Position numbers and translations under genes: made by a program. The notes under the pieces are model-generated. The model was not told the DNA's origin. It was given only the letters and a program-made list of their open reading frames with translations, and searched no databases. DNA of 64,000 bases, from the NCBI GenBank assembly GCA_030737835.1, contig JAUJYN010000012.1, positions 593,014 through 657,013 on the forward strand, given 5' to 3'. The DNA is from Acorus gramineus (lineage: Eukaryota; Streptophyta; Magnoliopsida; Acorales; Acoraceae). Positions within the stretch are counted from its first letter, which is position 1, and each line of letters opens with the position of its first letter. Shown piece by piece: positions 1-64,000 of this stretch.

Positions 1-1290
1 GTCTTAGTGTCAGTACGGAAATTATTTCTTTTTGGGAATCATATTCTGATAGATTATGTGAAAAAGAGGAATGAAGAGAAATTTGCCTGAACCACTCTTA
101 AATGATAAATGGAAGATTTCAAATGACATTTTCTTAGGTGTTCCAAAGATGACGAGAAGGGTTACCAAACTATTCCTTACTTTTAAATTGCCAGATTGAA
201 AATATGATTTTCAAATTCTTAAATTTTCAGGTGTAAAGTTTAGTCTCTTGTTTTTTCAATTGTCCTAGTTGGATTAAAATATTATTGTGTTCCTTCTGTG
301 GCTCCTTGATGTGTCAAATGCATGAATAGAAAAAAAAAAAAAAAAACAAGGGTACATTTTCTTTCTTAAATAATGGTATGTTTATGGATACCATTTCATA
401 TAATTTTTAGTGCTTTGTTTAGATATTACACATTCAATGGAAAGCTTTGCTATTATAGCACAAAAATGATTTATTCTTCTTAATGTGCAACACATGATTT
501 TTCAATTTTTATGTATTACCTCAGAAGGTGGACATGAGGACTGATCACTGAAACAGCCCTGCAGAGTTGCCTGATCATTTTGCAACTCATCGAAGCTCTA
601 CATGTCAATCATCTAACACAACAGCTTCTGAACTATATTTCCACAATGGGGAACCATACATAGCCAGTCCAGAGTTTGTCCATCATCAGCTGCCCAGACT
701 TTGATGAACTCTCCTCCATCAATACAAACGCCCATTGAAACATCTATACAAGTACTTCTCACTCTACCTCTCTTTTTATTCGAAGTTTCTGTCATGCCAT
801 GACATTGTTGATGACTCTCTTATGTCACAGGGGAAATGTGGTGCAGTCCAACCCTAACAAGGTGCTCGACTGATGGAGAACACAAGAAGAAACCATAAAA
901 GAGTAAACATCAGACCCCAGACATCTCACGTCTAAATATACCCAAAAGATTGTGATCGTCGTAGTGAGACAGTGAATTCAGATCTTTAAGGACTCTTTTT
1001 TTCTGTGCAAGTGCTTGTGAATTCCGTTATGCTTTGTATGACCTTTGTATTGCTTGCCAGCACTTACACTGTCATGAAGATCATAAATTATTGTCCAGGA
1101 TAATCAGATGAAATCGATTCCTCTGTTTTAAATTTTGCTGGTTTTCTGTCCCACTCCATCCCTTCATAAAATTGAATGAGGTTTAGATGTAACATGAGGG
1201 TGTAACTGTAGATTGTAATGTAACATCAATAGTGTTCAGTTCATCCTGGGAGAATAATAAAAATGTATCACAACATTAATTTGATTTTCA
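1..1290 (+). other. Probable 3' end of an unidentified plus-strand gene
   Basis: A good 3' splice acceptor (pyrimidine-rich, ending cctcag) lies near 520-527. The exon after it reads KVDMRTDH and stops near 560; an alternative acceptor near 585 gives a frame containing ELYFHNGEPYIASPEFV that stops near 705. The DNA that follows is T-rich like a 3' UTR, and a polyadenylation-type AATAAAAATG lies near 1255. Bases 1-510 look like intron. The first residues of the gene are outside the window and I do not recognise the protein. It would be tail-to-tail with the REV7 gene, whose stop is at 1342. Which of the two reading frames is used, and whether this is coding at all, is uncertain. Confidence 0.3.
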
Positions 1291-1341
1291 GAGGAGGATG
1301 ATATACATGTAAACTTTGAAAGAAAAAATGAATGTAATGTA

Positions 1342-2624
1342 TCATTCAACTATGCATTTCCCCTTGGAATCCTTTGGTTCTGCAGAACTTGGATGCTCCA
1401 CATACAGCTGCACCTTGAGAGGTTCACTGCTCATGGACTTGATCGGAGTTATCAGCGGAGGCAGTTGCCACTGCTTCGTGTCCGTTGGAACCCAAAGCAA
1501 TTCCTCTTTGTTGTCGTGCCCTGGAAGCGCGCGAAAATACGCAGTTATCTCCCACCTGCTATCTGTTCAAGGCCCCGTTTGAAACCAATTTTCAAAAAAA
1601 TAGGTTATGCTCTGAACTGATTGAAATAATCAGTTCCAATCAGCTTTTTTATGAAAGCTATTTTGTTGACTTTGAAAATACTAGAAATCAAAAACTAAAC
1701 TTGACTGATTATCTAAAAAATTGAATCCGTTCACAATCAGTTAAACAAGGGGCCTACGATAGCTTTTGAGAACAAGTTTGAAAATTAGCTTTTCATTTAA
1801 ATCAGCTTTTGAAAATAAATTTACAGAAAACATATCATTGTTAGATTTCTGAAATCTACTTTTTATTAGAAAAAGTTGTTTTCATTTTCTTCAATATCTG
1901 AGACTAATGGAGATGGTTGGAAACGAGTTTAGATTAAGTATGATTCCTGTAAAAGCCCAAACTTGTCTCCAAACACCATTTAGGTCTCAACTCATTTGTG
2001 TTATTCCAAGAACTAAAAGAGATCAAACGATGTCTGTTGAGGTACCATTTGTGAGAGGCTTAGTGAGGGATCCGGACGCAGAGAGCTTCACCAAGAACGA
2101 CCTCAGAGTGAACTCCAACTCGTTTTCGATGACATTCGAGCCGCTGGACTGGTTCACGGAGATTTTGAAGACGAACCTCTCGGCCGGGATTTGCTGTTCA
2201 TCATAAAATATGACCACCACCCTCTCTACCAAGCCCTGATTCATACAATGTTCATGATTTTTGGACAAGAAATCATACAGTATCAGTGTGGAAGTGAAAA
2301 ATATATCAAATGTCACACGCTTTTCCACAAACACATCAAGTTCATTTCATTTAAGAAAATATTTTTTCACCCCACGAAACCACACAAACAATTTCCCACT
2401 AAAAACTTATATCTTTGTTCACATTTGTTAAAATCAGAATAAAACATATAATAACTTTTCATTTTCAATTCAAAATCAAAACAATTGTACTCATCATGCT
2501 CAGTTTTGGAATTCTGATGAGATTTAATGCATTAGTACTGGTTTAATTTTCCAATTTGGACAAATTCTTTAATGGGTTTTTCATAAAATGAAAGATTTTT
2601 AAATATTTATGTGTGTGTGTGTGT

Positions 2625-2664
<40 letters not shown>

Positions 2665-3059
2665 CTTGTGGATGAAGGGGAGGAGAGCAAAGACGGCAGA
2701 GTGGATGTAATCGGAGAGGAGGGGATGTCGAGCCCTCTGGACTACCACGTTCATGTATCTCCTCCTCTCGAACGCCCCTTCATTTCACATTTCATTCAAA
2801 ACACAACATAATATTAATTAATAATATTTTTCAAAGAAAAGCTGAGGATTGATACCAGGTGGGTAAATCCCTTTGAGGTATACAATGAAACTGATGGCCA
2901 CCTCCAAGAACTCAACCAGTACCCTTGCAGCATCACCTGTTTTTATATTATATTATTATATATATTCAATTTATATAGACTGAGATATGGGGAGATGATA
3001 TAGAACAAGAATTTGAGGATTTTCTTGAGACCTTCATGTTGTTCTTTTATTAGATTCAT
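1342..3059 (-). CDS. REV7: REV7 / MAD2B, HORMA-domain subunit of DNA polymerase zeta
   Basis: Five exons on the minus strand, 3059-3032, 2936-2856, 2777-2665, 2235-2046 and 1562-1342, join in frame through GT-AG sites into 210 residues (Arabidopsis REV7 is about 215). REV7 is the accessory HORMA subunit that binds REV3 in translesion polymerase zeta in the nucleus. Recognised segments: ARVLVEFLEVAISFIVYLKG (residues 13-32), FERRRYMN followed by HPLLSDYIH, the core GLVERVVVIFYDEQQIPAERF (as FYDEQQIPAERF here), RWEITAYF, and the C-terminal safety-belt region with PTDTKQW, PIKSMSSEPL and QLYVEHP. The start was chosen because exon 1 (MNLIKEQHEG) ends in the right phase for exon 2; the first nine residues are the weakest part. 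Intron 3 begins with a (CT)n run and intron 4 holds a MITE next to its acceptor. No break is visible, so the gene looks functional. Confidence 0.9.
1571..1754. mobile_element. hAT-like MITE in REV7 intron 4
   Basis: A block of about 185 bp starts with GGCCCCGTTTGA and ends with the inverse of GGCCCCTTGTTTA, an imperfect terminal inverted repeat of the kind carried by non-autonomous hAT elements. The inside is AT-rich with repeated AATCAG/CTGATT words and no coding capacity. It begins only 8 bases upstream (in transcript sense) of the last REV7 exon, so its end now supplies part of the 3' splice-site region. No clear target duplication was seen. Confidence 0.55.
2628..2662. repeat. (GA)n microsatellite at a REV7 splice donor
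   Basis: An uninterrupted GA run of about 17 units. In the REV7 transcript it is a CT run that starts two or three bases after the GT donor of intron 3 (exon end 2665). Confidence 0.9.
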
Positions 3060-3284
3060 GGTGGTGTTCCTTCTTTGGTTGGATGTACGAAACTGATTGT
3101 GTTGTGGGAGGGAGAGAGACGGGGGGGGGGTTTGTTGTAACAGGGGGTATTTCTGTAATTTCAAAGGGTGCAATTTGGGTCCGTCAAACCAACCATATCT
3201 GAACAGTTCAAACTGGGGTGGGTTTAACATGTTTCGTAACCTTCTGATCTTATCATTTTCAGATACACAACTTAATTGAATCAT

Positions 3285-4337
3285 ATAAATGATGGTTTAT
3301 AATTTAACTGAATTCTAAATTCAATTTTGAAATCTTATAAAATATCTCAATCATAACAGAGTGAAAAAATATGGCTACAAAATGGACTACAAAATTATCT
3401 CAATCACAAAAACTGGTATTAGATTGAGATTTATTTTGTTTGGTTAGCGTTTATAAATCCACCTAATTCAGTTGGTTTCACATCTTAATAAAAACTGATT
3501 TAAATCCATGTCTAAGTTGCGTGGTTCCAAAACGGATTGAATGTATCAATGCTCAAAAAGATATGCTAACTTGTGAACCGGTTCTTGTGAATCTACGGTT
3601 CATAGTTAGTTTGGACAAAGTGTTAATCCTGTTTTTCCAGTATCACAAATAGCGGTCTATCCATCCATCCATTTGTATGTAAGACTTTGTGGTTTAATAA
3701 AACCTTTTAAAAAAAAAAAATGTACACAGATTTTTTTTTTGAATGCGTACTTTTAAAAACCGAGATATATAATCCAATGAATGGTACAAACCAACTTTTT
3801 CAAAAAATACATGTTTCACGTAACAAGATATATTCCCGTCCTCTCTGATCACTACCATTCATAAGTAACCAGACATCTGATTAAAAAGACTATCACAAGG
3901 TCCATGTCAGTATAGCAATTTTGGTATAAACTCTATATTAGTATTGTGGCGCATCACCAAATTCAAAAACACTTTATTCAATTGACAGTGAATTTCTTTT
4001 CCCAAAGATCAAGATTTCATGTGTGGAGAGATCTTTTATAAAATCTCTCGCTTCAAAACAAACACTCAATACCTTCTGTGGAGGACTCAATGTCCAGTCC
4101 CAATGCAAACGCCTTTCATTACCAACAGACAAATTATCACAAGAGTTCTACAGTACACTTTTCTTTTGCAAAATCTATAAAAATTTCAACAATCACAATA
4201 GAGAGAGAGAGAGAGACAGAGATGAGACTGGTTAATCTAGGAAGATTTATTATTCGATTTATTTCTATGAATCAAGAGTGTATCTGGACAAAAAAACTCT
4301 CCAGTTCAACAAGGAAGAAATTATCTACAGATTGAAG
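3285..4337. other. AT-rich spacer between REV7 and the KINbetagamma 3' end
   Basis: This is the shared region between the 5' end of REV7 and the 3' end of the next minus-strand gene. It contains homopolymer A and T runs, a short GA run near 4201 and small random ORFs. I see no conserved coding frame. The 3' UTR of the KINbetagamma transcript should lie in the right part, just below 4338. Confidence 0.5.
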
Positions 4338-4786
4338 TCATTTGAGAAGAAAATTAAATATGTCTCTCAAAGTAATAATGCCTTCCACACGTCTGCTCCC
4401 AGCATCGATGACGACGAGCCTCCGCACAGCTGAATGTGGGGGGAAAAAAGATGGTTTTAGAGAAGAAAAAAAAATGATGCATTTATAACACGCAAAAGCG
4501 AAGTGGTTATTAGTATTCACCTGTATCTGAAAACCGCCTTAAAACCTCATAGAAGGAATCAGAACGCACACAAGTTCCGCACTGCCTGTTGTCTCCATTT
4601 GCATCGTAAACTAGCCGAAGAGCCTGCGAAACCAGATCTCACGAGGTGATGTTCTCTCCCATATGAATTTTGATGGTTGTGACTACCATATGCATGAATA
4701 AGACTGACTAAAAAATGCTTGAAATCTATAATTACTATTGATATATAAATGGGGCCGTGTAAGCACGACACACACAGGCAAGCACG

Positions 4787-4818
<32 letters not shown>

Positions 4819-7800
4819 ATTAGTGAAAATTAAAAAAAAATCATAATACACCTACTTGATGCATTGTTGTTTGATCAAGTTGTATACGGGCATATACGTC
4901 ATCTTTAGCTAAAGACAGAATGTTGCTGCATACAGAAAAAGAAATACTATGAGATCAAATCTAGAAGAAACTAAGATACAAGAGATTATAGAAAGTAATA
5001 ATAAGCGGATAATGGTACCAATAAGATGATCGGTCTATCACAACACATGAAAACCAATCATCACAAAAAGACACTACAATATGCCAGAACAAAGTTCATG
5101 CCCCGTAAAATTCTAAAGATAAATGGATTGCGCCTTAATCTCAGTATATATATTCAGGGGAATTTTTTTCCCCAAGGAAAATGATTCAAAGAGCTTGTAC
5201 TCTTTGCACTAAAGAGAATAATTGCTTAAAGCAAATAGACCCTCCTCAGAATTTCTGACATATATACACATTATACCTATAGATTTGGGTGTACAGCACC
5301 ATCATAATTTCAATAGAGCCACAAACATAGTGGGTGGATAATCATACCATTCATGACCACTGACTGCTTCATCTACCATCTAAAATGATCTCCTCAGAGA
5401 CGCAACTGAAATCCATGTTTCCAAGCATTGTATATTTTAGGAATCCAAATAAAGGTACATGATTCGCATAACATTCAGTAATTTTATAACAAAATTTTCT
5501 TCCATTCAAAGATGAGGGGCTATCAATCACTTTCCAGAATTCAAACTTTTCATTATAAAAATAAATAATGCATCATCAAAAAACTAAATGGAACAACAAA
5601 GATTTAGAATGTGTTTACCTTCGAGAATATACATCCAACAATGACCCATTGTCATCAACAACAGGAATGGAACTTATTTGAGCTGAAACAAATGAAACAA
5701 ACAGTGAACGAGAAATCCAATAAGATATGCACCAAAGTGAATTTCCATCTGTCAAATTTGATGCAAAGAACATGCTATATTGGCTCACATATTTAACTAA
5801 AGTACCAATGAACAACGAGTGTATATTGGTTAGAAATCAGAAATTACATCATAAACCTCCGGACAGTTATCTCCAAAAAAGAGATTAATTCTATTGAAGG
5901 CTATCAGCCTATCAGGTAAGACAACAAAAGAAATTGCGTCAATTCTTCTCTTTGATGTGAGAGAGATTTATTAAGAGAGCAAGACATTTATATAAATATA
6001 ATACCAACCTTCCATAAATATATTTAGAGCACTACTCAGGGGCGCATTATGCTGCATTGTAGTTAGCTGGCGTCTAGAACAGCTGGCAATTTCTCCACTG
6101 GCTTGAGCAGCCCATGTTCCCAGACCAATTGCATATATTGGTTGCTGTAGGAGTGGCACCGTTCCATTGACATGTCTAAAATGTCTGAAGATATCTGGAA
6201 ATATAATGTAGAGAATGTCAAAAAATAAATGGATGACAAGCAAAGAGGGAGATGACAAAGTCAAACAAAAAAGAGTACACTGTAGTATTTCTGAGAGGCT
6301 GGCAACCGACAATAACATAGGGCATGAACCATCTGGAACTGAATAAGTTATAGGAACAGTAGATATATTGTTCCGCACTATTTTAAGAGCAACATCTTTC
6401 AGAGAGTCATTAGGAGAAGCCTGAAACAATAAAAGCCAAAAATTATCAACAGGCAAAAAATCTTGACTAAATTGTTAACAAGCACAGAATAATTCCAGAA
6501 TATCATTTTTGAACTCAATTCTCAGAATAATGAATAGATACACCAGTAGGGCACTTCAAGAAGCAATAATTCAAATACAGAAATTTATCCAACTATATAA
6601 GCTGTATAACAACTCAGAAAATTAGTGAGCTAATTAGCATTGTGGTATTTGGAAAACTTTGTTCAACTCTTACTTCAGGCTGACCATTAAATGGGACACA
6701 GAATTACAGCATCAGGGTTATGAATGTGGTTATAGGTCATTCCACCATGACTAGAATTACATTTCTAATAAAGTGCAGCCTCACCCTGACTGACACAGAA
6801 ATTGCAGGCTTCATACTGGAAAATCTGAACTCGAACTTGTAACATTATTCAGTAGATACTTGATTGCTCTTATCTATAAACTTGAGTCACATTAGTAGTT
6901 TAATACATACAAAATAGGGTTCTATATTCCAGTCATACATTGTTAATCTAGTCTAACTGAGAATAAAAGAAAAAATAATAATTCATTAAATTATGCCGCT
7001 TGTTGAGAGCCTTTTTTTTTTTTGAGAAAAATGATAGTTGGTTGAGTGCAATTGAAAGAACAGAATATCACCTAGCCTGTAACTCAACTACATACCATGT
7101 TTTTTTGGACAAAGGTAGACTATCTACCACGATTTCATTAATAGAAGTGTCGTAGTACATGTCCGAATATAAGAGTAAAACAAAGGGGACAAGGGAAATA
7201 CATAAAATGAAGAACTAGATAAGGAAAAAAGAAGGTTATTTGGCTCGGCAGAAGAGGTATCTACCCAAGCCAAGTCAAACTACATACCATGTTAAAGTGA
7301 GTTTACATTCAGTTTAATAACTCAATATTTCTACTAGTCAACCAGAAGGCAACAGAAGTCCACAGGAACAGGAAGTCTCTTGGTATACGATCAATTAAGC
7401 ACCACACTAGTGGATGTCCAGTTTGAGACACACATAATGGAAATTCCAGCTAAACATCTAGAAGACAACTAATGTCCATTGGAACAGGAAGTTTCTTAAT
7501 ATGATCCAAATAAATGTTGCTGACGCCCCACCACTTGTCGATGATTGTTTCTGAAGAATTACAACCTCGCAGTGGGAAAGTATAGCCCTCCAGGGAGATT
7601 ATATAATTATGGGGAAACATGTGTTTCATGGAATTCAAAACATCAAAAATATTGGCTAACTTAAAAGGTCATACTATGAGTACTTCTGCAAAGCTAAATT
7701 TGGAGATATAGCAAACAGCATACAAGGTTAGAAAAATAATGAATGAAAATATTGTATGATATGATCTTACACATAAATATCTATTAATAGGAAAGAAAAC

Positions 7801-10800
7801 ATACTAAAGATGAGAATTGCATCTCATTGTTTTCATTCAGAAGGAAAAAGATGAATCATATTCATACACATAATCAAATAATCATGATCATGTTCACATT
7901 AGAAAAACCTTATCACAACTAGTATCTGTCCCAATTGATTTTCAACCTCACGTAAACCCCTCCGTCAGAGTCTAGTCAGGGATCCTAGCATAAACCATTT
8001 GGCAGGAATGGGGTCCACCTTCATTGAACAATATATTTTAAAAAAACAATGAAATACTATATAAAACTAGTGAAGATGAAATCTTACTTGAATAATAGGC
8101 CTCCTGGATGGAGACACAGGCCCATTGGACTGGGGATAAGTATGGGCTTTTCCTTCCTTCCAATCAAAAATTTGATGCATTTCAAGCTCTTCGTTAGCAA
8201 GCGCAGATACACGGTCCTTCAGCTATTCATTAAACAAAATATAGAAGAGGTGAGTAAAATTAAATGGGCTGATATATGACAAAATTTTGCAACCTTAAAA
8301 GAAAACCGAAACAGCATGTATCCATCATAAACTTCAATCTGAACCAACAAAGATCCAAAGCATTGTCAAGCCTACAACCTATATCGAACAAAGCAGACAG
8401 AGCCAACTATTTATTAAGAACAAGAACAATACTTCTTTTTTTCTGAAAGTTGGTGGAAGCCCTACACCTTAATTCATTAGAAAATAGGGATGCAGTTTCT
8501 TTAACTCTATCGATTATTGCTAGAAGATGAGGTCCCATAGTAGTATAATGATAAATAAATAAAAAGAAAAAGAAATTCTGAAGAGGGAGTGCACCACCTA
8601 TGGTTTATTAATGGCATAATGAACTTCCTACAGAAGGGGGACATGAATAAATTAACCCATCGTGGTTTCCCAACTTGCAACAGCCTATGGTTCTCTATTC
8701 TCTATTTATTTCCAACAGTGCATAGAACATTTTTTTAACCAACATTCAGCAAGAATAGATGGAAATTCAAACTGATGATGCCTCAAACTGTCTGTTGTTC
8801 TGTCTGGTTAACCAGGAATGAAAAGTAGTTTAGGGGCAGGGAATGCTTAAAGAAAAGGCTCGAGTCATTGTAGTGAATTTCCTAAAGCATTAGTGCAAGT
8901 GCAAATGGGATTTTTCCTTGGGGAGTAGTGGGTGTAACTTTGGGGGGATCAGAGGCTACAGGGGCTTGTGGCCTTTTTAATGTTTGGTCTCCGGAACATG
9001 TGTTAGGGATGTTCCTTGTGTTCCCTCCATCTCCTCTACTATCTTTTGAGCTCCACACATCTGTTTTTTCCATTCCAAAAACAGTGTTCGATTATATTTC
9101 CTAAAAAGTGAGAGTTCAATCACCCACAGAATGAATACTATCCATTATACTAAAACACGTTTCCATTCATGCCAAAAAGAGATTTCCTTAAGCATAGCAA
9201 AACCTACGTAGCCTCGATTTGTGACAGGAGTGCAGCTATAATAAATCTTCATTCCAGACTATTTCTACAAAACTTGTTGTATTTAAATTTTCAAAAATAG
9301 CTTTCTAAGTCACCACTGCTTAAAATGCCCTACAAACTTAGAAGCAATAGAAGGCAATTTTATTCTTTGATCAGTTTAATAAGCTTCATAACAGATGATG
9401 AACATAACAAAGATATCAACATGCAAACCTCTCTCAGTATTAATATAAAGTCGGACGCAGTCAACATCCCAACTAGCTGTTCGATACCCGTATCCCAGAT
9501 TGGCACAACAGCAAGTCCCTGAAAGTAGACCAAAATTAAATGAAGTATTACAAACTGGGAGAATCCAACAAGTCCATACAGATCAAAGAGTTCAACAAGA
9601 CAAAGGGGCTATGAGCACTAGGCATGATATATAAGATAATATCTTCCTCTATTGGCTACATACTCTAGCTATGGTGAGCATCATAACTTAAGTTTGGCAA
9701 TTCGCTAGACTCTGCAATTTATTATACAAGCATTTTAATTATACTGTATCAAAACAGGACATGGACCATCAGCAGACAAGCTCTGTCTTGATATAAGAAC
9801 TAAAAGCCTCCGGTGCTAAATTCATGAAAACATAAAAATGAAGAGAAATGTCGAAGCCCATTTTACTGTGCATGGAAAACTGGCTGCAGAGTCTACCTTT
9901 ATCACAAGCGCAAGCACATCAACATCAGAAACAAACAAACTGTTAAGTAAGACATTCCAAAGATGGAACTTGTCAATTGAAAGACACCCTCTTCCACACC
10001 ATTTTAAAGCTTACGAAATTCTTCACCTTTAAAACAATCTTAAGTAATAGAAAGAAAATGGTACCGGCAGGGTTTCAGGACAATATTACGAATGTGGGTC
10101 GCACGTGGGAGGTGGGAAAAAGTTTGAGAAAAAAGGACAGAAGTGCTAAATCCATGCCAGCTCAGTGAGTGATATGATTGGAAAGGAACAAGATGCTGTT
10201 TCAAGGGGATACAAACAACTCCAGAATTTGGGACTCTGTCGAGTTCTATCTCCTGTTAAAAATGTTACATATCGAAGGAGTCTAATGTATCTTTATCTTT
10301 TTTTCTTTCTTTCTTTTTCTTTCTTCTTTTTTTTTTTTTGTGGGGGGGGGGGGTGGGGGGGGAAGGGGGGGGATTGAGGTGTTTTGCACTGAATGTTGCC
10401 CTATTCAATGAACAACTTGTATAGTGATGTAGTGCATACAGTCTCTCTTGCTTGTTTTTATTTCTGTTTTGATTGTTCTACTCACTTTCTTCTATCTAAT
10501 AGGCAGTTAGCCTACCTTTTATAAAATTAAAAAAAAAAAAAAAAAAAACCGCCACCATTCTACAAACAAAAGGAATGTTACCAAAAGGGATATAACATGC
10601 CACTGAATTCCATGAGGACTGAATGGAGATACAGGCTTGCCTTATACAATGAGATAGGTTTATAAGAAAATGTAGGCGTGAATGAGAAAGTAATAGCCCT
10701 GGCATGCTGCGAACTGATATGGACATTTGGGATGGCCTCCAGCCATTGGTGCACAATACTAGGAATATTTTTTCATGTCACTAATAAAATCCAACAAGTA

Positions 10801-13800
10801 TAAACTCTAAACTCAATACAAAACAGCCCTGATTTACCCTAATTTAAATTTTAAACCCTTGAAAAGTAGACTAATTTAGTGGAGAGAAGGACTTCAAGAT
10901 TTTACCAAATGATTAAGCAAAAAAGAAAAGAAAGGGAATGAATGTTTCTTAATCTTCTGGTCAGATTCACTCATTTGGAAAAAAAATGGTAATTTTTTTG
11001 ATGGATCGTAGAATCAACCGTTAGCGAATAAAGGGAGACTGGGGTATCTACCTGTTCGTACATGATACGAAAAGCTTGTTTCACAGGCAGTGTGACATCC
11101 AAGACAGTTACCTGAAACATTACACAATCTTTTAATCAGGAACAGACGAAACCGTGTAGTGGTATCTGAATGATGAAATAATTTCAGTGAGGGTGAGATA
11201 TGCAAACCTTGCCTGAGTATGGTAACAAGTCATATGCGGTGTATCTTGTCAAGAAAGCACAAATACTATTACGCGAACCATCTAATTCTGCATCAGAGAA
11301 ACGTGCCACTGGTTCCCGGTGCACGGGACTAGGAACTGCATTCTGAATGACAAAACAGCAATGTGATCACTTTGGCAGTTACAACTTGCAAAAATCACCA
11401 TGTTGAAGAAGGAAAATATACAAAACTAGCAAAGATGACAAACGAAAGACTTAAGGTACCGCTGGCAAAAGACCACCATTAAGGAGAGGAGCAATTATTC
11501 TAGGATGAGCAGGATGAGGTACAAGTGGAGAAGAGGAGGCTGGTGGCGCTACAATAATAAAATTGTTTACATTTCCATATTCATCATGCATGTAAGGTTG
11601 TGTTTCATCACATCTCCATACACCATCAACCAAGAACCGGTACTGAAAGAAAATAACAAGTAAGAAGTCAGATGATGGAAATCCAATATTCACTCAATGA
11701 GTGCCAAAAAGAATGCAAATCCAGAGTTGTAATTAAATTGGCAACACTGTAGACACAGTTAACGCAGCATATGAACATTTCCAAAAGTGACGATCAATCA
11801 TTATATTGGCAATTTCTATAATATGGATCCACAATCCTCACATATATGAATTTATCGAGAAATGACTCCTCAATCATAAAAACAAAATCACTAGAAAATG
11901 ACATCTGGGATAAGTCAATAATTTTGTAATATATAGTTAGAAACACAAGCATATATGGTAAAAGATGAGAACCTAACCATAAACAGGATAGATAGAAAAA
12001 AAATCCTAAAATGATGAAAATGGAAAAGTTGAGAGCTATTCCTCATCATCATAACAAGACAACAGAATGACCATATCAATATCAATAATTAATAAACTAA
12101 TTGCAAAAAATAAAGCATCAACGAGACTGCAAAATTTGTATGCATTTACATCCACATGTGATGTATCATGAATTTATTTTCAACTGAAATTCATAAAATA
12201 TTATTCACAATAATTTATAAATCATATATACTTAGAAACCTCTTAAGTACATATCTGACCAAGAAATCTTCCTGCACTATGCTAATCAAGTGATCAACTC
12301 ATCAGTCTCAAAACCTTCTGCATTGTTCATTTCCTCCAGGCATAGGCACCAGCCCGCCGGGCTATTGGCTCACAATGAATGTGTAGATGCTGTGATAATG
12401 TAATTAATAAACTGTCCGCTGATCCACTCGAGTGTCATGAACCTCCCAATAAACCACTGTCCATTCATCAACCATGACCCACAAAAGCTTAGAACCTGAT
12501 TCCACTTCAATATCAGTAACTTGATAACGCACGTCTTCATTTAAACCCATGAACATGGCGACTGTTTCCACGAGTAGAATGCTGTCATCACTCAAGCTGC
12601 CAGCACCTGCTTTTACAATATTCCCTGTACGGTTTTTTATAACCCATCCACAACTGGTCTTAATCAATAACCCCCCCCCCCCCCTCTCCCAAAACCAAAA
12701 AAAAAAAGTTAACTTTAATATATAAGAAAACTTGGCTGTTCCTATCAAAAAATGGTCTCTGCAATGTGTATGCCTTACATCTGATTTGGTTGCCAAAAAT
12801 GGGTGCAAAATTGTGGAAAAGAAAATGGTCATCTTTTACATGTAAAGAGACTAATTGTCTGATAAAAATGACCAAAATACCATTTTTCATTTCCTCATAA
12901 TTATGAACTTTTGGTAAATATAGTCATAGTTTAAAGTGCGGCCGCACGTACCGGTACGTGCAACGCACTTGGAAGGCATGTGCGACACACATGCCTCCGA
13001 TGTGCGACAAGTGCGCCACACATGCGGGAAATGGCCGCATATGCGCCATGTGCGGCGCATGTCACCGCACATGGCGCCTCCAACTAGCCGTTGGAAGTTT
13101 TTTTGGGGGTGTTTTTTGAGGGTCCCCACTATAAAATAAGGTCCATTTGAATCTCAAATGCACCTAAACCAACTCAAACATCTCTCCAAACTCTCAAATT
13201 CTCTAAACTCTCAAATTTTTCAAAACTCTCAATTCTCAAAAACTCTTGATGTTCTTTCAAATTTTCCACTTCAACTTGTTATTCTAGTGTGTGATTCATT
13301 TGATTTTTTTATTGTAGGGGTTATTGAAGAAGGCTTAAAAGGATCTTGAAGGGATTTGGAGGAGATTCTTGAGGAGTTCATCATTTGTTTGCATCTTCTT
13401 ATCTCAATCTTTTGTGTCTATTTATTTCAATAGTCACTAGACTCACTACACAACACTAAACATGTCATTAGCCACATCTACCCCTTCCGAATTTCCCCTT
13501 AGACCTGTTTCCAATGACCCTTGTTGGAAGTATGACCAATATGCTAGTGTGAACGACAAAAGTAGAATTAAATGCATCTTGTGTAATAATCACGTTGCAA
13601 CCGGTGGTCTAGCTCGGTTTAAATGCATTTGATTAGGATGCCCAATTCAAATGCTCATCAATGCGTGAATCCCACCACTGAAATCAAAAAAGAAATCCGT
13701 GAATATTATGATTCTCAATCTAAGGCTTCTAGAGTTACTGCTAGGTACCAAGATCCCTACTTAAGACCAAACACCGAAGAAGAGGATGAAGATGATGATG

Positions 13801-16800
13801 TTGTTGCCCTTGAATCAAACACCGGCCCTAGTTCTCGCCCCGATCCATCCCAACCCAAAAAAAGAGTACGTGATCGTTCGAGAGGACCTCTTGATAGGAT
13901 GTTTTCTAGAGGTAGTGAAGTTAATACTAGGAATCCATCCCAAACCCAATCATCCATAGAGAGCCACTTCAAAAAGGAGAAGATGCATGAGACCCATCGC
14001 AGCATTGCACAATTTTTCTATCACGCTGGAATTGCTTTCAATGCTGCTACTATGGCCCCATTCAAGAAAATGATAAAGAAGATAGGAGATTTTGGCCGAG
14101 GTCTTAAACCACCCACCCCATACCAATTGGCTGGACGTTTATTGGATAGTGAAGTAGATGCAACAAGGGAATTGGAACGACAATATAGAGAGAGTTGGAA
14201 AATATATGGGTGTAGTATCATGGCTGATGGTTAAACTGCACGGCATGGTTGGAAATTCATTAACTTTCTTGCTAATTGTCCCACTGGCACACTATTTATC
14301 AAATCTATTGATGCTTCATCACACTCACAAACAACCACTTACTTGTACAATCAATCTATCAATGTCATTGCACGAGTAGGTCCGGAACACGTTGTCCAAG
14401 TTGTCACAAACAATGTCGCTTCTTTCATTTCTGCGGGTGAGCTCCTCCAACAAAGGTGGCCTCACCTTTTTAGGATACCTTGTGCCGCCCATTGCATTAA
14501 TTTGATGATTAAAGAAATATGCAAAGAACACAAGTCCACCATAGCTAAGGCACGTAGGATTTGTGTACTCATGTATAAACACTCACAACTTCTTCATCTC
14601 ATGAGGGAGAAGTTAAAAGGAAATTTTGTAAGGGCGGGAGTCACTCGATTTGCCACCCACGTCCTATGTGTACAAAGCCTCTATTTTCATAGACAAGCTT
14701 TGAGACAATTAGTCGTTTCTTTCGAATGGAACGAAAGACATTGGGCAAGGGGTAGGGAGGCAAAGAAAGTGGTAAGGATCATCCTTGAGGATAACTTTTG
14801 GAAGGGTGTGCAACAAATAATGAAGTACACAACACCATTAGTTTAAGTTTTGAGGATGGTGGATAGGGATGAAAAACCCTCACTTCCATATGTTTGGCAT
14901 GCAATGGAAAATGCAAAAGCTAAGATTAAAGAAAATCTTAACTATATGGAAAGAGATTATAGGACTGTAATCTCTATCATTGACAAAACATTTATAATTG
15001 ACATGTTGAAGTAATAATGTAATATTGAGCACTTTCACCTTCAGAGCTATCTCAGGCTGCAAGGTGGACACCAACATTTCAATCAAACAAGACCACTTCA
15101 CAATGTAAGTGGTGACTGCTACAAGAAGACAGAAGGTACCAGTACTCGCTTATCCATGAAACACAATTAACTAATTTGTCATATAAAACATTGAACTACT
15201 ATTCTCTTAACATGTGACCTAAAGACACATTTCACTCCATCCAATCAGAAAAGAAGAACAAGCAACCAATTACATAATTTTTCATGTGGAGTCCAATTAA
15301 GTACTGAAATGCAAATTATTTCTCCAATTCTATCCATAGTAGCTTAAACATGGAGAACCAACTAAATATAAAGAACAGAAAATGAACATACCACAGCCAA
15401 AAGAATTATTAGGCTTCTATGGATTCCTATTATCTTGAATAAGTGAACAACAACATGAAGTGCAGACAGCTCTACCAGTCAACCAACTACCCAGTGTGTA
15501 AGGCTAACCATGAACATGGTCTCACTCAACCAACATTTTAGTATAAAAAGAGGCATCCACCTACATTCTGGTTTCACAGCTCCCCCAACAACCCTCATGG
15601 AGATGCCCCGAGTAGTCAACATCGCAGGTGGAATCCAGCAGACCACAGGAACAATATCAAACAAGTAATACCACTGCTATCCCTTAATCTAAATGTGTAC
15701 AGGTGGGAGAATTTAGGATTGACGAATGAGGGATGGCTTCTCTTACTGTTCCAAGAAAAACCATCCAAGTTCACAGGATGAGAATTAGCTTTGATAACTG
15801 TCTGATTCTCCTGGTCTAAAATTTCTATCCCGTCTTCCTCATCCACTTTTCTTCAAGAGAGTAGGGGGCTAAAGAAACTCTCTTTAGCACTTGCACATCT
15901 TATTAGCACTAATTTTCTTTAAAACAAAAGAAGGGGAAAAAAAGGTCAGAGCACACCGCATATAATTTTTTCACTCATATATATGGGAGGTTGGAAAACA
16001 TAAGGGGGCATGATGGTCCGATCTTCTAAATATATACAGAGAGAGGAAAGAACAGCGGTCAAGTCCCATTGCAGTGTAATTTTGCAATTTTAGAATAACG
16101 AAAAACCCAATTTTGGTCTTCATTCGTTAGTCTTGTCTTCACAATGGCCCCAAATACCAATTTGGTTAACAAACAGCCCCATTGTATATCATAACAACCC
16201 TTCCTATCTTGCAGCCACACTCTTCTACCCACCCAACTAACCCCAGAATCCATCAATGCAAACCCTTCAGAATATTCATCATTGAGAACTTGTAGAAATC
16301 CTAATATGCCTACGGGCACAATGCACTATCCTGGAATCCATCACTCCATCACCAATAGTAATCAAACTCGTCCATCTATATTCCGCTCCATCCTCCAAAT
16401 TCCAAAACACGCATGTCACCACAGAGAGACACACAAATATCATTGATCAAATGTTTCTCGACAACAAAATCTACTCCCAACCGGACTAAATCCCATCACT
16501 CCCATACCCCTATTTTCTTCTTCGTGTACTAAAGCCGTCAACAATTTGTTCACTCAATCACTCATACAGTTACACTTTAACACGGTAAATTAAATATAAA
16601 TATTTTCATCCAAAAAACATTAAAAAAAATTTCAAATTTGCGACCGCACCTGGTGAAATCCAGGCAGAAGGTTGCACGTCATCTGGAAGACTGTCGATGA
16701 ACCCTCCACGAGCATCATCTGACTATGCTCCGTCCATCTACATTGCACGAAAAAAAAAATCAGTGTTTACAAAAAAAAAACAATTTCTTTCATACACAGA

Positions 16801-16892
16801 ATACGCGAAGAGATGGAGAATCACCCTGAAAAGGAACCACAGAGAAAGACATGGCGACCTCCGTGAGGCCAAGCGAACCTAGTGGGAACCAT
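4338..16892 (-). CDS. SNF4: SNF4-type AMPK/SnRK1 beta-gamma subunit (KINbetagamma)
   Basis: Thirteen minus-strand exons join in frame into 467 residues (Arabidopsis protein about 487): 16892-16825, 16737-16650, 11642-11460, 11342-11208, 11111-11052, 9518-9429, 8222-8088, 6420-6281, 6184-6009, 5682-5619, 4925-4856, 4623-4521, 4429-4338. This is the plant fusion of an N-terminal glycogen-binding AMPK-beta-like module (PTRFAWPHGGRHVFLCGSF, then GFHQYRFLVDGVWRCDETQP, residues about 3-85) with four CBS repeats of the gamma subunit (YTAYDLLPYSGK, VPIWDTG, SPNDSLKDVALKIV, ISSIPVVDDNGSLLDVYSR, RRLVVIDAGSRRVEGIITL). It regulates SnRK1 energy-sensing kinase. The start at 16892 is set by an in-frame TAG 9 bases upstream; the N-terminus is shorter than in Arabidopsis. 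Intron 2 is about 5 kb and carries a hAT relic. The usual WRHDE is WRCDE here. No break is seen. Confidence 0.93.
12404..12665 (-). pseudogene. RNase H-like (RVT_3) fragment, probably LINE-derived
   Basis: The minus-strand frame reads WVIKNRTGNIVKAGAGSLS, then LLVETVAMFMGLN and TDIEVESGSKLLW, which matches the layout of the plant RNase H-like domain found at the end of many non-LTR retrotransposons (residue pattern GxVxxAGxGxxS, then A/VExxAxxxGL, then E.S.SK.L). It is an isolated piece of about 85 residues in KINbetagamma intron 2, on the same strand as the gene, with no start, no reverse transcriptase nearby and a poly-C/poly-A run at its upstream edge. Exonisation cannot be excluded, but the domain has no place in this protein family, so a relic is the best reading. 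Confidence 0.6.
12930..14995 (+). mobile_element. Broken hAT DNA transposon in KINbetagamma intron 2
   Basis: A plus-strand transposase can be followed in pieces. Bases 13463-13631 encode a BED-type zinc finger (DPCWKYDQYASVNDKSRIKC, ILC, then RFKC). Bases 13623-14234 encode an acidic linker and the start of DUF659 (PFKKMIKKIGDFGRG, WKIYGCSIMADG). Bases 14343-14846 continue DUF659 (EHVVQVVTNNVASF, PCAAHCINLMIKEI), and a tail runs to about 14990. There is a frameshift near 13633, a stop after MADG at 14232-14234, another near 14847, and the C-terminal hAT dimerisation domain is missing, so it is 3'-truncated and inactive. The left end is a GC-rich block (12935-13090) full of ACATGCG/TGTGCG words, typical of hAT subterminal motifs. 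It lies antisense to the host gene. Confidence 0.8.
12936..12961. repeat. Two overlapping perfect palindromes at the hAT left end
   Basis: GTGCGGCCGCAC (12936-12947) and GCACGTACCGGTACGTGC (12944-12961) are both perfect palindromes and share four bases. They open the GC-rich subterminal block of the hAT relic. Confidence 0.85.
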
Positions 16893-16957
16893 CAGAAAAC
16901 CCTAAAAACAAAACCTTCTAGCGAGATAAAGATCGGATCTTTTCTCTTCCTTTTTAT

Positions 16958-18245
16958 GCCTCCCGGACTCAAAACCCTAGATCCCCCCACCTCGGATTCA
17001 CCGACGAGCGAGAGACGAGACAGAAACGGAAGCGCCTGCGATGCGTCGCGTCGCGAAGAGGGCGTGTGTGGGTGTATATATAATCACGGACACGGACGTG
17101 GATCTTTTCTCGATCTCTGAGAGGTGTCGTTTTGGGAAGCTTTGGATCCAATTAGGGTTTCTATAAATTTGTCCGCCATCAATGGCGGAGCGAACAATCT
17201 TTCCTTTCTCTCAGTTCCCCGAAAACGCGCGGTCGAAAGAGAGGAACAGAATAAGAAAAATGAAGAGGATATTAAACGATGCGAAGAAATTTTTATTTCT
17301 ATTTTTCATTGGCGGTGAAGTTACCGGCGGCGCAGATATTATTATTATTATTATAAAAAAGAGAAGTGTTGCCTTCTGACGTTGGTTTGTTGGTTTAATT
17401 AAGGAAGGCGGAATCTTTCTGTTCTTTTCTGTTTTGCGAGGCTTCATTGATTGTTAACCATGGTTTAATCAAGGCTTCACGGGAAACGGGAAACGGGAAA
17501 CGTTAGGAGCATTTCGAGCAAAAAAAAAGGTCAAACTACTTTAAATGTAACATCGAATTAGTTGATTTTTTTTTAATTTATCATTTTTTAGTAAGTTTTC
17601 TTTTTTAGAATCATAATATTTGACAATAATAATATTTATTAAAGATATATATATATATATGCATTTCAGATTTTTAAGATCTCCTTTCATATTTATAGGA
17701 TTGTAGGATTTTGTTTTCTTTTTTTTTTTAGATTACAATAATTGTTACTAAAAGTTTTTATTACTATCTTAGCATACCTTTTATTTAATAACATATGATA
17801 TGTTTTAATAATTGTGTTATTAAAATTATGTATAGGAAAATAAGTCTTTTTGGTACTTATAACTTACAAAAAAATCTAGTATTATACATGTGCCAATTCA
17901 CGTGGGCTTAACAAGATGTAATGACTGTTATATTTATATGAATAATACAACATAGATAAAAGGTTTATCGAATGCTGAACCATCTAAAAAAACTCATCCA
18001 TTTAACGTGTATGTAGTAATAAATTTGTATATCAAGTAAACATGTACATAATAATTAACATAACAATTTTTTATAAAATTCAATAGAGATAGATTTAATA
18101 AATATATTTAATTTTGAATTATTAAAATTTGATATGATTTGCTTAAATTTGATTTGAAATTTATAATATATTTATGCTTTTAAATAAGTCTAATTTTAAA
18201 TCTTAAATTTTGAATGAATATGAAATAATTAATTAATAAATTCAA
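16958..18245 (-). promoter_or_regulatory. KINbetagamma promoter and 5' UTR, duplicated upstream of the type-B response regulator
   Basis: On the minus strand this holds a TATA box (ATTATATATA, about 17085-17075), a GC-rich start region (CCCTCTTCGCGACGCGACG), and a 5' UTR with CTAGGGTTTT telo-box-like sequence and TCCGGGAGGC, ending 65 bases before the start codon. Nearly the whole block is homologous to 48945-51775 in the opposite orientation. Matching anchors include TATTATGATTCTAAAA with GAAAACTTACT, ATCTGAAATGCA, ATAAATTTATTACTACATAC, and the TATA-to-GGGAGGC stretch. Bases about 17090-17464 are present only in this copy, next to three tandem GGGAAAC units (17481-17502). Confidence 0.85.
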
Positions 18246-18652
18246 GGGAGGATAAACAAAAATTCAAAAAATTCGATACTTTTCTTTTAAAAAGTAAGTG
18301 ATAGGTATGTTTTTTTTTATAAAATACAAAAAAGATATCACCGCATTTTGGATGGAATAGCTTTTGTAATAAATAAATCTATTCATCCTTTGCCAATTGC
18401 CATGTGGATTCAATGTTTATTATGAGATTTTGATATGGATTAGATTCTTCTATCATTTAATACTGCGTGGAGAAAAACAATTCATTTTATTGTACATTTA
18501 GTTTCATAAAAAAAATGAAATATATACTTTTAAATAAATAAAATAAATAAAGTGTGAAGATTATATGTTAGACGGTTATCTTTAAGCCTCATTTAGATCA
18601 TGGTGACGTTTTGAAAATTTAGGAGATCAAACTAATCCTGCAGTGCTATTCA

Positions 18653-21600
18653 TGTTAGAATTAGAAATTGAAGAGAATGAATCAAGAATATTATTAGGGT
18701 TTGTATCCAATATTTATAGTACAAAAAGGGAAACGAGGAAAAGACTAATCTACCATTAACCCTAACATATATATACATTTAACGCCCCCCTCAAACTCAT
18801 AGTGGATCATATACTGAGAGTTTGCTCAACAAGAAACCATGTCGTTGAAGTGTATGTGACTTTGTGAAAAAGTCAGATAACTGAAGAGAAGACGAAATAT
18901 ATGGGAGTGATATAATGCCCACAATAAAATGATGACGGACGAAGTGATAATCGATCTCGATGTGCTTCGTACGTTCATGAAAAACTGGATTGCTAGCAAT
19001 CTGAATGGTGCTCTTGTTGTCACAATATAAAGGAGTAGACGTAGATAGAATGACACCCATGTCAGAGAGGAGGCGCCGAAGCCAAACAACCTCAGCAGTA
19101 GCAGATGCCATAGCACGATATTCAGTCTCAGCACTCGAACGAGAAACGATGTCTTGTTTCTTGGCCTTCCAAGATATAAGAGAGTCACCAAGAAATACGC
19201 ATATACCAGTAGTGGATTTTTGATCTGTGACATCTTTTGCTCAATCAGCATCAGTATAAGCGCGAAATTCAAGAGTAGAAGAAGACGGTAACAGCAGAGC
19301 ACGAGATATGGTGTCACGTAGATAGCGTATTATCCGAAGAACCGCAGCATAATGAATAGTACGAGGGGCAGCGATGAACTGACTGACAAAATACATGGCA
19401 TAGGCAATGTCAGGACGAGTGACAGTGAGATATACGAGGCTCCCAACAAGCTGTCTATAACGAGTAACATCAGAAAGAGGTTCTCCATCGTCAGGTCAGA
19501 GCTTTGCATGAAGCTCAATAGGAGTGAGAGAAATGCGATTATAAGTTAGACAAGCACGGTCGATCAAGTCAGCAGTATACTTGCGTTGGGAGAGAAGATA
19601 ACCATGCGGGGCAGACGCAACTTCCAAGCCTAGAAAATATCAAAGTTTGCCAAGATCTTTCATCTCAAATTGACGCTGAAGATGTTGCTTGACCGATTGT
19701 ATATGAAAAGAATCATCGCCAGTGATGAGTATGTCATCGACATAAATCAACAAGATAGTACGATGGGAACCGGATGTGTGAACAAATAGAGCTGAATCAA
19801 AAGAACTCAAAATAAACCCAGCAGCATAAATAACATCAGTGAATCCAGCAAATCAAGCGCGAGGAGCCTGCTTGAGACCATAGATAGCGCGACCAAGATG
19901 ACATACCTGACCAGATGGATGAGGAAGGCCCAGAGGAAGAGTCATATAAACCTCCTCTGATAAATCACCATGAAGAAAGGAGTTCTTGACATCAAGCTGA
20001 TAAATGGGCCACTGACGAACAGAAGCAACAGAAATCAAAGTGCGAACAGTCGTCATCTTCGCTACAGGAGCAAATGTCTCATCATAATCAATACCATGCT
20101 GCTGAGTGAAACCACGGGCAACCAACCGAGCCTTGTGACGCTCAATCGAACCATCAGAGTGAGTCTTGATCTTGTAGACCCACTTACAACCAATGGGAAC
20201 CTTACCTGTAGGAAGAGGGACAAGATCCCAAGTATGATTGCGTTGTAACGCGCTAAGTTCCTCTGCCATAGCATTCTCCCATTCAGGAATACCAACTGCC
20301 TCACAATATGACTGGGGCTCCCAATGAGATGAAATGGTTGTAAGAAAGCTCTGAAAATGGGGAGAGAATGAGTCAAAAGCAACTAGACTTAGCCTCTGAG
20401 GGGGACGACGATCACGAGGTGGATTGCTGCGAGGAGCTGGTGCGGGATCGACTACCGGTGCTAGGTCGACTGCTGGTGTATGGTTGACTGTTGATGCGAG
20501 GTCGACTGCTGGTGCATGATCGACTAGTGATCGAACAACATCAGGCGCAGGAGCAACAACAGAGGGACTCGGCTCACATGAATCATCTGAAGGAGGAGAT
20601 ATATGGGATGGCAAGGTCGTAAATGGGACAGATGAAGGAATAGAAGCCGGTGGGACAGACGATGGAAATGACTCAGGAGTCAAGAAATCCAAAAAAATAA
20701 GGTCATCAACAGTAGATGGAGGAAGTGGAGATGGAGGTGAGCGAAGAGCATAATAAAGATTAAGCTCCCAAAATGTGACATGACAAGAAATGTGAAGACG
20801 TCGTGCAATAGGATCATAACACTTGTAACCCTTATGTGGAATATTGTATCCAAGAAAAACACACATAGCAGAACGAGGAGAAAGCTTGGTACATTCAGTG
20901 GGAGGAAGAAGAACAAAACATGTGCAACCAAAAACACGAAGACGAGAATAATCAGGTGGCTGATTGTGAAGCCGCTCAGATGGTGAGATACCACTAGTAA
21001 CAGATGACGGAGTGCGATTGATGAGATACACACTTGTGAGAACTGCCTCACCCCAAAACTCAACAGGGACGGATGCAGAAAGAAGTAAAATCAAGTCATC
21101 TCAAGAATGTGACGGTGTTTACGCTCAGCAACGCCATTTTATTGATGAGCATAAGGAGTGAAAAACTGATGAAGGGTGCCTTGGGATGTCAAATATTTAT
21201 GAAAAGCCTTAGAATAATATTCACCACTCCAATCAGAGCGTAACACATTAATACGACGAGAAAATTGAGTCTCAACCATGGTAGCAAAAGAAGTATAAAT
21301 ACGCAATAAATCTGAACGACTAAAGAGAGGGTAAATCCAAGTGAAACAAGAATAGTCGTCGATAAAAATGACATAATATCGATTTTTTCCTTTTGAAAAA
21401 ATAAGAGACAGACCCCAAATATCAGAATGGACTAAATCAAAGGGAGAATATGAAATATGCGAATTGGAAGGGAAAGGAAGAGCCACGGTCTTACCCAATT
21501 TACAAACCACGCATGGTTGAAGATCCGTGCGAGAAAATGATCCTAATGCACCGGTGCTAATAAGATATCGAAGTCCAGGCTGAGACAAATGACCAAGACG

Positions 21601-21870
21601 AGGATGCCAAAGATCGAAAGGGGAAGGGGAATTTGTATCTAACTGCACAGAAGCAGCGGAAGGCAGAGGAACATGAAGCTGATCCATGTAATAGAGTTCA
21701 CCTTGTCGTCGCCCAGTCCCAATCCGTCTCCCAGTAAGTCGATCCTGAACAGAACAGGATGATGAATAAAATGTGATCGTATAACCAAGGTCAGCAAATT
21801 GACTGACAGAAAACAAACTCATGGAAAGTTTAGGAACAGAGCATTATGATTTTTCATACATATTTGTAAC
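18653..21870 (-). mobile_element. Relic Ty1-copia LTR retrotransposon, 5' truncated
   Basis: Fossil copia element lying on the minus strand. A short 3' LTR of about 115 bp (18653-18767) starts TGTTAG and ends CTAACA, with a TATAAATA-type box inside, next to a purine-rich tract (about 18781-18795). Parts from the 3' side: RNase H (18797-19111), reverse transcriptase (about 19110-20350), integrase (about 20950-21500) and GAG-pre-integrase (about 21600-21822), in the copia order. No gag and no second LTR are seen, so the 5' part is gone. The pol region is interrupted by several breaks, and the element is dead. The frames are still easy to read, so it is not among the oldest elements here, but without a second LTR its age cannot be estimated. 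Confidence 0.9.
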
Positions 21871-21950
21871 TCGTGGTTCCTTCACCGTCATCGTGAGTTT
21901 TCAATGGAGAAGAAGAAGATTGGATGGTTCAACCGCAGTCATTATCGATC

Positions 21951-22143
21951 TCTCGATGCGATTTAGGTTGTCGGAGACCCGATTTTCAGTGGTTCAGCCG
22001 TCATAGCCATGGGAGGGTGTTCAGTGCGACTTAGGGTTTTCAATCAATCTCTCAATGCGATTTAGGTTGTCGGAGACCCTATTTTCAGTGGTTCAGCCGT
22101 CATAGCCATAGGAGGGTGTTTAGTGCGACTTAGGGTTTTCAAT
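21951..22143. repeat. Two tandem 99-bp units
   Basis: TCTCGATGCGATTTAGG at 21951 recurs as TCTCAATGCGATTTAGG at 22050, and the following sequence through TAGGGTTTTCAAT repeats with only a few differences. The period is 99 bp. The pair abuts the truncated 5' side of the copia relic and may have belonged to it or to its target. Confidence 0.85.
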
Positions 22144-22314
22144 AGAGTGTTTGGAGGGTTGGGGTCCTTGGGGAAGAAGGGAAGGGAAAAACTATTTGTT
22201 GAAGGGGTATATTTGGTATGCTAACGGAGGAACCAAACGGCATCTGTTAGTTTGGACCTAAAAATAATTAAATCAGATGTTAGGGACCTAGAAATATCTT
22301 GAAAAGGTCTAGAG

Positions 22315-22785
22315 GGGTGCAACTTGGGCGGGTTGAACCTGACTAACCCGAACCCGGTTCATGGGCGGGTTTGGGTTGAGGTTTTTCTCTGCTGGGTTCA
22401 ACCTGACCCGAACCCAAACTAACCCGAACCCAATTCGGGTCGGGTTTGGGTTGGGGGGTCGGGTTATGCGGGCTCAACCCGAACCCGAATTGGTAAATGT
22501 TTTTTTTATATTTTTGTTGAAAAGCGATGAAGTTATGTTTAGCTTAATTAAAATTTAGAATATGTATTCATAAACTATTTGGATTTTGTAAGTTTTTTTT
22601 TGTGATGAATATACATTTAATTAATTAGAGTTTATTGTGTTGTTTATTAAATAATTTTTATGATCTTTTAAGTATTAAACCCAAACCCGATCGGGTTCGG
22701 GTTCGGGTTGAGGCCGGGTTCGGGTTGGGCTCTGTGCAATGTGGGTTAAAGCCGAACCCGACCCAACCCGCCCGAGTTGCACCCC
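22315..22785. mobile_element. MULE-type MITE rich in CGGGTT/AACCCG
   Basis: The ends are GGGTGCAACTTGGGCGGG and the inverse of GGGTGCAACTCGGGCGGG, one mismatch in 18. The flanks GGTCTAGAG (22306-22314) and GGTCTAAAG (22786-22794) make a 9-bp target duplication with one mismatch, which is the mark of Mutator-like elements. Inside, CGGGTTCGGGTT-like words are repeated on both arms around an AT-rich centre. There is no coding capacity. A relative with similar ends lies at 52315-53611. Confidence 0.8.
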
Positions 22786-22799
22786 GGTCTAAAGACCTA

Positions 22800-25700
22800 A
22801 AAATAATGAGGGATAGGCTGGGAGACCTCTGATTAATTTCCCCCCTTTTTTTTGATATTTATATTAGTCACTCCTTCCAATTATTTATTCAAAACCAGGG
22901 GAGCTTGGAAATACTCTTGCACTTTTTAGTTTTACGAAAAAGTAAAATAGTCTGATGTCATGTTTTGATACGTGTTTGGATAAATTCTTTTATGGTTGCA
23001 TTTTTAATTGTTTAAATTGTAAAACAAAAAAAAATTTAAAATTCACAATCTATAAATTATATTTATGACCTATAAATCAAAATAGTAAACAAACATGTAC
23101 TCTATAGCTTGCCAAGGCTGAATAGAATATAATAGCCCGGACCTTCAAATGAGACTCGTATCAAATCAGTTTTCTTTTGGGGCGGGTTGAATAGATCACT
23201 TGTATGTTTAGTTATTCAAGATATATTATTTTATTTAATTAAAAATAAATAATTTAAAAATAATCCATAAACTATTTAATATTAGACTCATTTTAAATAT
23301 TTCAACTAAAATTTCTCAATGGTATATTTTTTATAAAAATAGATTTATATTAATAATATTTATTGATAATTTTTTTAATATAATATTAAAAATAATATTT
23401 ATGATGAGAAACAGATAGAATAGATTATTAAAGTGCAATCCCTAAAATCATGTCTCCATGTCGGGGATGCATTTGGATATGCTATTTGTAGGGATAAAAA
23501 ATGAGGTCCATCAACTATGCTTCACGTACCAGTGACTCATGACCCGATTGACGAGGGTCCACGACTCGGACACAGTCTCGAGTCAAAATAAAAAACTCCT
23601 CAATCCAGTAAAAGATTATCAATTGCTGATTTCCTAAATTGATACAAATCTACCAAATCTAAGGACATCATGAATTTGATCCTCTAATATTGCAGTGATA
23701 TCTTGTAGATATGGGATTAATCATCAATTCATTCTTGAATCTCAGCAGATCCTAGGCATTAACAAGAGGATAATGACTAGGATCCTGCAAATCTATAAAA
23801 TTTATCTCCTAAAATCTAGAATTCATTCTCATCCGATGAGGATGAATTCCCTATAAAATTTTAGGGTCATCCTGAATACACTATAAATAGAGAAACAATT
23901 CTCCTTATTGTAGAGGGAGATTTTTTCACTAGATCCCTACAATAAAAAAAGAATTACGTATGACTTGATCTCTATACAAGAGTACATATACCGTCTTAAA
24001 AATCACATCAACCTAAATCAAATTAAACCCGGACCGCTTTTGAGCGGACGGATTCTAACTACTCAAACACATCACGTCATTTTTTTTTTTTCTCTCCAGT
24101 GTTATCTCTCTGTAAAAATGTGCCCAGGTATTAGAAATTGAAAGAGATAAAGACAAAGGAAAAAAGTCCAGGTCAGATGACATCTGGTGACAGATTCTGG
24201 TGCCGGCAAGGACTGACTGGTTCACGTTATCTATATTCGACACGTGTGTCCCATCTGTTTTTTTTTTGTTTTTTTTATTCGTCTATCTTTCATTGTTGTC
24301 TCCTCGGCACTCATTTTTAAATGCACAAACAAATAACTAAAAAAATGTTTACTTGTAACCCCTCAAGAATGTCTTATATGTCATACCCCCCTCCATTTGA
24401 GCATGTATACTCTTTTTATTTTTTAAAAAATAATATATGTATATATACTCATGGAATTACATTATTATATTAAATGTAAGTTACATGTTTGATGTTGCAT
24501 ATAATAATAATTATGTATAAGTGCATGTTTGGTTAAGCCTCAGATGACACCGTGTCTGAGTAAGCGGAAGTGCTTTGAAGAAGCGTTGTTTTAATGCGAT
24601 AAAAAGATCTGAAAAAATACATGTAAAATGTACAGAACGGTCTTTAAATGCAGTTACGTAAAAGTTATTTTTCGTGTTTGTTTTAGAGATGACTATCGTT
24701 GATATCTACTAATACAAACTCAACCGAAATACTATTTCAATATGACACTAAGAACAATGAGGAGGATGCCAAAAAAAAAAAAAAAATGTGGTGATCAAAT
24801 TGCACAAGTAAGCTACAATGATGGGAGTTATATATTTTATTAATAGGATTTAAAACAGAAAGTGAACCCATATAGGTGTTGTAGATGATGAACTAATCCA
24901 TTCTAACCCAATCCAAACGTGTTCTATGCAATGCCCCGGCGGCACTCTTACCAAAATAAATAAATATATAAATAAATCTCAAACATAAACACTATTCAAT
25001 TGGATTTAAGGTCAGGCTTAGAATTTTTTTAATTTATATTCAATAATAAAACACAAAAGAAACTGTCCATCAAAATTTTGAAAAGTGTAAATTTTTAGTA
25101 AATTCAAAACAACGACAGTTTGATGTTGTTTTCCGTTCCTTTTTTTTAATTAAGAGGCTTAAACTCATAATTTTTTTATTTCATAAAAATCTATCAGTGC
25201 TTAGTTCTTGTAAAATTTTAGATAAATATTTTTATTTATTTTCTAATTAAATTTTATTTTATAAAGAGGAATAAAGTAGGATCTTTTTGTGAAGATGATA
25301 TTTTGATAGAGATGGGTCCCAAAATCTTTTGATCACAGGAAAAAAAATTGTTTTTATCATCCCAATTTAATAAACATATACTAATTTTTATGGAATTAGT
25401 CATACATAGTGAATATTGAAATTTGATCCTTGATGGTTTGTTACAGGAAACTGTCCTAAAGCAATCAAAGAAAGGACACCACGTAAACTGAATGCATTGT
25501 AAAGCCTCCAACAAAAAAAACTTTCAACGGTAAGAGTTTAGTCATACAGGATGTTCTCTGTAGCAAATCACAGAGAATTCGATCTCGTGAACATCAAACC
25601 ATTTTCTTTTTGTTGGGTAACAATAGAAAATTTTCAAATACACAAGGGTATATATGAAAAATCAGTGAATCAGTGGAACACAATGGAATCAAGCATCTCC

Positions 25701-26640
25701 AAATGGGACGGAGGTGTTAGAATTTCGTAGGGGATTTGAACTTTTTATTTATCTTTTTTTTTTTTGCTCTGATGTCTCTTACCCTAACTTAAACGTGTAC
25801 TTTAAATTCTCAATAATAAAATTGTGATAGCGAACTCTACTTATTAAAAAAAAGTTAAAACATTTTTCATCGGAGATATAATCAAGGCCGAGCTATGACA
25901 AAATTTTCATGTGGGCTAAATTATAGTTTTAGTAAAACTTTTATTTATATGTTTGACAAGACCATGAGTTTTTTTTACAAAAAAGAACTTACTTAGATAA
26001 GCAGTCAATTTTTTAGATCTAATTCTAGCCACATATACTTTTTGTAGCAACATATATCTACATTAACGAGATATACATCAGAATTTGTTTTTCTTTTTTT
26101 TTTAATAAAATGTAGTCAATGCCTATTCTAAATAAAGCTTAAGATAGACAAAATCCACTAAATCCAAAAAGGGGGGAGAAGCGATAAAAATACAAAAATA
26201 AGCAGTGGAAAATAAACCACTAAATCCATGCATTCTAGAGTATATACTTTATTTTTCTAAAAACATACATCTCATCTATTTTTAAAGAAATCATGTACCA
26301 ATTAGAATTGGGATGAAAAAATAGATCTTATATAACATTTTGACAATTGGATATTGACACGAGAGATTAAATTCAAAATTTTTATGTTTAAAATAATTTT
26401 AAAGAAAGATTTTTTATATATAACAACACAAAAACCATATATTATAAAATATAAATATTATTGTATAAAATAAAATATTTTTTTTTGTTAAAAATCGGGC
26501 CAGCCAACCTTTGCATCTGCCCCCTTGCTAAAATGGAACCGTGGTAGCAAAGTTTACTATTTTAAAAAAAATGTCAAGATATTTTTTTTCATGAACTACA
26601 CCTTGCAAGGGGTGCCTAAGCATGTTATTCATGCCAGGGA
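22800..26640. other. AT-rich intergenic region
   Basis: No convincing coding frame. It contains homopolymer runs, a possible LTR piece near 23540-24060, and AT-rich simple sequence. Small ORFs here are short and unlike known families. Confidence 0.5.
23540..24062 (+). mobile_element. Possible solo LTR fossil
   Basis: A CTATAAATAGAG box near 23880 followed by a short R-like stretch and CAATAAAA near 23940 resembles the promoter and polyadenylation part of a plant LTR. There is no internal element region, and I could not fix TG/CA ends or a target duplication. Confidence 0.3.
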
Positions 26641-26761
26641 GTTTTTCGAACTAAGCCCAAAATATTAAAATATATATATATATATAAATAATGTTTAAAG
26701 TCCTGATATTTTTGACATTGATGGGACACCATATGCTGTACTCTGATATTTTCATAATTAC

Positions 26762-26864
26762 GCGACACGTAAGCGAGTATGAATAGTTAACCTGTATGTC
26801 CCTAGCGATTGTCAAAGTGAATAGCACGCATATGTTAACCATTTCTGCTCGCTTACGTGTCAAA
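26762..26864. promoter_or_regulatory. Inverted-repeat hairpin with ACGT cores upstream of the 28.6-kb gene
   Basis: GACACGTAAGCGAG (26764-26777) is repeated exactly in inverse at 26848-26861, and the pairing continues imperfectly through GTTAAC on each side. Both arms contain an ACGT core as in bZIP/ABRE sites. It lies about 120-220 bp upstream of the TATA box at 26986. It could be a cis-element pair or a tiny foldback element. Confidence 0.55.
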
Positions 26865-26985
26865 CTACCGTTGGAAAACGTGAGATGTCTATTCCGTGGA
26901 AGACAAATCCATAATTAAGACCCATTAATTACGGTTTTCACGTTAATCCGTGTTTTAATAGATCTGGAGTTACTGAAACCGGGGG

Positions 26986-26993
26986 TATAAATA
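26986..26993 (+). promoter_or_regulatory. TATA box of the 28.6-kb gene
   Basis: TATAAATA sits in a GGGGGTATAAATACCCCC palindrome, followed within 40 bp by a pyrimidine-rich start region and a GA/CT-rich 5' UTR exon that ends at a GT donor at 27233. The 5' UTR intron runs to 28616. Confidence 0.7.
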
Positions 26994-28628
26994 CCCCCCT
27001 CTCACTTTCCCTTTTGTAGTCAGCGTTGCGAGGCCGCGAAGAGAGGGAGAGAAGAAGAGACTCTCTCTCTCTCCACGGAATCCCTCGATCGATCGGTTCG
27101 ATCCAGGGTTTCTGATGTTACGCTGCTCGATCCGTTCGATCCTAGGCTCTCCAGTTGCGGATCTCGCGGTTATCGTGTTTATTTAGGTGGATCTGAAGAT
27201 CCGGAGCTTTTTTTGCTCGAATACTTAGTGAGGTAAGGAGATCTCGCGATTTATGTGTTTGATCTGTTTTGATGTAGTGTTTTAGTGTTTTTTTGTGGTT
27301 ATGGTTGAGTTGCTGTTGGGATCTATCTGAATGAATGGGTTTGGTGAGGTTGCGAGGGTTTCATGTGACGAAGTCATGATTTTCTTCGTATTTTGTTCTA
27401 TTTTTGTGAGGATCTCTTTCTGACTTGAACGATCTCTCTGTTTTTGTGAGGTTTTCTTTAGTTTTGCTGCAGTTGTGCTACAGATTATCATTTATTTTTT
27501 TATTGTTTCGGTCCTTTTGTTATAGGGAGTTTTTTGTTAATCAATCAAGCTTTCTTTATGTGTGTGATTCAGGTGGTCTATTCTCTAGCTTAAATGAAAA
27601 TCTCAGTTTTTAATTGAATCCGACATGAATTTGTGTCAAAACTTGATTTTTCTATTTTTTGGCTCTGTTTAAGGTGGATTTGTAGAGTTTATAGGCTGCA
27701 TTTTTTTTTTAAATTACGCTTTTTATGCGTTTTTTTTATAACACCGTGAACTCTATGTAGAATGATTCGAAACACTGTTCCTTCCGGTGTTATTGCTTTG
27801 TAGAATATTCAGTTTTTCTGATGTCCAAGAAACAAGAAACAGAAAACTGTTTTGCTTGTCATTTTTTTATTTGTTAAATGTTTAATGTAATCACTGTAAA
27901 ATGCATTAGCTTGAATCATCCTCGATGGAGATGGAGATGGAGCTTTCGAGGTGCTCATGCTGGATTCAATAAATCTGTAGCATAAATCATTTCCCTTTTG
28001 TCATAGCTAATTCATTTTTATATAGATAATATCTGCTTCATTTTATATGCACCATAATTTTTTGATAGAATGATATGTTCTGGTGATACATCATACACTT
28101 ATGAGCCACATGGATTAAAAACTGCTGTTTTTTTTTTACTGGTTGACATTTTGATATGGGTTCAGATCATGTTGCAATCACCAAAAACTTGTGTGACATG
28201 TCATGGATATTTTTGATAGCAATATCTTGTAATTGTCATACTTGAGAAGTCTTTTTTCTTTTATTATTTCAAGTTCTCTTTTTTTTTTTTTTTGAAAAAA
28301 AATATATATTTGAAGTTCCTGGTAGGTTTTTTTTCTCTTCCACCTTGTATTGATTGCCTTTTATTTGAATTTGTCATACTCCACATACGAATGTGTGGGT
28401 TTTGTGCTCGGTTTGTATTTCCGTTGCAGCTGGTTTGGAATTGTTGACATCTTTTGGGGATGTTAGGACTTTTCTTTATCATCCTCGATGATTTGGATCT
28501 AATGTCACTCATGGATGCTCTATTGTATTATAACGCCAAATTGTTAAGTGTTTTCAGCCATCCAATTATTTTTCAAATGGAAACTAATGAACAGTTTTCT
28601 TTTATTTGTGATTCAGATCTAAATAAGA

Positions 28629-29561
28629 ATGGAAGACATCATTGGTAGTTTCAGCTCTGTTGAGCTGATATCCCACCAAAATTTACCCGATATGAACCCA
28701 AAAGGATGGCAGATTGGTGGTCAGGCATTTCCCAGGATGCAAGATATCATTTGTCCCGTACCTCGTCGTGCTTTCAGGGCACCGGTTCTCAAAGATGGAG
28801 TCAGTAGATTCTCTTGCAATCCTAGAAGGTTAAGGACCTGCACATTCAATTACAATATTTTTAACAGGTCCTTTTCAGTGTCACTCATGTTGTGATCTGA
28901 TGTCATGCTTTTGTTTGTTAATTGTGCAACAGGTTGCCAATTGATCTACGAAATAATGGTTTTGAGATGTTGGATGTAATCCTCAACAAGGTAAAAATTT
29001 TCATATTGTTTTTTCATTCTCATTTGTCTTCGACAGTTAGGTATCGATGGGAAGCTATTTTGAAAATATTTTTTTTGCTTAAAGCAGCATTTGAAAATAG
29101 CTTTTTAGGATACATACTTTTGTTAGATTCCTAAAAAGCTGTTTTCTATGACTAACAAATTGAGAGTCTGAGACCAGTGGGAACGTATAGAAATGGGTAC
29201 ACACCAAAACAAAATCTCCAAAAGTTGTTGAAACCGGGTTTAATCAAACGCAGTCTTAATCAATAAGTACTTACACGAGTCTTAATTTCAGGATGACCTG
29301 GAAGATGACCATGACAACACCGGTGGCGCGGGCTATTTCTGTGGATCCCCACCAGTTCGTGCGAACAATCCGATTGTAAACGATGTTCAGTTTACAAGGC
29401 CCACGTGTCTGCGGGCCTCCCCTCTGAGGACCCCTGTTGTCGGGAAGCCGTCAAACAGAGTGGAGAACACCTCCTCTTGCCGTGTATCTCCGAAGGTGAG
29501 GATCGAAGGTTTTGCTTCCGGTAATTCTGATAATCGGTGCGTCCTCCCCGCGTTTGCCTGA
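28629..29561 (+). CDS. Plant-specific protein of unknown function (SPPxRxxNP family)
   Basis: Three coding exons, 28629-28828, 28933-28990 and 29292-29561, join in frame through GT-AG sites into 175 residues. The ATG is the first in the second mRNA exon (acceptor at 28616). Motifs seen: FPRMQDIICPVPRR (about residues 35-48), LRNNGFEMLDVILNK just before the last exon, YFCGSPPVRANNPIVNDVQF in the last exon, and VRIEGF near the C-terminus. I recall the same order (FPRKQDIIRPVPRR, then FFCGSPPSR.NPL..D..F, then VRVEGF) in small uncharacterised Arabidopsis proteins such as At3g02555/At5g16110; this is from memory. No signal peptide, membrane segment or known catalytic domain is visible. The gene has a TATA box, a 5' UTR exon (about 27010-27232) and a 1.4-kb 5' UTR intron, an arrangement often linked to strong expression. 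It appears intact. Confidence 0.75.
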
Positions 29562-29599
29562 CCACATAAATTACCCATCCTTTTTTATTCACTTCTGAC

Positions 29600-30840
29600 C
29601 TCATGAGCCATGGCTTTGCTGTGTACAAATTTTCAGAATGCCTTTGCCCATTTGAAGACCATCCTGTCTTATTTTGTTTTTTTAGTCTTTGCCTGATCAG
29701 AACCTAAATTGTCTCTCTCATGTACATATATCCATCCCTGTTTCAGATCCTGTGTTTGTACTCTTAAAAGTAGAATTTATAAGTGTTGTGTGTGTATTAG
29801 CTGAGGTTATCAACTGATTTTCAGTTGGGTATGAGCAATAGCTTTGTAAATATATGGATTGCTCTCCTTGTATAAAATTCAAAATTAAGTTAAATCTTTT
29901 GCGAGGTCTTGATAACTCATCCTTTAAATTTATAAATGTGTGTGACATGTGGAGGTGTTTTGGGACAGGTTGATATATGCGCTGTAAATGAAAAATTTTA
30001 GGTTGAGCATGAGCCCAATTTTTGGGTGGGTGAGGGTTGGGTTTAAATGTTCAGGTCAGAGTTAAACCACCATTTGTGGGAAAATGTTACATCCAACCTT
30101 ATTTGCAGTTCATAGATGTTTTTAATTTTTTTATACAAATGTACACTTAACTAATGAAAGACACTCTTTTATATATAACAAAAAAAAAAAAAAACATATT
30201 TTGTATAAATAGAATGTATATATTTTTAATAATTAATAATAATTATATATATTTGTATATATATATTTTGTCTTTCATTTTCTTTTCTATCATCTATTTT
30301 AGCATAAAGCTAACTTTTTTGGTTCAGAGTTCAAATTATTAAGTCTTAACTGGAATATGACCCAACTCGAATTTAACTTCAATCTGAGTTACAGGTCTGG
30401 TTGGATAAGTTCTAATTACGTTTCAGAGATTTTAATTTTTTCGTTAAATAAATTTGTCATGCTTGTCGAATAATTGGATTTGGACTTCGTAGAGAACAAG
30501 TTGAAATAATAAATTGCATAAAGGAGGACCTAAATTGCATAAGAAAAATGGTTGTTTTATTACATTTGTCCTTGTTTAATTTGAGAAATTCGCCCATAGT
30601 TTAAAGTCGGGTGGTTTATGCCACGCAAGTGAATTCAGTTGTATTGCACGATACGATATGATGGATGTGTTGTTTGTTGCATTGCTGGTGTCTTACAGAT
30701 CTTAAAATTATCTTAAAATTGAGTGATGGTGACTCAATTTTATTCCCTAGGATATTCATCACAAAATAAAAATGTAAAGCAAACTTTGCACGCAACGGAT
30801 ACTCCGAGGTGGCAGCCGCCGCCGGTGTATTCTTTTTTTT
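29600..30840. other. 3' flank of the unknown gene and AT-rich spacer
   Basis: The 3' UTR of the preceding gene should lie in the first few hundred bases. Near 30001-30075 there are GGGTTGGGTTT-like words recalling the MITE at 22315. Otherwise the sequence is AT-rich, with poly-A at 30180 and no coding signal. Confidence 0.4.
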
Positions 30841-30849
30841 TTTTTTTAG

Positions 30850-33800
30850 AAAAATTCAAATAACCCCGCATAAATTGTCTTAAATCCATATAACTCTTTA
30901 AATTTTCTTAAGTCCATCTAACCTCTTGAAAACATCTATGTAAATCTAAATAATGTCGTGTTAAATTTTGTGAAAAACCTTCAGTAAATGATGATTTTAC
31001 CACTCCGGATAGGGTTTTATCTGGAGTGGTAAAATCGTCATTTAGAGAGGGTTTTTCGCATTTTTCCACATATTGTAGGGGTTTTTGATATATTTTATTT
31101 TTAGTCAGGGTTAATGTCACGCCACAGGGCGACCGTCCACAAAACGTGGCAATATAATATCAATACCTGAGGTTAACAATAACTCTAACATACAACATAT
31201 GAGGTGGTAAAGTAAAGATAAGTGATAGCTAGCTGACAAGCGGAAGCATAAAAATATCAATAAGTCTGTAAATCAAAACATTATTACAGACTTGAATACA
31301 CAATCACTGTCTTATGAGAGCCAAGTCTAGTCCAATAAAATACCTCTTATGCAACATGCACGATTAACAAATACATGATTCTAGGACTGCTAACAGCCTC
31401 GCACTCATCAACCGCCCGACCGAATGCTCCACGCACGCAAGACCACGCCACAAGGAAGCTCCAGCTCCATGCCCAATACTACCCCTGTAAAAGAAACAGT
31501 ACGCGAGGGGTGAGCTACAAGCTCAGTGAGTGGCTAGAAACCAAACACCATTACAACAATTTAATGTTAAGACAATTTTCTTTCAAGGAAAACATGGGTG
31601 GAAACCCAATGGATAACAAGGTCATGTGGCGGCGCGATCAGCCTCACCCTCACCCTCACTCTCGGAGGGAGACTCTTGGGACTCTTGGGGAGAAATCATA
31701 CCGTTTGCCAAAGAGACGAAGAAATTACTTGTCCACACAATACTACTGAATTATCTACATAGAGATAATTACCCACCAATGTCTCTCAACACCGATACAT
31801 AACCGGATCCAATATGGGAACGAACAAACAAACGAATGGGTCACTGGGACACCCGGGGAGAAAACAAAGGTTAACCATAACATCTGGTGTTACTTGATAA
31901 CATAATACAACCAGTCCCTTCGCTACGAGGTAGAGATGCTACTACGATACCTCAAAGCGTTAGGCACAACTTACCTGTAATATACTTGACAGGTATAAGA
32001 GTCACGTAACCACGTGACTCCCAACTCATCCTCACCCTAGCCCCTGGAGGGGTGACCCTAGGGACTTTTGGGATAAATCTGTTTGCTCTACACCCTCGTT
32101 ATCCGATAGCCCTCTTCTGGGTAGCCTCTACCTGGTATACTCCCATGATCAGTACATCTGTCGAATGCATCGGTAGTACATACAGGTGGGAGTACTCTGT
32201 CAGGATAGCTTCAACGCCGGGTAGCTTCAACGCGGATCCGATGAAGGGGAGAACGATTCCATGCTCACAATGTGAACCACATAGGTGGACTACTCTCGAT
32301 AGTCATATACCGATGATATCGAATACGCTTGAACTCCCACGTAGATGCGTTGCTCGGACGCGAGGAGTTACTTTTGCTCTCGCGCAGAAATAAGCCAAGG
32401 GCATAACCCAACAGACGGTTCATACACGCGCCTAACACGGTTAAGCCTAGCTTAATGCCATAACCACCGGTTTAACAAAACCGATACAACAATGAATTCT
32501 CCTAAATTCTATTGAGTGCATCGCTCAGATGTAAGGTGGCGGTTACATCGCTTGCGCTTTAACTAATAAGGTACAACCCGATAGTGGGTCATACCCACGC
32601 CTATTAAAGATAGACCCAATTAGTCTAACATGCGCATAATTATCATAGGAGAATTTTATCGCAGAATGAACATGATCACATGCACAATAACATATGATTA
32701 ACTATAGGGGTTCTCCCTAACATGAATATATGGCATAAACAACAAATCATGCAACATACATACAAGGCATGGCCTAACTACACATGCATATGAATGCACA
32801 TTAATCATACAAGCACACAAAGCATAACTTAACACGTGTTGGATATCACCAACTTGAAAAGGAGAGGGTTAAGCGCGATCTCGCGTACCAACAGGCGCAT
32901 GCCAATAATCCCGAGCAAACCTGAGTCAAGTAGGAACCACATCTACTTACTCAGTTCGCGCAAAGAGGGAGGGTGAGAGAGAGAGAGAAGGCCTCATCAT
33001 CTCAGGAATGAGAAGCTGGTCATTGCTTTGGCCCAACAAGATGGGCGCAACAACTATACCACGCCCTCAAGTCTTATGACTAGGGAATATTAAGTATGCA
33101 CCCGGTTATTAATCCAGGCTTAATCATGCTAGATATTACTAATATAAGAGGGGTAGTATTACAACCAAGACTATCTAAGGCATGCCATATTCTATACATC
33201 CATATAAATACAAAGAGATACGTGCCCATACAAGCAGGGCGCATGCAAATATGATCATTCACATATGAATACAATACATATGAAAGTGCATGGTAGAAAA
33301 AAAGGTGATACGCAATATACAAGCTATACAAGCTTAACATGCAAGATATCTAGCATATTTAGAGTGCAAAGAATCCCCATGGATGCACGATGCACGATTA
33401 CGTGTATCGAGCGCTCCCCGAAGGGTTGGATTGAACCACTCACAGATACTTGGATCGTCGTGCATCCGGTCTACGAGATCTACAAGACACAACACAATAT
33501 ATATAAACAACGTGACAAACACAACTCAAATAAATGAATCATAAACATGATCTCTAGCGCAAGACAGTGCACGGGGTGGGGCGGGCAGCACGCGACGCAC
33601 TCCCATGGCAACACAATCACATGAACAAAATGCCATAACTTCTAAACCCTACAACCAATGGTGCTCAAATCAAACATGAAGATACCTGACACAGATATAA
33701 TCCTACTTCATGAAGACACCAACTCTTAATATTGCCTACAGCAGCATAAATAACTAATTGACACAATCGTGTAAAACTGGTGTATCTGCAGCAAACAGCC

Positions 33801-35186
33801 CTACGTTTTGATCGCCACAGCACCAAATACACATCTAAAAATTATGCAATAAATCATACACGTTTGCTGACATGTTGGGATCATAATCCATGAAGACATC
33901 ATAACCTGATTTAGCCTCTACATGCTCAAAATAAAATATTTCCAGACACTGGTCAATTCCCACGCGAATCTGGACAGTCCATGCAATTCAGGTTATAATT
34001 TACAACGCATATAATATTATGACACCAAATTTGATATATAACATTTAGACACATGAAGGATCATATCACATGATGACACAATCCTGAGAATATGCCTCTA
34101 AATACTTGTTCCAGAAGGATCTTAAGGAGACGGAAATCTGCCTTACTACAACACAAAACCACCACCATCCACGCATAAACACAAACACCTCATGTGCAGC
34201 AGCAATTACACATAACAACACTCTCCCAACAACACCCACAAGTGCTACAAAACCAGAAAAGAAGAGGAAAATTCTTACCAAGAGAGGGGGAGGGAAAGGG
34301 GGAGGTGTGGGGGCTCTCGAACGCACCAACGACCACAACCACCACTACCACCACCTCCGTTGCTTCTCTTCTTCATTGCTGGACCAAAGGGGAGGGGAAA
34401 AATCGGGGGAAACCTTAGAGGCTAGGGGAGGAGGAGAGGGAGAAGACAACATCAACACATGCACACACTAACCTTGATCACTTCCTCTTCTTGCTCCTCC
34501 ATCTTCTCCTTCATGTTCTCCTTCTCCTTCTTCTTTTTCTTCTTCTTCTCCACCAAACACACAAGAGAGGGAGAGCAAAAAGAGAGAATGAGAGTCATTT
34601 GCGGATGGAGAGAGGGAGGGAGAGAGAAAGGGGGTTTTTACACTCCCAAATAGTGTTTAGGGGTTATCTTAAAGGGGGCAAAGGGGGTGGTAAGGTTAGG
34701 GTTAGGCTCACCCTCTCACACCCACTTTTTCCACCTTTATTGGAAAGCGCGAAGCCAAACGCCACATCACTCGAAGTATCTCACCCACTGAAATGCAGAT
34801 ACGACCAAACCCGGATACGATTCGGAACTGCATATGTTTTAAAAAGTTACCGGAATTCGATGAAAATTTTATGGGTATGACAAAACAGTACCAGGACCCA
34901 TAATATACAGTTAGATTTTCAATCAGAGCACTCCAACTCCCGCAGGTAGCTAAAAACCAAAATTTTAGCAGCTCCGATTGAAAAAATAAGGCTCCATATG
35001 ACACAGGCATAATAGTTAATCAGATAAAATATTCACAAAATAATCATAATCTGTAAACAAAAAATTAACTCAAGGAGGTTATTTAGATTTATATAGGTGT
35101 TTTCGCGGGGTTATATGGACTTTTGGAAAATTAAGGGGGTTATGTGGATTTCAGACAGTTTACAAGGGGTTATTTGGATTTCCCCC
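30850..35186. mobile_element. Foldback MITE (CCAAATAACCCC family), split by a solo LTR
   Basis: The left arm (30850-31114) and right arm (35015-35186) are long inverted repeats. Both contain TCCAAATAACCCC, CCATATAACCCC-like and TAAATCTAAATAA blocks in the same order when one is reversed. Without the 3.9-kb LTR the element would be about 440 bp. A relative at 39171-39858 shows the unbroken centre. There is no coding capacity. Confidence 0.8.
31115..35014 (+). mobile_element. Solo LTR fossil, about 3.9 kb, probably Gypsy
   Basis: The block starts TGTCACGCC, as in the very long LTRs of Tekay/Del chromoviruses, and is flanked on both sides by GTTAA (31110-31114 and 35015-35019), a 5-bp target duplication. 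It contains the GTGAGCTACAAGCTCAGTGA type of sequence (near 31509) that I associate with such LTRs. No gag or pol is seen and only one copy is present, so it is best read as a solo LTR left by recombination. Its ORFs are low-complexity (34100-34700) or random. The family call is from memory; the boundaries rest on the duplication and on the split MITE. Confidence 0.65.
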
Positions 35187-35599
35187 CTTTTTTGGATGGT
35201 CAACCGTGTTTGCATTGCCGAAAATAACATAAGCATTTCTTTTTTATTCAGAAGAAAAAAAAAGTAACATCAAATAAGACACCGTTTCTTTGCATTTCAA
35301 GCGAAAAGGAGTGGAATAAAGTTAAGTAAACCCAAGAAACATAAATGTAGTTTTTCAATGAAATGATGGATGTACCTATGATAGAATATATGAGAATAAA
35401 ATGGTATTAATATTTCGGGCACCCTTGAATTTTTTTTATTCTGTTAAATTTATTTCACTTATATAAAGAGACCTCACATATTAAATTAATGGATTCCACA
35501 TGTTACATTATTTATTTACTTTTTATAATTCTTTATTCATGTTATAGAGGATAACATCTATTTTGGTTGAATAAGGAATACGTATACTCGGAAAAATCA

Positions 35600-36250
35600 G
35601 AAATCAAGGAAGGTCTATGCTGAATTTTGATGGTATTCACATTGGTGTTCACATGCATCTCATACCAGACCTCTAAGGATCATGTCCGAGAAAAGTGGTC
35701 AGACCACCAGAGAGGTATGTGCATGTTCGAGGTGAGAAGACTTTGTTATCCGAGGATTGGACATGCTTGGGAACGTGAGGCACACTTGACGCACATGTTC
35801 GCTACATCTTAGGAATATCGCAGCCAAGTATATCAAAGTACGCAAATATACTTAATAGGGCATGATGGTTGGAGCCAAGTCACCAGATAGAGTTGGTCAA
35901 AAAGAGAGGAATAAGGCCATGTGGCAACCATTTATTGGTCGACGTAAAAGATTCTCCCATGTCAGCATGGTGTTGTCAACACACCATCACTAGCCTATAA
36001 ATAGAGGAGTACCCATTCCCTGAAAGGCACTCAAAAAATCTTGAAAAACTTCCATTCTTGAAACTTTGATTGAATCTCATTTGATTTGAGCGTCGGAGTT
36101 TCTTATGCTGACACCACATCAGTGTGAAAGAAGGAGTTCGGATCACACGGATCTTCAACTCCACAGTCTCTACTTCCAAAGTTCTTGGATAGTCAGGTCA
36201 TAGATTCGGTCTTGCTCGGATCAGTCTTGATCAAGGACGTAGTCTATTCT
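35600..36250 (+). mobile_element. LTR-like fossil (Gypsy type)
   Basis: A CTATAAATAGAGGAG box near 35995, followed by a TTTGAGCGTCGGAGTTTC motif near 36085, is typical of the promoter/R region of plant Gypsy LTRs. No coding region is attached. An inverse relative of 35755-35866 occurs at 39299-39405. Ends could not be fixed. Confidence 0.4.
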
Positions 36251-36584
36251 CTACACGTATATTATATATTTTTATTCACAATTTATTCATGGTTAATAAA
36301 ACAACAAAAAAACTTTATTATTGAGTTTTTGACTTGAATAATTAAAAATACAATCAAACATAAGTGACTTATCCCAGTAGTATAGTTATCTATCCCAAAA
36401 TAATTTATGTTACTATCCAAACAAAGCCAGTCTCCAATGTGTTTTTTTTCGAGGTATACTTGTTAAATTTTCCAATGAAATAATATCTTCATCAAAATTA
36501 TATTTAAATAGTTTAAATGAACAATGTTTTGTATGTTATTTTGAAACTTCTGTTGCTTTCAAGGTTAAGGAATTGATCTCCCAT

Positions 36585-37476
36585 TTGGGTAATGACATAA
36601 GCAATTCTGGGATAGATAACTATTCTAATATAAATAAGTCATTTTCTATTTAGCTGTATTTTTAGTTATTCTCATTGGGAAACATAATAACAAAGCTTTT
36701 GTTGTTTGATTGACCATGAATAAGTTAATGATAAAAAGTGAATAAAATATGGATAATGATTTATAAAAGATTAAAAATTGATTTGACACGTGGGCCCCAT
36801 GATTTTTAAGAGGTCATGACCGATGATTTGACATGTGGAGCCCTTTTATGCCAGTGGAATAAATTAGATGGAACAATATAATTTTAGAATGGATTTTAAA
36901 AACCAATACCATTTTATTTCTACCTATTATGGCATAGTTATACCCACTTATTCTTTCAAACCTATACCTTTTCCGTATGTCATGAAACATAAGGCAAGAA
37001 TAATGAAGAATAGATGAGAATAACAAAAAAAAGTTGTTTGTTTTGATAGAATAAACCCCGATAGTTATGTCTGGATAAGTTAGAATAAGGCCTGATAACT
37101 ATTCTAAGGAAATGGTGGAATTGCTTATCAAGGCTTATCTATCCCAATGGATAAAAATACCCTTCTCTGTCATTTTAAAAAATTTATCTCACCTAACAGA
37201 CTCACACAGATTCCAAAAACTGTCACATCTATCAAATCAATCATATATCTCTCACACTATTCCCAGGGGGTATAATTGTCATTTAAAAAATCATAAACTC
37301 TTATTCATTCCTTATCAACCATTTATCATCACTTTATCCAAGGTGAACCAAACAACAAAAAAGTCATTTTTACGTTTCCCAATGAGAATAACAAAAAAGA
37401 CAACCAAACAAAAAATTGCTTATTCAGCCTGGATTGTTATCTATCCCAGTATAGCTATCAGGAGCGAATAACCCAA
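36585..37476. mobile_element. Foldback TIR element, about 0.9 kb
   Basis: Long inverted arms: TTGGGTAAT, GGGATAGATAAC, TTATTCTCATTGGGAAAC and TTTTGTTGTTTG on the left recur in inverse order on the right (GTTATCTATCCC, GTTTCCCAATGAGAATAAC). Arms are about 150 bp. There is no coding capacity. The CCAATGAGAATAACAAAAAA part is shared with the element at 54563-55017. Confidence 0.65.
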
Positions 37477-37599
37477 TGTCAGTCCCCATACGGGGGGTTA
37501 GAGATTATTCTTCCCTATTCCTCTACGTTCCTTCCCTGTTCCGCTACCCAAACCAGGTCTCATGGAATTGTATTGTTACTTGCATTAATGCACTTACAA

Positions 37600-38635
37600 C
37601 ATTTTTAAAGGATAAATTATGAATGGTTTTATTAGAAGCTGATCAATCATTTTAGCTTTTGCATGCTTCTGTCATTCCTTCTTTTGCGCTATCTTGAGAT
37701 GGCATATTAATATTATTGGGATAAAATTTTATACATATATAATAATTTAATTTATCAAAACATCTTTTGACAGATTTTTACTTGCCAGATATACCCCTCT
37801 TCAATGGAGGGTAAGAGTTTGAGTAATTCTCCTCTAGATATAAAAGATTGACAAAAAATATTAAAAATAAGAAAAAATTCTCAATTTAATAATAATATAA
37901 ATTTTACTATTGTTACTTATTAATGTTGTATAAGAAATTATCTAATGCTATATATACTCCACCACCTCAATATAAATTCTCATTATGAAAAAATTAAAAA
38001 TATATATATGTTAAGTAGTAGCATGTATTTTACTTTTGATAAAAATATATGCATATGTTCAATATTATAATTAATACTTACATGTATAACTTGTAATATC
38101 GTACCATGTGCCTTTGGCATATATACGTAACTAGTATGTATTTTAAAAAAATGTAAAAAATGAGTGTGGGTTGCAAATAGTAGTCAAGACCCATTATATA
38201 ATATTATCTCGTTTATAAACATTCATCTCCTGGGTCCCCCTTCGTCTTACAAACATGTCCCTCTTACAAACATCCATGTGTCATCAGTGCATGCCACATC
38301 ACTGTTTCAACCAACGCCTGGGGGAACTCCGTTTGGATATGTGATGAGGTGATAATTTCTATGGTGGAGAACTCTGCCTAATGCCATCGTGGATCCAAAT
38401 AGAAATTTCGCATTATTTGAACAATAAAAACAATGTTTATAAGTAAATAAAATTTGTATTTGAAAGGCCCCGAAAACAACGTTTATTTACCGCACTCATA
38501 TTTTTTTGAGCATAGAATTCACCCTTTGTGATCCCGAACGGGCCCTATATAAAGGCTATAAATTATTATCATTATCATGTCTGAAGAAGTTCCATCATTT
38601 TAAAAATCATGGACCAATGGTGTGTGCATGAGTTT
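37600..38635. other. AT-rich intergenic DNA
   Basis: I see no gene or clear element. There are runs of TATATA and AATAAT, and short random ORFs. Confidence 0.4.
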
Positions 38636-38639
38636 AGGT

Positions 38640-38868
38640 AGCGTTTGGTAACGCGATTGTAAAACTGATTTTCTATAAATGTTAGGTTTAAAACTGATTC
38701 TGCAGGAAGTTGTCTTCCCTCAGCTTTCTCAAATCGCAGTTTTTTGGACACTGTTTGTCTAAAATCTGTTTGCAGAAAGCTGCGATTGCAAAACTATTTG
38801 ATTGCACGATTGCAGAACCAGCTTCCTGCAATCGCAAAAGCTACGCAATCACGTAACCAAACGGTGCC
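38640..38868. mobile_element. hAT-like MITE, about 230 bp
   Basis: The ends are GCGTTTGGTAACGCGATTG and, in inverse, GGCACCGTTTGGTTACGTGATTG. It is rich in GCGATTGCAAAAC and GCAATCG words. A second copy in opposite orientation is at 59757-59992, collinear over its whole length. Confidence 0.75.
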
Positions 38869-39170
38869 TTGTGGTAGACCTATTATTTAGATGCTGAAAT
38901 AATGGTTTAGGATAAAAATGAATTTTAATGAATTTATAAAGATAAAAATGCACAAAACAATTACGAATAAAAAGGTAATCAATATTATATTGCTGCTTCC
39001 CCTTCATATTCTCCTATTTTGTTTTTGGTTGGTTGCGGATCTCTTGTAAGTTGTAACCAACCCCTTTACGTCTCTCCTTCCCTCGTATTCAGATCAATTT
39101 GTAACCCTTTATTCTAATATAAAATGATCTATCTTATGCTAAAAAAAGTGTGAAAGCTTAAAAAAAAGGA

Positions 39171-39858
39171 AAAAATCCAAATAACCCCTTATAAACTATT
39201 AGAGTCATTATATAGGCTTGTTGGGCCTAGTCCTGGAGGCCCAAGGGGTTGGGGGGCCCCCCCCCCCCCCCCCCCCCAACCCCCTGGCTGGACTGTTAGG
39301 CCCTACTAAGTATACTTGCGTACTTTGGTGTACTTGGCTGCGATATTCTTAAGATGTATCGAACATGTGCGTCAGGTGCGCCTCACGTTCTCAGGGATGC
39401 TCGAATTTTTGTCATGGGTATTTTGATCTTTTTCTGTTTCTAGGATTTGTACATCTTGTAATTATATAAGGGACCTTTTGGTCTCCAATTATCGACATAA
39501 CATTATTCAATTTATTTTTTCTTAAACTACCTGAAATCCATATAACCCTGGTTTTTCCTAAAGTCCATATAACCCCCTGGAAATACCTATATAAATCCAA
39601 ACAGCCCTGTGAGTTACTTTTTCTTTGATAGATTAGATAAAATTGTCATTTACAGATGAATTTTCGCATTATATGAGGTTTTTAGTGTACTATGTTTTTA
39701 ACCATGATTAATCAAATAGAATATTCATAGAATAATCCTAATATGTCAACAAAAATTTAACTTAGGGAGCTATTTGGATTTACATAGGTATTTTCAGGGG
39801 GTTATATGGATTTTAGACAATTTATAGGGTGTTATTTGGATATTTCCCTAAAAAAGGA
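39171..39858. mobile_element. Second CCAAATAACCCC foldback MITE, interrupted by a 325-bp insert
   Basis: The left arm is 39171-39198 continued at 39530-39650; the right arm is about 39730-39858. Shared blocks are ATCCAAATAACCCC, GAAATCCATATAACCC and CCTATATAAATCCAAA. The left arm is split by 39199-39524, flanked by AACTA at 39194-39198 and 39525-39529. The insert has a G/C-run hairpin (39218-39303) and a stretch (39299-39405) inverse to 35755-35866, so it is probably a piece of an LTR fossil. Confidence 0.7.
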
Positions 39859-40836
39859 AAAAGATATATCTGGCCCTAATTGTAGTCTATACCATTTTTC
39901 CTTTTGAAAAAAAAATCATACACTCTCTTTAAAGTGTATGCTATCATATGAAATGATGTATATACTGAAATATAATAGTGTATTTTTTTAGTTGAAAAAA
40001 TAAATCGTGTCATACACTATGATAGAAGCTATACACTATGATAGCGCAATATATACTATCGTAGTATATCGGGCTGCAAACAGGGTTGCGTGCATCAACG
40101 CTCCAAAAAAAGAAAAATGTTAAACTCACTCATTTTTATCGATCAAAACTCAGACCACACGTTTTTTTTTATATAAAAAACTAGTAAACATCACTTAATG
40201 AAGTATATGTTTTAATAAAAATTGTATATCGATTTATTTCGAATTGAATGAACCCATTATTAGTAAGCGTAAGAAAATATTTATCAAGGTATATATATTG
40301 TTTAACGAGATATATGCTTCACTGAATCTGTAATGAGGTATATGAGACTATAATTTGAACTGAAAAAAAAACTGAGTATAACAACAGTCCTACAAAAAAA
40401 TGTGTTTTTTTTTTACCAAGCCACAAAAAAAAAAAAAAAAAAAACCGTGTATTTATTGCCATGAATGAATTTATTTACCAAACAGGGACACCTCCAGGCT
40501 ATCAGAAGGCCAGGACCGTCATTTCCGGTGGACTTCACTTGAACGGCCACTGATGCTTCAAAAAAAAAAAAAAAATCGCGGCCAATGCGGGTCCCACTCT
40601 CCAACATCGAACGCTGATAGCGAAAGATCGCTCGAACTGAAATGGCAATCTCGTTATTTCCGCAAACATCGTGGTTAAAAACCGTCTCCCCAGACACAAA
40701 AAGTGTCCGAGCCTTTAAAGGAGGGAAAAAACCCTCCAAAACCCTAACGCGAGCGAGAGAGGGAGAGTCCATTCAAAGCTTTCAAAAACCCTAACAAGCC
40801 ATCGTTCGATCGTTCGATCGATCGAGAGAGAGAGAG

Positions 40837-43800
40837 ATGGCGAGGTTTCTCCGAAACGCCGCCCTGAAGAGGGTCATCTGCGCTGCTGAGGTTGGGGGAA
40901 TACACCTCTCTTTGTAACGATGTTAGACGGTCTTATTTTGAGCGTGTTGTGTATGTGATGTTTGCTTTTCGTCCACAATTAAAGAATCGATTGTGAAGAA
41001 TCTGTCCTTTTGTTGTAGTGCGTTTGAATGGGGTTTTCTGTGATGTTGATGGATTTCATTTGTGTTAGAGAGCTATCGTTTAGTAATATTTTCATATATT
41101 TGGTGATCGTGTAATATGAATGACTTATCATTTCGAAAAAGAAAGAAACTCTGACTTGGCTTATTTTATATTTGGTGTGTGTTCATATGTGATTTTTATT
41201 TTTGTGATTTTTTGGTGATCATTTGTTTGTTTTTGTGTGAAAATAAAATGAGAAAGGAATGAACAATTATAAGAAACGTAAGCGTTGGATCATTCATGAT
41301 GCTTGTGATATATCTTGTTTTTGTGCATGATTATTTTTTCTTTGTAGGAGTTTGATTCATCCATGTAGTTATTGTTGTTTGTAGTTCATGTTTGTTCTTA
41401 TGCTTGACAGAGCGGGTGTTCTCGTCGAGGGACCTTGGCACTTACTTCACATTTTCGTGACTTCTCTGCAAAAGGTATTGATTGGTTTGGCCTTTCTTGG
41501 GAGACTGAATTGTGGTGCTAGCTCTTTCCATATAACATTATGCGCATTGATCTGCTCATTTGTTGACCTCATCAGAGACACGATCAATCTTTTTTTTTTA
41601 ATCTTAAAACTGCTTTCTTGATTCCTCCTAAACAATTTTTTAGTATACTCAATATCTTGATCACCGAACATCCTCTTGGTAGGATGGTGGAGGTACCCTT
41701 TATTTAGTGAAGGGACTTGAATTCGAGTCTTGTCGTTGGCTGATAAGGGATGATTTGACCAAGAAAAAAAAATACTAATAAAAAAAAATCTTGATCAGAC
41801 ATTTGTACGTATGCCTGTATCTTTCTTTCAGTTGTCTTTGGTGTTTTCTTTCTTATTGATGGGTATGTGTAAAGATCATGTATTTTTAACTAATTATTTG
41901 ATGGATTGGGCTAGCGTGTAAATGGCACACAGTTTGTTAAGTTCAGTATTATGCATTGAAGGAGTAGCTAATTTGAGGTTTCCTCTTCTTAATTCTTATT
42001 CCTAGCAAAAAGGAAGACCAAGACAAATGGCATTGATTCTGGTGAGGAGAATATGTCCAAGAAAGAAATAGCTCTCCATCAAGCCGTGGAGCAGATCACA
42101 GATACATTTGGAAAGGGAGCAATCATGTGGCTTGGTCGCTCTGAATCTTATAAAGAAGTTCCTGTGATTTCATCTGGGTCACTTGCCATTGATACAGCAT
42201 TGGGAATTGGTGGATTTCCAAAGGTGTGCTTTATAGATCAATTTATAAATTATGCCCCTGACTTTTAAGCTTTTGAGACATTTCTGGCTAATGTAACTGT
42301 ACTGTATGGTGGAGCCTCCTCCTCATCATTATTAAGGTCATCTCAGAGGTCACTCCTTCCTGAAAGTTATATCTTGTTACTTGTACCATTCTCACTTTCT
42401 ATTTCATTTAGGCATCGTTCTAGTAGGAACCTGAATGTAAGGTTAACCATAGAATTGGTTCATTGTAAACGTTTGTTTGGCAAATTGCTTTTTCCCTCGT
42501 TTCTTTCTAACTTTAAAGTTGCTTCAGCAATATTGCAATATTGACATCTTCTCTGATTGGAATTTTGAATGATGACATATATGCTACTGATCATCCATCC
42601 ATGCTACTTTTGCATCATGTAACTTTGTTAGTTTTTCATATGGCCGCTGAGTGTTGGTTAAGTTTTTTCCTATATTGCTTTTGACAGGGACGAGTAGTTG
42701 AGATTTATGGTCCAGAGGCTTCAGGAAAAACCACACTTGCTCTTCATGTAGTTGCTGAAGCACAGAAGCAAGGGGGTAATTATGTGGTTATCAGCATCTT
42801 ATCTTTGTTGAAATTATTTTAGCACGTCTATCTCACTGGAAGAAACCACATTTAAGACAATTGTGCCCGTAACTCTATCAAATACCCAGTCAAGGGACGA
42901 CTAGTATTACAATATCTTTCATTCTTTCTTGTGTAAGTTTTGTTATTAATGTTTTGGCATCACATTTGCCAAGAGTTATTCAAATTTTATATAACTTACT
43001 ATTACATAATGTAAACAAACGGATCAACATGAACACATCTATCATGATTAAATCTATTTCTCGAACTGTGGTATATCATTGAGGCGGTGTGATTTTTGAG
43101 TACCAGATAAGCTATCACTAGCCACTAATGTTCTGATGTCTGGATTATAGAAATGAAAAATATGTGATTGATTTGTGGCAATGCCTGTAGGTTAAAGTTG
43201 GAACACCTAAGCATATATTAATGAATGACACCAACAGGAAGGGGTGTATATATTTTTTTTAGAGCAGGAAGTGATCACACGTTCACTGTTTTTTTAAAAT
43301 ATTAGCATTCAAAGATGTTTTTCATGCAAACACAATATGGTTCCCCGGCCTGTAGATATCTCTTCTGCAGACTGGGTAGGGGCAGCTTCCCCCGCTCTGA
43401 GTTCATTGTATATTAAAATGTTTGTATCTCTTATATTTTTCTCATCTACTTCAGCTTTTGTAGTTTGTACTATGGTTTATTAATACAATTATGGTAGCAA
43501 TTTCTACCTCTTCTCAAAAAAACATATACAATATGGCTATCATGTAACTAGTTATACCATATTTTTTTGACAAATTTTTTTTTTTGGAGAGAACATTATA
43601 AAATCTTTTATTGTAACAATTATTAATGCAATGAAACAGTTATATGATCAGTTGTTTTTATACTGAAAGATTACTTATCCTATTACATTTTTGCTTAAAA
43701 AGAGACGAACACATTAATTTTGAGCTATTTGTGCCTAGTAATGTGGATATATTTTTTCTTTTTTTTTTCAAAAAACCATGTGAAGTTTATTTCCATGCAA

Positions 43801-45901
43801 GTAACATTTGCTCTTGGACATTTCTCTATGTAGGTTATTGTGTCTTTGTAGACGCTGAGCATGCTCTTGATCCTGCACTGGCCAGGGCTGTTGGGGTAAA
43901 AACGGAAAATTTGCTACTTTCACAACCTGACTGTGGAGAACAGGCTCTTAGTCTTGTTGACACTATCATCCGTAGTGGTTCTGTTGATGTAGTAGTTGTT
44001 GACAGTGTAAGTGTGACTCTCTACTGTCTAGCAATTATGTTATGTTCATGGAATGTATCCTTTTACCTTGTTTCTGAAGCCCCTCAAAGTTTTAAATCAA
44101 CGCTACTTACCTATGGGATTTTGGGGGTTCTATGTTACAAGAGTAAACGTATAATAAAATTCTAAAGATAAAGTTGCACATACATATTAGGGGTGTCACG
44201 TCCATAAGAAGATGAGGGGGGATGCAGGAATTGAATGTCTTTTTAAATAAAGGTGCTGTAGCATGGTGGAATGTAAAGTCACCTGAACTACCATTTCTTT
44301 CAAGCCTAGAAAGATTACCTTTATGTCTTCTCTGGACATTATTGATATCTGGCATATCCCACTGATTGCAACGATCTGTGACCATGTTAGCAACTCTATT
44401 TGGATGGTCTGATGGTTACATTGTCTTTGTCTCCATGTTGGCAGCTACAACACTGCATGCCTTATGTTCTGAATATTATTTTGAGTTCAATCTGGGATGA
44501 AACATTTTTTTATGAGGATAAAGGGATGAAATCTTTGCTTGAAACCATTATATGTTGATTCTTGTCTTTTTCCTGTTTCCTACCCCTTCCTAGTTCTGCA
44601 TCCCTCTTTCTATGGGTTTTTTTTTTTAATGTGCTAAATCTTAATTTATTGTCATTCATAATGTAGGTAGCAGCTCTGGTTCCCAAAGCTGAACTTGATG
44701 GCGAGATGGGTGATTCACATATAGCTCTCCAAGCCAGGTTGATGAGCCAAGCCCTTCGCAAGTTGAGCCATGCACTCTCTCTCTCTCATACTCTCTTGAT
44801 ATTTATCAATCAGGTGGGTCTCCTTGACCTAATCGGTAATGTTTCTAATCGTTAAATTAAGAGTTCTTTTTATTGGATTTTTACTTGAAAATGCTGTTTA
44901 ATTAATTATGGAAACTTTCCTTAGTTTATGAAATTCTTTTTATGTTTTAACAACCTTCATTGCTTCTCGAATTTGATATAGTCCAATTAGGTGTGGTATC
45001 TGAATCAACCTGATTGAAAGACTCATGTTGTGGAATTTATTTTCTTGAAGTTGAAAGATAATCATTGAATTCAAAAGGCTTAGAGTGGAATATGTACTTT
45101 CGTAGGTAAGACAAAAAGTGAGCACTTTTGGATACGGTGGGCCAGTTGAAGTTACTTCTGGAGGTAATGCCTTGAAGTTCTATGCATCTGTTCGGCTAAA
45201 TATTAAAAGAATTGGCGCTGTCAAGAAGGGGGAAGAGGTAAACATATCACCAAGTCCATGAATGCGTAATTTTTCCATGCCTGCCATTTTTGAATATCTT
45301 AATCATCAAAATGGGGAAATAATAGCTTGATTGATTTATCGATTCTTGTTCTGTTCACAGATGCTAGGACAAGGAAATTGGCACCCCGTTCACACTGATT
45401 CATGTTAATTAACATATACATTTTGGTGTTTTGATTCCATGATAAAGCACAATGATGTCCATTGCGGGTTCTGCTGTGGTGATACTATCCAATGTTTTGT
45501 AGGTCATAGGAAGCCACGTTCAGGTGAAGATTGTGAAAAACAAACTCGCCCCACCATTCAAGGTCGCTGAATTTGACATCATCTTTGGCGAGGGTATAAG
45601 CCGAGGAAACGAGATCTTGGACTATGCCATAAAGTTTGGTCTCGTCGCCAAAAATGGGTCCTTTTACAAATACAAAGACTTATCTTTTCACGGAAATGCT
45701 AGCATCAAGCAGTATTTGTTGGACAATGAGGCCGAGCGATTAGAACTTTTGGCGCGAGTCAGAGAAAAGATTGCCCCATCTGAGATCAATGAGGACCAAA
45801 ATGATGATGAAGCCGAAGAAGCCTTGACAGGGGAAGAAGCGGGAGAGGTTACGTCTGAGACGACAACCGATGAAGAAACGATAGCTGCGGTTGAGGCCTG
45901 A
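40837..45901 (+). CDS. RECA2: Organellar RecA homolog, RECA2 type
   Basis: Eight exons, 40837-40890, 41411-41474, 42006-42223, 42688-42775, 43834-44006, 44667-44813, 45106-45237 and 45503-45901, join in frame into 424 residues, close to Arabidopsis RECA2 (about 430). RecA forms filaments on single-stranded DNA and pairs homologous strands; the plant nuclear-encoded forms act in mitochondria or plastids. The N-terminus [13 protein letters not shown] with R/S-rich [20 protein letters not shown] looks like a transit peptide and resembles RECA2. The core follows: [16 protein letters not shown], Walker [10 protein letters not shown] (exon 4), [33 protein letters not shown], Walker B VVVVDS with [38 protein letters not shown] and [14 protein letters not shown]. 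The C-terminus is acidic. All family motifs are intact. The 5' UTR has AAAACCCTAA telo-box copies. Confidence 0.93.
41660..41790 (+). mobile_element. Possible SINE in RECA2 intron 2
   Basis: TAGGATGGTGG resembles a Pol III A box and GAATTCGAGTC, about 45 bp on, resembles a B box. The block ends in A-rich runs (CCAAGAAAAAAAAA and AATAAAAAAAA). No target duplication was fixed. It could be chance. Confidence 0.35.
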
Positions 45902-46211
45902 CAAAAAAAGCCACCAATTCAGGTCAGCTGATTCAAAATCTGAACTGAATGGGCCTTCCATTTTGTTTTATTATCGCACCAGTTATTTAACGATGCCTGA
46001 TGCCTGTTAATCGGTAATGTTAGTGGTGGTGGTGGTTATGGTGGTGGTCTGCATCTGCTGTATGTAGTAGTTTAATGTCATGTCTGGGAACTCTTTGTAG
46101 GGAGCATTTATATATATCAAATTTGAGCTTGCATTTGGCAGGTCTAATGGTTATTTGCATTGATTAAATGACTGGCAGAATATATATTTCACGGGGGAGA
46201 GGTGATTCATT

Positions 46212-47941
46212 CAGGGCCGTTTGGTTCAGTGGAAAGCTGATTTTAAAGTTTTGATTTACAAGTGTAGATTATATAAGTCCTGATAAATTTTAATCAGTTC
46301 AGAAGAAAAAGTGTTTGGTTCAGCGAAAATTATAAGCACTTATAAAAATTAGTGTGTTTGGTTCAATACTGAAGAGTGGGGCTTATTAGTGTTTTGGTCC
46401 ATTTAATAAGTGTTGAATGTAATTTGATGTGTGGTTGAAAATTGAAAATTTGCTTATTTTTTCTATTTAATTAAAAAAAGACACTTTCATGTATGAGTAT
46501 GTATAAAAAAAAAAGATATTACTCTTTCAATACTTAGGAGAACCTAAATGAAGCCTATACAGATTTAAAAAAACAAACATTGTACATATTTTTAAAAATT
46601 TTCAGTATGAAGCAATGGTAAAAAAGGCAATCCACAATTAATATTAGAAAATTCAACAAATAACCATATAATGATAGGCTGCATTTTTTTTCCTTATGTG
46701 GCATTGAAGTTTTACATGCATTTAATGAAGGAACATGTGATTGTCATAATCATAAATAATAAGAAAAAGCCACACATCACAGCAATTGACAAACATGCAT
46801 TTTTAATCACATTGGACTGATTCCATTTAAACATACAAAAAAATTGGACAAATTCAACTATCAAAATGTATTACGAGAAAGATATAATATTTGAACAGAT
46901 CAACCCATTCCAAACACATGCAGTTCATCCAATCTACCCATCTAAAGCAGGGAAACATAAGGACCTATCAAAAATAATGCCAAAATCAAAGGAAAATCTC
47001 TACATACCACTCAATCAAAAGAAATCCAATACATTCACAAATTTCAAGTCTCTTCTCCTTTTTAGAACTACAGATCAAAATAACAGCAAAATAAATCTAG
47101 TTTTTTTTTTTATCCAACCTTATATGATGCTCGGACCTAAAACAGAACCAATGAAAGACGGATTCCCTCAATCAGAAGAACCGAAGTCCTAGGTGGACTT
47201 CACAGACTCCGAAGCACTCTCGATCGATTCTTCATTAAGTTGAATCGTAAAAATAATAACAAATCTATATGACTCTACGAACCCTATCCACGAAAGGGAA
47301 CTCAAATTGAAATAAAATATGCATAGATCTAGGGAGAAGATGGAGACCCATGGTTTTATTACCTTAACTCGTCGAGTACTGAAGATGTGCTAGCCAAAAC
47401 TGTGACGCAGAGTCTCCAGGTGAAGATGAACCAATCTCCAGTGAATGTGGTGGTCGAACCGACGAGAAATCGGTCAGACGTCCTAGGGTTTCGGCGATTG
47501 AAAGTTCGGTGAGTGCTAAATGGGAGGGAGAGGAGATCTGGGGGGAGAGATCTCGTGGTGGCCGATTTCGTGAAGAGCTTGGGTGGAGGTTGGTCACGGT
47601 CGGTGGAGCTCGCGGAGTAATGAAAGGGGTTTCTTTGGCATCGACAAAGTTCACGAGTGAAGAGGAGAGAGACGATGTTTTGGTGGTGTTTGAATTTAAA
47701 TACCTTTGTAAAGAGTTTAGATGTTCAGGGGCATAGAGGTCTTTTCAAGTCGAGGACCAAAAAGATTAATGCGAAATCCGGAAACATGAGTGAAATATTT
47801 TTGCTGAACAAAACCGGATGTTTTTTACTGAACGAGAAACTTTATCAGCGTTTAAATACCACCTCAACCAAACGGACTTATCACTTATTTTCAGCTTTAA
47901 GTGGAATAAATACTGAATTTCAGCCCAACCAAATGGCCCGT
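46212..47941. mobile_element. hAT-like non-autonomous TIR element
   Basis: The left end CAGGGCCGTTTGGTTCAG and the inverse of the right end, GACGGGCCATTTGGTTGGG, form imperfect terminal repeats. GTTTGGTTCA recurs near 46219, 46313 and 46367, as subterminal repeats do. The inside has no recognisable transposase; the frames at 47364-47736 lie in a GC-richer stretch but match nothing I know. It follows the RECA2 3' UTR directly. Confidence 0.55.
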
Positions 47942-47960
47942 CAGTGTGGTTTTATTTTAG

Positions 47961-48612
47961 GAAAAAATGCTTATAACCCCTTAAAAGTTTGCTAATATTC
48001 ATACCCCCCCCCCCCAATTTTCTAGAAATCCATATAACCCCCTAATTGTTTGGATTATATTGATAAACCCCCTTGTTGTCAACACATTGAAACTGAGGTG
48101 TGGTTAGCTTAACCATACATGGTTAAATTATCTTTTTACCTTTGTTACTTTTGTCAGTACTTGAGGAAAAAATACATACAACCCCCTTAAAGTTTGTGAA
48201 TATTTGTATTGACCCTTTATTTTTTTTAAATCCATGCAACACCCTATATTTTAACATGGATAAAGAATTAAGCTGTTGAGTTAGTTTTATGTCAAATTTT
48301 AAGAAATAGTTTAGGTATACTTTATTCAAATAGCCTTATGAGATTAAAAAAAATTCAATATAATTCATTTAAATGATCAAAATACCCTCCATAAAAATTA
48401 TTCCACCGTGTTTCTTCTTTAATGAGTTAATAATAAATTAATGTATATTATTAGGTTAACCACACAGGCACACAAGTTTTAATTGGATAATTGTATGGGG
48501 TGATATGAATTAAACACGTAATTTTAGGGAATGATATGAATATTCAGAAAAATGATGGGCTGATATGTATATTTGTAATTTTTTAGAGGGTTATATGAAT
48601 ATATATTTTTGG
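47961..48612. mobile_element. Foldback element of the ATAACCCC family
   Basis: TTATAACCCCTTAAAAG and CCATATAACCCCCTAA on the left recur in inverse as TTTAGAGGGTTATATGAAT and related blocks on the right. It overlaps a second inverted pair at 48164-48786. No coding capacity. Confidence 0.55.
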
Positions 48613-48786
48613 AGTGAGGTTAAGTAATGGAGTATTCCACAAATATATTCTTTTCAAAATTCATGGAAATTTAACTCATAGTTTTTTTTTGTTTAACTAG
48701 AAAAACTTTCAGGGATCTGAATTTTCAGAAAAAATAAGAGAGATATGGATATTAACGAACTTTCAAGGGATTATATATATTTTTAC
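48164..48786. mobile_element. Overlapping foldback element of the same family
   Basis: The left arm AACCCCCTTAAAGTTTGTG and the right arm AACTTTCAAGGGATTATAT are inverse, extending about 60 bp with gaps. It is interlocked with the element at 47961-48612, so the order of insertion is unclear. Confidence 0.45.
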
Positions 48787-48944
48787 CTTTATTTATGGTA
48801 CTGTTATTTCGCCCACCCAAATTTCCAGACCCGACCTAAAATTTGTGTTGGGTTGTGGGTTTTTTAATTTCTGTTTTCACAACACCCCCCCCCCCTTTCT
48901 GTTTTTACACACACCCAACACACACCCCCCCCCCCCCCCCAATA

Positions 48945-51775
48945 AATTTAATAATTACCTATATTATATTTGTTCAAAATTAAGATTTAAATTGGATTCA
49001 GATAAAAGCATAAATATATTTTAATATTTCAAATCAAATTTAAGGTAAATCATATTAAATTTTAATAATTTAAAATTAAAGATATTAATTAAATTTATCT
49101 CAATTGAATTCTATAAAATTTTGTTATGTTATTATCATTATGATTATATATGTATGTGCACGCGCCCGTGTGTATATTACTTGATATATAAATTTATTAC
49201 TACATACATGTTAAATAGATGAACTTTTTAAATGGTTCAATATTCAATAAACATGTTGACTATATTGTATTATTCACATAAATATTATAGTTAAGGGTTA
49301 AAAACATTTGAGTCCTGTAAACATTCATAAACGTATATAAGTTCTTGTAAACTTGGAGTCAGACATATAAATCTTTTAAACTGCGATGATTAAACAATTT
49401 AGTCACTGAGTTAATTTTTTTTAGGGTCTTGCTACATGGACTCCAAAATTTGAGCCCTAGAAGCCCCAATAGGTGTCAAAAATTCATTCTGGCCGACCTT
49501 CTCATCTTTGGCGATCGGCACCACTACCTTTAGATTGTTTTCGTTGCCCTCTACCATAGAAGATGTGGATCGGCTACCTTTCGGAACACTCCTCCAACCT
49601 CTACCTCCATTTTTTTCAGATACAGCTACAAATAAATATATTAGAATTTCAGATACAGATGAGTATATTCATATGAAACAATTATATTCTACCTATTAAT
49701 GAAGCATTGCTTAGATGATTAATAAAAATATTTAAATATACATGACAAAACAATTAAATATTATTCAGATACATATTAATCAAATCCATTAAAAAGAAAA
49801 ATAACAAACAACAAATTGAGCTAGGTAAATAATTCAGATACACGTATATCTGAAATATGAAATAACAACTTTACATTAGATACAAGTGTATCTGGAATAT
49901 GAATGAGTTTAAAAATGAAACAATTTTGGTTTATATGCTAATGAGACATTGTATAGATGATTAATAAAAGTCTTTAAATATAGATGTCAAAAAATAATTA
50001 AATATTATTCAAATACACATTAATCAAATCCACCAAAAGAAAAATAACAAACAACAAATTGGGTTGGACAAATAATTAATATACACATATATCTGGAATC
50101 TGAATTAACAACTTTATATTAGATAACAATGTATCTTGAATCCGAATGAGTTAAATAATGATCATGCAAGGTTAAAAATATACTGAACGACTCAATATGC
50201 ATACTTATACATATACACAACAACAAAAACGATTATACAAATCGTACTTATTCAGATATCAAAAATCGTACTGAATAATATTATGCAAGGCTAAAAATTC
50301 AGATACAGTGGCAATGTATTTGAATTTAAATTAAATTCGATCTCAAAAATGTATTGATGATTCAAATATGAATGTAAAATCAGAACAATATGTTTTATTC
50401 ATATCGAAAAGCTTAACCTGAATAGATTGTCATTGTTTGCACCACAATCAGATCGCAAATAAAAAAAAAATTTACTAGAGTAATTGTAATCTTCACCTTC
50501 AATCCCCACCAAAACTGAATTCAATATTTTTTCCACATATCAATCTGAATAAAAAAATGTAAATCTTATTTTTTTGGTATTCAATTGAATTGATTGCTTT
50601 AAAAAGAGAGAGAATATCCTAAATCATAACCACCTCGAGATTTAAGAAATCGGTTATGGAAAAAACTTCTCCATTTAGATAGGAAGGGTAAAGTGGGTAA
50701 TTTAATCTTACCATCTCATGGGGCTTGAGATGGGGTCTATCAATTAGTGCCTAAAAATCATTATTATTATTTTTAATCTAGTTTAATGGTATATTATCAT
50801 AATATATTCCATCCATGTGAAATTAAACACCCATATAAATCTAGTTTAAGAAACATATGGATCTTTTTAAATGAGAATTTTTTTCCTAATCAAACTCATT
50901 TTTGTTTTTTTTTATTTTATAGATTTTGTCATTATTGTTGCCTATTATTCTATTATTATTTTTTTGCTTTTATTTCAAGCAATTGTAATTGTGAGGATGA
51001 TTTTATTTATGTATTGTATGTAGTACATTAGATATTACATGAATTTTTTATTTTACATTTTGATGAGAGGAGATTAAAAAGGTTAAAAAGTTCTGGTAAA
51101 CAACATGTTTTTAATTGTGGAATGTATAATAGTCAAATCCACACCCATGATTAATTTAAACTAGGATGGTTTAATAATGAGTAATAATAGAGATGAAATT
51201 CTCTTGTCCTAAGTTTACAAGGACTTATATATAAATTTATAGATATTTATAGGGATTCAAATGTTTTTAACCCCGTAGTTAAATCTTGTTATACTAGATT
51301 TTTTTTCTTAAGTTATAAATACCAAAGACATACTCTCCAATCAATAATTTTAATATCACAATTACTTTTAGTAACCATTATTGTATGTACAAGAAAATAA
51401 GGAAACAATATAATAAAAACCCAAAAATTACGAAAGAATATCCTAAAAATCTGAAATGCACGTATCTCTAATAGATATTATTATTATTTTAATTTATTAT
51501 GATTCTAAAAGAGAAAACTTACTTAAAAAATGATAAATTTTAAAAAATGAACTATTCGAAGTTTCATTGAAAATAGTCTGACCCTTTTTTATTTCTCGAA
51601 AAAAGCTCCACCCGTTTCCCGTTAATTATTGATTATATATACCCTCTTCGCGGCGCGACGAGACGAATCGCAAACGCTTCCGTTTCTGTCTCCTCTCTCT
51701 TTCTTTCTCTCTCTCTCTCTCGTCGGTGACCGTGAATCCGAGGTCGGGGAATCTAGGGTTTTGGGTCCGGGAGGC
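48945..51775 (+). promoter_or_regulatory. Type-B response regulator promoter and 5' UTR, inverted duplicate of the KINbetagamma promoter
   Basis: Plus-strand homolog of the minus-strand block 18245-16958. Pieces in order: 48945-49285 matches 18243-17925; 51292-51360 matches 17885-17800; 51361-51420 matches 17770-17700; 51430-51542 matches 17670-17565; 51575-51622 matches 17530-17480; 51628-51775 matches 17088-16958. The TATA box is at about 51631-51640, followed by CCCTCTTCGCGGCGCGACG, a CT microsatellite absent from the other copy, AATCCGAGGT, ATCTAGGGTTTT and GTCCGGGAGGC. The coding ATG begins 1 base later. A TIR element occupies 49295-51274. Confidence 0.85.
49295..51274. mobile_element. 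2-kb TIR element inside the duplicated promoter
   Basis: The left end GGGTTAAAAACATTTGAGTC and the inverse of the right end, GGGTTAAAAACATTTGAATC, match almost perfectly, and the arms continue for about 70 bp. Flanks TATAGTTAA and CGTAGTTAA suggest a 9-bp Mutator-like target duplication (7 of 9). The homologous KINbetagamma promoter lacks it near 17925, giving an empty site. The inside is AT-rich, with repeated TCAGATACA words (49616-50320), and codes for nothing recognisable. Confidence 0.75.
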
Positions 51776-51776
51776 G

Positions 51777-54700
51777 ATGACGAGGCGGACCAGGTTTAGA
51801 AACTCAGAAACTTTTTTTTTCCCTCTCTCTCTCTCTCTCTCTCAATCTCATAGAAGAGCATGTGTACGGCTTTTAATATTTTTTATTTATTTTTTGATAT
51901 TTTATTTTAATATTTTAATGTATGGGTTTTTTTAATGTTCATATTTAAAATAATAATAATAATTATAATAATGTGCTTGTACTTGTGTCTTTTTATTGTT
52001 CGTTGATTTGTTTTTTTACTTTTGATTTTAATTTTTTTCTTATGTTGATTTTGATTGATTTTCATGAAAATTGAAAACAACAGTAGAGGAAGTCCAGAGA
52101 CTGCTCCGCCTCAGAATGGTGGGGGAGATGAATTTCCGGTCGGGTTGCGTGTTCTTGCCGTCGACGATGATCGTAGTTGTCTGTTGATGCTCGAAGCGCT
52201 CCTTCGACAATGTCGATATGAAGGTCCCCTCCCTCTCTCTCTCTCTCTCTCTCTTTCACTACTTGTTTTGAGATGAATTTTATTTTTCTTTTGGTGTCTA
52301 CAAAACAATTTACCGTGCAACTCGGACTGGTTGGGTCACAACAACTCGAGGTTGGAAAAAGCCAACCCAAACCCGACCCGACCATCGGGTTTGAGAAGCT
52401 CAACCCAAATCCAATTCATCGGGTTTTGTTTTGGTTCGATTCGGGTTGGGGTGGGCTCCGATTGGGTTTGGGTTTGACTTAAATTTTTTTAATTATAGAC
52501 AATCAGAAGTTTGTAAGAGTTAATTCTCCGTATAGCTAGAATTAAAAATAAGATGGAAATGATGAATATTTCTATTTAGAAAATAAAGATATGAAAACTA
52601 TACAAATAAAAGATTCTAATAAAAATAAATGAAAAAAATTCAATATAACTCTTCGGAAAGTTAGCTAAATCGATTTTAGTCATTATAAAATTGAAAAATT
52701 ATCGTAGATCCCCATAAAATATTTATGGTTAACATATTTAGTCCTTGAGTTAAATTGCTCTAATAGATACATTCAAGTAAGTCCCTACAAAATATGAAAA
52801 ATCCGATTTAGTCATTTTGATAACAAAAATGTCCCTGTTTTTTTAATGAAATTTCTCATGCTATTATATATTCACCAAGGGTGAAAAAAATGAAAAAAAT
52901 TGATATAGCTCCATGAAAGCTAATGAAAATGGAAAAAGATCCATGTAAAATCAGTAAATACCCTTAAAATCAACCACAAATATGATTAGAGTATTATATT
53001 AGTTTATCAAATAAATTTTAAAGGTTATTACAGTAATTTATTATGTATAATTAGAGTTAACCATGGATCTGGTTAGTTTTGATTATAGTAGGGACTAAAA
53101 TAAATATTGTCTAACAAGATAGGGACTTGAGACGATTTTTTGATGTAGAGACCTTTTCCGATTTTCATAAGTTTCTAGGGAGTTATTGGTTTTTCAAAAA
53201 TAAAGGGTGAGGGTATTTTGGTAACTTTTAAAATATAGTTAAAGTTAACCATGTACTTGGTTAGTTGGGGATGGCAGGAGGAACAAAAACGATGTTTTTC
53301 TAATAATATAGGGACCTGTGATGATTTTCTAATTTTATAGGGACTAAAACCGATTTAATTAACTTTTCAGAGAGTTATATCGATATATCGATTTTTCTCA
53401 AAAATAAATTATAAAATTCAAATTTTATCATACAAAGTATAATTTTACTTAGATATGAAAACTTTGGGTTCTGGTTGGTTCGAGTTACCCAAACCCTCAA
53501 CTCAAACTCAACCTAAATTAGGTTCGGGTTGTTTGGGCTCGAGCTCAAGTTGAACTCAAACACCCAAACCCTTCCAAATTTCGGGTCGGATTCAATTCGT
53601 CCAAGTTGCACCTCTACTATAAGTGAAAGATTTCGTTTTTGTGCCTTATATATGGGTATTTTAGTTTTTTTTCTATAGGGTTAAAGATATTTATGTCCCT
53701 ACAAACATGAATAATTTTATATAAGTCCCTGATAAAGTTAGGGCAGAGACGGCATACGTACAAGTCCCTAAAAACTTACAAAAACTCAATTATCATCATT
53801 GGATTAAATTTTCATTCAAATTTGATAAAATATTTTATCACCATATAATTGTTTAGACATTATAATTCCTATAAATAATCATAAAGACAAATTAGTCTTT
53901 TCAAAAGATCAAAATACTTTTATATTTTATTCATCTTCTGCCTTGTCATTGCTTGGAAGGATAGAAATATTAAGGATAATTTATTTATTTTATAATATGA
54001 GTTTAGGTTAAATGGGATAGATTGGAACTATGTTGACGGCAAGGATGTACATGGATTTTTGTGAATTTTTAAGGATTTGTACGTCTGTCCTAACCTTAAC
54101 ATAGACTTATATGAGATTATCAATGTTTGCATGGATGTAAATGTCTTTAACTCTTTTTTATATGCATTACTGTTGGGTATTGTTAGTGGGCGGTCTTGGG
54201 AATTAATTATTGAAAAAGAAGATGATGGAGGGGGAATTTTTTTTTATTAACCGGTGTTGCATCATATATGCATATATTGCTACATTAACTGATATTGATG
54301 AGGGCATTGTTAGAGGTTAGTCTTCAGAAATATTTGAATTCTTTAAAAAGAAGTTGATGAAGGAACAACTATTTTTTTTTATTATTACTACTACTACTAT
54401 TGTTGTTGTTGTTGTTCATAATAATAATAATAATAATAATAATAAAATAATTAAATAAAAAAAACTGGTTTTGTTTTGTTTTTTTTTAATGGGTGTTGCA
54501 CATGTGTTCATTGAGTTGTTTAGTCTGTTTGTCTTCACTCTTCGGACCCTTAATTTTTATGCCCTGTTTGGATGGGGGAATAAGGGGTGGAATTGGTGGG
54601 AATAGAGGAGAATAAACAAAAAAATGTGTTTGAGTAGAGAGAATAAGTGGGTATAGCTATGCAGAATTAGGTGAGAATAAGCTAGTATTTGTATTCTAGG

Positions 54701-57700
54701 TCCCTTTGGAATTGTGTTATTCCTCCACCGGTATAAAAAGACCACCTGTCAAACTACATGTCATTATATTAAATCACATGTCATCACCTCTTATATATCA
54801 ATATGGTTTACATGTTAAATCAACTTTTTACACCTTATTCACATTTTATTTATTCTTCATCAACCAAACAACTTAACCTTTATTATTATGTTTTCCAATG
54901 AGAATAACAAAAAAACACAACCAAACAAAAAATCACTTATTCCATTGATAAAGTTATTTATTCCTAGAATAGATATAAATTCCAAAATAGCTTATGTTTC
55001 TATCTAAATGGACACTTAATGTGATGAAAAAAGATTTAACAACCGAAACTTTGGTTATATATAATTATATACATACATACACACACATACATACATATAT
55101 ATATAGAGATCAAGCGGGGACTGATCAATATTTTTTTTTTGAAAAAAACAGCAGGCTTTCGGCAACCAATCATTTCTTTTAATTTTTTGTTTTTTGATAT
55201 ATGTGGATATGTACACACACACACACACGATAGGAAAATATTAAATAAAATAAATGTTAGTAAATAATTAAATTATTTAACTCTGTTTAATCCCCGCTTA
55301 ATCACCATTTAATGCCACAACTGTTTTTTAGGACTAGGCTTGATTTTGCCTAATCCTTGCTTTCCTGCTTTTTAGGACACTGCTATTAACTAATAACCAT
55401 GTTTTTCACTTTTTTTTTTGAATAAAAGATTGGATTCCTTGTATCATAAATGATGTCCATCCAACAAGAGAAGAGGGATCTCCACATAAAATAAAATAAA
55501 AAAAAACAGAGAGATCCGACAACAAACATCTCTCACCCCAGGAGTCTCATACAAATATTTTTCATCTTTTTTATTATGATATATAGTCTCAATCCAGTAA
55601 CAAAGATTTTGACTAATTTGGTGACCCAATAACTTTTGATATGGATGCTGATTGATCCACATTAATTTGAGCAATTAATTGGTTTATTTTATTATTGTTG
55701 TTGTTGTAACGTGTTCAAAATTCATTTGGATTAAAGAAATGCCAAAAATTGGGTCACTGGATCAACGTCTTTTATTAATAGCCTACCGTGTTTTTCACTT
55801 CTTTCCTGGTATGTTGTATTGATTGCATGTGTGTATGTATATGCACTATGGTGCTAATTAATAATGTTTATTTGTTGTAAGTGAATACATACCCTAAACC
55901 AGTGTATAAGCCAATATCTACAATTTTTTCATGTTGGAATGATTGACCTGAATTGAAACTCATTCTAAATGCACAGTTATCGTTAAAGACAAGGCTAGTG
56001 AAGCTCTAGAACTGTTGAGAAAGAACAAGGACCAGTTTGACATCGTACTCAGCGATGTCATCATGCCAGGAATTGATGGTTTCAGGTTGTTAGAGATTGT
56101 GGGGCTCGAGATGGATCTACCTGTCATAAGTAAGTAAATACTATTGCATTATAAACTTTGATTTTTTCACTAGTTTTAGGTGATTCACATTAACTTGAAC
56201 ATGTTGCAGTGATGTCGGCGGATGATAATGTTGACACAGTAAGGAAGGGCATAATGCATGGTGCCAGAGACTTCCTTCTGAAGCCTATCCGGCTCGAGGA
56301 GCTGAAGAACATATGGCAGCATGTAGTGAGGAAGAAGTTAGGCGAGCAGAGTGAGGCAAAAGGGGAGGCCAACAACAACAACATCAACAGCGACAACCAG
56401 AACATTCAGCATAATAGGCGAAGCAGAGAAGACAGCAATGATGGAGATGATGAGCAGAATGATGAGTCTGATGATGACCATTTGACTTCCAAGAAGCCTA
56501 GACTTACTTGGACGCCGGAGTTGCACTCCAAATTCATCAATGCCATCAATCAACTTGGTGTAGCTAGTGAGTGATAATGTGTTGTGGTGCATATCTTTTA
56601 TGGAATCATGTCCTTGTTTAGCTTTTTTGAGTTTTTCTAATATTTGAATTTTCCTTTTGTTGTTCAGAAGCTGTACCAAAGAGGATACTTGATCTTATGG
56701 ACACTCCTGGACTAAATCGAGAGAATGTCGCCAGTCATCTGCAAGTGAGTTTTAGTTGTGCAAATGTTTTCATTATGTGTATAAATCATAGAGAAATTGT
56801 TAGTTCATTGCCATGATAAATTTTGGCTCATGATGTTTTTATCTTTTGAACCAAGAAATATAGGAATGGTTTGAGAAAAAACAGTGCTCAGATGGGCCAA
56901 TACTACGACGATAATGGTGGCCTGAACAGAATTAGCGGGTTAGCACCTGGTATTCCCCTTCTTTCATTTGGTGAGCAGGGCATGAGCAGATCAAACCCAA
57001 TTGAACGGTTCGGAATCAATGGATACCATAATCGATCTGTAATCGAGTACGGAAGTACGCAAAGTCCTGTTACGTTGGGCTTTTCTCGCACAATCACGCA
57101 GTCACTCTCACACCCATTGAACCAGCAAAACATTCTGCTTCGACATCAAATCACGTCTTCTCAAGGTGGGCAACTAGGAAGGATGATGCAACATCCTAGG
57201 TTTGGAGATTTCGCATCAAGTTCTTTGTTGTCAGGGAACATGAATCGCCAGCCAGAGTTTCATGGAAGTTCTTATATGGGAAGCCAGTTTTCTCATGACA
57301 TTGTAAGCAGTCAAACTGGGCTGAGATCTTTTCCTTCACATGATTATCAATACAAGCAATGCCCAAATGGTATATCTGTGAGTACGTCAGGTTCCCTGCC
57401 TCAGGTAGCAAGAAATGACATTGCTTCAACTAATGCATTTGGTTCACATAGCTTTACTACTGGGACAGGTCCAAGTTCACTTGCAGGTAACTGATCAAAT
57501 ACCATAGGGAAGTAAAATATGGTTATATATTGGCTGTTTGTAAGGTGTTTGACCTAACACTGGTCATCTTGTCATGTACAGGGCAATTTGTGCATCCCAG
57601 TGCTTGTGTGTCTAATGGATTAGTTGCAGGTTCAGGAGGAGAAATGAATGGTGATTTGCTTGATATACAAAGTTTCAATGCTGGAAAGTCATCAGAAAAT

Positions 57701-58588
57701 CATCAGTTGATGTTGGTGGAGCAATCTCCTGAGCAACTGCAAACAGAAAATACATTCTACCAGACCAGAGCTATCTCTCCTGGGACACTTGATGCAGCAG
57801 TAAAGAAGGTTTGGGTTTACACTTTTTTTCCAGTATTTACCTAGAGAAACATAAACTGGATTCTTCCTATTTCATAGAATGCCATTGCTGTTCTCAATGA
57901 TTGTCTTAATTAGAAATAACATTATTTTATTTATGAGGAAAGTAGGATTGTTGATATCATTTATCACTGCGAAATAGATGTTTTGAAAGTTCAAAAATAA
58001 AAAGTAGTCGAAAACAGGCAGAGAGCTTATTTTTTTCAATATGTGGATTTTTAAATTTTATGCCATTGATTTTGCAATTCCCATAGGTTATACAATTTTT
58101 AGTTGGCTTTTACCGCCTTGACGTGTAATATCCATATTTTTTTGTGGACTGTTCTTCATGAATTCCCCAAGCAACAGTTAGAATTTTTTAGACTTTTGTA
58201 TTGGAGAATGATTGCTTATAACATTTATTGTTGTGCTTCATAGATCAACTTATTTACCTTTCAATTAGTCCTCTATATTTAATCCTTGAAAGCTTACTAA
58301 TCCAAGAGAACATCACTTCTACTTCACCTCCAACTGCATATCAATAGGAATGTCATTCCATTCCATGTTTTTTTTTTTTTGGGTGTACCAGTAGATTTGT
58401 TAGTTGCACAGCATCAGTGTTTCTATATATTATTGCTTAACTAAAATCAAGTTTAAACATGCAGATTCCCTATTAAAAGTGAAACTGGTGGTAGCTACAT
58501 TTTGCTTACAATAATATATAAATATATTGTTCTTGCAAATCTATTGCTTTATCTGATACCTTGCCAATATTCACAGTACTATCAATAA
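51777..58588 (+). CDS. Type-B response regulator (ARR10/ARR12-like), cytokinin signalling transcription factor
   Basis: Eight exons, 51777-51793, 52084-52223, 55977-56129, 56210-56566, 56668-56744, 56856-57486, 57582-57808 and 58577-58588, keep frame and give 537 residues. Receiver domain: [20 protein letters not shown] (acidic DDD), phospho-acceptor Asp in [13 protein letters not shown], and Lys in [15 protein letters not shown]. Then an acidic Asn-rich linker, and a GARP/Myb DNA-binding domain [48 protein letters not shown]. The C-terminal half is Gln/Ser/Asn-rich, as in activators. The first intron (51794-52083) has no AG between about 51960 and its acceptor, which favours the ATG at 51777 over an in-frame ATG at 52064. 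The end is less sure: VKK may be followed by YYQ in a tiny last exon or by read-through to 57841. The Myb tail KYRNGLRK differs from the common KYRLYLKR. Confidence 0.88.
52632..53400. mobile_element. Foldback element nested in the 52315 element
   Basis: ATATAACTCTTCGGAAAG and AAATCGATTTTAGTC at the left are inverse to GGACTAAAACCGATTT and CTTTTCAGAGAGTTATAT at the right. The arms continue inward as GATCCCCATAAAAT-like and TTATAGGGACC-like blocks. AT-rich, non-coding. Confidence 0.65.
52884..53203. mobile_element. Innermost foldback element
   Basis: AAAATTGATATAGCTCCATG with GAAAATGGAAAAAGATCC at the left is inverse to GACCTTTTCCGATTTTCATA with GGGAGTTATTGGTTTTTC at the right. It sits wholly within 52632-53400 and has the same TATAACTCC-type ends, so the family has inserted into itself. 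Confidence 0.6.
53678..54151. mobile_element. TIR element of the GGGTTAAA family, about 470 bp
   Basis: The left arm GGTTAAAGATATTTATGTCC and the inverse of the right arm, GTTAAAGACATTTACATCC, match, and the arms run on for about 100 bp (ATAAGTCCCTGATAA against CATAGACTTATATGAG). The ends resemble those of the promoter insertion 49295-51274. It lies in the same response-regulator intron. Confidence 0.7.
54418..54444. repeat. (AAT)n microsatellite
   Basis: About nine ATA/AAT units, preceded by short runs of CTA and TTG triplets (54385-54414), all in the large response-regulator intron. Confidence 0.9.
54563..55017. mobile_element. MITE of the CTGTTTGGAT type
   Basis: It begins CCCTGTTTGGATGGGGGAAT and ends with the imperfect inverse ATCTAAATGGACACTTA. 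The right part shares CCAATGAGAATAACAAAAAA and CAACCAAACAAAAAAT with the foldback element at 36585-37476, so they are one family. Confidence 0.55.
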
Positions 58589-58900
58589 AGGGGGTCGCGA
58601 TGTTTTGAACCGGTTTCGTCTCCTTCATTCAGCAGGTAATATTACAATTCCCATCTACGTATAAAAGCCTTATTCATGGTCTTTGAAATCCTGACTTGCT
58701 ACTTTTTATTTGCAGATTGCAGGAGAGGTGAAATGTACAGATTGTGAATCTGTGAGAGGCTATTCTTTGTCAATAATTCAGTTTTGATTTAAGTTAGCAC
58801 GCCCATACATAGATGGTCTTTCAATAAAGGTTTTCCATTAATTGTTTATATCTTCTCAGGGTTTTTTTATTTTTCCTAGGGTGAGGTCATAGGAAAAACT
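58589..58900 (+). other. Probable 3' UTR of the response regulator
   Basis: A CAATAAAG polyadenylation-type signal lies at 58829. GT and AG sites near 58637 and 58724 would allow a spliced 3' UTR. No coding frame is seen. Confidence 0.45.
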
Positions 58901-59750
58901 AATATTTCATTGATGGGTGTTATTTGAAGTCCACTTTTGTGGAGATTTAAAACAAATAATGTGGTGGATCTTTGTTTTAGCCTAATCATTTTAACTTCAT
59001 TTCTTGAGTTGCTTTGAATGAGTGGTGAATGTAACACCTCTCTCCCCTACCTTCTCGTTTGGAGTCTATTGCCAGATGGATTTTATTTTTAACAAAATCA
59101 GTTTTTAGATTGAGAGTTTCATATTGATGCTTTTGAACTTGAATTTTTAGTTTAAGAATTTGATTTTTATGTTTTACAATTGTACTAAATGATCAAACAT
59201 GTCACTTGACACAAAAATTGCATAAATCCTCTGGTTTAAGCTGTGGAAACCTGGTTTGTTCTAACCCAAACATCTAGAGTAAATGAATCTAAATATTTTT
59301 GATTTTCTAAAAAAACTCATTATAATAAGAAAACAATTATATTTTTATGTGTAAATGATATATTATTGTAGGTGCCAAAAATTGCAGTCCATATAATGCT
59401 GCCATCTGTGTGAATTTTCTCAACTAATCACATAATATTTAGGGGGATCAAATATAGATTTAAATATCACATCAAATCACAATTAATGAACATTGATTGA
59501 GTCTATCAATCCGTCGGATTTGTTTTCTCAAATTAGACTTTCCACATGAGACAGATTTTGACATTCATCTTTTGTCATACATGTTCTAGAAGTAATAGAT
59601 TCCAGACACAAACTTGATACAAATAATTTAAAATTTTAACTCCAAGCAAATCTGTAAAAGTAACTCCATGAATGGCTAATAATAAAAGGGTGGTAGTTTG
59701 TTCATAAAAGACATATATGATCATGGCAGACAATTTTCTTGTTTTTCCTT
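58900..59750. other. AT-rich spacer
   Basis: I see no gene, element ends or structured repeat. Confidence 0.4.
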
Positions 59751-59756
59751 TTCTAC

Positions 59757-59992
59757 TGCAGCGTTTGATTGCGTGATTGCACAACCTTTGCCATTGTAGG
59801 AAGCTGGTTCTGTAATCGTACAACTAAATAATTTTGTAATCGCAGTTTCCTACAAACAGATTTCAGACAAAGAGTACCCAAAAACTACGATTTGAGAAAG
59901 CTGGGGGAGGCAACTTCCTACAGAATCAATTTTAAACCCAGCTATTACAGAAAATCAGTTTTACAATCGTGTTATCAAACACTACCTAAATT
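59757..59992. mobile_element. Second copy of the 38.6-kb hAT-like MITE, inverted
   Basis: Read on the minus strand, this is collinear with 38640-38868: GTAGTGTTTGATAACACGAT, AAAACTGATTTTCTGTAAT, CAGCTTTCTCAAATCG, AAATCTGTTTG, CAGAACCAGCTTCCTGCAAT (with small changes), to GCAATCACGCAATCAAACG. Confidence 0.75.
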
Positions 59993-59999
59993 CATTTAT

Positions 60000-60753
60000 C
60001 TCCCTTCTCTCTCCTCGATCCCGATTAAGACTTTGTACTCCTGGACCACTGGTGGCAACCACCACCCAGTTGGAGGAGCGTAGAAGCGGACGGATCCGAC
60101 GACTCGAACCTGATAGGCCGATTTTTGTTCCCTCCCCAACCCATATAATGATTGTTAAACACCAACTGCGTATGGGGTTTATGCATTCATTGTGAGGAAA
60201 AAGAGATGTAAAAAAGTCACTTTAGATTCCGAATCCAACCGAAACCTCTCAACATCAGAACAGGGAACATCGACTGCATGTGGTCCTTCTTAAATCCCCA
60301 AAATTCAATCATTTAAATGTGATGGTGGACCACGTTAATGCATAGATTTGTTTTGTTTTAACAGAGAACAACATAATTTTTATCAAAAACCTGGTTCATG
60401 AGTAGTTTTTCCAACATTGATTACATTTTTCATTAGCGGGTTTTTAGCCTCACTTTAGTCATACTCATTTATTTACGTGATATATATCATGGTATACCTC
60501 CTAAATAAATACATAAAATTCAAATTGAAAGTACAATATTTTAAATAAAAAAAAAGGTTCTGACATGTTATAACATCCAGTTTATTGAAAGATAATTCTG
60601 GAAAAATAACATTAAACACATACGCATATTCATACCAAAGATTGGATCCCAAACCCAAGACATGGGTCATTGTGTATGTATACATGGCACGTATATATAA
60701 TGTATGAAATGCATGCATGTACTTATACATATACGTATATACTGAAGCATTTC
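60000..60753. other. Spacer downstream of the DUF761 gene
   Basis: Mostly AT-rich, with a GC-richer stretch near 60040-60120 and no sustained frame. The DUF761 transcript's 3' UTR should occupy the right end, just below 60754. Confidence 0.4.
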
Positions 60754-61278
60754 CTATAACTCCTCCTCCTCCTCCTCCTGATACTGAAGCAATGCCACCC
60801 CCCTCAACTGCTCATAAAACCTCCTTATGAACTCCTCCGCCTCCTCATCGATCCGTCCCCCGCCGATCTCCTCCTCATCCTCCTCCTCAAATGACGACGC
60901 CCGTTCGATCATGAACGCCGGCATCGGCGTCATCGCCTCATTGTCGGTCTCTTCGTCGACTACGGCGATGCAAGGGAAGTGGTGATGGTGGTGCCTCCTG
61001 ATCCACCTCGCGCGCAGGGGAAAGTCAGGCGTGCTTGCGCACGAGAACTCGTGCTCGCGCGCGCGCGAGCGGAGTCCGCGCGAGCGCATGTGGTGGTGGT
61101 GGAAAGTGAGGTTGGTGAAAGCCTTCTTCAAGAGCTTCCCTCTCTTCATCATGAGATGCAAGTCCATGACGAGCTTTCGCTTCGAGGCGAGGCCCTTGCG
61201 CGCCATGAAGAAGGCCACGCGCACGTAGTTCCAGAGCTTCTTTGCCATGGCCGAGTTGATCCGCGCATGTAGTTCCAT
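60754..61278 (-). CDS. DUF761 protein, ACRE146-like
   Basis: A single uninterrupted minus-strand frame of 174 residues from an ATG at 61278 to TAG at 60754. The N-terminus MAKKLWNYVRVAFFMARKGL followed by SKRKLVMDLHLMMKRGKLL is the conserved basic/hydrophobic part of the plant family I remember as Avr9/Cf-9 rapidly elicited protein 146 relatives. The C-terminus IDEEAEEFIRRFYEQLR is the DUF761 motif. Between them lie two His runs (HHHH and HHHHH), an Arg-rich stretch and an acidic run EEEDEEE; the last residues are five or six Glu. Molecular function is unknown; members respond to defence and stress elicitors. The coding region is far GC-richer than its surroundings. A TATAAAAA box on the minus strand at 61423-61416 fits its promoter, and two 84-bp direct repeats lie upstream. 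Confidence 0.85.
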   Translation of the reverse strand: MELHARINSAMAKKLWNYVRVAFFMARKGLASKRKLVMDLHLMMKRGKLLKKAFTNLTFHHHHMRSRGLRSRAREHEFSCASTPDFPLRARWIRRHHHHHFPCIAVVDEETDNEAMTPMPAFMIERASSFEEEDEEEIGGGRIDEEAEEFIRRFYEQLRGVALLQYQEEEEEEL

Positions 61279-61450
61279 TGATACAATGATCTCAGAGAGA
61301 GAGAGAGAGATAGAGATAGATGGGTTTTATTGAATTGTGGGAGGAGATGTGGTAGAAGTGAAGAGAGAGCCCCTTGTGATGAGGGGGGGTTTTTGGGAGG
61401 TGAAGGGGGTATGGTTTTTATAGCGGTTGTTGGATGGATGGGGTTCAGTT

Positions 61451-61634
61451 TAGATCTTATCAGTTTTTGTTAGTGTCTAACAAGGGATTGGTATGTCACA
61501 TTTCACATATGTGTTTTGTGACTCAGTGATGGATGAACTCTAGTCAGTGTTAGATCTCATCAATTTTTGTTAGTATTTAACAAGGGACTGACGTGTCACA
61601 TTTCATACATGTGTTTTGAGACTCAGCGTTGATA
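61451..61634. repeat. Two direct repeats of about 84 bp in the DUF761 promoter
   Basis: TAGATCTTATCAGTTTTTGT at 61451 recurs as TAGATCTCATCAATTTTTGT at 61551, and similarity continues through AACAAGGGA, TGTCACATTTCA, TGTGTTTTG and ACTCAG. The period is 100 bp. Each copy contains near-palindromic ACATATGT/ACATGT and a GTCAC core. Confidence 0.85.
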
Positions 61635-61639
61635 CATTC

Positions 61640-64000
61640 AGCTTGTTTTATAATCTAGTTTGTAGCTAAGATTGTGCTAAATTATACACTCAATTAGTGG
61701 AATGTATACTAATTAAGAGACAATGTTAATATATACTCTACTAGTGTATTGTATGAAAAATTATTTTTTTTATTTTTTTTAAAAAAATATGTATTGATTC
61801 ATCTAATTGGATATGTACTTCACTTCACATAATAATAAATATTTTATTTAACTATTATGTATTTTATAAAAAAATCAAAACCATTAGGAGCTGAAATAAG
61901 GGGGTGAACATATATTATTTTACCACCAGAGTTTCTTAACTATTTAAATGGTGTGTTAATATGTCAATCAGAGACAACCAATTATAGGATCCATAGAAGG
62001 AAAAGCTTGGTGGCTAAGTAATAGTGGGACCTTTTTTTTTATGCAATGCTTTAATGAAAGGCACGCAGCAACTACTTTACTGTATATGAGGCGCGGCTCT
62101 ACGTGTGTCTTGTCTCTCTCTCTTTTCTAGGAAAGTGAAACAATATTGTTTAAAGTTTATTTGATTCGAAAGGTTGAGTTATAGAGTGGGAACTTTTATT
62201 TTTGGTAAAAAAAAAAAAAGTATGAGAGTTTGAAGGAAACTTTGAATTTGAGGACGGCTCAAAGTGGGGAAGTTGGAACAAGAATGATTAATCAAATGTG
62301 TAGTGTACAATATAATATGTATGGAATGTTGTTTTTTAGAGGACTTATAAAACGTGTCTTATCGTATACGTGTTGTACTCATATATACGTACGTATATTC
62401 CTCTCTCATTAGGTTGGCCGATGGTGGCGGTGATGATGAACAATTTAGTTTTAAATTTTTTTGTGATTTTTGTGTTTATACATGAGCACATTTCTTATAC
62501 GATAAAATATTTTTTAAAACCATGAACACGTTGAGGGATAAAATGAAAAATATCTAGCCATATACAGGGCATTACATTTGTTACACAATTTTTAAATTCC
62601 ATGCCAGTTTAGCAACATTTTTGTGGATCATAAAAAAAAATATGCTATAACAAGTGTTTAAAGCATAAAAATGATGCAACTAGGGCCATTATTTTGATAC
62701 TTTTATGTGAAGGATCTCTTTGCCAATCTTATTGCATGCCTTAAACAAGGATCAGACTTCAATTAATCGAAAAAAATAAGAAATAAATAAATAAAGTTAC
62801 ATTGGCCAAAAATGAAAGGGAGGTTTCTGAAATAAAATTAAAAGGTTAAAATGGCTAGAAGTCTCTATTATCCACCGTAATCACAAAATATATATTCTGA
62901 ATTTTTTTTTAAATATCCAGCTAAGTATCCTAATTGGATGTCTTCCATACGTATAAGATCGAACGTATTTTTGTTCGTTGAGCTGTGAATTTAATACACA
63001 CAAAATCTTAATATCCATTTTATTTTGGATAATTTTTCACATTCTTTAATTAAAAAACTAATTCTAAATATTGTCTCTGCATTCACATCCAACATAGTTT
63101 TTTTCATATGTTTTTCATTCTAATGAGAGAATACATATAAATTTTTATTATTGTACTTATCATTTCTAATTAATGAATGTACATGCATCATACCAAATGA
63201 AACACTTACTGAATATTTATCGTGTACGAACTTTATCATTATGTCATCCGATGATCTGAAATTTGATCAAATTCTCAAATTAATTTTAGACCAAATAGCT
63301 AGATAAAAGATGTGTCATCTAGTGACTATCATTTTATAGCTTGTTAATGTTGGTTTGGGTCACTAAATTGATCATAACTTTGATTATTAAACTTTTCCTT
63401 TAAAAAAAATCTAGTTTCATTTGTCAAAGAAACCATTAGATCAAGGAAACAAATATGGGAACAACACAGCAAAAATAACATAGAAAACAAAGCAACTTGC
63501 AGTGTGAGAAAGTATATGCAACACCCCAAAGAAAGGAATGCAGGTTTTGCTCAATAAGGAATTGACACCATGATTCACTTACCCAGTATTTCTTCACTAA
63601 AAAATAGACTTGTCTTGCAACTAAAATAATCATATCATCACCAATCCCTTGTATAGAAAGATATTGACATTCAACAACACTGGATTGAGGGGGTTGGTGT
63701 TCAAACATCAGAACATGTAGAGGGAGCTAGAGAGAGAAACAAATGCATCACTTTCAATGTGCTAGATTCCATGCAAGCTTCAGTACAGCAGTGTTTTTTT
63801 TTGTTTTTTTTATCTAGCAGTGTTTGAATCTGTGTTTGAGTTTATGTGTTTTAGAATTTAAAAGAAAACTAAATGTGGATCCAAACACACATTTTGATTA
63901 GTACTGTTTTTTAATTTCACATACAAATGGGGCTTAAATACTCTATACTAGTCTATGTTTATAACGTGAATATTTATTGAAATTCTAGATATATAGACCC
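61640..64000. other. AT-rich intergenic DNA to the window end
   Basis: I see no supported gene. A 90-codon minus frame at 63436-63708 (starting MFEHQPPQSSVVECQYLSIQ) is the only stretch with coding-like composition, but I do not recognise it and it has no clear splice context. Confidence 0.4.

Follow-up and report, generated by a model that had tools for sequence, protein, structure and literature searches.

Two kinds of system in which promoter or breakpoint DNA has been duplicated or carried to a new place are close to the locus described here. In Drosophila mojavensis, the inversions 2h and 2q carry inverted duplications at their breakpoints, which are attributed to staggered breaks (PMC3355041). 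The inverted copies of 2q measured about 1 and 4.3 kb, whereas for 2h one copy was intact and the other was reduced by deletions, and the breakpoint genes were changed (PMC3355041). The second system involves Helitrons. In cell culture, about 11.7% of the events of Helraiser, a reconstructed bat Helitron, took flanking DNA along, and HelibatN3 was traced to the capture of a promoter, six codons and a splice donor (PMC4778049). In our study, a window of 64 kb (the whole stretch of DNA analysed, C32:593014-657013 in a 398.6-Mb assembly of 137 contigs, a plant's to judge by its genes) was found to hold two unrelated genes with related upstream regions. The upstream DNA of KINbetagamma (KIN; minus strand, 18245-16958) was collinear, in inverted orientation, with that of a type-B response regulator (RR; plus strand, 48942-51775), including the TATA box and the putative 5' UTR.

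Inverted homology upstream of two unrelated genes

The KINbetagamma gene was located at 4341-16892 on the minus strand, with its ATG at 16892 and its exons read by hand to about 4341 from domains and splice sites. A domain search with the protein joined from the exon stretches gave AMPK1_CBM followed by CBS domains, an order that we take to be the plan of plant KINbetagamma. The RR gene was located at 51777-57805 on the plus strand, with exons read by hand to about 57805, a provisional 3' end. Its product carried Response_reg and Myb_DNA-binding (Myb-like) domains in the domain search, and the best match of the protein among solved structures (PDB) was Arabidopsis ARR1, a type-B regulator. Two candidate starts were found for RR, namely ATG 51777 with a spliced 17-nt exon, or the in-frame ATG 52064. 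The route from ATG 51777 to the receiver-domain exon needs a weak donor (4.34 versus 5.8 for the best nearby, on a crude log-odds scale with hand-set frequencies), and the required acceptor is poor (T+C 0.35). Because these splice sites are weak and the in-frame ATG 52064 exists, a captured RR start codon was dropped as a certainty. A broken junction between RR exons 4 and 5 was likewise dropped, since an in-frame GT-AG pair is present (donor after 56566, exon from 56668).

Several other features were observed in the window. A DUF659 transposase-like remnant (13623-14846), presumably of hAT type, lies antisense in the large second intron of KINbetagamma. Upstream of KIN, a minus-strand Ty1-copia remnant (18655-21850) contained an RVT_2 domain and one LTR-like end, and no second LTR of its sequence was found within the window. 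Between the two promoter copies lies a RecA-type gene (41993-45901), whose last exon (45503-45901) matched RecA in Pfam, the rest being read by eye. Upstream of the RR copy, a fold-back element (48164-48788, self-inverted, 60% over 655 bp) was seen, with relatives near 30831-31060, 35016-35181 and 39523-39864. In addition, a DUF761 (cotton fibre expressed protein) match was found in the open frame 60754-61326 on the minus strand. No part of the window matched Rfam at gathering thresholds, and a plasmid collection gave no match to 16900-18245.

The collinear inverted blocks reported in the first-pass annotation were recovered when the window was compared with itself by BLASTN, with E-values from 9.9e-77 to 3.2e-13. 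The inverted pieces were 17924-18242 with 48945-49291 (78.3% including gaps, E 9.9e-77), 17809-17882 with 51291-51364 (82.9%), 17492-17755 with 51364-51623 (78.5%), and 16958-17055 with 51654-51775 (73%, with a CT-microsatellite gap). All four exceeded 300/300 second-order Markov shuffles made for each piece, with scores of 334, 85, 238 and 97 versus maxima of 58, 37, 50 and 36, respectively. Furthermore, when 2.8-kb tiles of the window on both strands served as a real-sequence control, the best score after the KIN and RR tiles was 59, bar one tile that shared 45 query bases. Chance or AT-rich similarity was ruled out by the shuffles and these tiles. The shared length, first given as 1.3 kb, came to 767 aligned columns with 88% identity in a global alignment made without the RR insert. 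A stretch of 45 bases noted earlier as nearly identical did contain one substitution and one 1-base indel over about 40 bases, while its last few bases differed more.

The homology was divided into three blocks, of which the outermost, block 1, is treated in the next section. Block 2 is distal promoter DNA at 17492-17875 (minus strand) in the KIN copy, about 54 bp of which is absent from RR, and at 51298-51623 (plus strand) in the RR copy, where it is now directly upstream of the TATA box. Block 3 occupies 16958-17095 (minus strand) in KIN, with the TATA box TATATATA at 17082-17075 and presumably most of the 5' UTR, and 51630-51775 (plus strand) in RR, with the TATA box at 51634-51641, a presumed 5' UTR and a CT-repeat expansion. 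The ungapped identities of blocks 1, 2 and 3 with a stricter aligner were 86.7%, 84.3% and 92.3%, and the K2P values were 0.148, 0.176 and 0.081, respectively. Fewer differences were counted in block 3 (9/117 versus 93/641, Fisher p = 0.055), no more than a hint that the TATA box and 5' UTR are under constraint. A 16-base piece of the 5' UTR had exactly two occurrences in the window (<=2 mismatches), one per copy. The block 3 alignment and the domain content of the proteins agreed with the earlier statement that both TATA boxes lie within the homology of genes with unrelated products, and the 5' UTRs probably do so as well. At the level of sequence, the two genes have a core promoter and a putative 5' UTR in common, and RR would be transcribed from the copied core promoter.

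The homology was confined to this segment. Five comparisons of the flanks gave no support for a larger inverted duplication or for a second duplicated segment at the other break, and the scores were at or near shuffle level (the observed score was matched or beaten by 93, 139, 117, 21 and 11 of 200 shuffles), with the lowest count (11/200) for KIN downstream versus RR downstream. Moreover, the arrangement was not that of a shared bidirectional promoter between closely spaced divergent genes, as two separate copies lie about 31 kb apart.

The copy number of blocks 2 and 3 was examined in the whole assembly. In the search with block 2, all nine first-look candidates were scored, and the match was strong at KIN and RR only, with RR scores of 196 and 70.7 bits. 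Seven other places scored 55-69 bits across 82-178 bases, at E 2.8e-10 to 3.3e-6; no match to block 3 was seen near them, and none to the first coding exons of KIN and RR. Given these weak matches, some old repeat DNA may be present within block 2. Two loci, L054 and L056 (C83:638812 and C83:759202), about 120 kb apart and 97% identical, showed a weak block 2 similarity of about 90 bp. The search with KIN 17491-16893 gave two candidates, and both were accounted for by KIN and RR. Very common words were skipped in the genome search, and the copy counts hold at that sensitivity. At E 1e-6, blocks 2 and 3 had no match in 26 other Helitron loci or in the 200 kb around the window. Neither of these two blocks is a repeat, and both are two-copy at the sensitivity of these searches. 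Being strong genome-wide only at KIN and RR, they uphold the first-pass proposal that the promoter and 5' UTR of both genes derive from one segment.

The Helitron at the outer end and the divergence of the copies

Block 1 behaved differently from blocks 2 and 3. A genome search with KIN 16958-18245, in which 40 of 513 candidates were scored, gave 43 matches: one was KIN itself, four were parts of the RR copy, and 38 lay at other places. All 38 fell at query positions 890-1288, which cover the Helitron plus no more than 29 adjacent bases. The outermost block 1 belongs to a dispersed nonautonomous Helitron-like family. A high-copy repeat had been named beforehand as the result that would speak against a shared promoter, and block 1 is such a repeat, whereas blocks 2 and 3 are not. 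The remaining possibility, that the whole similarity is a high-copy repeat or chance AT-rich resemblance with no promoter relationship, could draw on block 1, on the AT-rich look of blocks 1 and 2 and on the seven short weak matches of block 2. It is very improbable, as block 2 is strong at KIN and RR only, block 3 occurs there only and each piece lies far above its shuffles, and, within what the genome searches can detect, it is refuted for blocks 2 and 3.

The element upstream of KINbetagamma spans 17876-18305 (minus strand, 430 bp) and contains block 1. It begins with CCTAT after an A and ends with ACTAG before an A, and its ends (18305 and 17876) were set by comparison with family copies, which start with TC after A and end with CTRR before T. 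At the 5' end, 16 of the 26 copies passed the score cut, 11 of these 16 had exactly TC and 10 of the 11 had it after A, although the consensus end was written from the same 26 copies (L003-L028) that it scored, among which L010/L014 and L012/L017 are near-duplicates. At the 3' end, 14/26 copies passed, and 12 of these ended in CTAG, CTAA or CTGA, then T. Target-site duplications were absent at the Helitron copies, by reading. The family ends have the structure of Helitrons. The KIN element's own ends are imperfect, with CC after A at the 5' end and CTAG then A at the 3' end, and the RR copy likewise has CTAG then A. A family near-palindrome, CCACGTG..CACATG, lies 11 nt before the 3' end and is missing in RR. 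The hairpin is weak, since shuffles folded as well in 119/200 cases for KIN and 62/200 for the family copy L006; RR 51276-51310, which is without it, folded better than shuffles (1/200 as good).

The RR copy of the same Helitron is in two parts. The 5' and middle part (48942-49294, plus strand) has an unrecognisable 5' end with a C-tract just upstream, and the 3' remnant (51283-51297, plus strand) ends in ACTAG and lacks about 27 bp of the hairpin region. A TIR DNA transposon of 1,981 bp (49295-51275), absent from the KIN side, lies in this copy. It is flanked by the 7-bp TSD TAGTTAA (49288-49294 and 51276-51282), and its terminal inverted repeats are about 60 bp long and 82.5% alike. A shorter relative of this element with similar ends was seen in an RR intron (53668-54162).

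KIN and RR have the same 3' Helitron junction, ACTAG followed by ATTTTTTT, and then block 2. They also had 20 derived Helitron columns in common, more than any other of the 325 pairs (18 in the next, with a median of 4), and one 9-bp deletion with the same limits in both accounts for 8 of these columns. The pairwise KIN-RR score was 1054, versus at most 928 with the 26 other copies, at an identity of 86.7%. In the family multiple alignment the KIN-RR identity was 79.4%, and five other copies were closer to KIN; the family tree joined KIN and RR with a support of 0.87. Since the same junction is present in both copies, it indicates that the Helitron adjoined the promoter before the segment was copied, and that the segment was copied as a unit.

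Since then the copies have diverged in regulatory content. A proximal promoter stretch of about 430 bp (17056-17491, minus strand), with TGATTA at both ends, is present in KIN and absent from RR, and the genome search found no other copy of it. The missing stretch is probably a deletion in RR. Block 2 adjoins the TATA box in RR and is about 430 bp further off in KIN. The sole CACGTG of the KIN region, which we take to be a G-box, is in the Helitron hairpin, and none is present in RR. Similarly, the TTGACC of KIN, presumably a W-box, is altered in RR, where TTGACT occurs elsewhere at 49256. In addition, the 2-kb transposon pushes block 1 away in the RR copy. The first-pass annotation had suggested common control of the two genes. 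This is unsupported beyond the core promoter, as RR is without the stretch of about 430 bp and the G-box, its W-box is changed and its block 1 is displaced.

Origin and direction of the copying

The best explanation, with a probability of about 0.55, is a local inverted duplication of the promoter segment, probably KIN's own, which now lies before the RR coding region. The segment, composed of the Helitron insertion, the distal promoter, the TATA box and the 5' UTR, would have been copied as one unit, locally and inverted, from one gene to an unrelated one, with about 31 kb now separating the copies. The most likely source would be KINbetagamma's own promoter, and the copy would have come to lie before the RR coding region, which would now have that TATA box and 5' UTR. 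The route might have been an inversion with staggered breaks or a template-switch inverted duplication, for example, either of which would leave an inverted layout. In later decay, the 2-kb TIR transposon would have entered the RR copy, from which the stretch of about 430 bp and the Helitron hairpin would have been lost. We infer the direction, the type of rearrangement and which length differences are losses.

As expected for staggered breaks, blocks 2 and 3 occur as inverted copies on either side of a segment, and their earlier state was presumably single-copy. A local rearrangement is indicated because the two strong inverted copies lie about 31 kb apart in 398.6 Mb. This locality is weaker evidence than it appears, since the first-pass annotation could spot only copies within one window; despite that bias, no strong copy of blocks 2 and 3 farther away came out of the genome searches. 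Homology ends upstream at about 18245, 60 bp inside the Helitron 5' end, with nothing detected beyond. A random break would hit such a place only by chance, so this limit counts against the best explanation and favours a role of the transposon. The KIN-RR identity of 79.4% in the family alignment, which does not exceed that with several other copies, and the weak block 2 matches also weigh against it.

As for the direction, KIN is favoured as the donor, though unproved. The KIN layout of TATA box, short 5' UTR and ATG is plain and undisturbed in appearance, while about 290 bp separate block 3 from the in-frame ATG 52064 in RR, and the TIR insert and the missing stretches are both on the RR copy. 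It is somewhat unlikely that the promoter belonged first to RR and passed from there to KINbetagamma. Such ownership would suit the end of the block one base before ATG 51777, which could be RR's own start, but this ATG needs the weak donor and poor acceptor, ATG 52064 is available without them, and the RR copy looks more decayed.

Among the rival routes, the leading one is Helitron read-through, in which the element missed its own 3' terminator during rolling-circle transposition and carried the promoter and 5' UTR beside the other gene. At its upstream end the segment consists of a Helitron whose 3' end points towards the promoter, the homology stops inside the Helitron 5' end with none detected in the flank, and the RR copy ends close to an ATG followed, within 17 nt, by a possible splice donor. 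Precedents are the transfer of flanking DNA by Helraiser and the promoter capture of HelibatN3 (PMC4778049). We nevertheless consider this route unlikely, as only two strong copies were found, both in one 64-kb window of the 398.6-Mb assembly, the RR Helitron has an unrecognisable 5' terminus, and the downstream limit (GGGAGGC) has no CTRR terminator, with homology running about 20 bp past the CTAG near 16980. A hairpin with CTAG at 17008-16975 folded better than most shuffles (8/200 as good) and was rejected as a new Helitron terminator, since the homology runs past the CTAG. The fuller proposal, that read-through moved the promoter and 5' UTR of an SnRK1 subunit onto a cytokinin-response factor and made a two-gene energy/cytokinin unit, is decidedly doubtful. 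A further route starts from Helitron copies at both genes, with break repair between the inverted copies also copying the adjacent promoter. It would account for the locality, the inversion and the Helitron DNA at the upstream limit; however, the KIN-RR similarity had no clear switch point (60-column windows 0.80-0.95) and common derived changes occurred all along the Helitron, which leaves this route improbable. The local inverted duplication of the promoter segment remains our preferred reading.

Comparison with known systems

In the KIN/RR pair, nature provides an example of an unrelated gene receiving a copied core promoter and 5' UTR, and the transposon that marks the copied segment is still there. 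It lets one test how far expression follows a copied core promoter after the loss of proximal elements, and whether there is any common control of an SnRK1 subunit and a cytokinin response factor. Among the open-access titles and abstract beginnings listed for captured or duplicated promoters and inversion breakpoints, no matching plant report was found.

In plants, maize Barren inflorescence3, with its ZmWUS1-B chimeric promoter, is similar in that a duplication rearranged the promoter of a gene; it differs in that the gene itself was duplicated in tandem, and multimerised sites lie in the 119-bp junction (PMC8062686). In maize p2, transposon-induced inversions likewise brought a plant gene near the control region of another gene, but it was an enhancer that was brought near (the authors' hypothesis), without a duplicated promoter (PMC8225341). 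As in HelibatN3, a Helitron here adjoins a copied promoter, and a short coding start with a splice donor may belong to it; the captured promoters of the bat elements were, however, amplified to many copies, and here two strong copies occur without a new Helitron terminator (PMC4778049). The agreement with D. mojavensis is that originally single-copy DNA would be present as inverted copies at both ends of a segment; the differences are that a promoter and 5' UTR are joined here to an unrelated gene and that the inversion is proposed from one genome (PMC3355041). Promoter capture is already known, and the KIN/RR pair is a new and clear case of it.
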